Shown here: positions 1 through 64,000 of the stretch, piece after piece | How positions within the stretch are numbered: the first letter of the stretch is position 1 | Layout of the letters: every line of letters starts with the position of its first letter | From: an uncultured Burkholderiales bacterium | GTDB taxonomy: Bacteria; Pseudomonadota; Gammaproteobacteria; Burkholderiales; Burkholderiaceae_C | Direction of reading: 5' to 3' | NCBI GenBank assembly: GCA_903844825.1 | Contig: CAIMVC010000051.1 | Location: forward strand, 1-64,000 | Length of the DNA: 64,000 nt | The notes under the pieces: model-generated | Told to the model about the DNA's origin: nothing | Seen by the model: only the letters and a program-made list of their open reading frames with translations | The model's database searches: none | Translations under genes and position numbers: made by a program

Positions 1-321
1 CACGGCTTCGAGTTGCCTGAGCAGCCGGGTCTTCAGGGCTCGGTCTTCTGGAACGCTTTCAATCACGATGCAGCAGTCAGCCAGGGCCTGCATCTCAGTG
101 TGAAAATGGACTGCCGACAGCTGGGCTGCCAGCGCAGGCGTGGTCAGTCGCCCGCGCTCCACATGGCGCTGTAGTTGGGCCTGTAGGCGCAGTTGCGCAG
201 CGGCGGCTGACTGAGCGTCGCGCGCCAGCAGCCGGACTTGCCAGCCATGCGCAGCAGCCACCTGGGCGATGCCCAGACCCATCAGGCCGGGGCCGACAAT
301 GCCCAGCGTGTTGCTTTGCAT
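1..321 (-). CDS. 3-hydroxyacyl-CoA dehydrogenase, NAD-binding N-terminal part (truncated by window edge)
   Basis: Reverse complement from ATG at 321 reads MQSNTLGIVGPGLMGLGIAQVAAAHGWQVRLLARD..., a Rossmann GxGxxG, open to the window edge. Confidence 0.75.
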   Translation of the reverse strand, partial: MQSNTLGIVGPGLMGLGIAQVAAAHGWQVRLLARDAQSAAAAQLRLQAQLQRHVERGRLTTPALAAQLSAVHFHTEMQALADCCIVIESVPEDRALKTRLLRQLEAV

Positions 322-325
322 GGTC

Positions 326-1003
326 TCAGTCGCGGTGAAAGACGACGGCCTCTTCGATTAAAGCGCGGCCCACGCGGGCGGCATTGGCCGGCACGCCGGT
401 GTCCTCGTAACCGAAGGAAATGCCAAACATCAGCCGCTCGTCGGCGCCCAAGCCCAGGTGCTCGCGCACGATGGGCGGGTACAAAGCCAGGGCGCCTTGG
501 GCACAGGAGGCAATGCCTCGCGCCGTCAGGGCGAGCATCAGCGTTTGCGCGTAGATGCCCAGGTCGGTAGCTTCGCGTGCGTCAAAGGGTTGCTGCATGA
601 ACATGAACACCGCATGCGGCGCGTCAAAGCAAGCCTGGTTGCGCAGATAGGCGTCTTTTCTGGCCTGGATGTCTTTGCGCTCGACGCCCATCGCCCCATA
701 CAAGCGGGCGGCCGCATCATGTTGTCGTTCGCGGTAAATGCCATGGTACTTGCCGTCGGCCGGCCAGTCGGGTGCCAGCGGCTGGTCTGCCCTGGCAGCA
801 TCAACCAGCGCTGTGCACAGGCGTTTGAGCGCCGGGCCCGAGACCACATGGGGTCGCCACAACTGGACGTTGCAGTTCGATGGGGCCCATTGCGCCAGTG
901 TGAAGATTTCGTCGAGCTCGGCCCGCGGCACTTCCCGGGCTAAAAAGCCTCGCACGGAGCGGCGAGTTCGGATGGCGACGTCCACGCTCATCGCTGGTGT
1001 CAT
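326..1003 (-). CDS. nitroreductase family protein
   Basis: IRTRRSVRGFLAREVP...LAQWAPSNCNVQLWRPHVV, typical nitroreductase N-terminus. Confidence 0.85.
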   Translation of the reverse strand: MTPAMSVDVAIRTRRSVRGFLAREVPRAELDEIFTLAQWAPSNCNVQLWRPHVVSGPALKRLCTALVDAARADQPLAPDWPADGKYHGIYRERQHDAAARLYGAMGVERKDIQARKDAYLRNQACFDAPHAVFMFMQQPFDAREATDLGIYAQTLMLALTARGIASCAQGALALYPPIVREHLGLGADERLMFGISFGYEDTGVPANAARVGRALIEEAVVFHRD

Positions 1004-2040
1004 GGCTTACCTTTCGTCATGCTCAGACCCCGCTCGGCATAGGCGCGGGCCAGTCGTCGACCAACCCGCGCAGCATCGGGCAGGAAGCCGTTGCCAGCCT
1101 CACCGCGCGCGGCCACACCGGCTGAGCCGACGGCGCCACGGAACATGGCAAAAACCTGGTGAAACGTGCTCATCGGCTCGCTTGCCTGGGTCAGCTCATA
1201 GTAGCGCTGCAAGTAGGCGTCCTCGTCCGGAATGCCCAGTGCCGCCAGGTCAAGACCGAGCAGGCCGCCGTTCTCGTCGGGCGCCATGCGCCAAGCCTGG
1301 CTATTGAAGGCCACGTCTACCAGCGGATGGCCCAGCGTCGATAGCTCCCAGTCGAGCACGCCAATCACGCGCGCCTCGGTGGGGTGAAACATCAAATTTC
1401 CGATGCGGAAATCGCCGTGGCAAAGTCGCAATAACTCGCTGTCGGGCACGCGCTGGCTGAGCCAGGCCACGACTTGGTCCAGTGCCGGGTTGTCGTCGTC
1501 GCCTTTGCGGTACTGCGTGGTCCACTGTTCGGCCCAGCGCTTGAGCTGACGCGCGAAGTAATTGCCCGGGCGGCCATAGTCGCCCAAGCCCAGGGCGACG
1601 ACGTCGAGCCGATGGATGGCTGCCATGGTCGAGACCATGGCGTCAAACAGGGCGGTGCGCTCCTGCGCTGGCAAGCCTGGCGTCGAAAATTCATGAAATA
1701 CCCGACCCTGAAGCCGCTCCATCAGATAAAACGGCGTGCCCAGCACTTGCGGGTCGGCACAGTAGTGAAGCGGCTTGGGCACGGGAACATCGGTGTTTTG
1801 GAGCGCGCTGAGCACGCGGTACTCCCGGTCGATGGCATGGGCCGATGGCATCACCTTCCCTGCGGGTTGTTTGCGCAAAACCGCCTGCCAAAGGCCCCGC
1901 CGCACGAAGTAAGTGGGGTTGGACATGCCGCCTTGCGTGCGCTCGACCTGTAGCGGCTCGGCGCCCCCCAGCCAGCGATCAAGGTAATCGCCGAGCCGCA
2001 CGACGTCGAAGTCGATGGGCGTGCCGTTCGGCTCGCTCAT
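1000..2040 (-). CDS. APH/ACAD11-like phosphotransferase (putative hydroxyacyl-CoA kinase)
   Basis: Kinase motifs LCHGDFRIGNLMF and VIGVLDWELSTLGHPLVDVAF; overlaps ACAD gene by 4 nt. Confidence 0.85.
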   Translation of the reverse strand: MSEPNGTPIDFDVVRLGDYLDRWLGGAEPLQVERTQGGMSNPTYFVRRGLWQAVLRKQPAGKVMPSAHAIDREYRVLSALQNTDVPVPKPLHYCADPQVLGTPFYLMERLQGRVFHEFSTPGLPAQERTALFDAMVSTMAAIHRLDVVALGLGDYGRPGNYFARQLKRWAEQWTTQYRKGDDDNPALDQVVAWLSQRVPDSELLRLCHGDFRIGNLMFHPTEARVIGVLDWELSTLGHPLVDVAFNSQAWRMAPDENGGLLGLDLAALGIPDEDAYLQRYYELTQASEPMSTFHQVFAMFRGAVGSAGVAARGEAGNGFLPDAARVGRRLARAYAERGLSMTKGKP

Positions 2041-3290
2041 GAGTTGGCGTGTTTGCCGCCAAAGCCAAACAGGTACTGCGCGACGCGGCGCATCTGCACT
2101 TCCTCGGAGCCTTCGGTAATGCGATAGCGGCGGTGATGGCGGTAAATATGCTCGAAAGGCATGGCTCGGCTGTAACCGATGCCACCATGGGTTTGCATCG
2201 CGCGGTCAGCAGCTTCGCAGCACAAGCGGTTAGCACGGAAGTTGCAAATTGACACCATGTCGCTGATTTCCAGCGCATCCTGGCGGTCCATTTGCCAGGC
2301 GGTCTTGAAGATGAAGTTACGCACCATTTCGCACTCGGCATACAACTCGACCAGGGGAAACTGAATGGCTTGCTTTTTCGACAGGGGCTCGCCAAAGGCA
2401 ATCCGCTCGCGCGCATACTTGGCCGCTTGCTGGATGCAGTAGCGCGCGGCACCGGCACTGGCGGCCGCCTGGCGGATTCGGTTTTCGTGCACGAAGCGCT
2501 GGGCGATGACCAGGCCCTCTCCCTCCTTGTGCAAGATGGCGCTGTCGGGTACCCGCACCTCCTTGAGTTCGACCTCGGCATGGTCGCTGGGCATGTTGAA
2601 CGTCCAGTGGTTGTACAAAATCTTGTGACCCTCTGCGTTGGTGGGCACGATGAAGGCGGTGATGCCTTTAGCGTCGCCGGGCTTGCCGGAGGTACGGGCG
2701 AATACCAGGTTGCCGTGTGCCCGGGCGACCTGGCTGTTCCAGCGCTTCATGCCGTTGATGATCCAGTGATCGCCTTCTTTGCGCCCGGTTGTCTCGAGCC
2801 AGGTGGCATCGCTGCCGTGGTTGGGTTCGGTCAGCGCAAACGAGAGGTGCATCTCGCCGGTGATGATGCCTTCGATGTATTTTTTCTGCTCGGCGGTGCC
2901 GTAGGCCTCGATCACCGGAACGATGGGGAAGTTGCCGACGATGGACGACTCATCTTGCAGATCGTTGTGCAGGCCGAGGCCTTTGCCGGCCAAGTGTTCG
3001 CGGATGGCCGCCACCATCAGGTTGCTGGCTGCCTGCCCGCCACAAGACTTGGGCAGGCCCATGCGCAAGTGGCCGGCTTTGTCCGCGCGCCGCTCCATCT
3101 CGGTGATCAGTGCGCGCCAGTCGTCGCGTGGTCGGCCATCGTTTTCCCAATCAGTGCGGGCGTACTCGCGGCGATGGTCGAAAAAACGCATGTTGTCGTT
3201 CTCGAGCTGCAGCGGCTTAATTTCCTTGTCGATGAAGGCGTCAAGTTCGGCCAGTTTGGCCGTGATGTCGGCTGGAAGTTGAAAGTCCAT
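2037..3290 (-). CDS. acyl-CoA dehydrogenase (ACAD10/11-like)
   Basis: LSFALTEPNHGSDATWLET..., ...MQTHGGIGYSRAMPFEHIYRHHRRYRITEGSEEVQ; 417 aa. Confidence 0.9.
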   Translation of the reverse strand: MDFQLPADITAKLAELDAFIDKEIKPLQLENDNMRFFDHRREYARTDWENDGRPRDDWRALITEMERRADKAGHLRMGLPKSCGGQAASNLMVAAIREHLAGKGLGLHNDLQDESSIVGNFPIVPVIEAYGTAEQKKYIEGIITGEMHLSFALTEPNHGSDATWLETTGRKEGDHWIINGMKRWNSQVARAHGNLVFARTSGKPGDAKGITAFIVPTNAEGHKILYNHWTFNMPSDHAEVELKEVRVPDSAILHKEGEGLVIAQRFVHENRIRQAAASAGAARYCIQQAAKYARERIAFGEPLSKKQAIQFPLVELYAECEMVRNFIFKTAWQMDRQDALEISDMVSICNFRANRLCCEAADRAMQTHGGIGYSRAMPFEHIYRHHRRYRITEGSEEVQMRRVAQYLFGFGGKHANS

Positions 3291-3332
3291 GGGCAGCTCC
3301 CGGTAGTGAGGTATTGATCAATTTCGTATGTG

Positions 3333-3357
3333 TAGCTTACTATACGCACGTATACAT
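3333..3357. promoter_or_regulatory. candidate shared operator (site 1)
   Basis: tagcttactatacgcacgtatacat in divergent intergenic region 3291-3647, about 43 bp upstream of ACAD start. Confidence 0.35.
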
Positions 3358-3647
3358 AAATCGCGCACGGGGATAACCCTAGCGGCCCTGATCTGTATCA
3401 GCGAAGGTGCGTCGCCTGGGTGAAAGGGGGTCGGGCCCGGCGCTTGGATAGCGGGCGCTAAGATTTTGACGCCACCATAGATCGGCGGCTCGAAGATGGC
3501 CCGCTTGACCGGGTGTTTACCCGATTGCTCAGCAGTCGTAAGGTAGCGCACTATCTGACTGTTTTAACCGTATCGGCGACGCGGGCCGACGGACTGCTGC
3601 CTCAAGCTCAGGCCCGCGCTTGCCCTTTTTTGTAAAGGAGCCCTGAC

Positions 3648-5282
3648 ATGACCCTCGCTGCTTTTGACTCTGCCTTGCATGCGCAGCGCATGCGTGAGCA
3701 GGCCTGGTGGACAGACCGCAACTTCGATGAGCTGTTCGATCAAGCCGTCACCCAAACGCCGGACAAGACAGCACTGGTGGCCTACCGCACCGACCGCTCC
3801 GAAGTGCCGCGCCTGAGCTACGGTGAACTCGGTCAGGACGTGGCGCGCGCCGCGGGTGCACTGCGCGCTTTGGGGATCGGGCCCGGCGACATCGTGGCGG
3901 TGCAGTTGCCGAACTGGCTGGAGTTTGTACTGGTGGCTTTGGCATGCGGCCGTGTGGGCGCCGTGGTCAATCCTTTGATGCCGATATTTCGCGAGCGTGA
4001 GCTGGGCTATATGCTGGCTTTCAGTGGCGCCAAGATGTTGGTGGTCCCCAAGAGTTTTCGAGGTTTTGACCACGAAGCCATGGCGCAGTCCTTGCGCCCC
4101 CAACTGCCGGCACTGCAGCATGTGCTGGTCGTCGATGGGGCAGGGCCCAACAATTTTTCACGCATGCTGCAGCAAAGCACTTCGCCGGCCTTGCACCACG
4201 AGCCCGCGCTGGGGCTGCCGCCAGATGCGCTGGCGGTGCTGATGTTCACGTCTGGCACTACCGGTGAGCCCAAGGGCGTGATGCACAGTGCCAACACCTT
4301 GATGGCCTGCACCAACGCGCTGGGTGCCCGCTTCAAGATGGGGTCTGACGACGTGCTGCTGGCCTGCTCGCCGATGGGCCATATGACCGGTTATGCGGCG
4401 GTATTTCTGCAGTCGATCTTCCTGGGCGCGACGCTGGTTTTGCAAGATGTCTGGGAGCCGCGTCAGGGGGTCAACATCATGGTGACCGAGGGGGTGACCC
4501 ACACGGCGGCATCGACCCCGTTTCTGGTTGATATCAGCGACACCGTAGCGGCTGGTGCCAGCAAGCCGGCATTGCGCACATTTTTGTGTGGCGGCGCGCC
4601 CATTCCACCGGTGCAGATCGAACGGGCCGCCAGGGTGCTGAGCCTGCAGGTGTCGTCGCTTTGGGGGATGACCGAGTCCTTGGGCTCGACCCTGACCGAG
4701 CCGGAGCGGGCCGCCCAAAAGTCCTCGTCGACCGATGGGCGTGCGCTGCAGGGCGTTGAGGTGCAGGTGGTCGATTCCCTGGGCCAGCCCTTACCCGCCG
4801 GCCAGACGGGGCGCCTGATGGTGCGCGGCGCTCAGATGTTCCTGGGTTACTACAAGCGGCCAGACATCGTCACCTTTGATGCCGAAGGCTGGTTTGACAC
4901 GGGCGACTTGGCTTATGCCGATGCCGAGGGCTATATCCGCATCAACGGCCGTACCAAGGATGTGCTGATCCGCGGGGGTGAAAACGTGCCGGTGTTTGAG
5001 ATCGAGAGCCTGCTGCTCAAGCATCCTGCGGTGGCCGCTGCCGCGCTGGTGGGCTATCCGGACGCCCGCCTGGGTGAGCGCGGTTGTGCCTTTGTGGTGC
5101 TGCGCCCGGCCATGACGTTTGATCTAGCCGGTGCACAGGCGTGGATGGCTGAAAACAAGGTGGCCAAGCAGTATTGGCCAGAGCGTATCGAAGTGCTGCC
5201 GAGTTTGCCGGCAACACCGAGCGGTAAGGTTCAGAAGTTCGCTCTGCGCGAAAAGGCCAAGGCCTTCGGGGATGCAGCGTGA
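3648..5282 (+). CDS. AMP-binding acyl-CoA ligase (cyclohexanecarboxylate-CoA ligase-like)
   Basis: LMFTSGTTGEPKGVMH, WFDTGDLAYADAEGYIRINGRTKDVLIRGGENV, SGKVQKFALRE. Confidence 0.88.
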   Translation: MTLAAFDSALHAQRMREQAWWTDRNFDELFDQAVTQTPDKTALVAYRTDRSEVPRLSYGELGQDVARAAGALRALGIGPGDIVAVQLPNWLEFVLVALACGRVGAVVNPLMPIFRERELGYMLAFSGAKMLVVPKSFRGFDHEAMAQSLRPQLPALQHVLVVDGAGPNNFSRMLQQSTSPALHHEPALGLPPDALAVLMFTSGTTGEPKGVMHSANTLMACTNALGARFKMGSDDVLLACSPMGHMTGYAAVFLQSIFLGATLVLQDVWEPRQGVNIMVTEGVTHTAASTPFLVDISDTVAAGASKPALRTFLCGGAPIPPVQIERAARVLSLQVSSLWGMTESLGSTLTEPERAAQKSSSTDGRALQGVEVQVVDSLGQPLPAGQTGRLMVRGAQMFLGYYKRPDIVTFDAEGWFDTGDLAYADAEGYIRINGRTKDVLIRGGENVPVFEIESLLLKHPAVAAAALVGYPDARLGERGCAFVVLRPAMTFDLAGAQAWMAENKVAKQYWPERIEVLPSLPATPSGKVQKFALREKAKAFGDAA

Positions 5283-6040
5283 GCGCACGTCTGGCTGGTG
5301 TGGTGTGTGTGGTGACGGGCGCGGCCCGCGGTATCGGTCTGGCCATCGCCAAACGTTTCGCGGCCGAAGGCGGCCGCGTTGCCTGTCTGGATGTGAGCGC
5401 TGCGCGCCTGGAGCCTGCAGTAGCGCAGTTGCGGGCCGAGGGCGGTGATGCCCTGGGATTCGTTTGCGATGTGGGGCAGCGTGTCTCGGTGCAAAGCAGT
5501 CTGCAAGCCGTCGAGCGTGACTTTGCGGCGCCCGTGGGTGTGCTGGTCAACAACGCAGTGTGGGCGCGCTTTCAGCCGCTGGCTGAGATTGATGAGGACA
5601 GCGTCAATCGCATGTTCTCTGTTGGCCTGCAAGGCATGATCTGGACGCTGCAGGCGGCGGCGCCGCAGATGGCGCGACGCGGCGGCGGCAAGGTCATCAA
5701 TCTGTGCTCGACATCTGCCCTGCAAGCCATGCCCAACGCAATTGCCTATGCCGCGCTCAAAGCCGGCGTGCTCGGTCTGACGCGTGCCGCTGCGGTTGAA
5801 TTGAGTCCTCAAAATATTCGCGTCAATTCCATTGTCCCAGGCATGATCGGCACCCCCGCCTCGATCGCTCAGTTTGACGCGGCAACAATGGCCGAGCGCC
5901 TGGCGCAAATGCCACTGGGCCGGTTCGGTGAGCCCGAAGAAATTGCCGCTTTAGCGACCTTTCTGGCCAGTGACGAAAGCAGCTACATCCAGGGCGCCAG
6001 CATGGTCGCCGACGGTGGCTGGACCATCGCCTCCACATGA
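5279..6040 (+). CDS. SDR family oxidoreductase
   Basis: VVTGAARGIGLAIAKRFA, YAALKAG, MVADGGW; overlaps ligase stop by 4 nt. Confidence 0.9.
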   Translation: MSARLAGVVCVVTGAARGIGLAIAKRFAAEGGRVACLDVSAARLEPAVAQLRAEGGDALGFVCDVGQRVSVQSSLQAVERDFAAPVGVLVNNAVWARFQPLAEIDEDSVNRMFSVGLQGMIWTLQAAAPQMARRGGGKVINLCSTSALQAMPNAIAYAALKAGVLGLTRAAAVELSPQNIRVNSIVPGMIGTPASIAQFDAATMAERLAQMPLGRFGEPEEIAALATFLASDESSYIQGASMVADGGWTIAST

Positions 6041-6960
6041 AACTTCCGCTGCGCACTGGCGCGTCTGAACGGCAGCGTCTGGCGCTGGCGCTGGGCCTAG
6101 GTTTGATTGTCGTGTGGGCCAGCGCGCTGACGGTTCAAAAGCAGGTGTATGCGGTCATGTCTGTGCCCGGCTTTTTGCTGCTGCGCTATTGCCTGCTGCC
6201 GGCGTTTGCTGCGGTGCTGCTGTGCTGGCGCCATGGGCGCCATTGGCCGCGCTTGTCGGCGGCGCACTGGCGGGCGATGCTGTTGGCGGCGGTCCTGGGC
6301 CAGGTGCTGCATGTCTCTTTGGTCGCCCACGGCATTCATCGGTCCACGGCATTTTCAAGTGCGATCATCCTCGCCTGCGGTCCGGTGTGCACTCTGGTGA
6401 CCCTGAGCGTGAGCACGCGTCAGCGCCTGGGACTCAGGCAATTCGGCGGGGTCATGCTGGCCTTGATGGGCGTGCTTGTATTTTTGTCGGACAAGCTGCT
6501 GCGCGCCGATTGGTCGGGCACCTCGGGTGACTTGATGTTGCTGGCCGGTGTCGCTCTGTTTTCTATTTATTCGGTACAGGTGCAGCCGCTATTTGCCAGC
6601 CATGGCAGTCTCGAGACCATGTGCTACACCACCATTTTGGCCGCCCCGATAACCGTGGCGCTGAATTTTTTTGCCGGTGGATCCGTCCCTTGGGCAACTC
6701 TGTCAGTTCTTGATTGGCTGAGCTTTTTGTGGATTTCCCTGGTGGTCGCCTTTGGCGGCTGGATGCTCTGGGGCTGGGTGAGCGTGGTCAGGGGGGTGGA
6801 CCGGACTGCCCCCTTGATGTACCTGCTGCCCCCGATTGCTGGAATTTTTGCTTGGGCCATCTCGGGCGAGGTGTTCGGTCTGGCCAAACTCGCCGGTGCT
6901 GCGCTGGCCCTGGTGGGTGTGGCGATTTCGCAGCAGGGTGCGCGTGTAGCGGCCGGCTAA
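6037..6960 (+). CDS. EamA/DMT-superfamily permease
   Basis: About 10 hydrophobic segments, two-repeat DMT architecture; starts overlapping preceding stop. Confidence 0.8.
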   Translation: MKLPLRTGASERQRLALALGLGLIVVWASALTVQKQVYAVMSVPGFLLLRYCLLPAFAAVLLCWRHGRHWPRLSAAHWRAMLLAAVLGQVLHVSLVAHGIHRSTAFSSAIILACGPVCTLVTLSVSTRQRLGLRQFGGVMLALMGVLVFLSDKLLRADWSGTSGDLMLLAGVALFSIYSVQVQPLFASHGSLETMCYTTILAAPITVALNFFAGGSVPWATLSVLDWLSFLWISLVVAFGGWMLWGWVSVVRGVDRTAPLMYLLPPIAGIFAWAISGEVFGLAKLAGAALALVGVAISQQGARVAAG

Positions 6961-7041
6961 TGTCCATGCCATTGAGAACGATTGAGCACACCCGTCTGGC
7001 GCGCTTGCCCGGGCGCGCTCAGGGGCGAGGAGGCCAAGGTA

Positions 7042-7860
7042 CTAGCTTGGCGTGAGAACAGCGCCGCCGCATACCGAGATGACTTGCCCGGTGACGTACT
7101 GCGACAAGTCGGTGGTCAGAAACTCCAACACACCTGCACAGTCTTCCACCTGGCCTAAGCGGCGCAGTGGTACCTGGCGCGCTTCCTCGTCGGTGCCGAC
7201 CCCGCGAGCGGCGGCTTGGGCTGCCACCCTGGCCGTCAGCATCACGCCGGGCGACAGGCAATTGGCACGAATGCCGAAAGGCCCGAGCTCTGCGGCCAAG
7301 TAGCGCGTGTACTGCGTCACGGCCGCTTTGGATGCCGCGTAACAGGCCAGCAGGCCACCTTTGTAGGTAGTCACGCCGGATTGCGAGGAGATGTTGACGA
7401 TCACGCCGCTGCCTTGGGCTTTCATTGCCGCTGCGGCCGCTTGGCAGCAAAACACGGTGCTCATGTAGTTGACGTCGAATAAGAAGCGGTTATCTTCTTC
7501 TGGCGTGATCGATGCGTGACTGCGTTCGGCAGGAGTCAGCGCGCCCCCCGCATTGTTGACAAGGATGTCGATGCGCCCCAGAGAGTTGAGGGCTTGTCCG
7601 ATCGCTGCTTCGGCTTGCACGCGCTGGGTTAGATCGGCCTCGATGCCGATGCTGCGGCGCCCCATCTGTTCGATTTCAGCGGGCACACTGGCGGCGTTGA
7701 GCTGTTCTCCAAATTCGGCAGCGTCATCGAGCTTGATATCGATCACGGCGACGTCGGCACCGAGGGAGGCTAGGCGCAGGGCATAAGCTCGACCGAGCCC
7801 GCGCGCTGCGCCTGTCACAACGGCGACCTTTCCAAGCAGGGGTAGGTGAGATGAAGGCAT
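7042..7860 (-). CDS. SDR family oxidoreductase
   Basis: VAVVTGAARGLGRAYALRLA, NNAGG, YAASKAAVTQYTR; start MPSSHLPLLGK with AGGAG upstream. Confidence 0.9.
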   Translation of the reverse strand: MPSSHLPLLGKVAVVTGAARGLGRAYALRLASLGADVAVIDIKLDDAAEFGEQLNAASVPAEIEQMGRRSIGIEADLTQRVQAEAAIGQALNSLGRIDILVNNAGGALTPAERSHASITPEEDNRFLFDVNYMSTVFCCQAAAAAMKAQGSGVIVNISSQSGVTTYKGGLLACYAASKAAVTQYTRYLAAELGPFGIRANCLSPGVMLTARVAAQAAARGVGTDEEARQVPLRRLGQVEDCAGVLEFLTTDLSQYVTGQVISVCGGAVLTPS

Positions 7861-7876
7861 GGTTTTCTCCTGGGTG

Positions 7877-8610
7877 TCAGTTCGATTCGGCGGCCGCAGC
7901 ACCGAGGTAGGCGCGGCGTATCAGTTCGCTGCCCTGTAGCTCGCGGGCGGGTCCATGCCCAATCATTCGACCGTTTTGCATCACGTAGGCGGTATCGGCG
8001 ATTTGCAGCGCCCGCTCGACCATTTGTTCGACCAGCAAAATGGTGGTGCCGTGGCGGCGCAAGTCAGCGACGGTGTCGAGCAACTGATCAATGACGGTCG
8101 GTGCCAGGCCCAGCGAAGGCTCGTCGAGCATCAAGAGCCGGGGTTGTCGCATCAAGGCTTGACCGACCGCCAGCATCTGCTGCTGCCCGCCCGACAAGAT
8201 GCCGGCGCGTACGTCGCAGCGTTCATGCAGAATCGGAAACAGGCTGTAGACGCGCTCGTAGCGCGCTGCCACTTCGCCCTTGGGTAGCCGCAGTCCCCAC
8301 AGGCCGAGCGCCAAATTATCTGCCACGCTCTGGCTACGAAATAGGCGGCGCCCCTCTGCCACGTGGAGCAAGCCTTTATCGACAATGGCCCCAGGCGCTG
8401 CGCCTGCGAGGATTGACCGTCGAACAAGATGTCACCGGCCGTCGGTTGGAGTAGCCCTGACAATGCGCGCAGCAAGGTGGACTTGCCCGCGCCATTGCTG
8501 CCCAGCAAAGCCACAAAGCCTTGGTCGGCAATTTCGATGCTGACGCCTTGCAGCACGCTGACGTGGCCGTAGCCGACGTGAAGGTTTGACACTTGCAGCA
8601 GCACGCTCAT
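7877..8610 (-). pseudogene. livF: LivF-like branched-chain amino acid-type ABC ATPase, interrupted by frameshift
   Basis: N-terminal ORF 8152-8610 (Walker A GSNGAGKST) and C-terminal ORF 7877-8371 (LSGGQQQMLAVG, LLMLDEPSLGLAP) join if one base is added near 8409/8410. Confidence 0.75.
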
Positions 8611-10406
8611 CGTGAACCTCCAGTGCCTTCTCGGCCCATGTAGGCGCGTGCGACCTCTGGGTGGCTGAAGACCTCCTGGGCAGTGCCAGCGGCCAGAACC
8701 CGGCCGCGGTCGAGCACCGTCACTTGCTGGCTGATGCGGGCGATGAGATCGAGGTGGTGCTCCACGATCAGGACGGTGGTGCCGCTGGCGGCGATGACTT
8801 CGATCAAGGCGGCGAGACGGTCTAGCTCCGCCATCGACAAGCCGGCAGCAGGCTCGTCGAGTAAAAGCAGGCCCGGCCTGCCGGCTAACGCGCGCGCGAT
8901 TTCGACCAGACGTTGTTGTCCGTGGGGTAGGTCGCCAGCGAGTTCGTGGGCGCGCTCAGTCAAGCCGACGAAATCGAGCAATGCAAAAGCCTGCGCTGTG
9001 CTTGCCGCATCGTCAGCGCGTGCCCGCGGCAGTCCAAATGCCACCTCTAACACGCTGGCCCGCTCGCTGACATAGCCGCCTAGGCGCACGTTGTCGAGCA
9101 CGCTCATTTCGCCCAGCAACTTCGGGGTTTGGAAGGTGCGGCCCACACCGCGCTGCGCGACCTGATGCGGCGCCAGGCTGGCCACGTCGGTCGTGCCCAG
9201 CATGACCTGGCCGCTGTCGGCGCGGATGAAGCCGCTGATCACGTTCAGGGTCGTGGTCTTGCCCGACCCATTGGGGCCGACCAGGGCGTGGGTCGATCCC
9301 GCCTTGGCCACCAGGGCGCAACCCTGCAAGGCTTTAACGCCGTCGAAATGCTTGTGCAGATCATTGATCGTCAGCGCCATGGGGGCTACGGGGGTGAGTC
9401 CCAGAGCCCGATCGCCAGGTGGTTTGAGCGCAGCGGCCCTATCGCTTGCCCGGCGCTTCCAAAAGGCCAGTCCCATCAGGCCGTGGGGCGCAAACAGCAT
9501 CAGTACCAGCAACAGCACTCCGTAGATCATCAGGCGCCAGCTTTGCAACTGCCCCAGCAGTTCGGGCAAAAGAAAGAATACCAAGGTGCCGACGACGGGA
9601 CCCCACAACTTGCCTTGACCACCGACAACGATGCACAGCAAAAAGAAGATGGAAAAATCGGTACTGAAGTCTTCCGGAGTAATCACTGTTTTTTGCACTG
9701 CGTAGAAGGCACCAGCCAATCCTGCAATCGCGGCGCTGACTGCAAAGGCGAGCAGCTTGATGCGCCACAGCGACACCCCGGATGCAATTGCGGCCAGTGG
9801 GTTGTCGCGGGCCGCTACCATGCCGCGACCAAAGCGCGAGTTCACCAATTGGCGCGTGGCAAGGAACACAAGAACCACGCACAGCGCCAGCGTTAGATAA
9901 ACCTGAACGGGACTCAGCAGTTTTCCAAACAGGCTAGGCGCGGGGATGCCCACAACCCCCGAAAATCCTCTGGTCAGGCTGCGCCACTCCACCAGCAGGT
10001 CGGTCACAACCTGGGCAAAGGTCAGTGTGACCAAGGCGAAATACCAAGTCGATAGTCTCAGTGCAGGCAAGGCCATCAGCAGTCCGGCGCTGGTCGCCAC
10101 CAGCATGCCGACCAGCGCTGCGGGCCAAAATGACCATTGCGCGTCGACCATCAACAGCGCAGTGGCGTAGGCGCCCAAACCCACCAGCGCGCCATGTCCA
10201 ATAGACACCTGGCCGGCGTAGCCGGTCAGCAGGTTCAGCCCGATCGCCACCAACATCATGACAAGTGCCTGGGTGGCCATGAACAAGATGAAGTCGCCCT
10301 TAAATAGCAAGGGCAGCACCAGCACCGCCAGCACGGCCAGCCACAGCCTCGCGGCGCCCCAGTGGCTGGCGCGAGCGGGGGGGCTAAGTGTTTCGAGTGA
10401 TGCCAT
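8607..10406 (-). CDS. LivM-LivG fusion: ABC permease fused to ATP-binding domain
   Basis: N-terminal multi-TM LivM (NLLTGYAGQVSIGHGALVGLGAY) followed in frame by HALVGPNGSGKTTTLNVISG...LPHGQQRLVEIARAL...LLLLDEPAAGLS; longer start possible at 10433. Confidence 0.9.
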   Translation of the reverse strand: MASLETLSPPARASHWGAARLWLAVLAVLVLPLLFKGDFILFMATQALVMMLVAIGLNLLTGYAGQVSIGHGALVGLGAYATALLMVDAQWSFWPAALVGMLVATSAGLLMALPALRLSTWYFALVTLTFAQVVTDLLVEWRSLTRGFSGVVGIPAPSLFGKLLSPVQVYLTLALCVVLVFLATRQLVNSRFGRGMVAARDNPLAAIASGVSLWRIKLLAFAVSAAIAGLAGAFYAVQKTVITPEDFSTDFSIFFLLCIVVGGQGKLWGPVVGTLVFFLLPELLGQLQSWRLMIYGVLLLVLMLFAPHGLMGLAFWKRRASDRAAALKPPGDRALGLTPVAPMALTINDLHKHFDGVKALQGCALVAKAGSTHALVGPNGSGKTTTLNVISGFIRADSGQVMLGTTDVASLAPHQVAQRGVGRTFQTPKLLGEMSVLDNVRLGGYVSERASVLEVAFGLPRARADDAASTAQAFALLDFVGLTERAHELAGDLPHGQQRLVEIARALAGRPGLLLLDEPAAGLSMAELDRLAALIEVIAASGTTVLIVEHHLDLIARISQQVTVLDRGRVLAAGTAQEVFSHPEVARAYMGREGTGGSR

Positions 10407-10413
10407 AAACGCC

Positions 10414-11292
10414 TTAGACCGTGCGCGCTTCAAGCGAGCTCACCAGACCACCTGGGCGAGCTAACAGCACGACCAGAACGAGTACCAGCATGACCGCATT
10501 GTGGTAGCCGGGCGAAAGCCACAGCGAGCTGGCCGCTTCGGCCAGTCCAATCAGGTAGCCGGCGGCCAGCGCGCCACGGTTGCTGCCCAGACCACCGATG
10601 GCGGCCGCTGCAAAGCCTTTGAGCAGCAAGATGCCCCCCAGCGTGGTCGATGCGCTGAGTACAGGTGCTGCCAGGTACCCGGTGAGGGCGGCGAATGCGC
10701 CCCCAAAAGCAAACGACCAGCGACTGATGGCGGCCGGGTCGATGCCGCGCAGCAGTGCTGCCTCGCGGTCTTCTGCGACTGCCAGCGCTGCCTTGCCCCA
10801 GAGGCTACGGTAGAGCCGGTCGATGCCGATCACCAGCAGCAAGGTCAGCAAAATCAGCCCGATCTGGTAGCTGGAGACGTTGATGGCGTCGAACGCCAGG
10901 GTGTCGCTCGACAAGGGTGAAGGGGCAGGCACCACAATCGGCTCGACACCCCAAAATTTACCCACGACATTGACGATGATCATGGCAACGGCCAGCGTTG
11001 TGATGATCCAGCCCGTGCCGTGGCCACCGCGCCGCAGAACGGGCGCGACGGCGATTTTTTCTTCGAGCACGGCCAGCGCCGCCACCGCGAACATCGACGT
11101 CAGCAGGGCCGCTGACCAGTGCCAGCCCAGACGCGTGAGCAACAGCGCACTGGCCATGGAGCCCAGCATCACCAGATCGCCTTGCGCAAAGTTAAATACC
11201 TTGGTGGGACGGTAAAGGATGTTGAAGCCCACGGCAACCAGGCAGTAAAGACTGCCTGCCGTCAGGCCAGAGACGATGACGTCGAGGATCAT
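10414..11292 (-). CDS. livH: LivH-type ABC permease
   Basis: LTAGSLYCLVAVGFNILYRPTKVFNFAQGDLVMLGSM... Confidence 0.9.
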   Translation of the reverse strand: MILDVIVSGLTAGSLYCLVAVGFNILYRPTKVFNFAQGDLVMLGSMASALLLTRLGWHWSAALLTSMFAVAALAVLEEKIAVAPVLRRGGHGTGWIITTLAVAMIIVNVVGKFWGVEPIVVPAPSPLSSDTLAFDAINVSSYQIGLILLTLLLVIGIDRLYRSLWGKAALAVAEDREAALLRGIDPAAISRWSFAFGGAFAALTGYLAAPVLSASTTLGGILLLKGFAAAAIGGLGSNRGALAAGYLIGLAEAASSLWLSPGYHNAVMLVLVLVVLLARPGGLVSSLEARTV

Positions 11293-11306
11293 GGCAGGCC
11301 GGGCGC

Positions 11307-12530
11307 TCAGGCGCGTTCGCGGAAGACGCTCATGGAGCGCGCGTCGCGGCCGGAGGCCAGTGAAGCCATGACCATTTGATCGCCTGTCAGTGCGCAGTGG
11401 TTGTCGGGCGTGAAGCTGATGCGACCAATCATCCCGTCATAGTTGCGGGTGGCATCGAAAGCCTTCTTGATGCGCTCGGAGTCGAAGCGCTTTTCGGCGT
11501 CGACGACCACCTTCAGCAGATGCAGGAAGTCGTAGAACGGGCTGATGGCGGCGTTGATTTCCCAGGTCTTGGCTTCCGGGAACGTCAGCACTTTCTTGGC
11601 GTGAGCGATCTGGCGCGCACCTACTGGCTCGGAGGCGCTGTAGGTCATGGTTTTGAGCAGCGTGCCTGATGCGAGCTTGAGCACCTCCGGCGACGCGCTG
11701 TCGAGCACGGCGTTAGAGAACATCGAGTTGCCGCCGAGGAGGGCCGGGAACCAGCGCAGCGCTTGCATGGCAGCGGCCGTCAACAGCACACCTTGCGCGG
11801 GCGAGTTCCAAAGTACCAGCGCCTCGGCGCCAGCGTTACGCAGCTTGGTGATGTAGACCTTGAGGTCGGTCGCAGTGACCGGGTAGGTTTCAACGCCGAC
11901 AGGCTCGAGTCCGTACTTTTTCAAGGCACGGGCGGTGGCGGCGCCGCCTGACTCTCCGAGTGCCGTGTTTTCCTGCAAAATGCCGACTTTTTTCATCTTC
12001 AGGTTATCAACGATGTGCCTGGCAATGGCCTCGCCCTGGTGGCTGGTGTTGTAGGTGAACTGGTACTGGTAAGGGTATTTGCTGCCATTGGCTAGCTCTT
12101 CGGTCCAGCCACCGCCAGCGTGGATGATCTTTGAGGCGGTGGTCGTAGCGACCGCCGACAGCGTGTGCGAGCTGCCCACCGGACCCAGAGTGGCTTGGGC
12201 GCCGCTGTCCATCAGCTTTCGGATTACGGCCGGCACTATGGCCGGCGAGCTTTCATCGTCGGCCTCGATGATCTCTAGCGGGCGACCCAAAATGCCGCCG
12301 GCAGCGTTGATTTCATCGACAGCGATTTTCACGCCCACGTACAAGGGCGCAAACGACGAGGCGACCAGTCCCGTCAAGGCCCGCGCCGAACCGATTTTGA
12401 TGGTGTCGGCTTTCTGAGCAAAGGCTTGGTCGAAGCCCAGCAGAAGGGAGCCTGTCGAAAGGCCGGACGCCAGAAGGTGGCGCCTGGACAGGCCTGATCG
12501 TGGTGTCGAATTGATAGATGGCTGTTTCAT
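11307..12530 (-). CDS. livK: LivK-type periplasmic substrate-binding protein
   Basis: Tat/Sec-like leader, IKIGSARALTGLVASSFAPLYVGVKIAVDEINAAGGILGRPLEIIEADDES; start chosen at MKQPS. Confidence 0.88.
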   Translation of the reverse strand: MKQPSINSTPRSGLSRRHLLASGLSTGSLLLGFDQAFAQKADTIKIGSARALTGLVASSFAPLYVGVKIAVDEINAAGGILGRPLEIIEADDESSPAIVPAVIRKLMDSGAQATLGPVGSSHTLSAVATTTASKIIHAGGGWTEELANGSKYPYQYQFTYNTSHQGEAIARHIVDNLKMKKVGILQENTALGESGGAATARALKKYGLEPVGVETYPVTATDLKVYITKLRNAGAEALVLWNSPAQGVLLTAAAMQALRWFPALLGGNSMFSNAVLDSASPEVLKLASGTLLKTMTYSASEPVGARQIAHAKKVLTFPEAKTWEINAAISPFYDFLHLLKVVVDAEKRFDSERIKKAFDATRNYDGMIGRISFTPDNHCALTGDQMVMASLASGRDARSMSVFRERA

Positions 12531-12665
12531 GACGATGCCTCCTGGGGCTTGGGTTGAGGGATGCTGGCGCGATTCACTTCGCAATGTACAGAAAAGTAAT
12601 GTGGTGTACTACCTGTGGAAAACACCTAGCGCTGTGCGGTGTGGGCAGCCACCCCTGTGAGCGCG

Positions 12666-13427
12666 TCAGTAGGTGGCGCGGCCACCCGACAGGTCAAACG
12701 TGAAGCCGGTGGTGAATGAGCATTCGTCGGAGACGATCCAGGCCACCAGTGCGGCCGCCTCTGCGGGCTGACCCATTCGTTTCATGGGAATTTTGTCCAG
12801 GGCGATTTGCATGGCCTGCGGGTTCTCCTTCATTGCCGAGCGCGCCAACGGGGTTTCGAACAGGGTCGGCGCGATGGCGTTGACGGTTACGCCGCTGCAG
12901 GCAAGTTCCTTGGCTAGTGCTTTGGTGAGCCCGATCACGCCGGCCTTGGCTGCGGAGTAGGCACCTTGAAACGGGTTGCCCTCTTTGCCTGCCATCGACG
13001 AGACGTTGACGATGCGCCCCCAGCCTTGCGCTGTCATGCCGGGGATGAAGTGACGGCTGCAGAAAAAAACGCTGTCCAGGTTGATCGCCATCGTCTGGCG
13101 CCAGGCGACCAGCGACACCTCGGCCATAGGTCGGATTTCCGGGGTCGCGCCCGCGCAGTTGATCAAGATATCGACTTGCTTTTGTGCGGTCAGCACGACG
13201 CTGGCAGCTAGCGCCACGGCTTGGGCATCGGAGACATCGACAGAACGGATGCTGACCCGCTGCGGCTGGTTCAGCTCTTGCGCAGCTTGCTCCAGTGTCG
13301 CCAGCCTGCGTCCCCATAGCTCGACATGGGCGCCGGCGTCGAGCAGGCGTTTGGCGATGGCCAGGCCAATGCCGCTGCCCCCGCCGGTGATGACGGCATG
13401 TCGATTTTGCAGGGGGGTGGTGCTCAT
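12666..13427 (-). CDS. SDR family oxidoreductase
   Basis: HAVITGGGSGIGLAIAKRLL, YSAAKAGVIGLTKALAKEL. Confidence 0.9.
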   Translation of the reverse strand: MSTTPLQNRHAVITGGGSGIGLAIAKRLLDAGAHVELWGRRLATLEQAAQELNQPQRVSIRSVDVSDAQAVALAASVVLTAQKQVDILINCAGATPEIRPMAEVSLVAWRQTMAINLDSVFFCSRHFIPGMTAQGWGRIVNVSSMAGKEGNPFQGAYSAAKAGVIGLTKALAKELACSGVTVNAIAPTLFETPLARSAMKENPQAMQIALDKIPMKRMGQPAEAAALVAWIVSDECSFTTGFTFDLSGGRATY

Positions 13428-13592
13428 GCGCTGCCTTCTCATCTTCTGGGTTGGTGCGAGTGGTCGAGAGCTCGTGGAATCGGTAGTTTCCCGGGTGCGA
13501 CAGATCGTTCCAATGGATACTATGTGCTAGCAAACTGACTGTCAAGCCAGCTCTTTCTGCTGTGAAGGCGGCTCGGGTTGCGCTCACAAGCG

Positions 13593-14453
13593 ATGAACCT
13601 CGACCACGTGATTTCCCGGCGTTTTGCGCCCACTGAGCAGAGCTACGACTGGCGCGACTGCGCGCTGTACGCGCTGGCCCTGGGCATGGCTTCCGACCCT
13701 CTGGACGAGTACGAGTTGCCGTATGTCTACGAAGGCATGTCGCAATGTGCTGTTCCCAGCCAGTGTGTCACGTTGGGGTGGCAGCCGTTTTGGCAGAATG
13801 ACCCCGCCGCAGGCATCGACTGGCCGCGAATACTGCACGGTGAAATTTCCTTCGATTTGCATCAGGCGCTGCCGTTGCAGGCGACGGTGCAGGTTGCGCA
13901 CCGTTTGTGTGCTGTTGAAGATAAGGGTGCCAAGCGCGGTGCCGTCCTGTATTTTGAACATCGCGTCAGCGATCTCACCAGTGGCGCAGCGCTGGCAACA
14001 GTGCGCGACGCGCAGTTTCTTCGCGGTGACGGTGGCTGCGGCAATGCGGGCAGCGTGCCCTTGATCTGTGCGCCGCTGCCCGTGCTCACCAAACCGACCT
14101 GGCAGATTGATTACGCCACGGCGCCCCAGGCGGCCTTGTTGTACCGCCTTGCCAGCCGGGACCTGATGCCGCTGCATGCCGATCCGAGCCTGGCGCGGCA
14201 GGCGGGGTTTGATCGACCAATCTCGCACGGTCTGGCGACCATGGGGCTGGCTTGCCGTGCTATTTTGCGGCACTGTCTGCCGGGTCAGTCCGAGCGACTG
14301 GAGCATTTGGCGGTGCGCTTTGTTCAGCCGGCGTTTCCGGGTGAGACCATTCGCATCGAGTTATATGAGCAGGGCGATGGGCTGCGGTTTCGGGCGCGCG
14401 CACTCGAGCGCGATGTACTGGTGCTTGACCGCGGTGAGGCCCGCTGGCAATGA
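13593..14453 (+). CDS. MaoC/hydratase-2-like dehydratase (double hot-dog)
   Basis: DWRDCALYALALGMASDPLDEYELPYVYEG (MFE-2 hydratase-like N-terminus), LPLHADPSLARQAGFDRPISHGLATMGLACRAIL. Confidence 0.85.
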   Translation: MNLDHVISRRFAPTEQSYDWRDCALYALALGMASDPLDEYELPYVYEGMSQCAVPSQCVTLGWQPFWQNDPAAGIDWPRILHGEISFDLHQALPLQATVQVAHRLCAVEDKGAKRGAVLYFEHRVSDLTSGAALATVRDAQFLRGDGGCGNAGSVPLICAPLPVLTKPTWQIDYATAPQAALLYRLASRDLMPLHADPSLARQAGFDRPISHGLATMGLACRAILRHCLPGQSERLEHLAVRFVQPAFPGETIRIELYEQGDGLRFRARALERDVLVLDRGEARWQ

Positions 14454-14463
14454 GGGTGATGGT

Positions 14464-15450
14464 ATGAAAATTTGTATTTTTGGCGCGGGTGCGATTGGCG
14501 GCTATCTGGCAGCGCATCTGGGCGCGGTCCCGGGTGTGGACGTGAGTGTGGTGGCTCGCGGCGCACACCTGCAGGCGATTCAGCGCGACGGCTTACGCCT
14601 TGTCTCGCCGGATGCACAGCGCACCGTGATGCTCCGGGCGACGGACCGCGCGGCCGACCTCGGTCCGCAGGACCTGGTCATCATCGCGCTCAAATCCCAT
14701 CAGGTCACTGCAGCCCTGCCGGATATTGTTCAGCTGCTCGGCCCCGACACGGCGGTGATGCCGCCCACCACCGGCATTCCCTATTGGTACTTTTACGGTT
14801 TGCCAGGCCCCTTGGCCGACAAGCGCCTTGAACAGCTCGACCCGCGGGGGCAGCAATGGGCGACGCTGGCGCCCGCGCGCGTACTCGGCTGCGTCTACTG
14901 GGTGGCGACCGAAGTCACGCAGCCAGGGGTGATTCACCATGATGGTCGCTTGTCGCGTTTTCCGATGGGCGAGCCCGATGGCACCTTCAGTCCGCGCATG
15001 ACCCGTGTGGCTGACGTGTTCAAGGCTGCTGGCCTGGAGGCGCCTGTGGTACCCGACATCCGGGCCTGGATATGGACCAAGATGATCAGCAGCCTGTGCT
15101 GGAATCCGATCGCTGTCTTGACGCACGGCACTCTCAGCGATATGAATGCTCGGTCCGGGGTGGTTGGAATCGTGCGGCGCATGATGGCCGAAGCTGATGC
15201 ACTGGCGCTGAGCCTGGGTGTGCAGCGCATGCCTTTGTCCGTTGACGAGCGCATTGCGGCGGCATGCAATGCCGGTGACCACAAGATGTCGATGCTACAA
15301 GACGTCGAGCGTGGGCGTCCGCTCGAAATTGGGGTGCTGATGGACTCCATAGCGGCCATGAAGGCCCTGGTCAGCGTCGACACCCCGACACTGGACGACG
15401 TCTACGCGCTACTCCAGCTGCGCGCGCAAAAGCTGGGCCTGGCGTCCTGA
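14464..15450 (+). CDS. ketopantoate reductase (PanE/ApbA) family oxidoreductase
   Basis: MKICIFGAGAIGGYLAAHLG...VVARGAHLQAIQRDGLRL; internal ATG with upstream ORF extension rejected. Confidence 0.85.
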   Translation: MKICIFGAGAIGGYLAAHLGAVPGVDVSVVARGAHLQAIQRDGLRLVSPDAQRTVMLRATDRAADLGPQDLVIIALKSHQVTAALPDIVQLLGPDTAVMPPTTGIPYWYFYGLPGPLADKRLEQLDPRGQQWATLAPARVLGCVYWVATEVTQPGVIHHDGRLSRFPMGEPDGTFSPRMTRVADVFKAAGLEAPVVPDIRAWIWTKMISSLCWNPIAVLTHGTLSDMNARSGVVGIVRRMMAEADALALSLGVQRMPLSVDERIAAACNAGDHKMSMLQDVERGRPLEIGVLMDSIAAMKALVSVDTPTLDDVYALLQLRAQKLGLAS

Positions 15451-15456
15451 GCCGCG

Positions 15457-15942
15457 CTAGGTTTCCTGGCCGCTGGACATTTCCGCAAACAAGGGGCGCG
15501 GCGAGTTCTTCAGCTCAATTTCAATTTCCTGGCGCATGGCTAGGCGCAGTTGATCCTCGACCGCCTTCGCGGTGTCTGCTGGCAATGCCGCAGGCGCGGT
15601 GGCCAGCCAAGCCAGCAGTTGGCTGATGTCGCGGTTGGCATCATCGCGCTGGGCTTGCAGTTCGGCAGGCGTGATCGGTGACGGAGCCTGATGCTCGGCC
15701 ACTGCGGGAGCCCCCTCGATGCCGGACAGCAAGTCACGCACCGCGTTCAGCGCGCTGCACTGGGCTGAGACTTGCTGCGACAAAAAGTTAACCGACCAGT
15801 CGGCACGCGCCTTGAAGGTGTTGAGCAGGTTAATCACGCCAAACACCTGGCCGCGTGCGAACTCATCGTCCAACCGGGTCAGCACCTCGCTGCGCAAGGT
15901 GGCACACATGCCGTCGATCAGGCGGGGAAAAGAGTTGTTCAT
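15457..15942 (-). CDS. small predicted-helical protein of unknown function downstream of APH kinase
   Basis: 161 aa, overlaps kinase stop (4 nt); no recognised domain. Confidence 0.7.
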   Translation of the reverse strand: MNNSFPRLIDGMCATLRSEVLTRLDDEFARGQVFGVINLLNTFKARADWSVNFLSQQVSAQCSALNAVRDLLSGIEGAPAVAEHQAPSPITPAELQAQRDDANRDISQLLAWLATAPAALPADTAKAVEDQLRLAMRQEIEIELKNSPRPLFAEMSSGQET

Positions 15943-16982
15943 GCCTTGGCCTCAATGGTTTTTTCGAGTTGACGCAAGCAGGTGCCGATCTGGCTGCCCA
16001 TGGCCGGCATGCGCATGTCGGCGAAACGTCCTTCTTCAAAGCAGCGCGCTGCTGCCATGTGGGTGGCCGCGAGTTTGAGCAGGGAGAATGCACGGTAATA
16101 CTTGACCGACGCCATTGACACCTCAAAGCCGGCTTTTTCGCTGTAGCGTTCATAAAACCATTCGGGTTCTGTCAGGCGACAAAAATGTGGACTGCCACCC
16201 ATGTACATGGGCAGGCTGACCCAGCCGATGTCTTCGTGCGGATCACCCAGATGCACCAGCTCCCAGTCAAGAATGGCGGTGATCTGGCCATTTTGTTCAA
16301 GGAAGTTCCCGGTGCGGTAGTCACCATGCACGATGGCAACACGCGGCGCCGTTGGGCAATGGTCTTTGAGCCAGCGGATAGCCCACTGCGCGGCGGGGTA
16401 GGGGCGCATTGCCCAGCGTTGAATTTGTGACTCCCAAAACGCAACGTTACGCAGCGCCGCGTTGTGCACGTCGATGCCGGCGCCCATGCTGGCGATCGGC
16501 TGGTCTTGCCATGGGACACAGTGCAGCGCAGCCAGTGCGTCAATGAACTGCGCGCCCAGTTGCTTGCGCAAGCTCTCTTCAAGCGGTGGCGTGCCGGCGG
16601 GAACCCAGGGCACGACTGCAGCACCGGCCATTTTTTCGCTGAACAGGAACGGCGCGCCGAAGGTATCGCTCTCGTCACCCGCCCAGTAGGCCTTGGGTAC
16701 CGGGACCGCGCTGCCTTCGAGCGAACGCAGGGACAGGTACTCGGGCATAGCGCTGTAAGGTGCAAACAGCCCGTAGTCCGGGCCAAGTCGCAGGATCAGC
16801 TCGCTGGCGCCACCGGCTTCGGCAAGCCCGCCCTCAATCGGCACCAGGTAGGTCTTCCAGGAAAAGCCGACCGCGAATCGGGTCAGCGCGCCAACGCCTA
16901 CAGGATGGCCGGTCTGTTGCTGCAAGTAGGCGGCAATGCGTTCACGCAGCAGTGCGTCGTTGTTCAGTGGATCGTTGTTCAT
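15939..16982 (-). CDS. APH-family phosphotransferase (putative hydroxyacyl-CoA kinase)
   Basis: VAIVHGDYRTGNFLEQNGQITAILDWELVHLGDPHEDIGWV. Confidence 0.87.
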   Translation of the reverse strand: MNNDPLNNDALLRERIAAYLQQQTGHPVGVGALTRFAVGFSWKTYLVPIEGGLAEAGGASELILRLGPDYGLFAPYSAMPEYLSLRSLEGSAVPVPKAYWAGDESDTFGAPFLFSEKMAGAAVVPWVPAGTPPLEESLRKQLGAQFIDALAALHCVPWQDQPIASMGAGIDVHNAALRNVAFWESQIQRWAMRPYPAAQWAIRWLKDHCPTAPRVAIVHGDYRTGNFLEQNGQITAILDWELVHLGDPHEDIGWVSLPMYMGGSPHFCRLTEPEWFYERYSEKAGFEVSMASVKYYRAFSLLKLAATHMAAARCFEEGRFADMRMPAMGSQIGTCLRQLEKTIEAKA

Positions 16983-17569
16983 ATAGACCAGTCTTGGTGC
17001 CCGAGCTCATTGATGCTCACTACACCGATTTGGGTGCGCGTGCGCGCGCCCAGGCGTGTGATCGAGCCGTAACCCGGCGCAAAACGAGCCAGGTCGCCCA
17101 GGCCCAGCAAGTGTGACAGCACCGTGTTGATGACCATGCCGTGGGTGAAGACCGCGATCCGGCTGTGGATGGGCAGCTCAAGAGCTGTGTTCAGTGCAGC
17201 CAGCACGTCAAGGCGAAATGCCACAGGGTCGGCGCCGAGGTAGCGGATCGGGTCTTGCAAGAAGCGCTGCCACTCCTCAGCGCCCAGAGACCGCAGCGTT
17301 TCGATGGATCGGTAGCGCGTGGCGCTGCGGTCTGCCTCGGCCCAACCTTCGATTCGCGAGATGCGCAGCCCCGTCGCCTGCGCCAGTGGTTGTGCTGTTT
17401 GCCAGGCGCGTTGCATCGGACTGCTGATGATGTGGGTGATGGTCTCGCGCGCCAAAACCCGGGAGACGGCTTGCGCGTGGCGCTGCCCGTTGGCATTGAG
17501 GCCAGGGTCGTTGGGGCGCGCCTCGTCGGTTTCGTCGGGCTGGCCGTGACGCACCAGGATCAGGCGCAT
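16979..17569 (-). CDS. histidine phosphatase family protein
   Basis: MRLILVRHGQPDETD (RHG motif), FTHGMVINTVLSHLL; 4 nt overlap with kinase start. Confidence 0.85.
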   Translation of the reverse strand: MRLILVRHGQPDETDEARPNDPGLNANGQRHAQAVSRVLARETITHIISSPMQRAWQTAQPLAQATGLRISRIEGWAEADRSATRYRSIETLRSLGAEEWQRFLQDPIRYLGADPVAFRLDVLAALNTALELPIHSRIAVFTHGMVINTVLSHLLGLGDLARFAPGYGSITRLGARTRTQIGVVSINELGHQDWSI

Positions 17570-18024
17570 GGCCTGAGCCTGTGCATGGACTTGCCTTCCA
17601 GTGACATCACAATTTGATGGTGCTGATTGAGCACTTCCTGGCGAATCGTGACGACGCCGCGGTCGGGTTTGCTTTGCGAGCGCCGGGTCTCCAGCACGCT
17701 GGCGCGCATGCGCAAGGTGTCGCCCGGGCGCACCGGCAGCAGCCAGCGCAGCTGGTCGACGCCGGGCGAGCCCAGCGCAGACTCGGTGGGAATAAAGTGG
17801 TCGCACATCATCCGCATGGCCACGGCGGTGGTCATCCAGCCACTGGCAATCAGACCGCCGTAGGGTGAGGCTTTGGCAGCTTCGGCGTCAACATGAAAAA
17901 ATTGCGGGTCGTACTGGCGCGCGAAGCCAACCACTTCGGCCTCGCTGACCTGATGCGCGCCGAACTCGAAGACCTCGCCTGTTGCATAGTCCTCGAACCA
18001 TCGCTCCTTTAGCGGGTTCGTCAT
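17560..18024 (-). CDS. MaoC family dehydratase (single hot-dog)
   Basis: RWFEDYATGEVFEFGAHQVSEAEVVGFARQYDPQFFHVD...GGLIASGWMT. Confidence 0.87.
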   Translation of the reverse strand: MTNPLKERWFEDYATGEVFEFGAHQVSEAEVVGFARQYDPQFFHVDAEAAKASPYGGLIASGWMTTAVAMRMMCDHFIPTESALGSPGVDQLRWLLPVRPGDTLRMRASVLETRRSQSKPDRGVVTIRQEVLNQHHQIVMSLEGKSMHRLRPCA

Positions 18025-18028
18025 GGCC

Positions 18029-18898
18029 TTAGGCGTCAGACTGCAAAAGTTTGGGCAGTACCGAGCGGTGAAATCCGTTGAATTCAGTGCTGCGCCGTGC
18101 GGGCTGCAGCTTCCAGGTGCTGCGGGCGTTTGGCGCACCGCCGTCCACGCGCAGGCAACTGCCAGTGATGTAGCCAGCCGCCGGCGAAAGCAAATAGGTG
18201 ATGGCCGCTGCGATTTCCGATTCGGTGCCATAGCGCTGCATGGGCACGGTGGGCGGGAACTCAAGAATCTTGGCCTTGACCTCGGGCGGGTAGGTGTCAA
18301 AGCCGCTAGAAGCGATGCCGCCGGGTGCGACAGTATTGACGCGCACGCCGTCGGCCGCCCACTCGCAGGCGGCGGTCTCGCTCAGGGTGAACATGCCGCC
18401 ACGAGAAGCACCCGAGTGGGCGAAGTCAGGCCAGCCGTGCCAGATGTCGGCAATGATGTTGACGATCGCGCCGCCGTTGTCCCGCATCCAGCGGTTGTAG
18501 GCCTCGCGCATAAAGATAAAGCCACCGGTGAGGTTGTTGCGAACCACCGCCTCAAAGCCTTTGGTCGAAATGGTGTGCATGGCCGTGCGATATTGACCGC
18601 CCGCGTTGTTCACCAGGCCGTCAAGGCGCCCATGAGCGGCCAGTACACCGTCGATGACAGCAATGACTTGCGCCTCTTCCCGGATGTCGCAGACGAAGCT
18701 GCTGACCAGACCGCCATCTTCCAGGATTTCGGCTTTGACTTTTTGCAGCTTGTCATCGTTACGCCCGACGATGACCACCTGTGCGCCCAGCGCGGCCAAC
18801 TCGTGCGCAGTGCAGCGGCCCAGACCGCTGCCGCCGCCAGTGATGATGATGACCTGACCCTGAAACAGGTCAGCGCGGAAGACGGAACGGTAAGACAT
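18029..18898 (-). CDS. SDR family oxidoreductase
   Basis: VIIITGGGSGLGRCTAHELAALGAQVVIVGRN, NNAGG. Confidence 0.88.
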   Translation of the reverse strand: MSYRSVFRADLFQGQVIIITGGGSGLGRCTAHELAALGAQVVIVGRNDDKLQKVKAEILEDGGLVSSFVCDIREEAQVIAVIDGVLAAHGRLDGLVNNAGGQYRTAMHTISTKGFEAVVRNNLTGGFIFMREAYNRWMRDNGGAIVNIIADIWHGWPDFAHSGASRGGMFTLSETAACEWAADGVRVNTVAPGGIASSGFDTYPPEVKAKILEFPPTVPMQRYGTESEIAAAITYLLSPAAGYITGSCLRVDGGAPNARSTWKLQPARRSTEFNGFHRSVLPKLLQSDA

Positions 18899-18918
18899 GC
18901 AGGACTCCAAAAAAACAA

Positions 18919-20067
18919 TCAGTACTGGATGGCGACCTTGCCGATGCGCTCGCGGGCGATGATCAGCTTCATGATCCCGGCTGTGCCGTCGCCAATTTCA
19001 AGGCCCGAGACGTCGCGCATGCGCTGCTGGTGTGGCAAGTCCTTCGTCCAGCCGTAGTGACCCAGCGTCAGGATGCATTGGTGAATGATGTCGAACGCAA
19101 AACGCGGGCCCATCCACTTGCACATGGCGGCTTCCGAAACGTGGGGTTGACCCGCATCGCGCAGTGCCAGGGTGTGCAGGCAGAGCTGGCGGATGGCGGC
19201 AATGTGGGACTCCCCCTCGGACAGTGGAAAGGTCACGCCTTGGAACTGGCCGATGGGCCGGCCAAAGGCCTGGCGCTCCTTGGTGTAAGCCCAGGCTTCG
19301 TCGAGCGAGGCTTGCGCGGCACCACAGCACTGCAGGCCGATCAAGGCGCGGCTGTAGTCAAAGCCCTGCATGACCTGGGTGAAGCCCTTGCCCTCATCCC
19401 CAAGACGGTTACCGACGGGGATGCGCAGGTTGTCAAAGAACACCTGGCCGCGGCCGATGATGGCGCTTCCCAGATCGTCAAAGCGGGTTGTCGACAGGCC
19501 CGGCGTGCCCGCTGGAATGAAGAAGGCCGAGACCCCCTTGGCGCCTTGCTCGGGGGTGCCGGTGCGGGCAAAAACCACGTAGGCATCGGCCCGGTCTGCG
19601 AAGGTAATTGACGTCTTCTCGCCGTTGAGCACGTAGTGGTCGCCGTCCAGGCGCGCCTTGAGCTGCAGGTTGCTGGCGTCTGAGCCGCCACGGGGTTCGG
19701 TCAGGCAAATGGCTACGATGGCATCGCCGCGAACCATCTTCGGCAGCCATTCGTTCTTGATAGCCTCGCTGGCGTGGCCTAGCAAAATGGCGCCATTGAG
19801 CGAAATGCCGACCGGCACAGCGCTGATGTTGAAGTCGCCGTAAGCCAGTTCCTCGGCGATCAGGCCGGCGGTCACGCCGTCCAGACCCATGCCGCCATAC
19901 TGCTCGGGCAGGTCGATGCCGATCAGGCCGAGTTGGCCCATTTCGCGCACCAGGGCGCGGTCCAGAATGCCGAGCTTTTCGCGCTTTTGGTAGTCGGGTA
20001 GCAGGCGCTCGCGGGCGAAGCGGCGGGCCGTGTCTTGCAGGGCGCGTTGGTCATCGGTCAAAACCAT
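18919..20067 (-). CDS. acyl-CoA dehydrogenase
   Basis: ICLTEPRGGSDASNLQLKARL, RDVSGLEIGDGTAGIMKLIIARE. Confidence 0.9.
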   Translation of the reverse strand: MVLTDDQRALQDTARRFARERLLPDYQKREKLGILDRALVREMGQLGLIGIDLPEQYGGMGLDGVTAGLIAEELAYGDFNISAVPVGISLNGAILLGHASEAIKNEWLPKMVRGDAIVAICLTEPRGGSDASNLQLKARLDGDHYVLNGEKTSITFADRADAYVVFARTGTPEQGAKGVSAFFIPAGTPGLSTTRFDDLGSAIIGRGQVFFDNLRIPVGNRLGDEGKGFTQVMQGFDYSRALIGLQCCGAAQASLDEAWAYTKERQAFGRPIGQFQGVTFPLSEGESHIAAIRQLCLHTLALRDAGQPHVSEAAMCKWMGPRFAFDIIHQCILTLGHYGWTKDLPHQQRMRDVSGLEIGDGTAGIMKLIIARERIGKVAIQY

Positions 20068-20108
20068 GGGGAACTCCGTGAAGCGGGTGAAATTCGGACA
20101 AAAACGGT

Positions 20109-20131
20109 GAGCGCTAAATTAGCTAGCGCTC
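20109..20131. promoter_or_regulatory. inverted repeat, candidate regulator-binding site
   Basis: GAGCGCTA-aattagc-TAGCGCTC, perfect 8-bp arms, 42 bp upstream of the 20067 start. Confidence 0.45.
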
Positions 20132-20142
20132 GGTCATAGTGA

Positions 20143-20162
20143 TATTACACTAGCGTACCAAG
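20143..20162. promoter_or_regulatory. candidate shared operator (site 7)
   Basis: tattacactagcgtaccaag; reverse complement carries GGTACGCTAGTGTA. Confidence 0.35.
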
Positions 20163-20252
20163 TCTTTCTTGCGGGCTAACCCTGATGTTGGAATCAAGGC
20201 CCCGGGTCAGCGACTGCCGGGGTTGCGGGCGCCTCAAACCAGACCACGGCGC

Positions 20253-21032
20253 TCAGGTCTGGCGCCTTTTGAAGGCCTGCGCCTTGGCCTTCAGCACGCC
20301 GGTGGTGCGGGCCAGGATCTGCGTCCGGTTTTCAAGCTCTAGCGCAGCGCTCAGGCTCGAGGCTTCCAGGTTGGCCCACATGCCGCGCTTGGTCATCCAG
20401 ACCGCAAAGCCATCGTGGCTGGCGATGTGTGAGCCCAGCAGCAGCGCCTGCTCGAGCAAGGCGTCGGGGGCAACGACGCGGCTGACCAGGCCTATGCGCC
20501 CAGCTTCTTCGGCGTCAACCATGCGGCCTGTCAGCATGATGTCAAACGCATGAGCCGCGCCCACGCTGCGGGGCAGCAGGTAGCTCACGCCGATGTCGCA
20601 GCTGGACATGCCCACCTTGATGAAGGCGGCGTTGAAGCTGGCAGCTGTTGAGGCCATGCGCAAGTCGCAGGCCAGCGCCAGCCCGAAGCCGGCGCCATTG
20701 GCAGGGCCATTGACGGCCGCAATCACCGGCTGATGCAGCGATTTCAAGCGCGTGACCAGGCCGGCGAAGCTTTCCTGGCGGCGAGTCCAGGCGGCGGCTT
20801 CACCACGCTCGCTGCCGGGCGCGTCATCGGCCAGGCTCAGATCAAAGCCGGCGCAAAAGCCGCGCCCTTCTCCGGTGAGAATCAGCACTCTGCAGGCCTC
20901 GTCCTGATCGATGTCGGCGAGCATCTGGTGCAGACCCTGCACCATGGCATCGCTCAGCGCATTCAGGCGAGCCGCCTGGTTCAGGCGCAGGGTCCAGACG
21001 CCGTTGGTGTTCTTGTCAAGGAGCAGGTCCAT
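20253..21032 (-). CDS. enoyl-CoA hydratase/isomerase family protein
   Basis: VLILTGEGRGFCAGFDLSLAD, AVNGPANGAGFGLALACDLRMAS. Confidence 0.9.
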   Translation of the reverse strand: MDLLLDKNTNGVWTLRLNQAARLNALSDAMVQGLHQMLADIDQDEACRVLILTGEGRGFCAGFDLSLADDAPGSERGEAAAWTRRQESFAGLVTRLKSLHQPVIAAVNGPANGAGFGLALACDLRMASTAASFNAAFIKVGMSSCDIGVSYLLPRSVGAAHAFDIMLTGRMVDAEEAGRIGLVSRVVAPDALLEQALLLGSHIASHDGFAVWMTKRGMWANLEASSLSAALELENRTQILARTTGVLKAKAQAFKRRQT

Positions 21033-21038
21033 GAGGGC

Positions 21039-22154
21039 TCAAATCGGGGGGTGCACTTGCACGGACGGGTAGTGGGCATAGCCCTTGCCAACGCCGTACT
21101 CCATGATGCCGTAGCCGACGTCGTCGCCGTCGCGCACTTCGATGATCTGGTCTGCCAGGGTGCGTGTTGTCTTGCGGATGTCCGGGTCGGTCAGGTCCCA
21201 GCACTCGGTCTCGCTGTAGAACTTCCCCTTGAAGTCGCCCTGAAACCAGCCCTTGAGTCCGCCATACAAGCCGCCTTTGAGGAAGTACCGGGTGGGCAGG
21301 GTGCGTATCGATACCGTGCGCTGGCGGCCATCGGCAAATGTGAGATGCAAGTCGCCACTGGCCAGCGACTGACCGAGCGGGTCGTCGTGCCATTGCAGGT
21401 TGTGCGTGACATCAGTTAGCTGGTTGCGGCTGGAGACTCGGTTGCCCAGGGTAAAGACCTCCTCGCCCGAGATGTAAATCTTGTCGCCAGGCGCACGTTC
21501 CTTGAAGAAAATATGCAGGCCGCGATTTTTGAACTGCGCCGTGGTCCAGGCATAAAGGAAGGGCGGGTAGAAGGTCAGCGGAGGGTGGGTCTCATCGGTG
21601 CGCATTTCCGATCGAACGCCCCAGGAATGGTCGCGCTGGCCGTACCAGTTGTCGGCATCCAGGTTGATGCGTTTGCCGTCAAATGCCAGCCAGCCAGCGT
21701 AGCGGCCCAACTGCTGCGCGCGGGCCATGTTTTCGGTGACGCGACCGTCGCGCCGTCGCATATGCGGGGTCTCTTCGTGCGGTGTCATGGAGGCCAGAAA
21801 CTCGATGTCAAACTCTATGCCCGACGCGTTGGGGCCAAGCACCAGACGATGGCGTTTGAGCCCTTCGAGCACGATGATCTGCAGCGGCCCCACGGTGGTC
21901 AGCAGCGGGTCGGGGCGGAGTTGGCGCGAAACGCGAAAGTTCCACTGCCTGCCGGCGATTGCCACGCCTGCGAACGCGTCCATCACGTTTCGGTTGGGGT
22001 GGTAGCCCAGGCCGATATCGAAGATGACATTCAGGCTGTCAATCGGGTGGCCGGTGTACCACAGGCGCTCCATCCAGGCGGGATCGCTGTTGTCTATCTG
22101 GTCGAAGGTGGTGGGCAACTGATGCCCGATCAGGTCGTCTTGTCCGGTCAGCAT
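21039..22154 (-). CDS. CrtC/DUF7064-like (hydroxyneurosporene synthase-fold) protein
   Basis: LDADNWYGQRDHSWGVRSEM motif, beta-rich 371 aa; related to 48700-49692. Confidence 0.6.
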   Translation of the reverse strand: MLTGQDDLIGHQLPTTFDQIDNSDPAWMERLWYTGHPIDSLNVIFDIGLGYHPNRNVMDAFAGVAIAGRQWNFRVSRQLRPDPLLTTVGPLQIIVLEGLKRHRLVLGPNASGIEFDIEFLASMTPHEETPHMRRRDGRVTENMARAQQLGRYAGWLAFDGKRINLDADNWYGQRDHSWGVRSEMRTDETHPPLTFYPPFLYAWTTAQFKNRGLHIFFKERAPGDKIYISGEEVFTLGNRVSSRNQLTDVTHNLQWHDDPLGQSLASGDLHLTFADGRQRTVSIRTLPTRYFLKGGLYGGLKGWFQGDFKGKFYSETECWDLTDPDIRKTTRTLADQIIEVRDGDDVGYGIMEYGVGKGYAHYPSVQVHPPI

Positions 22155-22195
22155 GCCGTGTGTCCCGTCTCGCGTTGCGAAGATATTCTTTGCAT

Positions 22196-22218
22196 TAAGG
22201 TAAGGTACTTTACTATAC
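22196..22218. promoter_or_regulatory. candidate shared operator (site 2)
   Basis: taaggtaaggtactttactatac centred between divergent starts 22154 and 22273. Confidence 0.45.
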
Positions 22219-22272
22219 TGGCGAGCGATCCATCAGCGGACCCATCCCCCGCACCAGACACCGGAGACACCC

Positions 22273-23064
22273 ATGCAGTTGACTGCCGCCCGCCTTGAAA
22301 TCGACGACGCCGGACTCGCCACCCTGACCCTGACTCAGGGCGAACGCGGCAACCCGTTTGACGGCGTTTTTGTCAAGGACATGCGGGAAATCTGCCTGCA
22401 ATTGTGGGAGACCACCGGTCTGCGCGGCCTGCTGCTGCGCGCCGAGGGCCCCAACTTCAGTGTGGGCGGAGACCTCAAGAGTTTTTACCCGCAGCGCGAC
22501 CAACTGGCGCCGCTGGTGCGCCGCTGGACGGCCGATTTGCACATGGGCCTGCAGCGCCTGTGGCAGTTGCCGGTGCCCATCGTAGCCGAAGTCCAGGGCT
22601 TTGCCATGGGCGGCGGCGTGGCCTTGTTTGCCGGCTGCGACATGGTGGTGGCGGCGCGCTCAGCCAAAATTGGTTCGGCTTTTACCCAGATCGGTTTTAG
22701 CTGCGACTCGGGCAGCACCGTGGTGCTGACGGCGCGCATGGGCACGGCGCGGGCCAAGCGTTTTGTGATGCTGGGGCAGGTGCTCGGTAGCCAGGAGGCG
22801 CTGCAAGCGGGCCTGGTTGACCTGGTGGTTGAAGATGCCCAACTCACTGCAGAAGCCTTGGCCCTGGCGCAGCGTCTGGCCAGAGGCCCGACGGTGGCCT
22901 ACGGTGAAGTCAAGCGCCTGTTCGCGCGCGCCAGTGCCATCGAGCTCGAAGCCATGCTGGAAGACGAAGCCTTGACCCTGGCCCGGGTGGCCCGCACGCA
23001 GGACGCGCAAGAGGGCATCGCCTCGCAGGTCGAAAAGCGCAAGCCTGTCTTCAAGGGGCAGTGA
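22273..23064 (+). CDS. enoyl-CoA hydratase/isomerase family protein
   Basis: GLLLRAEGPNFSVGGDLKSFYP, EVQGFAMGGGVALFAGCDMVVA. Confidence 0.9.
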   Translation: MQLTAARLEIDDAGLATLTLTQGERGNPFDGVFVKDMREICLQLWETTGLRGLLLRAEGPNFSVGGDLKSFYPQRDQLAPLVRRWTADLHMGLQRLWQLPVPIVAEVQGFAMGGGVALFAGCDMVVAARSAKIGSAFTQIGFSCDSGSTVVLTARMGTARAKRFVMLGQVLGSQEALQAGLVDLVVEDAQLTAEALALAQRLARGPTVAYGEVKRLFARASAIELEAMLEDEALTLARVARTQDAQEGIASQVEKRKPVFKGQ

Positions 23065-23065
23065 G

Positions 23066-23845
23066 ATGACGGCAAGTCCAGATGCCGGCTGCATTCAGGT
23101 CGAGCGCAGTCCTGAGGGCTGGGCTGTGGTGACCTTGAACCGTCCGCACAAGCTCAATGCCTTGTCGATACAGCTGCGTCAGCAACTGCATGCCCAAGTC
23201 AAGGCCCTGGAGCAGGACCCGGGCATTCATGTGCTCATCCTGACCGGTGACGGCAAGGTGTTCACCGCCGGTCTTGATCTCGATGAATGGAACGCCACGG
23301 ATGAGCCGGCCGCGGCAGCCTTCACGCATGATGCGGTGGCTTCGCTCAAGCAGTTCTCCGGGCCCGTCATTGCCGCCATTCAAGGGGCTGCCATCACGGG
23401 TGGCGTGGAGATCGCGCTGGCCTGCGACCTCATCGTGGCGTCGAGCCAGGCGAAGTTTGCCGACACGCATGCCCATGTCGGGCTGTTGCCCGGCTGGGGC
23501 GGCTCGGTACGACTGGCCGAGCGTGTCGGGATGCAGCGCGCCAAGGAACTCGCGCTGACCGGGCGATTCTCTTCGGCGCAGGAGGCGTTGCAATGGGGCC
23601 TGGTCAACCATGTGGTGGAGCCCGATCAGCTCCTGCCTTTCGCGCAGGACCTGGCGCGCCAGATGCTCCGGGCCGAGCCCGCGCACATGAAGGCCTACAA
23701 GGCGTTGCTCGACGCCGAGGCAGAGATACTTCAGGGCGCGGCCATGCGCTACGAGCGCGAACAGGCGAAGGCGCACAACGCGCGCTCCAGCCTGACGCAA
23801 ATTCAGGCGCGGCTTGCGCGATTTTTGAAACACCGGGACCCTTGA
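23066..23845 (+). CDS. enoyl-CoA hydratase/isomerase family protein
   Basis: VVTLNRPHKLNALSIQLRQQL, ILTGDGKVFTAGLDLDEWN, IQGAAITGGVEIALACDLIVAS. Confidence 0.9.
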   Translation: MTASPDAGCIQVERSPEGWAVVTLNRPHKLNALSIQLRQQLHAQVKALEQDPGIHVLILTGDGKVFTAGLDLDEWNATDEPAAAAFTHDAVASLKQFSGPVIAAIQGAAITGGVEIALACDLIVASSQAKFADTHAHVGLLPGWGGSVRLAERVGMQRAKELALTGRFSSAQEALQWGLVNHVVEPDQLLPFAQDLARQMLRAEPAHMKAYKALLDAEAEILQGAAMRYEREQAKAHNARSSLTQIQARLARFLKHRDP

Positions 23846-23847
23846 CG

Positions 23848-24516
23848 ATGCCTGACTCATTTTCAGCGGCCCTGGCACCGACCCTGATGGTGAACGCCGA
23901 CCACCCCGCCGTGCGCGCCTTTGCGCTACAAGCCATCGCCGACGCCGCAACCGATGTCGAGCGTGCCGTGCGCCTGTACTACGCGGTACGCGATGGTTTT
24001 CGCTATGACCCCTATCAACTGGACTTGTCCGTTGATGGGCTCAAGGCCAGCCGTGTCTTGTCTGATGGCTTTGGCTGGTGCGTTCCCAAGGCTGTTTTGC
24101 TGGCGGCGGCCTGCCGCGTGGTGGCTATCCCGGCCCGTCTGGGTCTGGCTGATGTGCGCAACCACATGTCTACTGCGCGTCTGCGCGAGGCGATGGGCAC
24201 CGACATTTTTTACCGCCACGGCTACACCGCGATTCATCTCAATGGTCGCTGGCTCAAGGCTACGCCGGCCTTTAATCTTGAACTGTGCACGAAGCTGCGC
24301 TTGCATCCGTTGGAGTTCGATGGGACGTGCGACTCGATCTACCACCCCTACAGTGTGGACGGGCAGCGGCACATGCAATACATCGCCATGCAGGGGGAGC
24401 ATGACGACGTGCCGCGCGAAGACTTGCTGCAGGTTTTTGCAGAGCATTACCCAACAATTCAGCGGCTGGACCAAGCGAGTTGGGACGATGACGTCAGTGC
24501 CGAGGCCGTGCCGTGA
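23848..24516 (+). CDS. transglutaminase-like cysteine protein
   Basis: LSDGFGWCVPKAVLLAAACRVVAIPARLG (Cys block), FYRHGYTAIHLNGRWLKATPAFN (His/Asp block). Confidence 0.8.
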   Translation: MPDSFSAALAPTLMVNADHPAVRAFALQAIADAATDVERAVRLYYAVRDGFRYDPYQLDLSVDGLKASRVLSDGFGWCVPKAVLLAAACRVVAIPARLGLADVRNHMSTARLREAMGTDIFYRHGYTAIHLNGRWLKATPAFNLELCTKLRLHPLEFDGTCDSIYHPYSVDGQRHMQYIAMQGEHDDVPREDLLQVFAEHYPTIQRLDQASWDDDVSAEAVP

Positions 24517-24612
24517 GGGCGTATTCCGTCAGTTGAGCAGGCTCGATATCGATGCTCGCCCCTCCGAGGGAAAAGTCTTGGGAAGTCCCTTTTACTGGTG
24601 ACATTGCGAAGC

Positions 24613-26169
24613 CTAGATTTTCCGGCTGTGGCCGACCCAGTAAGGGTCTCGCAGGTCATTTTTTCTGACCTTGCCCACCGGACTCACGGGTAAGGGGTCG
24701 CGCCGGAACTCGACACTGCGCGGACATTTGTAGCTGCCGATATGCTGTCTGCAAAATGCCATGATGTCTTCGGCAGTGGCCGTCATGGCATCCTTGAGTA
24801 CCACCACGGCGTGCACGCTCTCTCCCCACTGGTCGCTGGGGACGCCTATGACGGCAGCCTCGCGTACAGCCGGATGCATGAAGAGTACCCGCTCGACCTC
24901 GATCGAGTAGACGTTCTCGCCGCCCGTGACCACCATGTCCTTGACGCGGTCGGCGACATAAAGATAACCATCGCCGTCGACGGTGCCTGCATCGCCCGTA
25001 AACATCCAGCCATCGCGCAGCACGGCTGCTGTGGCGGCCGGGTTGTTGAAGTAGCCGCTCATCAAGGTCGCGCCACGCACCGCTATCTCGCCGAGGCAGT
25101 CTGTTGCAGCGGTGCTCCCGTCGGGTAAAACAACTTTGACTTCTATGCCTGGTGCGGGTTGTCCGCAGGAGCGCATGCGGTGAGCGTGGGGCCCCTGCAT
25201 CGTGTGGTCGCTCCAGCGCAACATAGTGGCAAAGCCCCCGGTCTCGGTCATGCCGAAGATTTGGTAAAAGCGCCAGCTCGGCAGCGTTCTCATGGCCTGC
25301 ATCATCAGCGCCTCGGGCATGGGCGAGCCACCGTACACACAGGTCTCGAGGCTGCTCAGATCGTAGCTTTCGATGTCGGGGTGGTTGAGTAACATATTGA
25401 TCATGGTGGGCACCAGCACGATGTTGCTGACTTTGTTCCGGCTGATTGTTTGCATCACCAGCAGGGGGTCGAACTTCGGCAGGGGCAGATGCGTTCCGCC
25501 GGCCATGGTGATGTAGAGCAGGGCACTGGCAGCGGCGAAGTGAAAGTAGCCCGCGACGTAGGCAAAGCTTAAATTCTCGATGCTCGGCAGCATCGCCAGG
25601 TAAGTGACCGTAGCCACAAAGAGGCCGCGGTGAGACATCATCACGCCCTTGGGCTGCGCAGTCGTACCCCCGGTGTAGAAGATCACCCACAGGTCTTCGC
25701 CCTGGCGGTTGGCATCCTCCATGGGCTGGTGCGAGTCAATCAGGCTCTCGTAGGCCAGCATGCCTGCAGGCGTGGCGCCATCACCCATGTAGACCAGGGT
25801 TTTGAGCCAAGGCAGCCTGGCCTTGAGCTCGACGGCCTGCTCGATAAAGCTGTCGTCGACAAAAAGCACGCTGGCTTTCGAATCCGTTAGTGCATAGACG
25901 TTTTCGGAACTTGACCAGCGAATGTTCAAGGGGGCGAACGCCGCCCCAGCCCAAGGGACGGCAAAGAACAACTCGATGTAGCGGTCCGAGTTCAGCGACA
26001 ACGCAGCGACGAAGCGTCCATCGGTGGCGCCGAGTTCGTGCAAGGCGGCAGCCAGGCGCGGGACTCTTTCGCCCACTTCGCGCCAGGTGCGCTGGCGATC
26101 ACCGCAGATGGTGGCAACCCGCCGCGGCTGAGCAGCCACGGCTTGTTTGAGCATTTGTGTGCCTTGCAT
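24613..26169 (-). CDS. AMP-binding acyl-CoA ligase
   Basis: VIFYTGGTTAQPKGVMMSHRG, GWMFTGDAGTVDGDGYLYVADRVKDMVVTGGENVYSIEVE. Confidence 0.88.
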   Translation of the reverse strand: MQGTQMLKQAVAAQPRRVATICGDRQRTWREVGERVPRLAAALHELGATDGRFVAALSLNSDRYIELFFAVPWAGAAFAPLNIRWSSSENVYALTDSKASVLFVDDSFIEQAVELKARLPWLKTLVYMGDGATPAGMLAYESLIDSHQPMEDANRQGEDLWVIFYTGGTTAQPKGVMMSHRGLFVATVTYLAMLPSIENLSFAYVAGYFHFAAASALLYITMAGGTHLPLPKFDPLLVMQTISRNKVSNIVLVPTMINMLLNHPDIESYDLSSLETCVYGGSPMPEALMMQAMRTLPSWRFYQIFGMTETGGFATMLRWSDHTMQGPHAHRMRSCGQPAPGIEVKVVLPDGSTAATDCLGEIAVRGATLMSGYFNNPAATAAVLRDGWMFTGDAGTVDGDGYLYVADRVKDMVVTGGENVYSIEVERVLFMHPAVREAAVIGVPSDQWGESVHAVVVLKDAMTATAEDIMAFCRQHIGSYKCPRSVEFRRDPLPVSPVGKVRKNDLRDPYWVGHSRKI

Positions 26170-26390
26170 AACGTGAATTCCTTTTTGTAAAAGGTCGCTT
26201 GCGCGGTTTCCCGGTGGCCTGCCTCCGGCCGCTCGATGGCGCTGACCCGGCTGCAGGCTCCGAACTCTTGTTGCCACGGCTTAGGCGCCTCGCCAAGAGC
26301 AACTTGTTCGCTGGTGTACTGTGCAAAGTGCGTATCATATGCCTTGGATTTTTTGTTTTTTCATTGGGTACGCGCCAGGAGTTTTTTGCT

Positions 26391-27590
26391 ATGGATTTGC
26401 CGCTGTCTGACCTGCGTGTACTGGATCTGTCGAAGGTGCTGGCCGGACCGCTGTGTGCTCAGTACTTGGGCGATATGGGCGCAGAAGTGATCAAGGTGGA
26501 GGGGCAGGAGCAGCCCGATGAGACGCGCCAATGGCCGCCATTTCGAGACGCGGCTGGAGCCCGCTTTGGCGCGGTCTACCTTAGTGCTAACCGCAACAAG
26601 CGCAGCCTCGCGCTGGACATGACGAGTGCTGATGGCCGCGCCATCCTGGCCGAGTTGGTGCGCTGGGCCGACGTCTCCATCACCAGCTTTGGCCCGGGCG
26701 TGGCCGAAAAGCTGGGACTTGACTACCCGACGCTGCAAGCAATAAATCCGCGCCTGGTGGCTTGCCAGATCTCGGGTTACGGCAGCGTTGGCCCCATGCG
26801 CGACGGCAAGGGCTATGACGTCATCTTGCAGGCCTTTACGGGCATGCTGGCCATCACCGGGGAGCCAGGGGGTGCGCCCATGCGCAGCCCCTTTTCTCCT
26901 GTCGATCAAGCTACCGGCATGCATGCGCTCAGTGGAATTTTGGCGGCGATTCACAGGCGCGGGCGAACCGGCCGGGGCGCTTTGGTTGAAGCCGCCCTGT
27001 TTGACACTGCCACCGGATTTTTGAGTTACTTTCTGCAAAGTTTTTGGGAGCGTGGCACGGAGCCAATCAAGCCTGGCTCTGGTCATGAGTCGCTATGCCC
27101 TTATCAAGCCTTTGAGACGGCTGACAAGCCAATCGTTTTGGGCGTTGCCAATGACACGCTCTGGCAGCATTTTTGCCGTATCGCAGGGCTGATGGATGTA
27201 GCCGATGATCCGCGCTTTTCCAGCAATAGTGCGCGTGTGGCGCACCGTGCTGAAACTGTGGCGCTGGTCGCCGATGTGCTCAAGCGCCAGCCGCGTGCCC
27301 ACTGGCTGGCGGCATTGGACGCCAGGGGAATTCCCTGTTCTCCCGTGCACACCTTGGGCGAATTGTCCGAGCACGCTCACACCCGTGACAGCGGTATGCG
27401 CTTTGATTACGAGCACCCGCAGCTCGGCACCGTACACAGCATCGCCCAACCGCTGCGCTTTGACGGCGAGCGTGGGCCGTTGCGTCGTCACGCGCCTGGC
27501 ATGGGTGAGCACTCGCAAGCCGTTTTGCAGGAACTGGGCTTTAGCGCGCAAGCCATTGAAGAATTTCACGCACGTGGCACTGTGCGCTGA
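26391..27590 (+). CDS. CaiB/BaiF CoA-transferase family protein
   Basis: LRVLDLSKVLAGPLCAQYLGDMGAEVIKVEG...; start trimmed from longer ORF. Confidence 0.9.
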   Translation: MDLPLSDLRVLDLSKVLAGPLCAQYLGDMGAEVIKVEGQEQPDETRQWPPFRDAAGARFGAVYLSANRNKRSLALDMTSADGRAILAELVRWADVSITSFGPGVAEKLGLDYPTLQAINPRLVACQISGYGSVGPMRDGKGYDVILQAFTGMLAITGEPGGAPMRSPFSPVDQATGMHALSGILAAIHRRGRTGRGALVEAALFDTATGFLSYFLQSFWERGTEPIKPGSGHESLCPYQAFETADKPIVLGVANDTLWQHFCRIAGLMDVADDPRFSSNSARVAHRAETVALVADVLKRQPRAHWLAALDARGIPCSPVHTLGELSEHAHTRDSGMRFDYEHPQLGTVHSIAQPLRFDGERGPLRRHAPGMGEHSQAVLQELGFSAQAIEEFHARGTVR

Positions 27591-27628
27591 GATTGAATTA
27601 GTTTTTTAGTAACCAACCGGAGATAAAC

Positions 27629-28600
27629 GTGAAATTTCATCCGTATTTCAGCAAAACCTTGAGCACCCTGGCAATGCTGTCTCTGGCTTGTCTGGCCCAG
27701 GCCCAAGGCTATCCGAATAAGCCCATCAAGATGGTCATTCCTTATGCCGCAGGACAGGGTACGGACATCATGGGGCGTTATCTGGCCGATGAGCTTGGCA
27801 AGACGCTCAAACAAGCGGTGGTGATTGACAACAAGCCGGGCGCCGGCGGCAACATTGGCACGCAACTGGTGGCCCGTGCCCCCGCTGACGGTTACACCAT
27901 CATGGTGGGTACCAACGCCACGCATGCGGCGAACGCGTTTTTGTTTACCAATCCGGGCTTCGATGCACAGGCGGATTTCGAACCTATTGCGATGGTCGGC
28001 ATCTTGCCGCTGGTGTACGTCACGTCACCGGCTAACCCGGTGAACAACATGTCCGATTTGGTGGCCGCGGCGCGCGCCAAGCCTGGCGCCTTGAACACGG
28101 CGGTGTCCACGACCACTTGCCGCATGGCCCATGAACTCTTCAAAATCGGCACCGGCGCGTCGATGATGCCGGTCGACTTTCGCGGGAGCGCGCAGTCGGT
28201 CACCGCGCTGCTGGGGGGGCATGTTGAGTACATGGTTGACACCATCACGTCCCTGCGTGCGCAGGTGCAGGGTGGGCAACTGAAGGCGCTAGGGGTCACC
28301 TCGCTGAAGTCGAGCAAGTTGTTGCCTGGTATCAAGTCCTTGGCCGAGCAAGGTATTGCAGATTACGAACTGGTCGGCTGGACGGTTGTCTTCGCACCCA
28401 AGGGCCTGCCTGCTGATGTGGTGCGCACGCTTGTGACCTCCCTAAATGCCACGCTTGAGCGTGCCGATGTCCAGGACAAACTGCTGCAATTGGGCATTGA
28501 CCCGCAAATCAGGACGGGTAGCGACCTCAAGAGCTTCGTTGCTGACGAGAAGGCCAAGTGGGGACGCCTGATTGGTGGCGCAGGGCTCAAACCGAGCTGA
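27629..28600 (+). CDS. Bug/TctC-type tripartite tricarboxylate substrate-binding protein (orphan)
   Basis: Signal peptide then YPNKPIKMVIPYAAGQGTDIMGRYLADEL...VVIDNKPGAGGNIGTQLVARAPADGYT. Confidence 0.9.
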   Translation: MKFHPYFSKTLSTLAMLSLACLAQAQGYPNKPIKMVIPYAAGQGTDIMGRYLADELGKTLKQAVVIDNKPGAGGNIGTQLVARAPADGYTIMVGTNATHAANAFLFTNPGFDAQADFEPIAMVGILPLVYVTSPANPVNNMSDLVAAARAKPGALNTAVSTTTCRMAHELFKIGTGASMMPVDFRGSAQSVTALLGGHVEYMVDTITSLRAQVQGGQLKALGVTSLKSSKLLPGIKSLAEQGIADYELVGWTVVFAPKGLPADVVRTLVTSLNATLERADVQDKLLQLGIDPQIRTGSDLKSFVADEKAKWGRLIGGAGLKPS

Positions 28601-28623
28601 AGCTCCTCGCGCAAAACCCAAAA

Positions 28624-28640
28624 CCGGCCGCGACGGCCGG
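28624..28640 (+). terminator. possible hairpin between convergent genes
   Basis: ccggccg-cga-cggccgg, perfect 7-bp stem; no clear U-tract, so weak. Confidence 0.3.
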
Positions 28641-28732
28641 AGCGTGGCAGGCCATGGTGGGGTGCGGTGGTGCTCAGCAGGGCGCGTCCGTCGCTGCACG
28701 CTGGCGGGCGTATCTAAAAGCCGCTTGCAGGC

Positions 28733-29878
28733 TCAAACGAAGTCGCGGCCGAATAGTTCACGGGCGATGATGAGTTTTTGGATTTGCGGCGTCCCGTCGG
28801 CGATGATCTGTCCTGCCACGTCCCGCAATCGCTGCTCGATCTTGAAGTCCTGCGTCCAGCCGTAGTGTCCGTGCAGCACCATGCAGTCCTGGATCGCGGC
28901 GACGCAGATCTCCGGCACGAAGCCTTTGCAAATAGCCGCCTCGCTGTTGTGCGGCAGACCCTGGTCACGCAACCACAGGGTGCGAAAACACTGCCAGCGC
29001 GCCATGGTCAGGCGCGCATGCCATTCGGCCACCGGAAATGACACGCCTTGGTTTTTGGTAATTGGCTGTCCAAAGGCGATGCGGTTTTTTGTGTAGGCAA
29101 TCGTCTCTTCGAGTGTGATCTGTGCGGCACCTATGCACATCAGGCCAATCAAGCCGCGGGTGTATTCAAAGGTCTGCATCACCCGTGAGAAGGCTCCGTT
29201 TTCCGGCCCGATGAGACTGTCTGCGGGTACCCGAACGTCGTTGAGGAACATGGAGCCACGCACGATCCCCTTTGAGCCCATATCGGCGTAAGGATGGCGC
29301 GTGATACCGGGCGTATCAAAGGGCACCAGGAAAGCTGACACCCCCCGTGCGCCGGCAGTGGGATCGGTCTTGGCAAACACGATACCAGCGTGGCCGGCCA
29401 TCAGCAAGGTAATTGCCGACTTCTCACCGTTGAGGACGTAATGGTCACCCTGGCGCTGCGCCCGAGTGCGGATAGCGGCCGCGTCGGAGCCGCCTTGCGG
29501 TTCGGTCAGGCATACGCAGATGACCTTTTCGCCAGCTGCCATAGGTGCCAACCAAGTAGCCTTGACGCCCTCACTGGCGTGCTTGCTGAGCAGGTCACCG
29601 GCGAAGCTGGAGTTGAGGATGCCATAGCAGGCGTTGAAGTCGCCTCGAGCGGTTTCTTCGATGGCCAGGCCTGCCGTCACGCAATCGAAGTCCTGTCCGC
29701 CATATGCCTCTGGCACGCGCATGCCAAGCAGGCCCATCGTGCCCATCTTTTTCCAGATTTCGGCCGGAAACTGGCCGGTGCGGTCCCAATGGGTGTAGTG
29801 GGGCAAGAGCTCTTGGGTGGCAAATTCACGCAGCGACGCTGCAATGATGAGTTGCTCTTGAGAAAACGCAAAGTCCAT
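28733..29878 (-). CDS. acyl-CoA dehydrogenase
   Basis: VCLTEPQGGSDAAAIRTRAQRQGDHYVLNGEKSAIT, LRDVAGQIIADGTPQIQKLIIARELFGR. Confidence 0.9.
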   Translation of the reverse strand: MDFAFSQEQLIIAASLREFATQELLPHYTHWDRTGQFPAEIWKKMGTMGLLGMRVPEAYGGQDFDCVTAGLAIEETARGDFNACYGILNSSFAGDLLSKHASEGVKATWLAPMAAGEKVICVCLTEPQGGSDAAAIRTRAQRQGDHYVLNGEKSAITLLMAGHAGIVFAKTDPTAGARGVSAFLVPFDTPGITRHPYADMGSKGIVRGSMFLNDVRVPADSLIGPENGAFSRVMQTFEYTRGLIGLMCIGAAQITLEETIAYTKNRIAFGQPITKNQGVSFPVAEWHARLTMARWQCFRTLWLRDQGLPHNSEAAICKGFVPEICVAAIQDCMVLHGHYGWTQDFKIEQRLRDVAGQIIADGTPQIQKLIIARELFGRDFV

Positions 29879-29891
29879 GGTCGTCTCTTGG

Positions 29892-30311
29892 TCAATGGCT
29901 CAGCGCCTGTCCGCGCACAAAGCTCGCGACGGTGCCCGCCTGGCAGAGTTCGATCACGGTGCCATGGCCGTCGCGCTTGAGCACCCAGCCGCGGCGCAGC
30001 GGGAGATTTTTTGTCGCCGGCTGGTCGAAGACACGTATGCCTTTGCCGCGGAAATGTGCCAGTGCCGCGTCCAGGTCATCGACCTCGATTGCCACCACGA
30101 CGTCGCCATGCACGAGGTCGCCCTCGCCAGAGAATTCGACGAGTTCGAAGATGGTGCCAGCCTCACCGGGATCGAAGAATGCGCAGCGAATGCGCAGCTC
30201 CGGAATGTCCCGCACCACGGGCTCGCCAAGCCCCACGACGGAGCTGTAGAAATCGATGCCGTCTTCGAGCTTGTTTACAAAAATGGCGATGTGGTCAAGT
30301 CGATGGGTCAT
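29892..30311 (-). CDS. VOC (glyoxalase/methylmalonyl-CoA epimerase-like) family protein
   Basis: MTHRLDHIAIFVNKLEDGIDFYSSVVGLGEPV...GWVLKRDGHGTVIELCQ. Confidence 0.85.
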   Translation of the reverse strand: MTHRLDHIAIFVNKLEDGIDFYSSVVGLGEPVVRDIPELRIRCAFFDPGEAGTIFELVEFSGEGDLVHGDVVVAIEVDDLDAALAHFRGKGIRVFDQPATKNLPLRRGWVLKRDGHGTVIELCQAGTVASFVRGQALSH

Positions 30312-32004
30312 GATGGATGGGCCTTTGGGTAGTTGGTGGGGGCTGCGTTGATGTTTGTTCGTCGCGCAGTCGTTCCAAGACCATGGCGCGCAGCGCATCT
30401 TTTTTGATTTTTCCAGCGGGCGTCATGGGGAAGTGCTCGAAAACATCAAGGCGCTCCGGTAGCTTTTGCCTGGCGATGCCGATTTGCTCGAGGTGCGCGG
30501 TGAGCTCAGGCAGCGTTGGCGCCACTGTTCGTGCCACGACGCAGGCGCATACGGTTTCGCCGAGCCGGGCATGCGGCATGGCGACCACGGCGACCTCGGC
30601 GATGGCTGGATGCCGCAGTAGCAGGTCTTCAATCTCCCGAGGAGAAATATTCTCGCCGCCACGGATGATCAAGTCCTTCTTGCGTCCTGTGATCACGATG
30701 GCACCTTCAGCCGTTCTGAAGCCCAGGTCGCCGGTGTGAAAATAGCCTTGGGCATCGAAACTTTTGGCGCTCTCGCTCGGGTCGATGTAGCCGACCGCCT
30801 GCGCTGGGCCGCGGGCGATGATTTCTCCCTCGACGCCGTCGGGCACGGGTTGGCCTGTATCGTCAATGAAGAGAACGTCATAGTCATTGATCTGGCCGTC
30901 GGTTTCCGCAGCCAGGTTCTCGGTGCCGCCGTCCACGAAACCCTTGCCAATCATCAGCACCTCGGTGGCGCCATAGACCCGAAACGCCCGGCCATGTGAC
31001 AGGTACTGGTTGGCGCGCCGTATGAGGTCAGCCGGCACCGCAGCGCCCCCGCAAGCGAAGATTCGCAGCGATGGCAGCCGCGTTTTCCGCACCGCTGCTG
31101 CGTCGAGCAGTTCGGACAGAAACGGTGTGGCGCTGACGGTCAGGGCGACGTCGAACTGGTCAATCAGTTCCGCAGCCCGGGCTGCATCCCAGCGGTCCAT
31201 CAAGATGGTCGGCGTGCGCCAGGAAAATGGCGCCTCGAGGCCCCAAAGGTAGCCTGTCACATGACTCACGGGGGAGGGCATCAAGATGGTGCTGCCACGG
31301 CCAATTTGCCAAAATTCCATGCAGCCTGTCAGGGCACGAGCCAGTGTGTTGTGCGTGTGCAAAACGCCCTTGGCGCGACCGGTCGTGCCGGATGTGTACA
31401 TCACAAATTTGATCGCATCCGGATCCTGCGCCAACTGGGGTGGCGTCGCCTGAGGAGGGCGCAATAACTGCTCGTAACGCAGTTGATGGACATGGCTTGC
31501 CTCGGCCGTTGCCTCGGCTCGCACTTGCACGATGAACTCCAGCGTGGGCGTGGCGCGGCGTACGCGATCAGCCATGGCGGCATGGTCAAAATGGCGCCAC
31601 ACGGTGGGTACAAAAAGCACTCGGGCGCCGCAATCGCCGAGGATCTCTGCGACTTCCTTGTCACGGTAAATCGGCACGATGGGGTTGACTACCAGTCCCA
31701 GCATGGCCGCAGCGATATTCACGACGGCTGCCTCGATCCAGTTGGGCAACTGAAAGGCCACCACTTGGCCGGGCCGAAGGCCCAGGTCGGCCAAGCCTGC
31801 AGCCAGGGCCTGTGCTTCCAGCAAGATGTCGCGGTAGGTGATGGCGCGAACGCCGTCGCGCAGGCAGACCTGCTGTGGCATCGCGGCGGCTGCGTCGATG
31901 GCGTCGTCAACGAGCGTCCGGTCGCGCCAGATGCCCGCGCAGCGAAGCTGTCGTGCCTCGTCCTGACTGAATCGCACGCTCCACTGGCTGGCGTCTTTGC
32001 GCAT
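30295..32004 (-). CDS. AMP-binding acyl-CoA ligase
   Basis: VMYTSGTTGRAKGVLHTHNT, YFHTGDLGFRTAEGAIVITGRKKDLIIRGGENISPREIED. Confidence 0.9.
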   Translation of the reverse strand: MRKDASQWSVRFSQDEARQLRCAGIWRDRTLVDDAIDAAAAMPQQVCLRDGVRAITYRDILLEAQALAAGLADLGLRPGQVVAFQLPNWIEAAVVNIAAAMLGLVVNPIVPIYRDKEVAEILGDCGARVLFVPTVWRHFDHAAMADRVRRATPTLEFIVQVRAEATAEASHVHQLRYEQLLRPPQATPPQLAQDPDAIKFVMYTSGTTGRAKGVLHTHNTLARALTGCMEFWQIGRGSTILMPSPVSHVTGYLWGLEAPFSWRTPTILMDRWDAARAAELIDQFDVALTVSATPFLSELLDAAAVRKTRLPSLRIFACGGAAVPADLIRRANQYLSHGRAFRVYGATEVLMIGKGFVDGGTENLAAETDGQINDYDVLFIDDTGQPVPDGVEGEIIARGPAQAVGYIDPSESAKSFDAQGYFHTGDLGFRTAEGAIVITGRKKDLIIRGGENISPREIEDLLLRHPAIAEVAVVAMPHARLGETVCACVVARTVAPTLPELTAHLEQIGIARQKLPERLDVFEHFPMTPAGKIKKDALRAMVLERLRDEQTSTQPPPTTQRPIHHDPST

Positions 32005-32055
32005 AGCTGCATCTCCTTCTGGGCTGCGCGCAGTGGCAACCCTAACTGTATTGCA

Positions 32056-32080
32056 CGTACATAGTACGCTATCGTATCAT
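32056..32080. promoter_or_regulatory. candidate shared operator (site 3)
   Basis: cgtacatagtacgctatcgtatcat between divergent ligases (starts 32004 and 32135). Confidence 0.4.
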
Positions 32081-32134
32081 TGTCGAATTGATGTCAACAA
32101 GTGATGTCGACAAGTACTTTGTAAGGGTGATGAG

Positions 32135-33775
32135 ATGGTCAAACCACAGGCTTACCTTTCCACGCAATTGACGCATTCCCATTGGCCCGCCGAGACCTCG
32201 GAGCCCTTGCTCCACTGGACCCTGGGGCGTGCGCTGCACGAGGCGGCGCGCCAGGCGCCTGACCGCCTGGCACTGGTGGAAGGAATTTTTGACGCTGGCG
32301 CCAGTCGTCGCTGGACCTACGCCGAGCTCGAACTCGCTTCACAGCAGGTGGCTCACGCATTGCTTGAACGATTCAGGCCGGGCGAGCGGGTTGCGGTGTG
32401 GGCGCCCAACGTTCCTCAGTGGCAGCTCTTGTTTTATGGTTGCGCCCTGGCCGGCGTCGTGATGGTGACGGTCAACCCGGCTTATAAAGCGCGCGAGTTG
32501 CACTACGTGCTCGAGCGTGCGGGCGCGGTCGGAATATTTTTAGCCAGTGCCTATCGCGGCTTCGATATGAAGAGCGCCGCGCGGGAGGTGGCGCAGCGTT
32601 TGCCGAATCTGCGCGAGGTCCTTCGCATTGAGGATGTCGAGCGGTTGGCGCGCGAGGCCCCACCCTGCGAATTGCCGCTGGTCGATCCGATGGATCTTTG
32701 CGTGATCATGTTCACGTCAGGCACCACAGGTGCGCAAAAGGGGGTGATGTTTCATCACAAGGGCATCGTGAACATGGCTAACTTTACGCAGGAGCGCGGC
32801 GGTCTGGCGCAAGGCGGTGTGTTCGTCAACCCCATGCCCATGTTTCATATCGGCGCTCTGGGCCATGCGGCCGTGGGGGCGGTCATGCGCTGCGCTACCC
32901 ATGTACTCGCCGCCGAATGGTCGCCCGAACTCTATATGTTGCTGGTGGAGCGGGAGGGTGGAACCTATTCGCTGCTGGTTCCCACCATGATTGAAGCACT
33001 GCTGGCCCATCCGGATCGGAGCAAGTACAGGCTGGGCACGCTGCGCAATCTGGTTTCTGGCGCGGCCGTGGTTGAAGCCAACCTGATCCGCAGAACCGAT
33101 GCGCAACTCGGCTGCTCCATTGCTAACATCTTTGGCCAGACCGAGATGCAAGGCGTGGTCACGGGTGTATTCCCGGACGATTCGCCGCAGGACCAGGCGG
33201 AAACCATCGGGCAACCGATGCCGCATGTCGAAGTGAAAATCGCTGATCCCGAGTCCGGTGCCGTGCTGCCGCTGGGGCAGCCCGGTGAAATTTGCGTGCG
33301 CGGTTATCTGACGATGGTTGGCTATTTCAGCATGCCGGAAGAGACTGCCAAGACGCTCAAGGCGGATGGCTGGTTGCACTCTGGCGATTTGGGCAGCATG
33401 GACGCGCGCGGTTTTTTGCGTGTCACGGGGCGCATCAAGGATCTCATCATTCGCGGTGGCGAGAACATCTACCCGCGCGAGATTGAGAACCTGCTGCGTG
33501 AGTGCGAAGGTGTCGCTGATGTAGCGGTCGTGGGCGTCCCTGACGCGTACTGGGGCGAACAGGTGGGCGCAGTGATTCGCCCCAGCTCTGCAGCAAATCC
33601 GCCAGACCCTGGCTATTTGCATGCTTTTTGTCGTGAGCATCTGGCGGGCTACAAGACGCCACGCCTGTGGTACTTCGTCGATTCCTTTGAGTGGACCGAA
33701 ACCGGTAAGTTGCAAAAGTTCAAGCTGGTCGAGTCAATCCGCACCAAGGCGATTTCCCCAGTGGCCATATTCTGA
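32135..33775 (+). CDS. AMP-binding acyl-CoA ligase
   Basis: IMFTSGTTGAQKGVMFHHKG, WLHSGDLGSMDARGFLRVTGRIKDLIIRGGENIYPREIEN. Confidence 0.9.
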   Translation: MVKPQAYLSTQLTHSHWPAETSEPLLHWTLGRALHEAARQAPDRLALVEGIFDAGASRRWTYAELELASQQVAHALLERFRPGERVAVWAPNVPQWQLLFYGCALAGVVMVTVNPAYKARELHYVLERAGAVGIFLASAYRGFDMKSAAREVAQRLPNLREVLRIEDVERLAREAPPCELPLVDPMDLCVIMFTSGTTGAQKGVMFHHKGIVNMANFTQERGGLAQGGVFVNPMPMFHIGALGHAAVGAVMRCATHVLAAEWSPELYMLLVEREGGTYSLLVPTMIEALLAHPDRSKYRLGTLRNLVSGAAVVEANLIRRTDAQLGCSIANIFGQTEMQGVVTGVFPDDSPQDQAETIGQPMPHVEVKIADPESGAVLPLGQPGEICVRGYLTMVGYFSMPEETAKTLKADGWLHSGDLGSMDARGFLRVTGRIKDLIIRGGENIYPREIENLLRECEGVADVAVVGVPDAYWGEQVGAVIRPSSAANPPDPGYLHAFCREHLAGYKTPRLWYFVDSFEWTETGKLQKFKLVESIRTKAISPVAIF

Positions 33776-33997
33776 CGTGAACAGGCTATTTCATGAGTTC
33801 AACTTACAAGTCAAACCATGGAGATCCTCATTGCTGAAAATGCGTCTTTTAAACCGAACATAGAAAATTTTTATAAATTAGGTGAGTTTGACTTATTAAA
33901 AGAAATGCTCTAAGCTGTGACGCAGCGGAGTTGGCTTGAGCTTTGATGGCGTCCGCAGGTAGCTTTCGTGCGGTGGCTAGAACGGCAAGAGGTGGCA

Positions 33998-35179
33998 ATG
34001 CAAAATATACTGACCAAGTTTGCCCAAGCGGCAACACGTCCGATGGACTATGCCAAGCAGTGGAAACGGGACACCGGGGGACGGGTGATAGGCATCTTTC
34101 CGATGCATTTCCCGGCTGAGTTGGCGCATGCGGCAGGCGCCTTACCGATTGTTGTGCAGGAAGACGAAGAGCCCATCACCATCGGCCAGAGTCAGGTTTT
34201 TAGCTTCTATTGCGGTTACAACCGTAGCCTGATCGACCAGGCTCTGCGCGGCGAGTTCGATGTACTGGACGCCATTTTGTTCGGCGACCATTGCGTGCAA
34301 CTTCTGGGTACGGCCGATGTGATTCGCGCGCACTTGCCGGGCAAGCCGATCTTGTTTAATCAGTTGTGCTCCATCCTGGATGCCGATTGGGCGATGGAGG
34401 AGACCCGCGCTACGTTTAGGCAACTCTGGCTAGAACTGGAAACGCTTACCGGCACCAAGATCGATGAGGCGAGCGTGAACGCCTCTATTCGCCTGTTCAA
34501 TCGAAATCGAAGCCTCATGCGCAGGATCTACGATTTGCGGCGAGCGGGCGAGACCACCTTGTCTGCGCGAAACATGCAGCACATCGTCAAGTCCTCCATG
34601 GTCATGGACAAGGCCCAACACACGGCTTTACTTGAGGAATTGGTGACTGGTCTGGCGCAGGCAGCACCCAAGGCGCGTTCGGTCCGGGTGTTCTTATCCG
34701 GTCATCTGTGCCATGCGCCCAAATTAAGCCTGCTTGACCTTTTTGAGGACAGTGGATGCACGGTGGTGGACGACGATCTTTACACCGGGTACCGGTTCAT
34801 CTTTGCCGACATCGACGAGGCGGGAACAGCCATTGATGGATTGGCGTCTTGGTACCTGACGCGCAGCCAAAAGGTGCCGTGCCCCACCCGTGCTGTCAAG
34901 GGGCTCGATTGGGAGCAGTACTTGCTGCAGGCGGTGGCGCAGTCGCGCGCGCAGGGATTGATCATCCTGATGGCCAAGTTCTGCGAGCCGCATATGTTCT
35001 TCTATCCAGAAATCAAAGAAGCCTTTGAAAAAAATGGCATCCCGCATCTCTTGGTTGAGACCGAGCACGAAGGCGTAGCGCTCGAGTCGCTCAAGACGCG
35101 CGTCGACGCATTTGTCGAACTTGTCGGGCGCCGCTCTTCGGCCGAAATCGCCTCCCGCGCAGGCGCAACTGCTGTTTAA
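33998..35179 (+). CDS. BcrC/HgdB-like subunit, benzoyl-CoA reductase / 2-hydroxyacyl-CoA dehydratase family (pair 1)
   Basis: IGIFPMHFPAELAHAAGALPIVV, VPCPTRAVKG, MAKFCEPHMFFYPEIKEAFEKNGIPHLLVETEHE. Confidence 0.85.
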   Translation: MQNILTKFAQAATRPMDYAKQWKRDTGGRVIGIFPMHFPAELAHAAGALPIVVQEDEEPITIGQSQVFSFYCGYNRSLIDQALRGEFDVLDAILFGDHCVQLLGTADVIRAHLPGKPILFNQLCSILDADWAMEETRATFRQLWLELETLTGTKIDEASVNASIRLFNRNRSLMRRIYDLRRAGETTLSARNMQHIVKSSMVMDKAQHTALLEELVTGLAQAAPKARSVRVFLSGHLCHAPKLSLLDLFEDSGCTVVDDDLYTGYRFIFADIDEAGTAIDGLASWYLTRSQKVPCPTRAVKGLDWEQYLLQAVAQSRAQGLIILMAKFCEPHMFFYPEIKEAFEKNGIPHLLVETEHEGVALESLKTRVDAFVELVGRRSSAEIASRAGATAV

Positions 35180-35196
35180 CAACGAGAGACAACACC

Positions 35197-36570
35197 ATGG
35201 AATCGACTCAAAATATTTTGACAGACAGGCCGTCAGCCAGCCCAGTGTTCGGTAATGGAGAGCGGGCCAACCGCCTCAAAAGTACACGATTCGGTGGCAA
35301 ACTCGTGAACGATTACTGGGAGAACCTGTTCCTGGCCAAGGAGCAGGGTAAGAAGGTGATCTGGTACAACGGCACCTACATCCCGCCGTTCTTCCATTCG
35401 CATGATGTGGCCTGGGTTCATGGCGAGGCGTGGTCGGCGAACCTGGCCGCCCGCCATGAAGAAATCCCGGCGCAGCAGGCCGGTGAGCAGCGAGGTTACG
35501 ACCGCGAGCTTTGCTCCTACGCTCGCACCCACATCGGCCAGGCACTGCTGGACCGGGAAAAGCTCCTCAATGGCACCTCGGGCATCAATCCCAATGGCGC
35601 CAGAGCCGAGCTGATGCGCAAACTGCCCATGCCCGACATGATCATCAACGCTTACCCGTACTGCAGTACGGGTCAGCAATGGGATGACATCACTTACCGC
35701 ATGTTCGGCAAGAAGATACCCATGTTCACCATCCAGATCCCGCTGCTCTGGGGTGGGCGGCCTGATGCGGGCTACCTACGCGGCTCGGAATGGCGGCAGC
35801 GCTCCAAGTACGTCGCCGACCAGCTGGTTGCCATGACGCGGTTCATGGAGGAGCACACCGGACGCAAGTTCGACTTTGACCGGCTTGGCGAAACCATGGG
35901 CTTTGTCAAGCGGGCCGCACAGCTGCGACTTGAGGCAATGGACCTTTGCACAGCAACACCTTCTCCGGCGAGTTTCTTTGATTGGATCGTCAGCATTGCG
36001 CCGGTCAATTTTCTGCCCGGCGACCAAAATCTGGTGACCTACTTCGAAGGCGTCAAGGCCGAAATCGAGCAGCGTATCGCCAATGGTGAGGGCGCAGTCA
36101 AGGACGAGAAATACAGGCTGTTCTTCGATGGCATGATGAACTGGAACAAAGTTGGCTGGCTTGCCGACAAGTTCGCCGCCGTCAACGCCTGCGTGGTCGC
36201 TGGGCGCTACACCCACATGTCGTTTTGGCAAGAGCCAGACCTGATTGACCTGAAGAGCCCGGTACTCGGAATGGCGCAAAACTATTTGGTGTGTCCGAAC
36301 AACCACGGCGCTCCGATCATGATCGGAGAGATCGAAAAGATCTGCGACAAGTTCAATATTGATGGGATGGTTATGCATGCCTCGCGCACCTGCCGCGGCA
36401 TGTCCAACTCGCAGTTCCTGATTGCTGATTCCGCCAAGAAGAACGGCCGTCAGGCGATGTTCTTTGAGGGTGATGTGGCCGATGAGTCCTTTTATAAAGA
36501 CGAGCTCCTCAACACGCGTCTTGAGGCCATGATCGAAACCATGGATGCTCGTCGGCGGATCGTAGCCTGA
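35197..36570 (+). CDS. BcrB/HgdA-like subunit, same family (pair 1)
   Basis: LCSYARTHIGQALL, INAYPYCSTGQQWDDIT, HASRTCRGMSNSQFLIAD, FFEGDVADESFYKDELLNTRLEAMIETMDARRR. Confidence 0.85.
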   Translation: MESTQNILTDRPSASPVFGNGERANRLKSTRFGGKLVNDYWENLFLAKEQGKKVIWYNGTYIPPFFHSHDVAWVHGEAWSANLAARHEEIPAQQAGEQRGYDRELCSYARTHIGQALLDREKLLNGTSGINPNGARAELMRKLPMPDMIINAYPYCSTGQQWDDITYRMFGKKIPMFTIQIPLLWGGRPDAGYLRGSEWRQRSKYVADQLVAMTRFMEEHTGRKFDFDRLGETMGFVKRAAQLRLEAMDLCTATPSPASFFDWIVSIAPVNFLPGDQNLVTYFEGVKAEIEQRIANGEGAVKDEKYRLFFDGMMNWNKVGWLADKFAAVNACVVAGRYTHMSFWQEPDLIDLKSPVLGMAQNYLVCPNNHGAPIMIGEIEKICDKFNIDGMVMHASRTCRGMSNSQFLIADSAKKNGRQAMFFEGDVADESFYKDELLNTRLEAMIETMDARRRIVA

Positions 36571-36649
36571 ACTCTGCCCAGTGGCACAACAACACCCCGG
36601 CATATTTCCGCTGGAAATTTTTGTATCTACCAACTCGGAGACCCATGAC

Positions 36650-37819
36650 ATGTCTGATGCGCAAGACGCCATCGCCGTATTGACCCGCATTGCGCAAGAG
36701 CCCCGTGCCTACGCAGAGAATTGGAAGCGCAACCATCAGCGCAAAGTCATTGGCACATTTCCGATGAATTTCCCCGTCGAATTGGTGCATGCAGCGGGTG
36801 CCTTGCCTGTCGTGGTGCAGGACGACCGTGCCCCTATCACGCTCGGCCGTACCCTGATGTACGAGTTCTACTGTGGTTACGCCAGAAGCTTGACAGACCA
36901 GGCCGCGACCCGAAAGCTTGGAGTTTTCGACGCTTTCTTCCTGGTTGATCATTGTGTTGCCTTGCTAGGCGCAGTGGATGCGATCCGGTTCGAGTTGCCG
37001 GAGCAGGCCGTCTTCCTGGCGCAGTACACGGCGTCTATGGACGAAGCGTGGACACCGCCGCAGGTGCGCGAGAAGGTGCAGTCGCTGCAATCGCAGCTTG
37101 AGGAGTTGTGTGGAGAGAGCATCTCGAAAGAGGCATTGGCCCGCAGCATTCGCCTGTTCAACCGCAACCGCCAGCTACTGCGGCAGGTCTACGACCTGCG
37201 CCGCTCTGGCCGGACGCAGATCACGTCGGCGCAGATGCAGATGCTGGTGAAGTCCAGCATGGTGATGGACATTGAGGAGCACACCGCGATGGTCTCTGGC
37301 CTGCTCGCATCGCTGCAAGCGCAATCTGACAGCAATCCGGCGCTTGTTCGCCTGCACCTGTCGGGACATTTTTGTCACGGACCGCGGCCGGAGTTGCTTG
37401 ACATCATCGAGTCCTGTGGTGCGGTGGTGGTCGATGACGATCTGTTTACCGGATTTCGCCATATATCGACTGACGTTGCGGAAACCGGAGATCCGCTGGA
37501 CGCACTCACCCGCTGGTATTTTGACCGTAACAACAACGTGCCCTGTGCCACGCGAGCGCAAAAAAACGTGGACTGGGAGAGCTACTTGCTGCAGTCGCTC
37601 AAAAACAGTGGCGCGGCCGGGGTGGTCATTCTCATGGCCAAATTCTGTGAACCGCACATGCTTTACTACCCTGAATTGCGCAAGGCACTGCTTGGCAGCC
37701 AGGTACCGCACCTGCTGATAGAGACAGAGCACGAGGGACTTCCCGCCGAGTCGATCCGGGTCCGCATGGAAGCATTCCTTGAGCAGATTCGTCGCCCTGC
37801 CAATGCGGCCGCAGCATGA
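36650..37819 (+). CDS. BcrC/HgdB-like subunit (pair 2)
   Basis: IGTFPMNFPVELVHAAGALPVVV, VPCATRAQKN, MAKFCEPHMLYYPELRKALLGSQVPHLLIETEHE. Confidence 0.85.
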   Translation: MSDAQDAIAVLTRIAQEPRAYAENWKRNHQRKVIGTFPMNFPVELVHAAGALPVVVQDDRAPITLGRTLMYEFYCGYARSLTDQAATRKLGVFDAFFLVDHCVALLGAVDAIRFELPEQAVFLAQYTASMDEAWTPPQVREKVQSLQSQLEELCGESISKEALARSIRLFNRNRQLLRQVYDLRRSGRTQITSAQMQMLVKSSMVMDIEEHTAMVSGLLASLQAQSDSNPALVRLHLSGHFCHGPRPELLDIIESCGAVVVDDDLFTGFRHISTDVAETGDPLDALTRWYFDRNNNVPCATRAQKNVDWESYLLQSLKNSGAAGVVILMAKFCEPHMLYYPELRKALLGSQVPHLLIETEHEGLPAESIRVRMEAFLEQIRRPANAAAA

Positions 37820-37852
37820 CATCAACCCTTTGATACCTCGGAGCATCACCTT

Positions 37853-39214
37853 ATGTCACATTTATTGGAACCCTCCCCCGCGCGGTCAACTGCAACCTCT
37901 GAGCGCGCAGCCTTGTCTAACCGCCTCTTGAGCACCAGGGACGGTGGCAAGATGGTCAAGGACTATTGGGACCGGATCTTCACGGCGCGCGAGCGCGGAG
38001 CGCAGGTTGTCTGGTACAACGGCGCGGCTTTGAATCCCATATTCCAAGCCGCCGGCATTGAGTGGTGCCATGGTGAGGCCTTTGGCGCTCGGCTGGCGGC
38101 GATGCACCTGGAAGCGCCTGCACAACTGGCCGGGGAAGAGTACGGATATATCAACGAGCTCTGCTCCTACGCACGCACGACGCTGGGCTGTGCGGTGCTC
38201 ACGCAGCGCGGAGCAGAGTATGAAAGTGAAGGTGGCATGGTCGACCGGGACACACTGGCCGGCCGCCTGCCCCCGCCCGACTTTTTCGTCAACGCATATG
38301 CAGGCTGCAGCACGGGCCAGCAGTGGGACGAAATCTCCTACCGGCTGTTTAAAAAGCAGTTGCCTTTCTTCAAAGTCTCGTACCCGCTGCTGTGGGGCAA
38401 TAAGCCCGATGCGGGCTATCTGCGCGGTCAGGAGTGGGAAAGCGCCTCGCGCTATGTGGCGAGTCAGTTGCACAAACTGATCGAGTTCCTGGAGGTGCAG
38501 ACCGGCCGAAAGTTCGACTGGGAACTGCTGCGTGAATCGATGTATTACATCAAGCGCGCGTCGGAGTTGCGTTTGGAGGCCATGGCCTTGTGCCGATCCA
38601 AGCCGGCGCCCGCCACCTATTGGGACTGGATCGCTTGCATTGCCCCGATCAATTTTTTACCTGGCAATCAGGCGCTGGTAGATTATTTTGCAGGCGTCAA
38701 GAAGGAAATTGAACAACGCCTGAAGGACGGTGTCACGGCACTGCCAAACGAGCGTTATCGATTGGCCTTCGATGGCATCATGAACTGGAACAAGGTCGGT
38801 TGGTTGGCCAACAAGTTTGCTCAGCATGACGCGGCGGTCATGGTCGGGCGCTACACCCACAATTCGTTCTGGCATGAACCCCAACTCATCGATGTGGACG
38901 ACCCTATTTTAGGAATGGCACAGCACTACCTTCTGTGTCCGTCCAATCACAATGCCAAAACCATGGGCGAGCTATTGCTCAGGGATTGCGAGAGTCATGG
39001 CATCGACGGAATTGTGTTTCACGCGACGCGGACTTGCCGCTCCTTCACCAACGGACAAATGGTCATGTCGCAGATGGCGCAGCGCGCCGGGATTCAGACC
39101 ATGTTTTTCGAGGGCGATGTGGCAGACGCTGCGTTTTACAAAGATGCCATGCTCGAAAGCCGGCTTGAGGCGATGCTCGAGACCATCGATGTGCGACGTG
39201 GTCAGCAGCGCTGA
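37853..39214 (+). CDS. BcrB/HgdA-like subunit (pair 2)
   Basis: ELCSYARTTLGCAVL, CSTGQQWDEISYRLF, HATRTCRSFTNGQMV, FFEGDVADAAFYKDAMLESRLEAMLETID. Confidence 0.85.
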   Translation: MSHLLEPSPARSTATSERAALSNRLLSTRDGGKMVKDYWDRIFTARERGAQVVWYNGAALNPIFQAAGIEWCHGEAFGARLAAMHLEAPAQLAGEEYGYINELCSYARTTLGCAVLTQRGAEYESEGGMVDRDTLAGRLPPPDFFVNAYAGCSTGQQWDEISYRLFKKQLPFFKVSYPLLWGNKPDAGYLRGQEWESASRYVASQLHKLIEFLEVQTGRKFDWELLRESMYYIKRASELRLEAMALCRSKPAPATYWDWIACIAPINFLPGNQALVDYFAGVKKEIEQRLKDGVTALPNERYRLAFDGIMNWNKVGWLANKFAQHDAAVMVGRYTHNSFWHEPQLIDVDDPILGMAQHYLLCPSNHNAKTMGELLLRDCESHGIDGIVFHATRTCRSFTNGQMVMSQMAQRAGIQTMFFEGDVADAAFYKDAMLESRLEAMLETIDVRRGQQR

Positions 39215-39331
39215 GCCCGTGGCACAGCCTCGTTAAGCCTTTGTGCAACGTGTTCATGCGGCCGGACACTGGCTTGCCCCTACGACGCTGACCTATTGAA
39301 TTTTTTTATCTCTCCAACAAGGAAATCGAAC

Positions 39332-40129
39332 ATGAACCAAGTGGCACCGCGTCAGACTTTGCAACTCAATGAGGCGAGCGTGCTGATCACCGGCGGGACC
39401 TCGGGTGTTGGTCTGGCCACTGCGATCGACTTTGCCCGGGCGGGTGTGCCTCGGATTGGTCTGAATGGCCGCGATGCAGCACGTGGAGCGGCCGCTTGCG
39501 CGGCAGTTCTGGCTGAGGTGCCTTCGGCGCGGGTAGAGTTTTTCGGGGGCGATTGCAATGATGGGAGCCAAGCGCGTAGCGTCTGCGAGGGGGCGCGTGC
39601 AGCGTTCGGCAGCGTCGACGTCTTAGTCAATTCCACGGTCGGACCCTACGGGCCGAAGTTGTTTCACAACATCGAATTTGAGGAGATCCATGCCATGGTC
39701 ATCAAGCAACTGATGGCCCCGATCCTGACGAGCCGGATGGTCTGGCCCTGGATGCGCGAGCGCAAGATGGGTGTCATCGTCAACATCGCCTCGGACGCGG
39801 GAAAGGTTGCCACGCCGGGTGAGTCGGTGCTCGGCGCTGCGATGGCCGGGATCATCATGTTTTCCCGTGGACTCGCCATAGAGGGCAAGCGGGACGGTAT
39901 CCGCGTGAACTGCCTGACGCCTTCCATCATCGAGGGCACGATCACCTATGGAAAAGTCATGGCCGACGAGTTTTCCGGAAAGCTTTTTGGCAAGGCGGTC
40001 AAGATGGCCCAGCTCGGTGTCGTGCAGCCTGAGGATCTGGCGGCCATGATCGTTTTTCTGGCGGGACCGCACGGTGCCAGGCTCACCGGCCAGGCGATCA
40101 GCATCAATGGCGGAATTTCAGCGGCTTGA
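39332..40129 (+). CDS. SDR family oxidoreductase
   Basis: VLITGGTSGVGLATAIDFARAG; C-terminus GARLTGQAISINGGIS. Confidence 0.85.
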   Translation: MNQVAPRQTLQLNEASVLITGGTSGVGLATAIDFARAGVPRIGLNGRDAARGAAACAAVLAEVPSARVEFFGGDCNDGSQARSVCEGARAAFGSVDVLVNSTVGPYGPKLFHNIEFEEIHAMVIKQLMAPILTSRMVWPWMRERKMGVIVNIASDAGKVATPGESVLGAAMAGIIMFSRGLAIEGKRDGIRVNCLTPSIIEGTITYGKVMADEFSGKLFGKAVKMAQLGVVQPEDLAAMIVFLAGPHGARLTGQAISINGGISAA

Positions 40130-40175
40130 ACGATTTTTCTGCGAAGCGGGCATCACCACAACGGGGAGAAAATAC

Positions 40176-40964
40176 GTGAGACGACTGGAAGGACGACGAG
40201 CTTTGATTACGGGTGCGGGCAGCGGCATTGGCCGCGCTAGCGCCTTACGCTTTGCCAGCGAGGGTGCCTTCGTGCTGGCTGTCGGTCGCACGCGCGAGAG
40301 CATTGAAGAGACGGCCCAACTGGTGCGCCAGGCCGGTGGGCGATCGGCCTTCTTTGTAGCCGACGCTAGCAAAGAGGAGGAGGTCGAGGCCGCGGTCGCC
40401 TATTGTGTTCAGGAACTAGGCGGGATGGAGATCTTTTTTGCCAACGCCGGTAACACCGACAGCGTGGTGCCTTTGCTGGAGCAGACGGTCCAAGCCTGGG
40501 AGGGGCAGTTCCGAGATAACGTGCTGACCTCCTTTCTCGCCGTCAAGTATGCGGGGCGTCACATGGTGCCGCTGGGCACGGGATCCATCATTCTCAATTC
40601 GTCGACTGGGTCTTTGCGTGCCAATGGCGGCACGGTGGCCTACGGCGCGATGAAGTCTGCCGTCAACAGCTTGACGATGGGTGCTGCCAATGCCTTTGCC
40701 GGGACCAATGTCCGTGTCAATGCGGTCTTGCCGGGGCTGGTCGAGACCAAGCTCACCAAGGCGACCTTCGACTATGCCCGAGCCAAAGGCTCGGAGTCGA
40801 AGATGGGCGCACTGACACCTTTGCGGCGCACCGGGCGCGCTGAGGAAATAGCAGCAGTTGCGGCCTTCCTGGCCAGCGATGACAGCGCCTATGTCGATGG
40901 TCAATTGATCGCGGCCGATGGTGGCATCAGTAGCACGCACCCCTTTGGCCGATTTGTTTTATGA
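40176..40964 (+). CDS. SDR family oxidoreductase (likely GTG start)
   Basis: RRLEGRRALITGAGSGIGRASALRFASEG, AYGAMKSAVNSLT; ggggagaa upstream of GTG. Confidence 0.85.
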   Translation: MRRLEGRRALITGAGSGIGRASALRFASEGAFVLAVGRTRESIEETAQLVRQAGGRSAFFVADASKEEEVEAAVAYCVQELGGMEIFFANAGNTDSVVPLLEQTVQAWEGQFRDNVLTSFLAVKYAGRHMVPLGTGSIILNSSTGSLRANGGTVAYGAMKSAVNSLTMGAANAFAGTNVRVNAVLPGLVETKLTKATFDYARAKGSESKMGALTPLRRTGRAEEIAAVAAFLASDDSAYVDGQLIAADGGISSTHPFGRFVL

Positions 40965-41018
40965 GTTGGTGGCGTCACGGCGCACTGACTTTTCCGCTGG
41001 CCCCTGAGCTCGGCCATC

Positions 41019-42674
41019 ATGGCTGACTCTGTCGCATTGGCCACTTCTTATGTGGCAGCCGACACCACGCAAGATCTGCTGGAATGCAGTCTCGGCGATC
41101 TGATGCGCCGAAACGCTTTGGAAGTGCCGGATCGCATCGCTTTGGTTGAAGGCGTCGCCGATCCTGCTCGCCGACGCCGCTGGACCTATCGCGAACTCGT
41201 GGACGTGTCTGAGCGTGCCGCGCGCGGCTTGCTCGATATTTTTGTTACCGGTGAGCGCGTTGCCCTGCTAGCGCCCGACACGCCGGAATGGGTCATCTTG
41301 CAACATGCTGTCGGTTTTGCTGGTTTGATCCTCGTTCCGATCAACCCGGCCTACACCGCGCGTGAGCTGGAGTTTGTGCTTCAAGCGTCGCAGGCTGCGG
41401 GTATTGTTTTCGCAGCAAGCTCCCGAGGTAAGGATCTGCGCGCCTTGGTCGAGCAAGTCAGGCCCAGGCTGCCGACCCTGCGCTGCGCGATTGAGTTGGA
41501 AAAAATCGATTCGCTGCTGGTGCCCAGTCGCCCGGGTCGCCCCCTACCGGATGTCCCCGCCAGTCAGACCCTGCAGTTGCAGTACACCTCCGGCACCACG
41601 GGTTCGCCGAAAGGGGCGTGTTTGCACCATCATGGCGTGATCAACACTTCGCGCAACGTGGCGCTGCGCGCCAATTTCCCGGATGGTGGGGTTTGGCTCA
41701 ATGCCATGCCCATGTTCCATATCGCAGGCGATGTGGTGGCGGAAATCGGGGCCTATTCCCGGCGCGGCACTTTTGTATTGATGCAGGAGTTCAACCCGGG
41801 CTTGATGCTCGAGTTGATACAAACCGAGCGATGCATGGCAACACTGATTGTGCCCACCATGATCCTGGCTTTGCTCGATCACCCGGATCGCCAGGCCTAC
41901 GACTGCTCGAGCTTGCGGACGATTTTCTCGGGTGCCGCCAATGTGCCTGCGGCGCTGGTGCGTCGTGCGCAGGAGGCGCTCGGTTGTCAGTTTTGTATCA
42001 TTTTCGGCCAGACCGAGAGCAACGGCCCCATCACCCTGACGTCGCCAGATGACAGTGTCGAAGACCAGACGAGCACCGTCGGTCGCCCACTGCCGCACAT
42101 CGAAGTCAAGATCGTCGAGCCGGTGAGTGAAGTGATCGTGCCGATCGACAAGGTGGGTGAAATTTGGGTTCGCGGTTACCAGACCATGACGGGCTACTTC
42201 GGTCAGGCGGAGGCATCGGCCGCGACCCTGCGAGCCGACGCTTGGCTTCGCACCGGTGACCTCGGCAGCATGGATTCACGGGCTTACCTGAAAATCACGG
42301 GGCGCCTGAAAGACATGATCATTCGCGGCGGAATGAACCTGTATCCCAAGGAGATTGAAGATGTGCTCTTTGATCACCCCGAGGTTTCCCAGGTCGCTGT
42401 GCTGGGCCTTCCGGACGACAAATGGGGTGAGGTCGTGGCTGCGGTGATTTTGCTTAAAAATACCAAGCAGCCGCCAGCTATCCAAAGCCTTCATGCGTAT
42501 TGCCGACAAAATCTGTCGCCTCAAAAGACACCCGAAGTTTGGTTTTTCGTCGAACATTACCCGATGACCTCCACCGGAAAAATCCAAAAAAGCGAGCTCG
42601 CGGCCTGGATTGCCGACAAAAAAATAGCACCGATTGCTTGGGTGCGCCCCAGGCCCCAGCCTGCACAGACTTGA
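41019..42674 (+). CDS. AMP-binding acyl-CoA ligase
   Basis: LQYTSGTTGSPKGACLHHHG, WLRTGDLGSMDSRAYLKITGRLKDMIIRGGMNLYPKEIED. Confidence 0.9.
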   Translation: MADSVALATSYVAADTTQDLLECSLGDLMRRNALEVPDRIALVEGVADPARRRRWTYRELVDVSERAARGLLDIFVTGERVALLAPDTPEWVILQHAVGFAGLILVPINPAYTARELEFVLQASQAAGIVFAASSRGKDLRALVEQVRPRLPTLRCAIELEKIDSLLVPSRPGRPLPDVPASQTLQLQYTSGTTGSPKGACLHHHGVINTSRNVALRANFPDGGVWLNAMPMFHIAGDVVAEIGAYSRRGTFVLMQEFNPGLMLELIQTERCMATLIVPTMILALLDHPDRQAYDCSSLRTIFSGAANVPAALVRRAQEALGCQFCIIFGQTESNGPITLTSPDDSVEDQTSTVGRPLPHIEVKIVEPVSEVIVPIDKVGEIWVRGYQTMTGYFGQAEASAATLRADAWLRTGDLGSMDSRAYLKITGRLKDMIIRGGMNLYPKEIEDVLFDHPEVSQVAVLGLPDDKWGEVVAAVILLKNTKQPPAIQSLHAYCRQNLSPQKTPEVWFFVEHYPMTSTGKIQKSELAAWIADKKIAPIAWVRPRPQPAQT

Positions 42675-42687
42675 ATTTTTCAGGAGT

Positions 42688-43485
42688 ATGACTTTGATGC
42701 CTGACTCTTCGCGCCGTGTGGCCTTGGTCACGGGAGCCGCCGGTGGCCTGGGTGCAGCGATTGCTCGAGCGCTGGCGGACGCGGGTTTTGACTTGGTGCT
42801 CAATGACCTGGCGCACTCTGATTCGCTCAGCCGACTCTGCGCGGAACTGCAAGCCTACGGCATTCGTGCACAGGTGCTGCCGCAGGATATTGCCAAGGTG
42901 GAAGACCTGCCAGCGTTTGCCGATCAGGCATTTGCAATCTTCGGCCGCCTCGATTGCCTCGTCAACAATGCCGGCGTGTCCGTCTTGTCGCGAGGCGACA
43001 TTCTTGATGTCTCGCCCGAGAGTTTCGATCGGTGCCTGGCGGTGAACCTACGGGCCCAGTTTTTTCTTACGCAGGCCATTGCGCGCAGCATGTTGAAGTC
43101 GTCGACACCGACCGTGGCCGACAAGCGGCGCTGCGTGATCACGATCACAACGGTGGCCGTTGAGCACATGGTGGGCACGGTACTGGCCGAATACTGCATC
43201 GCCAAAGCGGGCCTGTCGCATATGGTCAAGCATTTTGCGGCACGTCTGGTCGAAGACGGCATCGATTGCTATGAGGTACGGCCGGGCATGATGAGCACCG
43301 ATATGACCGAGTCTTCACGCGCCAAATATGACGCACTGATTGCTTCAGGCTTTGTGCCTGCGCGTCGCTGGGGTGAGGTCGCCGACGTTGGCCGTGCGGT
43401 TGCCACACTTGCCGATGGCCGACTGACGTATGCCGTTGGCCAGACGATCTCGGTCGATGGCGGCATGGCCATGAAGACCTTCTAA
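42688..43485 (+). CDS. SDR family oxidoreductase
   Basis: VALVTGAAGGLGAAIARALADAG, NNAGVSVLSRGDI, YCIAKAGLSHMVKHF. Confidence 0.9.
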   Translation: MTLMPDSSRRVALVTGAAGGLGAAIARALADAGFDLVLNDLAHSDSLSRLCAELQAYGIRAQVLPQDIAKVEDLPAFADQAFAIFGRLDCLVNNAGVSVLSRGDILDVSPESFDRCLAVNLRAQFFLTQAIARSMLKSSTPTVADKRRCVITITTVAVEHMVGTVLAEYCIAKAGLSHMVKHFAARLVEDGIDCYEVRPGMMSTDMTESSRAKYDALIASGFVPARRWGEVADVGRAVATLADGRLTYAVGQTISVDGGMAMKTF

Positions 43486-43544
43486 CTCGCACTCGCGCGC
43501 AGTCCACCCTTCTGGTGTTGAGGGTTCGCGGTGTGTTCAAACGC

Positions 43545-44279
43545 TCATTGGGCGGCGTCTGACGGTTTGCCAAGGTAAGACTGTTGCAGGGCCGCATCCC
43601 CGCGCAAGCTGTTGCCCGGTCCTTCTGCACGTACGTGGCCGACCGCCATGACGTACCCGTAGTCCGCAATTTGCAGCGCCTCATCCGCATGTTGCTCCAC
43701 CAGGAGGATGGTCAGACCGTCCTTGCGAAGTGTTTGCAACACTTCAAAGATACGCTCGACCACCATGGGCGCCAGGCCCAGTGACGGCTCGTCCAGCAAA
43801 AGCAACTTGGGGTCCGACATCAAGGCGCGGCCGATGGCCAGCATTTGCTGCTCGCCTCCACTCATCGTGCCTGCGCGCTGGGCCGATCGGTCTTTCAAAA
43901 TGGGGAAGAGCGAATACACGTAGTCGAGTCGGCGTTGGTAGTGCGTTTTCGCATCGCGCCCGCGTGCCAGTCGGTGGAACCCGAGGTCCAGATTTTCCTT
44001 CACCGTCAGCGGAGCAAATAGTTGCCTGCCCTCGGGCACCTGCACGATTCCCTTGTCTACCACTTCGGGTGGTGTCAGAGCAATGATGTCCTGGCCTTCA
44101 AAGCTGATCGTTCCCGCGTTAGCCACCACCAAGCGGGAGATGGTGTTGATCAGGGTTGATTTTCCAGCGCCATTGGCACCTACCACCGCCACAATCGCGC
44201 CGCGTGGAACGTGAATGGACAACGCATGTAGTGCATCCGAGCCTTTGTAACCGGCGTAAAGTTTTTCAGTGCGTAGCAT
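43545..44279 (-). CDS. livF: LivF-type ABC ATP-binding protein
   Basis: VVGANGAGKSTLINTISRL, MSGGEQQMLAIGRALMSDPKLLLLDEPSLGLAP. Confidence 0.93.
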   Translation of the reverse strand: MLRTEKLYAGYKGSDALHALSIHVPRGAIVAVVGANGAGKSTLINTISRLVVANAGTISFEGQDIIALTPPEVVDKGIVQVPEGRQLFAPLTVKENLDLGFHRLARGRDAKTHYQRRLDYVYSLFPILKDRSAQRAGTMSGGEQQMLAIGRALMSDPKLLLLDEPSLGLAPMVVERIFEVLQTLRKDGLTILLVEQHADEALQIADYGYVMAVGHVRAEGPGNSLRGDAALQQSYLGKPSDAAQ

Positions 44280-45066
44280 GTGCGGCTTTCCGACCGATGT
44301 AGGCTGCAATGACGTTTTCGTCGTTACGGACCGACTCTGGGGTTCCATCAGCAATCTTGGCGCCACGGTCCATCACCACAATACGATCGCAGGCGGTCAT
44401 GATGAAGTCAATGTCGTGTTCAACCACTAGCATGGCCAGGCCCCGGTTCTTCAGCGTCATGATCATTTCCAGCAGGTTGCGGGTCTCCGCGTCGTTCAGT
44501 CCTGCTGCCGGTTCATCCATCATCAGCAATGCCGGATCGCTGGCCAGTGCGCGGGCGATGTCAACCAAACGCAATTGGCCCAGGGTCAGATGGGCAATGA
44601 GATCTGCGGCGCGGTTGGCCAGACCGACGAACTCCAGCAACTCCATGGCGCGCTCGCGTGCCGCACGTTCCTGTGCAGCCAGTGCGCGGCTGGCAAGTAA
44701 TGAGCGAATAATGCCGTCGGGAAATTTGGGGTGCAGCCCAAGCAGAACATTTTCGAGAACGGTCATGCCATGGAAAAGCCGAACAATCTGAAATGTACGA
44801 GCCATGCCCATCGGGCTGCGGGTGTGAGGCGGAGCATCGGTGACGCGCTGGCCGCGAAAGTAAATTTCCCCGGAAGTCAGTGGGCGAACGCCGGTAATCA
44901 GGTCAAACATCGTCGACTTGCCTGCGCCGTTTGGACCGATCAGGCCAGTGACTTGCCCATTGAGCGCTTCGAAAGAAACTTGGTTGACGGCGATCAGGCC
45001 GCCGAATCGGCGCACGGCCTGATCAATCTTGAGTATGGCCTGCGGGCCGCCGTTCTGGTTTGTCAT
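44266..45066 (-). CDS. livG: LivG-type ABC ATP-binding protein
   Basis: [56 protein letters not shown]. Confidence 0.93.
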
Positions 45067-46064
45067 GCGCCGTCCTTTCTTGAGCTCTCGGCCGTCTCGC
45101 GGGGACCGGTACCCAACAACTTGCGCCAACGAGTATTTTCGAGAAAGCCAGACAGCCCGTGCGGCATGAAGAGCAAGAAGATCAGGATGAACGCACCATA
45201 GACCAATGTCTCCAATTCGCCGAAAGTCACCAGCAACTGGGGTAATAACACCACCACGACCGAGCCCAGCAAGGGGCCGAACCGGGTGCCCAGTCCGCCG
45301 ACAACAGCGATGGTCAGGACGCTGACCAAAACGCGGAACTCGCTCATGCTTGGGTCGACACGCAGGCTCATCACGGAAAAACAGATACCAGCGACGCTCG
45401 CCATAACAGCCGCCAAGACGAACATGCTCAGCTTGTAATTAGTCACGTGTACCCCGAGGGCTGAGGCAGCAGTCTCGTCGTCGCGAATCGCCTGTAAAGC
45501 ACGTCCGACATGGCTGCGGATGATGAAGTCGTGCACAAGTAGCACCAGGCCCAGGAAGAAAAGGATGACGTAGTACACGCCAATTTTGCTCAGCGGGCTC
45601 TCTCCTAACTGAAGCGGCGGCAAGGCCAGACCCGTCGAGCCGCCGGTGAAGTCAATCCAGCGGATTGCAACGCCATAAAAGATCAGTCCGAAAGCTAGGG
45701 TGGCCATGGCCAGGTAATGGGTCCGCAATCGCAGCAGCGGAATGCCGATCAGCAGCGACAGCGCTGCGCAAAGACCGATGCTCATTAGCATGGCCCAGCC
45801 CGGGCCCCACTGCGCTTTCAATTGCAGGAGGGAAAAGATGTAGGCGCCGATCGCAAAAAAAGCCTGTTGTCCGAGTGAGATTTGCCCGGTGTAGCCGTAG
45901 AGCAGGTTAAAGCCCATGGACAAAATGGCGTAGATGCCGATCAGCATCACCAGACGCAGTTGAAAGCCGCTGGTGATCAGGTGGGGCAGCACGGCAGCGA
46001 ACCCCAGCACGAGCAGTGCTGGCGTGATGGACTTGCGCTGCGGGGTTGTGGCCTTGGCAGTCAT
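45063..46064 (-). CDS. livM: LivM-type ABC permease
   Basis: LSMGFNLLYGYTGQISLGQQAFFAIGAYIFSLL. Confidence 0.92.
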   Translation of the reverse strand: MTAKATTPQRKSITPALLVLGFAAVLPHLITSGFQLRLVMLIGIYAILSMGFNLLYGYTGQISLGQQAFFAIGAYIFSLLQLKAQWGPGWAMLMSIGLCAALSLLIGIPLLRLRTHYLAMATLAFGLIFYGVAIRWIDFTGGSTGLALPPLQLGESPLSKIGVYYVILFFLGLVLLVHDFIIRSHVGRALQAIRDDETAASALGVHVTNYKLSMFVLAAVMASVAGICFSVMSLRVDPSMSEFRVLVSVLTIAVVGGLGTRFGPLLGSVVVVLLPQLLVTFGELETLVYGAFILIFLLFMPHGLSGFLENTRWRKLLGTGPRETAESSRKDGA

Positions 46065-46942
46065 CGTTTTTCCGCCTCGTAGTCACCGAGCAAGCCATAC
46101 GGCCTGACGAAAAGGACAAGCAGGATCAGCAAGAAGATGGCTGGTTCGGCATAGAGGCTGGTGCCATAACCCGCCATCAATGACTCCATCATGCCGATGG
46201 CGATTCCGCCGGCAGCGGCGGCAAAGGGGCTGCCAAGTCCGCCCAGGATGGCGGCCATGAAGCCCTTGACGGTGAGCAGCAGACCCATACCGATTTGTCC
46301 CCCCAGGATGGGGCCGACCAATATGCCCGACATGCCGCTGACCAGCGCGCTGAATAGAAAACTGAACTGAACGATGCGCTCCGAGCGGATACCCATCAGC
46401 GACGCGACGCGCGGGTTGACTCCAGTAGCACGGATGGACAGACCGAACCGCGTGCGGTACAGGATGAACCAGGTGATCGCCAGGCACAGGGCGAACAGGG
46501 CAATGATCGCGAGCTGCTGGGAATTAGTGATCAGTATGCCGACTTTAAGCGGCTCGAGCGAAAACAACGTGGGCACGAACTGTTGGTCAGGTCCCCAGAT
46601 TTGCAGGGCTGCGCCAAAAATAACGATAGCGGCACCCAGCGTGCCCATCATGATGGTCAGTGGTGGCGCGCCTCGGCGAACCAGGGGACGATAGACGCCG
46701 TAATCCAGTCCGAGGGCGACCAGCATCACAGCCACCAGTACCAGTGGCACAGCCCAGCCCAGCGGGACCGCGGCGGTGACGGAAAAAAGGATGGCGCACA
46801 TCGCTCCGAGCATGACGAAGTCACCCTGGGCGAAATTAATCACACGGCTGGAGCCGTAGATGATTGACAGAGAAAGCCCAATGAGCCCGTAGACGCTGCC
46901 GTTGGTGATGCCCGAAAGCAAAAGGTAGCCAAATTTTTCCAT
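46061..46942 (-). CDS. livH: LivH-type ABC permease
   Basis: GSVYGLIGLSLSIIYGSSRVINFAQGDFVMLGAM. Confidence 0.92.
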   Translation of the reverse strand: MEKFGYLLLSGITNGSVYGLIGLSLSIIYGSSRVINFAQGDFVMLGAMCAILFSVTAAVPLGWAVPLVLVAVMLVALGLDYGVYRPLVRRGAPPLTIMMGTLGAAIVIFGAALQIWGPDQQFVPTLFSLEPLKVGILITNSQQLAIIALFALCLAITWFILYRTRFGLSIRATGVNPRVASLMGIRSERIVQFSFLFSALVSGMSGILVGPILGGQIGMGLLLTVKGFMAAILGGLGSPFAAAAGGIAIGMMESLMAGYGTSLYAEPAIFLLILLVLFVRPYGLLGDYEAEKR

Positions 46943-47108
46943 TGCACAGACTTATGTTTTGACACGAGCGAGACGCATAGCAAGACTTTCGAGACGCAGG
47001 CTCAGGCGCGCTGACGGGGGCGCACGCTTCAGTGGCAAGATGGCTTGAGCTTGCGCTGAACGGGTGCAACTCGGTGCGCCGGTCAGCCGACCGGCGCACT
47101 CGAGCGCC

Positions 47109-48347
47109 TTAATTTTTTGGCTTGAGCTTGTTCATATCCGGCACGATCAGCTTTTCACCCTTGTTGGCCACCTCGGTGAAAACAAAGAACTTGCGGTCGG
47201 GCACCCCGTGATGCTGCGCGCCAGCGCCGAACTGGTAGCCAACGCCTTTTTGGCCCTGCATCCCCTCGAACTTGCCGACCTTTTCCGTCGTGTCACGAAT
47301 GGCCTTGCGTGCAGCAACGAGGTTGCCACTGTTGATGGCTTTTTGCACCTCCGCGTCAGACAGCACCTTGATGGCAAGCGTTGCTGCGTCGTAGCCCATT
47401 GCGGGAGACGGCGAAGGTTGAATAGGCTTGTACTTCGCGTTGTAGTCTGCATACAGCTTGGCTACCTCTGGACGTGTCATGTCCACCGATGTGGGCACCA
47501 AAATACCATCTGCCGATTCACCGGCCAACTTCAGGAAGGAGGCCATGATCCCGACGCGCGGCATCACGATCGGGCTCTTCACCCCGAGTTGGCGCATCGT
47601 GCGAGCGACTCGCGCCCCATCTGCTGGATAAGGGAATACCAGCACCACGTCCGGGTCTGTCTGTCGCAAGTTGATGACCTGTGGCGATACGTCGGTTGCC
47701 GCCATGTCGTAGGTCTGCTGAGTCAGCACCTTGATGCCCTTGGCTTCAAGTGACTGAATGGTCGATCGCGCACCATCAGCGCCAAACGGCGTTGAGTTGT
47801 TGATGACGGAGACCTTCTTGATCCCCATTTCGGCGAATGCGTCGGCGATGGCGATTCCATCTTGCGCGGCCTTCGGTCCGAAGCGGAAATGCCATACCGC
47901 GTTGTCGGTCAAGTTGTTGGCCGAGGCCGCCAGCATGTAGTAGGGGATCGCATTTTGGGCGGCCACTGGAATCATCGCTGCAGCCGGCGCCGAGGGGCTG
48001 CCCCCAATGATCATCAAGGCTTTGTCGTCTTCCGCACAGCGGGTGGCAAAGGTTGCGGTTAATTGAGGGTCGGTCTTGCCGTCATAGGCGATGACTTCGA
48101 TTTTTCGACCGTTGATACCGCCCTTGGCATTCAAGGGCTCGATCACCATGTTGAGTCCGTTCAGGCTTTCGATACCTGTATCTGCCGCCGCGCCTGAGCG
48201 GTCATCCACCACGCAAATTTTCAGAGGCAGCGGTGTTTGTGCGCCTGCATTCAAAGCGCAGGTACCAATGATCGCGCCCGCTATAGCGCTTGAGAGCATC
48301 CGGTGACGCGCAGGGATTAGAAGTTTGAGTACGCTGGTGCTTTGCAT
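47109..48347 (-). CDS. livK: LivK-type ABC substrate-binding protein
   Basis: Signal peptide, LKICVVDDRSGAAADTGIESLNGLNMVIEPLNAKGGINGRKIEVIAYDGKTDPQLTA. Confidence 0.9.
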   Translation of the reverse strand: MQSTSVLKLLIPARHRMLSSAIAGAIIGTCALNAGAQTPLPLKICVVDDRSGAAADTGIESLNGLNMVIEPLNAKGGINGRKIEVIAYDGKTDPQLTATFATRCAEDDKALMIIGGSPSAPAAAMIPVAAQNAIPYYMLAASANNLTDNAVWHFRFGPKAAQDGIAIADAFAEMGIKKVSVINNSTPFGADGARSTIQSLEAKGIKVLTQQTYDMAATDVSPQVINLRQTDPDVVLVFPYPADGARVARTMRQLGVKSPIVMPRVGIMASFLKLAGESADGILVPTSVDMTRPEVAKLYADYNAKYKPIQPSPSPAMGYDAATLAIKVLSDAEVQKAINSGNLVAARKAIRDTTEKVGKFEGMQGQKGVGYQFGAGAQHHGVPDRKFFVFTEVANKGEKLIVPDMNKLKPKN

Positions 48348-48423
48348 AGGGTCTCCTCTCGGCTAAAAAGCCGTCTAAGTTGGGGCTGAAGGGAAGTTGT
48401 CGCGTCATCAGTATTTTAATTTT

Positions 48424-48451
48424 ATGTATAAAGTACCTTAGCGTACTGTAT
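48424..48451. promoter_or_regulatory. candidate shared operator (site 4)
   Basis: atgtataaagtaccttagcgtactgtat, about 75 bp upstream of livK start. Confidence 0.45.
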
Positions 48452-48600
48452 GCCGCTTAACCTCAATCCTACTCTGCGAAAATTTTTTGCGCAAGCGTTT
48501 AAACCCAGTGCCCAAGAGTCGACCTCGCGCGGTATTTTCGATCTGCTATTGGCTGCTGGTAATGGGGTCGACCAAGGGTATTCACGGGTGTTTCATGAAA

Positions 48601-48620
48601 TATAGTAAGGTATGTTACTA
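48601..48620. promoter_or_regulatory. candidate shared operator (site 5)
   Basis: tatagtaaggtatgttacta, about 80 bp upstream of the 48700 start. Confidence 0.45.
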
Positions 48621-48699
48621 ACAGCATGTGTGTAATTTATTGCCCTCAGTCGTTGTTCACCCACGGTGCGGATGTGCCGCAGTTTGCGAGGCGGTTTTC

Positions 48700-49692
48700 A
48701 TGATTAGCGCTAAAGATGCGGACTTCCACCCCTGCGATCCGACGGACCTCAGTTGGACTGAAACCACCTTTCTTCCTTTTGGCGTTCCGGAAGCGGGCAT
48801 ATTCGGCAACGCCTATGTTCTAGCCAGGCCGAATTTGGGTGTCGTCAGCTCGGCCATCATCGTCAGTCAGGGTTTTTGCCGTCAGCCCTTTGAGATCGAT
48901 TTCACTGATCCGCAAATGCACCTGCCTTGCCCCGCATCGTTTTCCAAGTATTCATTGGACAACGGGCTGACGGTGGAGGCGAGCGATGGTGCGCGCAACT
49001 ACCACCTGCGTTACACCAATGCGCTGGGGGCTTGCAGCTTCGATCTGCACTTTCGTGGGCTTCATCGCCCTTTTGATCCCCATGACCCGAACGAGAACCC
49101 ACTGCTGGAATCGTCCAATAGCAAGCCTCTGGATCCTCGTATCGGCAAAGAGTGGGCGAACGGGCACTTTGAGGTGAAGGGGCACATCACCGGCGAGCTC
49201 GAACTGCGCGGGCGTCGCTATCAGGTCGATTGTTACGACGGAATGGATCACAGTTGGGGCCCAAGACCACAGGTCGGTACGCGGGCCGTTTCTTGGATTT
49301 CTGTCAATTTCGGCGACGATCTGGCTTTTCATTTGGCCGTGCCGATGAACATCGAGCGTGGCGAGGTGATCTACGACGCATTGCGCTTTGGCTTCGTGAT
49401 GGAAGACGGTCAGACCTACGGGCTGGTTGAAGCGAGTGTTCAGGCCACACGAGTTGACTTGCTGGCGACGACCAACCATATTCGGTGTAAAGATGTGCGG
49501 GGTCGCCAGTGGGAGTTTTTCGGTAGCGTCGTGGGTGGCCACCCGTGGCATTCCTTCAACCCATGTCACGTCTGCTATCAGTCGCTGATGCGCTACAGCT
49601 GGGGTAATCGGGTCGGCTACGGGGAGTTTGGAGATATCTTTGGCCTGGACTACTTGGCCGAGCGCATGTCGCGCACGGGCCGTCTTCGTTGA
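48700..49692 (+). CDS. CrtC/DUF7064-like (hydroxyneurosporene synthase-fold) protein
   Basis: YQVDCYDGMDHSWGPRPQVGTRAVSWISVNFGDDLAFHLAVP. Confidence 0.6.
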   Translation: MISAKDADFHPCDPTDLSWTETTFLPFGVPEAGIFGNAYVLARPNLGVVSSAIIVSQGFCRQPFEIDFTDPQMHLPCPASFSKYSLDNGLTVEASDGARNYHLRYTNALGACSFDLHFRGLHRPFDPHDPNENPLLESSNSKPLDPRIGKEWANGHFEVKGHITGELELRGRRYQVDCYDGMDHSWGPRPQVGTRAVSWISVNFGDDLAFHLAVPMNIERGEVIYDALRFGFVMEDGQTYGLVEASVQATRVDLLATTNHIRCKDVRGRQWEFFGSVVGGHPWHSFNPCHVCYQSLMRYSWGNRVGYGEFGDIFGLDYLAERMSRTGRLR

Positions 49693-49703
49693 GGGGGTGG
49701 GTA

Positions 49704-50930
49704 ATGGCAATTGGTGCAGGTGTTCCAGCAGGCTTTGACTGGCTAGACAATCCTTCGGAGGCGTTCATCGCGCAAATGTGCGATCGCTACCCGACCGAGC
49801 GCGAGACGCAGGAGTTGCTGGCGCGCAAGTTGCGCCGGCGCAGTGGGCCACCTTATCAGCGCGCGTCACTTAAAGAGTTGTCGGGCTATCTGCACGAGAT
49901 GCTGCAAGAAAAGATATCGGGCCCATTTGTCGTTTCGGAGCAGGGATGGTTCACGGGCGGTGTGTCAAAGATTCAGATGGGCTTTACCCTCGAGTGGACA
50001 GACCCCGCACGTGGGCCGAGTCGTGACCGTCTGGTGCTCAGGATGGACCCTTCGGAGTCGTCTAACACCACCAGCCGCGTTCGGGAGTTTGAGCTGTTGC
50101 AAGCATTTGCTGGCCTAGTAGCCGTTCCGCAGGTATTTTGGCTCGATCCAGACGGGCGCTGGTTCCCGGAGCCGGCGCTGATTTATTCCTTTGTCTCGGG
50201 CGTGACCAAGCCACGAACCACCGGCACCGGCAAGGTCAGTGGTCTGGGCACTGTGTTTGGCCCGGAATTACGCAAATTGCTGGCGCCGCAGTTCTTGCAG
50301 CATCTCGCGACAATCCACACGCTGGATGTCACCAAGTGTTCCTTTGCCAGCATGGACATGCCGGAGATCGGCTCCACCCAGAGCGCTTTGTGGCAGCTCA
50401 ATCGGGCCCGCCGTGTTTGGGAGGAGGACCGTGGTGAAGATTTTGCATTGCTGGAGGTTGCCGCCAATTGGCTTGAGCGCAACTTGCCCGCCCTCGACCG
50501 CGCTAGTGTGGTGCATGGCGACTACCGCAGCGGGAACTTCTTATTTGACGAGGCCAGTGGTCATATCAATGCATGGCTGGACTGGGAGCGCGGCCACATA
50601 GGCGACCGGCACCGCGATCTGGCTTGGACAACCCAACTGACGATGGGCCACTACAGTGAAGATCGCAAGACCTATTACGTCTGCGGCTTGATCCCGCTCG
50701 ACGAGTTTTACGAGCAGTACGAGAAGGTCTCTGGCCTGAGTGTGGACCCCGAGCGTTTGGCTTTCTACCAAATACTCAATTGCTACCAGATACTGGGTTC
50801 GGTGATGGCCACCGCTTACCGCGTCGCCAGGCTGGGCAAGTCACACCAGGACGTGCTGTTGACGCGGGTCAAAGGCATGGCACCCTCGGTGTGTCTGGAG
50901 TTGTCGCGCCTTTTGAGAGGACGGATCTGA
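49704..50930 (+). CDS. APH-family phosphotransferase (putative hydroxyacyl-CoA kinase)
   Basis: SVVHGDYRSGNFLFDEASGHINAWLDWERGHIGDRHRDLAWT. Confidence 0.87.
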   Translation: MAIGAGVPAGFDWLDNPSEAFIAQMCDRYPTERETQELLARKLRRRSGPPYQRASLKELSGYLHEMLQEKISGPFVVSEQGWFTGGVSKIQMGFTLEWTDPARGPSRDRLVLRMDPSESSNTTSRVREFELLQAFAGLVAVPQVFWLDPDGRWFPEPALIYSFVSGVTKPRTTGTGKVSGLGTVFGPELRKLLAPQFLQHLATIHTLDVTKCSFASMDMPEIGSTQSALWQLNRARRVWEEDRGEDFALLEVAANWLERNLPALDRASVVHGDYRSGNFLFDEASGHINAWLDWERGHIGDRHRDLAWTTQLTMGHYSEDRKTYYVCGLIPLDEFYEQYEKVSGLSVDPERLAFYQILNCYQILGSVMATAYRVARLGKSHQDVLLTRVKGMAPSVCLELSRLLRGRI

Positions 50931-51469
50931 TGACGGATGTCACTGAAAATGGGTTGCGTGCTGCCGTAAAAGCACTGACTGACATCGTCGCTCCGGCTGT
51001 CAGCGCCAATGACCCGCTGGCGATCGAGCAATTGCGACTGGTGGTGGACTACCTCGAGTTTGTGCGTCAGCGGCTGGATTTTCTCCACGATCGTGACCGG
51101 TTCGAGTTGGAGCATCACCTGGCGATGGCGAGGGCACTGATTGCGCTGACGGTGCCCGAATCGGACCTGATCGAATCCGCGTTGCGGTCTGCCATTGAGG
51201 CAGCGGAACAGGCCTTGGCTCGACCCGCCTCGTCGAGCCCAGAGCTCAAGTTCGCTGCGGCCACGTTGGCTGCAGCCATTCGCGATTTGATACGTGAGTC
51301 GGCGCACTTTGATGCCCCTACACGCCAGCGCTTGGAGCGCTGCGTGCTGGATGCGAGCGACGCGCGCATCAACTTTGACCGCGCCTGGTACCTGCCACTG
51401 GGCTTCGACCCCGCCGCTGGCGAAGTGCCGCGATTGGCCCAATTGCTTGGGAAAACTCCGGAGGGCTAG
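50930..51469 (+). CDS. small predicted-helical protein of unknown function downstream of APH kinase
   Basis: MTDVTENGLRAAVKALTDIV...; ATG overlaps kinase TGA (TGATG). Confidence 0.75.
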   Translation: MTDVTENGLRAAVKALTDIVAPAVSANDPLAIEQLRLVVDYLEFVRQRLDFLHDRDRFELEHHLAMARALIALTVPESDLIESALRSAIEAAEQALARPASSSPELKFAAATLAAAIRDLIRESAHFDAPTRQRLERCVLDASDARINFDRAWYLPLGFDPAAGEVPRLAQLLGKTPEG

Positions 51470-51522
51470 GTTGTCGCCGTGCGTGGCAACTTCGTCACAC
51501 AGCTCAAATGGGGGTCCATCTG

Positions 51523-51558
51523 CGGGTCTAAGTTCGGGTCTAAGTTCGGGTCTAAGTG
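51523..51558. repeat. 12-bp tandem repeat, three units
   Basis: cgggtctaagtt x2 followed by cgggtctaagtg, between convergent genes. Confidence 0.9.
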
Positions 51559-51644
51559 CGGCCCTGCAAAGCGACAGTTCGCTCACCCTCGTCGTCGGTT
51601 GAAATTTGTGGCACTTTGCAGGCTCGATTAAGCGTCAGCGGCCA

Positions 51645-52970
51645 TCAGGAAAATCGATGAACCAGATACAGTGACAAGGACGGCACGGTCACCAAGAGCA
51701 GCGTGCGCAGGCCATCGGCCACCAAAAATGGAACCACGCCGCGGAAGGTCTCCATCAGCGGGACGTCACCGGCCAGCCGGTTGATCAGGTAGACATTCAT
51801 GCCAACTGGCGGATGGATCAGGCCTACCTCCACCACGGTCAGGCAAATGATGCCAAACCAGATGCTCTTGTCAGCTTGCGACATGCCCATGATGTCCAGC
51901 CCCATGATCATGGGGTAAAACATGGGCACGGTGAGCATGATCATCGACATCGACTCCATCACGCAACCTAAAAACAGGTAAATCAGGATGACGATAAAAA
52001 CGATCGACAACGGTGGCATGCCCAGTCCTTGAACCCAGGTCGCGAGGGCCGCTGGCATCTGAGTCAAGGCCAGCGTGGTGTTGAGCATGTCGGCGCCAAG
52101 CAGAACCAGCAAGATCATGGCGCTACCAGTGGCTGTGCCCAAGACGCTCGATATGACGCCAGGCATGCGCATGCCACCGGCCACCGCGATGGCGCCTGTG
52201 GCCGCCGCGCCTATGGCAGCCGCTTCGGTCGGCGTAGTCCAGCCCCCATAGATGCCGCCGACGACGATCAGGAAGACCACCAAGATGGGCAGTACCTGAA
52301 CAAACGACTGCAGGCGCGGCCCCCAAGGAACGCGCGGCCCGGCCGGTCCAGACTCCGGTTTGAGGGTCACCATGACCTTGACCACGACCATATAGCCGAT
52401 CATCGCGATCACGCCCGGGATCACGGCTGCCATGAAAAGTTTTCCAATCGATTCCTGGACCAAGATCGCGTAGATCACCAAGGGAATAGACGGTGGGATC
52501 ATGATGCCCAGGGTGCCACCAGCGGCAAGTGCGCCGGTGGAAAGTGCGCCGGAGTAGTTCAGGCGGCGTAACTCGGGTAGCGCCACCTGTCCCATAGTTG
52601 CTGCGGTGGCAAGGGAACTGCCGCAGATCGCACCAAAGGCGCCGCAGGCGCCAATAGCGGCCATTGCGACGCCGCCGCGTCGGTGCCCGACGCAGGCGGT
52701 AATGAACCTAAAGAGCCCTCTGGAGAGATTGCCGTGCGTGGCAAACTGACCCATCAGTAGGAACAGCGGGATCACGACCAAGTCATAGTTCGACAGACGT
52801 GCGTAGGCGAGGTTCTTAAAGAAGTTCAGCAGGGGCGTCAGTGAGGCGCCGGTCAGGTAGACGTAGGCACCGGCACCGCTAAAGAGCATGGCGACCCCGA
52901 TGGGGATGCGGAAAAACATCATCACCAGCATCACGAAAAACGTGAGCAGGCCAATCTCGATGCCGTTCAT
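51645..52970 (-). CDS. dctM: TRAP transporter large permease (DctM)
   Basis: MLFSGAGAYVYLTG, GTLGIMIPPSIPLVIYAI, LIHPPVGMNVYLINRLAG. Confidence 0.92.
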   Translation of the reverse strand: MNGIEIGLLTFFVMLVMMFFRIPIGVAMLFSGAGAYVYLTGASLTPLLNFFKNLAYARLSNYDLVVIPLFLLMGQFATHGNLSRGLFRFITACVGHRRGGVAMAAIGACGAFGAICGSSLATAATMGQVALPELRRLNYSGALSTGALAAGGTLGIMIPPSIPLVIYAILVQESIGKLFMAAVIPGVIAMIGYMVVVKVMVTLKPESGPAGPRVPWGPRLQSFVQVLPILVVFLIVVGGIYGGWTTPTEAAAIGAAATGAIAVAGGMRMPGVISSVLGTATGSAMILLVLLGADMLNTTLALTQMPAALATWVQGLGMPPLSIVFIVILIYLFLGCVMESMSMIMLTVPMFYPMIMGLDIMGMSQADKSIWFGIICLTVVEVGLIHPPVGMNVYLINRLAGDVPLMETFRGVVPFLVADGLRTLLLVTVPSLSLYLVHRFS

Positions 52971-53052
52971 TTTGTATTCTCCGCTTGCCTGATGAGGCGG
53001 TTGACTGCTTTTACAAGCCTCGCAGGGCCCATGAAAAAATGGAGGTCGGCCA

Positions 53053-53604
53053 TCATTTGCTGCTTTGCCCAGGGGCCAGGCCCAGCGCCACTTTCAGCTC
53101 TTGCAGAAAGCGGTCGATGGCCAGCAGGGCAAGCAGTGCGAAACCGGGCACCATGCCCGCATAGGAAATCCAGGTGGGTACTCCAAGGATCGCCGAAATC
53201 TCACCCGTCTCGCGAATGGACACTACCGCCACGCTGGTTCGCCACGCAATCGTGATGGCCAGCAGCGCGACCAGTAGCGCACCGACAGACTCCAGGCCGG
53301 CAATGGTCCTGCTGCTCCAGCGGTTGGTAAAAAAATCGACTTTCACGTCACCAGAAACTGCAAAGCACCAGGGGAAAAACCAAGCGGTAGCGACAGCCGC
53401 CGTGACGCTCGTCAGTTCGACATCACCGGGAACCGGCATTGCGAACAGCTTGCGCCCAACGACGGAAACCACCACCAACACCAGGATGCCTAAGAAAACC
53501 AGCCCACCGGCTAAGGCCATGGAGCGGGCAAGCGACGTCAGGCGCTTGCCCAGGGCACTGGTGGCTGCATGAGAGGGCGCACCGGCATCGATTCCGTCCG
53601 ACAC
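53053..53604 (-). CDS. dctQ: TRAP transporter small permease (DctQ)
   Basis: 4-TM, RKLFAMPVPGDVELTSVTAAVATAWFFPWCFAVSGDVKVDFFTNRWS. Confidence 0.88.
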   Translation of the reverse strand: MSDGIDAGAPSHAATSALGKRLTSLARSMALAGGLVFLGILVLVVVSVVGRKLFAMPVPGDVELTSVTAAVATAWFFPWCFAVSGDVKVDFFTNRWSSRTIAGLESVGALLVALLAITIAWRTSVAVVSIRETGEISAILGVPTWISYAGMVPGFALLALLAIDRFLQELKVALGLAPGQSSK

Positions 53605-53615
53605 GAGGCTAGTCC

Positions 53616-54641
53616 TTAGCGTGGGTATTTGTTGACAAGAGCCTTGGCGTCATCAAGCATTTTTTTGCCGTTGGCACCCTTGGCACTGACCTCCTTGACC
53701 CAGTCGAGCTCGACCGATTCGGTGGCTTTGACCCAGCGCGCATACTCCTGCTGGCTCAGGCGCACGTTGCGGCCACCGCCCGTATTGCCCCTTGGTGAAT
53801 AGGCGTTGATCTTTTCGGCAAAGAATTTCCCGCCAATGGCGGACTGGTCGCTGCCTGAGTTTGCGTCGATGATCTTCTTCAGGTCAGCCGGCAGGCTGTC
53901 GTACTTCGCGGGGTTCATTGCAAACACCGTGGCGCTGGCGAAAAAACCAGTTTGTCCTTCAGGCACGTCCAGGTGGAACTTGGTGACTTCGTCGAGTTTG
54001 AGCATGGGCACGCCGCTCCAGGTCATCATCGTGCCGTCAATGACACCCTTGGACAGCGACTCGGTGATCGCCATGGAGGGCAGTTGGACTGTTGCCATGC
54101 CCAATGCCGTCAGCCCTTTGGCAGCGTAACGGCTGGGTGCCCGTACTTTCAGGTTGGCCGAGTCTTCCAGCGTCCTGACGTTCTTGTTGCTGAAGTGCAG
54201 CAGTTGTGGGTCTGTGATCGCGACCCACAGCACCTTGACGCCGCGGTATTCATCCATCGCATTGGCCTGAATGAACTCCCACAAGGCGCGGCTTCCACCC
54301 TCTGCGCCTTTGACCATGAAGGGCAACTCAAAAACTTCTGTCTTGGTAAACGAGCCTGGTTTGAATCCGGGATTGGTCCATGTTGCATCCACTGTTCCGT
54401 CGCGCACCTGGTCGAATAGTTGTGCTGCAGTGCCCCCAAGTTGCATGGATGGGTAGACCTCGCACTTCATGCGGTTGGACGACTGCGCCGCGATTTTGTC
54501 GCACCAGGGCTGAATCAGCTCGGTCTGGTAGATCGACGAGCCAGGGGTCGCATGGTGAACCCGGATCGTGACGGTTTGCGCACTGGCCGACAGCACGGAC
54601 GCCGCCAGTGCCAGCCCCATAACTATGTTGGTAAATTTCAT
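53616..54641 (-). CDS. dctP: TRAP transporter substrate-binding protein (DctP)
   Basis: Signal peptide, VTIRVHHATPGSSIYQTELIQPWCDKIAAQSSNRMKCEVYPSMQLGG. Confidence 0.92.
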   Translation of the reverse strand: MKFTNIVMGLALAASVLSASAQTVTIRVHHATPGSSIYQTELIQPWCDKIAAQSSNRMKCEVYPSMQLGGTAAQLFDQVRDGTVDATWTNPGFKPGSFTKTEVFELPFMVKGAEGGSRALWEFIQANAMDEYRGVKVLWVAITDPQLLHFSNKNVRTLEDSANLKVRAPSRYAAKGLTALGMATVQLPSMAITESLSKGVIDGTMMTWSGVPMLKLDEVTKFHLDVPEGQTGFFASATVFAMNPAKYDSLPADLKKIIDANSGSDQSAIGGKFFAEKINAYSPRGNTGGGRNVRLSQQEYARWVKATESVELDWVKEVSAKGANGKKMLDDAKALVNKYPR

Positions 54642-54723
54642 GACTGTCTCCTAAGTGTTTATCGAAATATTTCACGAACAAAAATTGGCAGCAATGCGCG
54701 TTTGTCTGGTAATTTACTAAACC

Positions 54724-54744
54724 ATAAGGTAAGTTACTTTAAAC
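54724..54744. promoter_or_regulatory. candidate shared operator (site 6)
   Basis: ataaggtaagttactttaaac, about 80 bp upstream of dctP start. Confidence 0.45.
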
Positions 54745-54817
54745 ATTCGCGCCGCAATGCTAGCGTGTCGCAAGCGGTCGCGCAAGAGCGCAATCGCTAG
54801 TCTTCCGCTTGGCTTTT

Positions 54818-55975
54818 TCAGGCACTTTGAGCGATGACCCCGGCACCGGCCAGGCGCTCTATCCGATCCTTGGGTAAGCCCCAATGCAGCAGCGCGGCCG
54901 CGGTGTCGGTGCGCGGATTGACCGGTGCATGGCGGACGCTGCCAGGCGTGCGGCTGAACTTCGGGGCGGGTGCAGGTTCGGCGACGTCGCCCGTGCGCAA
55001 AAAATTGCGTCGCGCCTGCGCATGGGGGTGGGTCATACTCTCTTGCATGCTCAGGACCGGCGAGACGCAGGCATCGCCCTGGGAGAAATGGTTTGCCCAT
55101 TCGTCGCGCGTGCGGGTTATGAACACAGCCGCCAGACGCTGGTACAAGGCGTCCCATTGCGCTGGGTCGTCGCGGTCAGGCAATGATTCGGCTGACAAAC
55201 CCAGGCGTTCGATGAACTCGCGGTAAAAGCGCAGTTCCACCGCGCCTACAGCCATGTATTTGCCGTCTCTGGTCGCATAAGTGGTGTAGTAAGGCGAGCC
55301 GCCGTCGACCGCGTTGGCGCCGCGCTCCGGTGCCCAGATGCCGGCCTGGCGGTACCCGTGGTGCATGGTCATCAGGTTGATCGCGCCGTCAAACATGGCC
55401 GAGTCGATCACCTGACCCTGGCCCGAACTCTTGGCTTCAAGGAGCGCGGCCATCAGCCCCATCGCCAAGTACAGGGCGCCGCCTGCGAAGTCGCCAATCA
55501 GGTTCAAGGGAACCACCGGTGCGCCGGACTTGGGACCTATCGCGTCGAGCACCCCGGCCAGTGCAATGTAGTTGATGTCGTGCCCGGCCTGCTGACTCAG
55601 CGGTCCGTCCTGGCCCCAACCGGTCATACGGCCGTAGACCAGCCTTGGGTTGGCCTCGTGACAGACGGCGGGTCCTAGACCCAGCCGCTCCATCACCCCG
55701 GGGCGGAAACCCTCAATGAGCAGGTCTGCCGATCGCACCAGATCAAGCACTACAGCGATGCCTTCAGGACTCTTGAGATTGACGGCTACAGCGCGCTTGC
55801 CGCGATTGAGCAAGTCATAGCGGCGCTCGATTGCAAAGCCGAGGTCTGAAGGAGCCAGCCTGTCGATGCTAACCACATCCGCCCCCATGTCGGCCAGCAG
55901 CATTCCGCAAAAAGGTGCCGGCCCGATGCCGGCCATCTCTACGACTTTGATTTTTGACAGTGGTCCCATTGTCAT
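54818..55975 (-). CDS. CaiB/BaiF family, alpha-methylacyl-CoA racemase-like
   Basis: MAGIGPAPFCGMLLADMGADVVSIDR, GWGQDGPLSQQAGHDINYIALAGVL. Confidence 0.9.
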   Translation of the reverse strand: MTMGPLSKIKVVEMAGIGPAPFCGMLLADMGADVVSIDRLAPSDLGFAIERRYDLLNRGKRAVAVNLKSPEGIAVVLDLVRSADLLIEGFRPGVMERLGLGPAVCHEANPRLVYGRMTGWGQDGPLSQQAGHDINYIALAGVLDAIGPKSGAPVVPLNLIGDFAGGALYLAMGLMAALLEAKSSGQGQVIDSAMFDGAINLMTMHHGYRQAGIWAPERGANAVDGGSPYYTTYATRDGKYMAVGAVELRFYREFIERLGLSAESLPDRDDPAQWDALYQRLAAVFITRTRDEWANHFSQGDACVSPVLSMQESMTHPHAQARRNFLRTGDVAEPAPAPKFSRTPGSVRHAPVNPRTDTAAALLHWGLPKDRIERLAGAGVIAQSA

Positions 55976-56201
55976 CGTCTCCTAAAAATTGCTTGGCTTT
56001 ATGTTGGTTTTTTTAGCTCATCAACGTCGCTTGCGATCGTGGTGTGTAAGTGTCACTAGCTTTACGTCGTTAATGGCACTAGACTGAAACATAGCGGGTT
56101 CCAAGAATGCGAAACTTTTTAAGGTTCATTGGTAATTCTCGCATGAATTGGGTCGGATGATGCCTGTGCTTGCTCTTAAAAAACAAATGAGCTAGACTCA
56201 C

Positions 56202-57431
56202 TTGAATGCTTCCCGGCGGCTTGCCGGTGTGTTGCTTCGCGAGCCGAGGCCAGCGGGAGAGACTATTTTGCTTAAAGCTCAGATCCTGGAAGTTTTTGCT
56301 GAAGCCGCGCAGGCGCCACTGGTCTATGCGCGTGCCTGGAAGGAAAAGCATTTACGCCCTGTGATCGGGTCGTTTCCCATGAACTTCCCTGGCGAACTCG
56401 CTCACGCTGCGGGAGCGCTGCCTGTGATCCTGCAGGAGTCGCAGGCGCCCATCACTTTTGGCCACGGCATGTTGTTCCCGTTTTATTGCGGCTACACGCG
56501 CAGCATCGTCGACCAGGCCATGATTGGTGAGTTCAAGTTTCTTGATGCCATCATGTTCGGTGATCATTGCGTTCAATTATTGGGTGCAGCGGATGCGGTT
56601 CGCATGCAACTGCCCGACACCAAGGTCATCTTCTTTCAGCTGATTTCATCGATGTGTGACCCCTGGACTCTGGGACGGTCGCGCGAAAGCTTCTTGACAC
56701 TCAAACAGGAGTTGGAGGAGTTCATTGATCGTCCGATTGATGAGCAGGCCTTGCAGGCCAGCGTCAAGGTCTTTAACCGCAACCGGCAATTGCTGCGCAA
56801 AATTTATGATTTGCGTACGGCTGGAAAAATTGCATTGACGGCCACCCAGATCCAGCATGTCGTGAAGTCCAGCATGATCATGGACAAGGGCGATCACACG
56901 GCGCTGCTGGAGCAACTGGTCAGTCAGCTCGAAGATCATCCAGAGGCGCCAGGTTCAGGTATTCGACTGCACCTGTCGGGGCATTTCTGTCAGGCTCCCA
57001 AGCCCGAGATACTGGACATGATCGAGGAGTGCGGTGCCATTGTGGTGGGCGATGACCTCTACCACGGCTTTCGCTATATTTCGACCGACGTGGACGAAGA
57101 CGGTGACAGCATTGACGCCTTGGCCAAATGGTATCTGGCGCGCAACACGGGCGTGCCGTGCCCGACGCGAGTGCAGAATAATGTCGATTGGGATGCCTTC
57201 TTGCTCAACGCCATGAAGGTTGAAAAAGCCGACGGCATGATTGTGCTGATGGCCAAGTTCTGCGAGCCGCATATGTACTACTACCCGGAGGTCAAGGAGG
57301 CTTTCGAGCGCAACGATGTTCCGCATCTGCTGATCGAAACCGAGCATGAAAGCATGGCACTCGAGAGTCTTAAGACCCGAGTCGAAACCTTCCTGGAAAT
57401 TGTCAAACGCAGGCAAGAAGTTGCAGTCTGA
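56202..57431 (+). CDS. BcrC/HgdB-like subunit (pair 3); exact start uncertain
   Basis: IGSFPMNFPGELAHAAGALPVIL, VPCPTRVQNN, MAKFCEPHMYYYPEVKEAFERNDVPHLLIETEHE. Confidence 0.85.
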   Translation: MNASRRLAGVLLREPRPAGETILLKAQILEVFAEAAQAPLVYARAWKEKHLRPVIGSFPMNFPGELAHAAGALPVILQESQAPITFGHGMLFPFYCGYTRSIVDQAMIGEFKFLDAIMFGDHCVQLLGAADAVRMQLPDTKVIFFQLISSMCDPWTLGRSRESFLTLKQELEEFIDRPIDEQALQASVKVFNRNRQLLRKIYDLRTAGKIALTATQIQHVVKSSMIMDKGDHTALLEQLVSQLEDHPEAPGSGIRLHLSGHFCQAPKPEILDMIEECGAIVVGDDLYHGFRYISTDVDEDGDSIDALAKWYLARNTGVPCPTRVQNNVDWDAFLLNAMKVEKADGMIVLMAKFCEPHMYYYPEVKEAFERNDVPHLLIETEHESMALESLKTRVETFLEIVKRRQEVAV

Positions 57432-57468
57432 CCGTAGCCCGTCCCACACCACACCGGAGCACACCTTC

Positions 57469-58806
57469 ATGAACGCCATCGTCAAGCCTGAGCCTTACGC
57501 CAACAAGTTGAAGTCCACCCGCATTGCCGGAAAACTGGTTAATGATTACTGGGAAATGGTGTGGCGCGCCAAGGCTGAAGGCAAATTGATCTGCTGGTAC
57601 GAGGGGTCGGCAATCAATCCTTTCCTGGAGGCGGCTGACATCTGCTGGGTACACGGCGAGGCTTACTCTGCGATGTTGGCGGCCAGGCACCAAGAAGGGC
57701 CTGCGCAGGCGGCAGCAGAGGCCCGAGGTTACATGAAGGAGTTGTGTTCCTATGCGCGAACCCATTTGGGCTGCGCCGTGTCTAACCAGCGCAATCGCAA
57801 CGATGCGGACACGGGTGTTAGCAATGCACCTGACGACAACGATCTTGCATCCAAATTGCCTGCGCCGGACATGATCATCAGCGCTTACGCCTACTGCAGT
57901 ACCGGGCAGCAATGGGACGAAATGACTTCACGTCTGTTCGGTAAAAAAATTCCAATCTTCAATGTCTCGATTCCCTGGGTTTGGGGCGCCAAGAAGGATG
58001 CTGGCTACCTCAAGGGTCAGGAGTGGGCTGAAACTTCAGCTTACGTTGCACGCCAGCTCAACGACATGGTTAAGTTCATCGAAGAGCGTACTGGCAAGCC
58101 CTACCCGTGGGACCGTCTTCGTGAAATGATGGGCTATGTCAAACGGGCCTCCGAGTTGCGGCTCGAGGCCATGGACATGTGCATCGCCACGCCGGCACCC
58201 GCGAGTTTCTTCGATTGGGTCGTTAGCATCGCGCCGATTAACAATTTACCGGTCGGGCCGCAGATCGTCGACTATTTCCAAACCGTTCGCGATGAAGTTG
58301 CTGCGAGGGTGGCGGCGGGAGAGGGCGCTGTGCGTAAGGAGCGGTACCGGCTGTTCTTTGACGGCATCATGAATTGGAACAAGGTCGGCTGGCTGGCCGA
58401 AAAATTCGCTAAATATGACGCCGCTGTGATTGCTGGTCGTTACACGCATATGGCATTTTGGCAGGAGCCGGGATTGATCAATCCTCAGGATCCTGTGCTG
58501 GGTATGGCGCAAAATTACCTGATCTGTCCGAACAACCATTCAGCGCCGATCTTGATTGACCTGATCATGGGTCTTTGTTCGAAATACCAGGTCGATGGCA
58601 TGGTGATTCACGCTTCACGTACGTGCCGGGCATTTACCAATCCGCAGTTTATGATCGCCGACGCGGCGACCAAGCGCCTGGGTATTCCGACGTCCATGTT
58701 CGAAGGCGATGTGACGGACGAGTCCTTTTACAAGGATGAATTGGTCAACAGCCGCGTCGAGGCCATGCTCGAGGCGATCGATGCGCGCCGGCTTGTGACG
58801 GCTTGA
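57469..58806 (+). CDS. BcrB/HgdA-like subunit (pair 3)
   Basis: ELCSYARTHLGCAV, ISAYAYCSTGQQWDEMTSRLF, HASRTCRAFTNPQFMIAD, MFEGDVTDESFYKDELVNSRVEAMLEAIDARR. Confidence 0.85.
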   Translation: MNAIVKPEPYANKLKSTRIAGKLVNDYWEMVWRAKAEGKLICWYEGSAINPFLEAADICWVHGEAYSAMLAARHQEGPAQAAAEARGYMKELCSYARTHLGCAVSNQRNRNDADTGVSNAPDDNDLASKLPAPDMIISAYAYCSTGQQWDEMTSRLFGKKIPIFNVSIPWVWGAKKDAGYLKGQEWAETSAYVARQLNDMVKFIEERTGKPYPWDRLREMMGYVKRASELRLEAMDMCIATPAPASFFDWVVSIAPINNLPVGPQIVDYFQTVRDEVAARVAAGEGAVRKERYRLFFDGIMNWNKVGWLAEKFAKYDAAVIAGRYTHMAFWQEPGLINPQDPVLGMAQNYLICPNNHSAPILIDLIMGLCSKYQVDGMVIHASRTCRAFTNPQFMIADAATKRLGIPTSMFEGDVTDESFYKDELVNSRVEAMLEAIDARRLVTA

Positions 58807-58838
58807 GTGCGGCTGCTTTTTCCCTCAGGAGACCCAAG

Positions 58839-59795
58839 ATGAAGCACTTTGTGATGGGCATCGATTTCGGCTCCACCACGGCCAAGACCGTGATTCTCGA
58901 TTTGCAAGGCCGGGTAGTGGCGTCCAACGTCGCGCACATGGGAGCGGTCAGTGGCGAAGGAGTTACCTCCTCGATCAATGGAGCCCTCAGCCAGGCCGGC
59001 ATTTCGCAGGCGGACATTGGACGAACGGTTAGCACCGGTTATGGCCGGCGCATGCTGGACATCGCCGACAAGAACTACACGGAAATCACTTGCCACGCAC
59101 GTGGCGCGGTGGCAATGGTGCCCGATGCGCGCTTGGTGATTGATATTGGCGGACAGGACAGCAAGGTCATCGCTGTCGATGCGAATGGCCTGGTCGCCCA
59201 GTTCGCCATGAACGATCGATGTGCAGCCGGAACCGGCAAGTTCCTCGAAGTGTTGGCGCGTGCCATGCAGATCGAACTGCAGGAGATGGGGGGCATTGCG
59301 CTACAAGCTAAAGAAGAACTCAAGATTTCCAGCATGTGCGCGACCTTCGCCGAGACCGAGGTGATCTCACTCCTGGCAGAAGGAAATACCAAGCCCGATG
59401 TACTCGGTGCCGTTCATGCGGCCATCGCCAGCCGTACCATGGGGCTGGTGGGGCGGGTTGGGAAAAAAGGCCCTGTTGTCATGACCGGTGGTGTCGCTAA
59501 AAATGCCGCCGCGGTGCACCATATTCAGGCAGCGCTCGGCATGCCCATTCACCTGCCTACCGCGCCGCAGACGGCGGGTGCACTAGGTGCTGCACTGCTG
59601 GCTCTGGATGACTACCGTGCCGAGCACAAAGATGAGATTGCGTCAGCGCTCGATGGCAAACTCGACCTGCAGATGGATGAAGCCCAACATTGCGTTCCCG
59701 GCTGCAAGGGGGTGCCTGCAGAGGCCGAGGTGTCCCAGGCGACGCCTGCCGGTTCCGCCTGGGTGCCCATGAATGGGCCCACCCGGCAGCATTGA
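58839..59795 (+). CDS. BadF/BcrA/HgdC-family ATPase (dehydratase/reductase activase)
   Basis: MGIDFGSTTAKTVILD, STGYGRRML, DIGGQDSKVI, MNDRCAAGTGKFLEVLARAM, SSMCATFAETEVISLL, MTGGVAKN. Confidence 0.93.
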   Translation: MKHFVMGIDFGSTTAKTVILDLQGRVVASNVAHMGAVSGEGVTSSINGALSQAGISQADIGRTVSTGYGRRMLDIADKNYTEITCHARGAVAMVPDARLVIDIGGQDSKVIAVDANGLVAQFAMNDRCAAGTGKFLEVLARAMQIELQEMGGIALQAKEELKISSMCATFAETEVISLLAEGNTKPDVLGAVHAAIASRTMGLVGRVGKKGPVVMTGGVAKNAAAVHHIQAALGMPIHLPTAPQTAGALGAALLALDDYRAEHKDEIASALDGKLDLQMDEAQHCVPGCKGVPAEAEVSQATPAGSAWVPMNGPTRQH

Positions 59796-59944
59796 GCCTC
59801 AAGCTACTCGATGCAATCGGGAGTGCCTGTGCAAATACGTTCCAAGCTTTGTTTGCGACTGCGCTCGGTTGAGGGCCTGCATCGGTTTTTGCACAGCCTG
59901 ACCCGGGGCTACTTTGTATTCTTGTCTATCGAGCGGAGGAGCTG

Positions 59945-61033
59945 ATGCAGGTAGTGGCAGCTTACGCGCACTCGCAGAACACACCGATTGCCGTCGACAC
60001 CTTTGAGCTCGATGGCGTGCGCGAGCGCGAAGTGCTCATCGAAATGAAGGCGGCCGGTCTGTGCCGCTCCGACATGTCGTTCTTCGATGGCTCGCGGGAC
60101 TGGTCTGACTACCCGCTGGTCCTGGGCCATGAGGGGGCCGGCGTGGTGCTCGATTGCGGCTCAGGGGTGACCCATGTCAGGCCGGGTGACCACGTTATTC
60201 CCGTCGCGATCCCAGAGTGCGGCGAGTGCCCCGCCTGCCGCAGCCGCAAGACCAATCTGTGTGACCTCTATTTCAAGCCGACCAGCCGACGCCCGTTTCG
60301 TCTGCAGGGCAAGCCGACTCGGGCTTTTTGCGAATTGGGAACGTTTTCTCAGCGCATCATCGTGCGTGACACGCAGGTCACCAAGATATCCCCCTTGGCG
60401 CCCATGGACGTGGTGTGCTGTCTCGGCTGCGCCGGCGCCACCGGAATTGGCGCAGCCTTGTTCACGGCACGCATGGAAGCCAATAGCTCTGCGGTGGTGT
60501 TCGGCTTGGGTGGAATCGGGCTGAACGTCGTCGAGGGCGCTCGCATTGCAGGCGCCCGTATGATCATCGGCGTTGACTCCAACCCCGCCAAGGAGCCCTT
60601 TGCCCGTGCCGCCGGCGTGACCCATTTTGTGGATGCATCCAAGCCGGGTGCCGATACGCTCGGTTTGATACGTGAACTGACCGACGGCGGTGCTGACTAC
60701 GCATTTGAATGTGTAGGCCATGCGGACATCTTGCGACTGGCGGTCGAATGCACCCGCATTGGTTGGGGTACAACGGTCATGTTGGGGGTCTTGCCAGGGG
60801 CTCAGGAACTGGCGCTCAGACCGCGTTCGATCCAGGAGGGTCGCCGTCTGCTGGGCTCCTACCTGGGTAACGTCAAGACGCGCACTGAACTGCCCTTGCT
60901 CGTCGACATGTACCTCGATGGTCGGCTGCATCTGGATAACTTGATTTCTCACCGCATCAGCCTAGATCAGATCGGTGAGGGGTTTGAGCTGCTCGCATCC
61001 GGCGACGCCCGGCGTGTGGTTATTGATTTTTGA
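59945..61033 (+). CDS. Zn-dependent alcohol dehydrogenase (MDR family)
   Basis: GLCRSDMSFF, LGHEGAGVV, structural zinc ECGECPACRSRKTNLC, FGLGGIGLNVVEGARIAGA. Confidence 0.92.
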   Translation: MQVVAAYAHSQNTPIAVDTFELDGVREREVLIEMKAAGLCRSDMSFFDGSRDWSDYPLVLGHEGAGVVLDCGSGVTHVRPGDHVIPVAIPECGECPACRSRKTNLCDLYFKPTSRRPFRLQGKPTRAFCELGTFSQRIIVRDTQVTKISPLAPMDVVCCLGCAGATGIGAALFTARMEANSSAVVFGLGGIGLNVVEGARIAGARMIIGVDSNPAKEPFARAAGVTHFVDASKPGADTLGLIRELTDGGADYAFECVGHADILRLAVECTRIGWGTTVMLGVLPGAQELALRPRSIQEGRRLLGSYLGNVKTRTELPLLVDMYLDGRLHLDNLISHRISLDQIGEGFELLASGDARRVVIDF

Positions 61034-61121
61034 GTTCCTTGTTTACACAGCAGGGAAACCCTCTTGCGCTGAGTTTATAAAGCGGTCATAACGCATTCAT
61101 AAGGCTTTAAGGGAGTACTCC

Positions 61122-62858
61122 ATGGCGACCAGTGTCACACCCGGAATTTGTCGTAATTGTCTCGCGTATTGTCCGATCCTCGTGACTGTCGAGGACGGAC
61201 GTGCGGTCAAAGTCACCGGCGATCCGCAAGCGCCCGCGTTTGACGGCTACAGTTGCCCGAAGGGGCGGGCTCTTCCTGCGCAGCATAACGATCCGGCGCG
61301 CCTGAAGCACCCTCTGCAGCGCCAGGCCGACGGCAGCTTCGCCAAGATTGATTCGGGCCTGGTCATGGACCAGGTCGCGGCGAAAATCCAGGAAGTTCTG
61401 GCCCGCCATGGGCCGCGCTCAGTGGCCATGTACCGCGGCAGCGGCCAAGTCTCGCATCCCAGTTCGGCGCCCATCATGGGTGCTTGGTTGCGAGCGATCG
61501 GCTCGCGCATGAATTTCTCCGCTGCCAGTATTGACAAGCCCGCCGAGTACACGTCGGTGGCGATGCATGGCAACTGGCATGCAGGCATGCAGACATTTGA
61601 GACATCCGATACCTGGATTGTGGTGGGCGCCAATCCCGTCATCGCCAAGTCAAATGGTGGTCCGCTCAACAACCCCGGCATGCGCCTGAAGGAGGCGCAG
61701 GAGCGCGGCATGAAGATGATCGTGATCGATCCCAGGCGCACGGAAACTGCACGGCGTGCCGCGGTTCACCTGCAACTGCGGCCGGGTACCGACGCGGTGC
61801 TGCTCGCTGGCCTGATACACATCATCTTGGCCGAGGATTTGACTGACGTCGAATTTGTGAGAGAAAACGCGGTGGGCCTGGCTGAACTGCGCGCTGCCGT
61901 GGCGCCGTACACCGCTGAATTCGTCGCGCGTGTTGCCGACGTTCCCGTGGCGCAACTACTTGATGCAGCCCGCATCTTTGGCCGCGCCAGACGCGGTGGC
62001 GTGGTGTGCTCCACAGGACCTAGTTTTTCGACTCATAGCAATCTCAGCTACTACTTGGCGCTGTGTCTGAACACCTTGTGTGGCCGTTGGGCGCGTTCCG
62101 GCGACACGGCACCCCATCCCAATGTATTGCTGCCCGCCTTTGCGCCGCGCGCCCAGCCTTATGCCCCTTACCCGGTCTTGAGCGACCGAGCGATGCGGGT
62201 GTTCGGTCTGATGGAAAACGCCAGTGGTGTTCCGACCGCAGCGCTGGCCGATGAAATACTGCTGGAAGGTGAGGGCCAGATTAAGGTGCTGTTGTGTCTA
62301 GGTGGCAACCCGGTACTGGCCTGGCCCGATCAGAAAAAGACCGAGGCAGCGCTGAGCAAGCTTGAGTTACTGGTCGTGCTGGACTACCGCATGAGCGCTA
62401 CGGCCGACTACGCGCATTACGTGGTCCCGCCACCGATGTCACTCGAATTGCCGGGCACTACGCAGATGGTCGAGTCGCTCAAGTACTACGGTGTTTCGCG
62501 GGGCTATGCCATGCCCTGGGCGCAGTACACGCCGGCCATCGCGAGCGTGCCGGAGGGCTCTGACCTGATTGACGATGGCGCCTTCTTCTTTGGCCTGGCC
62601 CAGCGCATGGGTCTGCAACTCGAATGGATCAACCCGCGTGGACAAGGGCCGAATCAGGAAAGTCCTGCCCAAACCGTTGCGCTGGATATGACTCGGGTGC
62701 CTACCGTTGATGAATTGATCGACCTGGCCTGCACTGATGCTCGGGTGCCGCTGGATGTGGTGAAGTCGCATGTTCATGGGCACGTCTACGATCTGGATGT
62801 GCGTGTGTTGCCACGTGACCCGCAGTGCAGCGCCATGCTGCAACTGGCGACGCGATGA
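61122..62858 (+). CDS. molybdopterin-dependent oxidoreductase, large part lacking C-terminal domain
   Basis: CRNCLAYCPILVTVEDGRAVKVTGDPQAPAFDGYSCPKGR (4Fe-4S motif), WIVVGANPVIAKSNGGPLNNPGMRLKEAQERGMKMIVIDPRRTETA. Confidence 0.88.
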   Translation: MATSVTPGICRNCLAYCPILVTVEDGRAVKVTGDPQAPAFDGYSCPKGRALPAQHNDPARLKHPLQRQADGSFAKIDSGLVMDQVAAKIQEVLARHGPRSVAMYRGSGQVSHPSSAPIMGAWLRAIGSRMNFSAASIDKPAEYTSVAMHGNWHAGMQTFETSDTWIVVGANPVIAKSNGGPLNNPGMRLKEAQERGMKMIVIDPRRTETARRAAVHLQLRPGTDAVLLAGLIHIILAEDLTDVEFVRENAVGLAELRAAVAPYTAEFVARVADVPVAQLLDAARIFGRARRGGVVCSTGPSFSTHSNLSYYLALCLNTLCGRWARSGDTAPHPNVLLPAFAPRAQPYAPYPVLSDRAMRVFGLMENASGVPTAALADEILLEGEGQIKVLLCLGGNPVLAWPDQKKTEAALSKLELLVVLDYRMSATADYAHYVVPPPMSLELPGTTQMVESLKYYGVSRGYAMPWAQYTPAIASVPEGSDLIDDGAFFFGLAQRMGLQLEWINPRGQGPNQESPAQTVALDMTRVPTVDELIDLACTDARVPLDVVKSHVHGHVYDLDVRVLPRDPQCSAMLQLATR

Positions 62859-63322
62859 TGATGCAGGAACTGCGCGACCTGAAGGGTGCCAGTGCTCAAC
62901 CCAGCGTTGACCCAGCCTTTCCTTTCACGCTGGTTTGCCGACGCGCTAACGCTTATATGAATTCGGTCGGACCTGGCATGAAGGGCTTGGACAAAGGTGA
63001 CGGGCATCCACCAGCGGCCATGCATCCCAGCGACCTTGAAGCGCTAGGCATTGCGCCGGACAGTCTGGTGACGATAGGTTCACGGCACGCCACGATGCTG
63101 GCGCGCGTGGAGGCCGACGACAGTTTGCGAGTTGGGCTGGTGGCGGTGGTTCATGGCTTCGGAGCCAGTTCCTCAGGTGATGGGAAACGCAATGCGGTAG
63201 CCAGCGGGTCCGTCACGCGCCTGGTCAACATGGACGAGTATGACCCGATCAGCGGCATCCCACGCATGAGTGCCTTGCCGGTGACGGTTCAAGCCGTGCC
63301 TACCGGCGCCGCGATGGCGTAA
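62855..63322 (+). CDS. molydopterin dinucleotide-binding domain (C-terminal part of the preceding oxidoreductase) as separate ORF
   Basis: FPFTLVCRRANAYMNSVGPG..., MHPSDLEALGIAPDSLVTIGSRHATMLARVEADDSLRVGLVAVVHGFG; ATGA overlap with 61122-62858. Confidence 0.75.
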   Translation: MMMQELRDLKGASAQPSVDPAFPFTLVCRRANAYMNSVGPGMKGLDKGDGHPPAAMHPSDLEALGIAPDSLVTIGSRHATMLARVEADDSLRVGLVAVVHGFGASSSGDGKRNAVASGSVTRLVNMDEYDPISGIPRMSALPVTVQAVPTGAAMA

Positions 63323-63462
63323 AAATACAGTTGCATACCTTATGCTAATTCAATAAACTGCGGCGACGTTTCAAGTGGGATCCGGAACTTCCGGACCATT
63401 GCCTTGCTTTTTAACAAGCGTGATGCCCGCGGAAGATAAAACCAGCACCAGGAGACCAGAAA

Positions 63463-64000
63463 ATGCAAGCGACCACTAAATTTACAGAGTCTTATTTCCC
63501 TGCAGAGCAGATTGGCGAGCTGATCGAAAAAACCTTGCCAGACCTCATGATGGAGATCGCGCGCGAGGTCCCCGATCGCTTGGCTTTGGTGGAGGGCGTG
63601 GCTGACCCAGCCAAGCGGCGGCGTTGGACCTACAGCCAGTTGCTGGACGACGTTCAAAAGGTTGCTCGGGGTTTGCTGACGCATTTACAACCCGGTGACA
63701 AGGTGGCGATTTTGGCCCCGGAGACGCCTGAGTGGGTCATCATGCAGCACGCTATGTGCTTTGCAGGCTTGATCATCGTGCCCTTGAATCCCGCCTACAC
63801 CGAGCGCGAAGTGGAGTTCGTCGTCAAGAGCTCAGAGGCCAGTGCGATCGTCTTTGCCGAGAGTTCGCGAGGCAAGGATTTGCGCAAGATCGTGGAGGGC
63901 GTTCAGGCCAAGTTGCCGCATCTCAAGACGGCGATTTGTATTTCGGACATCGAGGCACTGAAAGCCGCCGGTGATCCGGCGCGGGAACTGCCCAAGCAAT
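63463..64000 (+). CDS. AMP-binding acyl-CoA ligase, N-terminal part (truncated by window edge)
   Basis: LALVEGVADPAKRRRWTYSQLLDDVQKVARGLL...LAPETPEWVIMQHAMCFAGLIIVPLNPAYTEREVEFV; closely resembles 41019-42674. Confidence 0.88.
   Translation, partial: MQATTKFTESYFPAEQIGELIEKTLPDLMMEIAREVPDRLALVEGVADPAKRRRWTYSQLLDDVQKVARGLLTHLQPGDKVAILAPETPEWVIMQHAMCFAGLIIVPLNPAYTEREVEFVVKSSEASAIVFAESSRGKDLRKIVEGVQAKLPHLKTAICISDIEALKAAGDPARELPKQ

Follow-up and report, generated by a model that had tools for sequence, protein, structure and literature searches.

A kinase of the ACAD10/11 family conserved beside an ordinary-type acyl-CoA dehydrogenase in an alicyclic-acid-like gene cluster

It was only in 2024-2025 that ACAD10 and ACAD11 were found to act on a 4-hydroxyl group and take it away, by phosphorylation followed by a flavin-assisted elimination in which the role of the flavin is unsettled. 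At the start of the stretch of DNA analyzed here (64,000 nt, hereafter the window), a kinase gene and an acyl-CoA dehydrogenase (ACAD) gene overlap, which raises the question of whether this pair carries out the same chemistry. A preliminary description of the locus had supposed that it does, with an ACAD10/11-LvaA-type kinase phosphorylating a hydroxyacyl-CoA and an ACAD10/11-like partner eliminating the phosphate.

Results

A three-gene chain conserved in two classes of Proteobacteria

Both open reading frames were found where the preliminary description had placed them, sharing an ATGA stop/start (Table 1), and the kinase motifs that it had read, HGDFRIGN and DWE, are present, the latter as LDWE. 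That description was silent on the order of the genes and on a third member of the chain. Transcription on the minus strand runs from the ACAD through the kinase to a nitroreductase-family flavoenzyme, and the kinase/nitroreductase junction is also a 4-nt overlap. The ACAD is therefore upstream of the kinase in this chain, whereas the kinase comes first in ACAD10/11 and in bacterial ACAD11-type pairs. The host genome is represented by a draft assembly (464 contigs, completeness 88.9%).

Table 1. Coordinates and annotation of the three-gene chain and of cluster genes in the window
Feature	Position	Strand	Basis or remark
Acyl-CoA dehydrogenase (ACAD), 417 aa, gene 1 of chain	2037-3290	-	ORF; three Pfam ACAD domains
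APH-type kinase, 346 aa, gene 2 of chain	1000-2040	-	ORF; Pfam APH, 5.8e-49
Nitroreductase-family flavoenzyme, gene 3 of chain	326-1003	-	Pfam
ACAD/kinase junction, 4-nt stop/start overlap (ATGA)	2037-2040	-	
Acyl-CoA ligase, divergent from chain	3648-5282	+	Best curated model: cyclohexanecarboxylate-CoA ligase
SDR oxidoreductase, conserved-cluster member	5279-6040	+	
EamA-type permease-like gene (putative label)	6037-6960	+	
SDR oxidoreductase	18029-18910	-	Homologue (74%) flanks detached kinase on QY30 plasmid
Second ACAD, cyclohexanecarboxyl-CoA-dehydrogenase-like	18919-20067	-	530 bits, cut-off 575
SDR oxidoreductase	40074-40964	+	Homologues before trio in 8/10 relatives; 77% on QY30 plasmid
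CaiB-type CoA-transferase or racemase	54818-55975	-	Homologue near trio in 9/10 relatives

Chance adjacency of the ACAD and the kinase could be ruled out, since the same kinase type lies directly downstream of the ACAD in all 10 close relatives, with overlapping start and stop codons in most. This set consists of nine loci from a scan of GTDB genomes, chosen for an ACAD identity of at least 75% (Variovorax, Rhodoferax, Xenophilus, Rubrivivax, Bradyrhizobium jicamae, two Mesorhizobium, Roseicyclus and one unclassified MAG), plus a tenth from genome G116; it spans Alpha- and Betaproteobacteria, and its ACADs are 75-90% identical to that of the window. Genes in the GC-rich relatives were called by codon-position scoring and tblastn. 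The complete ACAD-kinase-nitroreductase trio is kept in 9 of the 10. As far as the flanking DNA covered extends, which limits the counts of neighbors, the trio is accompanied by homologues of the CaiB-type gene (9/10), of the SDR at 40074-40964 (8/10, before the trio), of the second ACAD (7/10, beside the trio) and of the ligase (7/10). Given this tight conservation in the core clade, the product of the kinase and the substrate of the ACAD may be one and the same compound.

An ACAD10/11-LvaA-type kinase

Among solved structures, the kinase comes closest to 3dxp (292 bits) and to 8v3v, the kinase domain of mouse ACAD11 (223 bits), with which its homology extends over the full length. Placed in a tree of 36 kinases, it falls inside the ACAD10/11-LvaA-type clade (support 100/99), where it forms a 100/100 group with its ten orthologues, and the other APH types of the window and its relatives fall outside this clade. 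The catalytic and CoA-contact residues of the ACAD11 kinase have been described, the CoA-contact arginines from a model (PMC12440821). The window kinase keeps the catalytic pair as D210 and N215 (D220 and N225 in ACAD11) and the CoA-contact arginines as R164 (R176 in ACAD11) and R72, which is beside the α-C Glu (E73). For the last of these, PMC12440821 names R86; in the deposited ACAD11 sequence, it is the Arg adjoining the α-C Glu that aligns with R72. The predicted model of the kinase (mean pLDDT 76.6, with low confidence in the catalytic loop) was not used as evidence. Judged from the mouse ACAD11 match and the retained residues, the kinase belongs to the ACAD10/11-LvaA family, as the preliminary description had it, and looks intact.

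APH-fold kinases act on many substrates, and the window holds two more APH genes of different subtypes (15939-16982 and 49689-50930). Both facts would suit a housekeeping or salvage kinase for a small molecule other than a CoA thioester, present in the operon only since the pathway yields that molecule. We consider this improbable, because the kinase lies inside the ACAD10/11-LvaA clade and retains the Arg residues modeled to touch CoA in ACAD11, and because many of its cluster partners are CoA-thioester enzymes. An aminoglycoside resistance kinase was also considered and rejected, the APH(3') match being 44 bits against a curated cut-off of 205.

The two additional APH genes have close partners of their own. 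The second APH kinase overlaps a histidine-phosphatase gene (16979-17806) and a gene for a 161-aa protein (15457-15942) by 4 nt each, and all three genes of this trio (15457-17806) are conserved in G116. The third overlaps by 4 nt a gene for a 354-aa protein (region 48628-50930) that has no NCBIfam match.

The dehydrogenase has ordinary active-site residues

As for the ACAD, its nearest solved sequences are those of ordinary MCAD-type enzymes (1ukw, 176 bits, compared with 106 bits for ACAD11). In a tree of 51 sequences picked among the loci collected, window-type ACADs form a separate 100/100 clade, and the HCMR (ACAD10/11) clade is its sister (97/93), a relation that rests on this tree. The grouping with ACAD10/11 predicted earlier was thus not recovered, the window ACAD being in a clade next to that family and not inside it. 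The predicted structure (mean pLDDT 87.6) resembles both types: the best match by E-value is the MCAD-type 1ukw, whereas the top TM-score among the matches listed belongs to 4hr3, an ACAD11-type enzyme (443 bits against the host HCMR ACAD), with human ACAD11 (2wbi) also high. Within the clade, the core, kinase-associated ACADs depart from the other members at 27 conserved positions, and the core-specific residues include basic ones (H148, R190, H228, R283 and one at position 222).

In ACAD11, R626, H634 and R637, which are near the catalytic D753, hold the 4-phosphate and are common to ACAD10/11 and LvaC only; replacing them by Ala or Leu gave the most disruptive substitutions, with a build-up of the phospho-intermediate (PMC12440821). 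Mutation of the corresponding Asp in ACAD10 led to loss of its ACAD activity (PMC11342911). When the window ACAD is aligned with the ACAD11-type enzyme of the host, these four positions are occupied by F266, Q274, A277 and E393, and the generally conserved R631 of ACAD11 is retained as R271. The same pattern (F or V, then Q, then A/S/G/Q, then E) is found in all 86 window-type ACADs, that is, the window enzyme and 85 relatives, whereas the ACAD11-type members sampled have R, H, R and D without exception. The HCMR phosphate-holding motif is therefore absent from the window ACAD, which shows the features of an ordinary ACAD: the ACAD domains, a catalytic Glu (E393) at the D753 position and R271. 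We conclude that it is a relative of ACAD10/11 outside that family, with the active-site residues of an ordinary dehydrogenase.

Because the defining residues tested are absent, among them those found essential by published mutagenesis, phosphate elimination by the ACAD10/11 mechanism is not supported, and neither is the role of phosphate-eliminating partner that had been proposed for this ACAD. To judge from these residues, the known two-step reaction of ACAD11 is probably not what the pair does; if it did eliminate phosphate, this would require an active-site solution other than that of ACAD10/11.

The genuine ACAD10/11 system sits elsewhere in the host genome: contig C114 encodes one HCMR ACAD (480 bits to ACAD11), contig C103 a second one and contig C126 an LvaA-type kinase. 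The window ACAD is only 30% identical to the host HCMR ACAD. Across the bacterial family, an ACAD11-type ACAD is present in 106 of 121 genomes, directly after its kinase in many of the loci examined, and the kinase type found in most of these genomes is about 43% identical to the window kinase. Counting the host, 6 of 151 genomes encode a window-type ACAD (E below 1e-100). A levulinate operon was rejected as an identity for the chain, which contains no HCMR ACAD.

The dehydrogenase clade also occurs without this kinase

The two genes are not always adjacent. Rhodobacteraceae bacterium QY30 carries, on its plasmid CP023455, an ACAD of 81% identity that runs straight into the nitroreductase gene with no kinase between them, and the kinase (60% identity) is found about 62 kb away, between two SDRs that are 77% and 74% identical to those at 40074-40964 and 18029-18910. 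Among more distant loci of the ACAD clade, which come from the best 80 matches of the scan and so do not amount to a survey, 42 of 71 have no APH gene in the flanks covered; in some loci with distant members (60-65%), there is an APH kinase of another subtype accompanied by DUF6285. Since the adjacent kinase is missing from these 42 loci and from the kinase-free gene order on CP023455, the chemistry of the ACAD does not require it. Much of the window cluster is present on CP023455, a 124-kb plasmid (loci L185 and L189) of a paddy-soil bacterium, and the pathway can thus be plasmid-borne.

The 62 kb that separate ACAD from kinase on CP023455 would also fit a purely positional association, in which the two are neighboring catabolic genes with no common intermediate. 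We regard this as very unlikely, considering that the kinase, even where detached, has SDRs from this cluster on both sides and that the trio is kept in 9 of 10 relatives from two classes.

The clade's frequent occurrence without a kinase also counts against a reading closer to the original proposal, namely that the kinase phosphorylates a hydroxyacyl-CoA and the ACAD eliminates the phosphate to an enoyl-CoA, as ACAD10/11 and LvaA/LvaC do, using other residues to hold the phosphate. A related phospho-acyl-CoA reaction of this kind is possible given the sister relation of the clade to ACAD10/11 and the top TM-score, among the matches listed, of its model against an ACAD11-type structure; the kinase is of the right family with its residues intact, adjacency and overlap are conserved in the core clade, and the core ACADs carry 27 clade-specific changes. 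Nevertheless, the counterparts of R626, H634, R637 and D753 are all missing, mutants in these residues are defective (PMC12440821, PMC11342911), and genuine ACAD10/11-type ACADs are available on C114 and C103. On balance, we find such chemistry rather unlikely.

The surrounding genes resemble an alicyclic-acid cluster

The ligase is similar to the AliA enzyme of the ali/bad scheme (PMC9795900), and the second ACAD to AliB. Neither attains the curated cut-off for equivalog status: the ligase scores 688 bits against 792 for cyclohexanecarboxylate-CoA ligase, and the second ACAD 530 against 575. Because both are below these cut-offs, an alicyclic substrate is a matter of resemblance. The assignment to a pathway draws on these two matches and on the conserved clustering across Alpha- and Betaproteobacteria.

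The window also encodes three pairs of proteins resembling the B and C subunits of 2-hydroxyacyl-CoA dehydratase/benzoyl-CoA reductase, together with one activase (33968-39214 and 56202-59795). These subunits score far below the curated cut-offs for the known enzymes, and their role in this pathway may be a reduction or dehydration driven by ATP.

Discussion

Gene order, overlaps, conservation, family membership and the presence or absence of the residues named above can be read directly. The class of substrate, the compound that the kinase acts on and the order of steps are what we infer from homology and gene order. The evidence supports the view that a kinase of the ACAD10/11 family acts on a hydroxyacyl-CoA within an alicyclic-acid-like pathway, next to an ordinary-type ACAD and a flavin reductase, and we lean toward a function in which this kinase works with an ordinary-type desaturase in the catabolism of alicyclic (cyclohexane-type) acids. 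The operon would encode steps in the breakdown of an alicyclic carboxylic acid, which is activated by conversion into the CoA thioester. Using ATP, the kinase would phosphorylate a hydroxyl on a CoA-bound intermediate, probably made by the SDRs or hydratases of the cluster. The ACAD, with FAD and its catalytic Glu, would take hydrogen from between C2 and C3 of an intermediate of the pathway and pass the electrons to ETF, and it would not hold the phosphate in the ACAD10/11 manner. Any loss of phosphate would follow desaturation, for instance vinylogously, or take place on a different cluster enzyme.

A more specific version gives the nitroreductase a part. The trio would perform ACAD10/11 chemistry with three enzymes: the kinase would act on the γ-hydroxyl of an alicyclic acyl-CoA, C2-C3 desaturation with vinylogous loss of phosphate would yield a dienoyl-CoA, and the nitroreductase would reduce it, thereby doing the reduction proposed for the internal FADH2 of ACAD10/11. 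We think it improbable that all of this holds.

Comparison with known systems shows what is shared and what is not. Animal ACAD10 and ACAD11 likewise combine a homologous kinase with a flavoenzyme partner of ACAD fold. The window differs from them in having two proteins, an ACAD from the sister clade, and a nitroreductase gene and an alicyclic-acid-like cluster alongside. LvaA/LvaC of Pseudomonas putida and the bacterial pairs in which a kinase precedes an HCMR ACAD (L117-L132 and others) share with the window separate kinase and ACAD genes and the same kinase family. However, LvaC-type ACADs have the HCMR motif and the Asp, and the window ACAD has neither, a comparison made via ACAD11 and bacterial HCMR ACADs. 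The ali/bad cyclohexanecarboxylate pathway of Rhodopseudomonas palustris and Aromatoleum has in common with the window cluster an AliA-like ligase, an AliB-like dehydrogenase, SDRs and enoyl-CoA hydratases, but its five genes are aliA, aliB, badK, badH and badI, and the window kinase, first ACAD, CaiB-type gene and nitroreductase are outside that set (PMC9795900). A literature search for an APH kinase and ACAD cluster in alicyclic, terpenoid or Variovorax catabolism returned nothing relevant.

The trio thus joins a kinase of the ACAD10/11 family to a conserved neighbor from the sister ACAD clade, one with the ordinary Glu and no phosphate pocket, and to a separate flavin reductase. It bears on whether the loss of phosphate requires the ACAD10/11 pocket, and through it the catabolism of ring acids might prove to include a dehydration driven by ATP. 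It also cautions that the ACAD10/11 reaction should not be transferred to just any kinase-ACAD gene pair.

Operons combining APH, DUF6285 and ACAD genes (L023, L024, L025 and L190, a Sulfitobacter plasmid) are similar in pairing an APH kinase with an ACAD from the clade of the window enzyme (57-61% identity), but their kinase belongs to a different APH subtype (26-30% identity to the window's) and DUF6285 is added. None of the papers searched mentions DUF6285. DUF6285 is fused to an APH kinase in L022 (8707-10122) and lies beside one in L190 (27160-28541), with ACADs of the window clade adjoining.

The window further encodes a protein of the Rv3169 family (21039-22154; 320 bits against a cut-off of 150), which has a 78% identical homologue in the Xenophilus locus L031.
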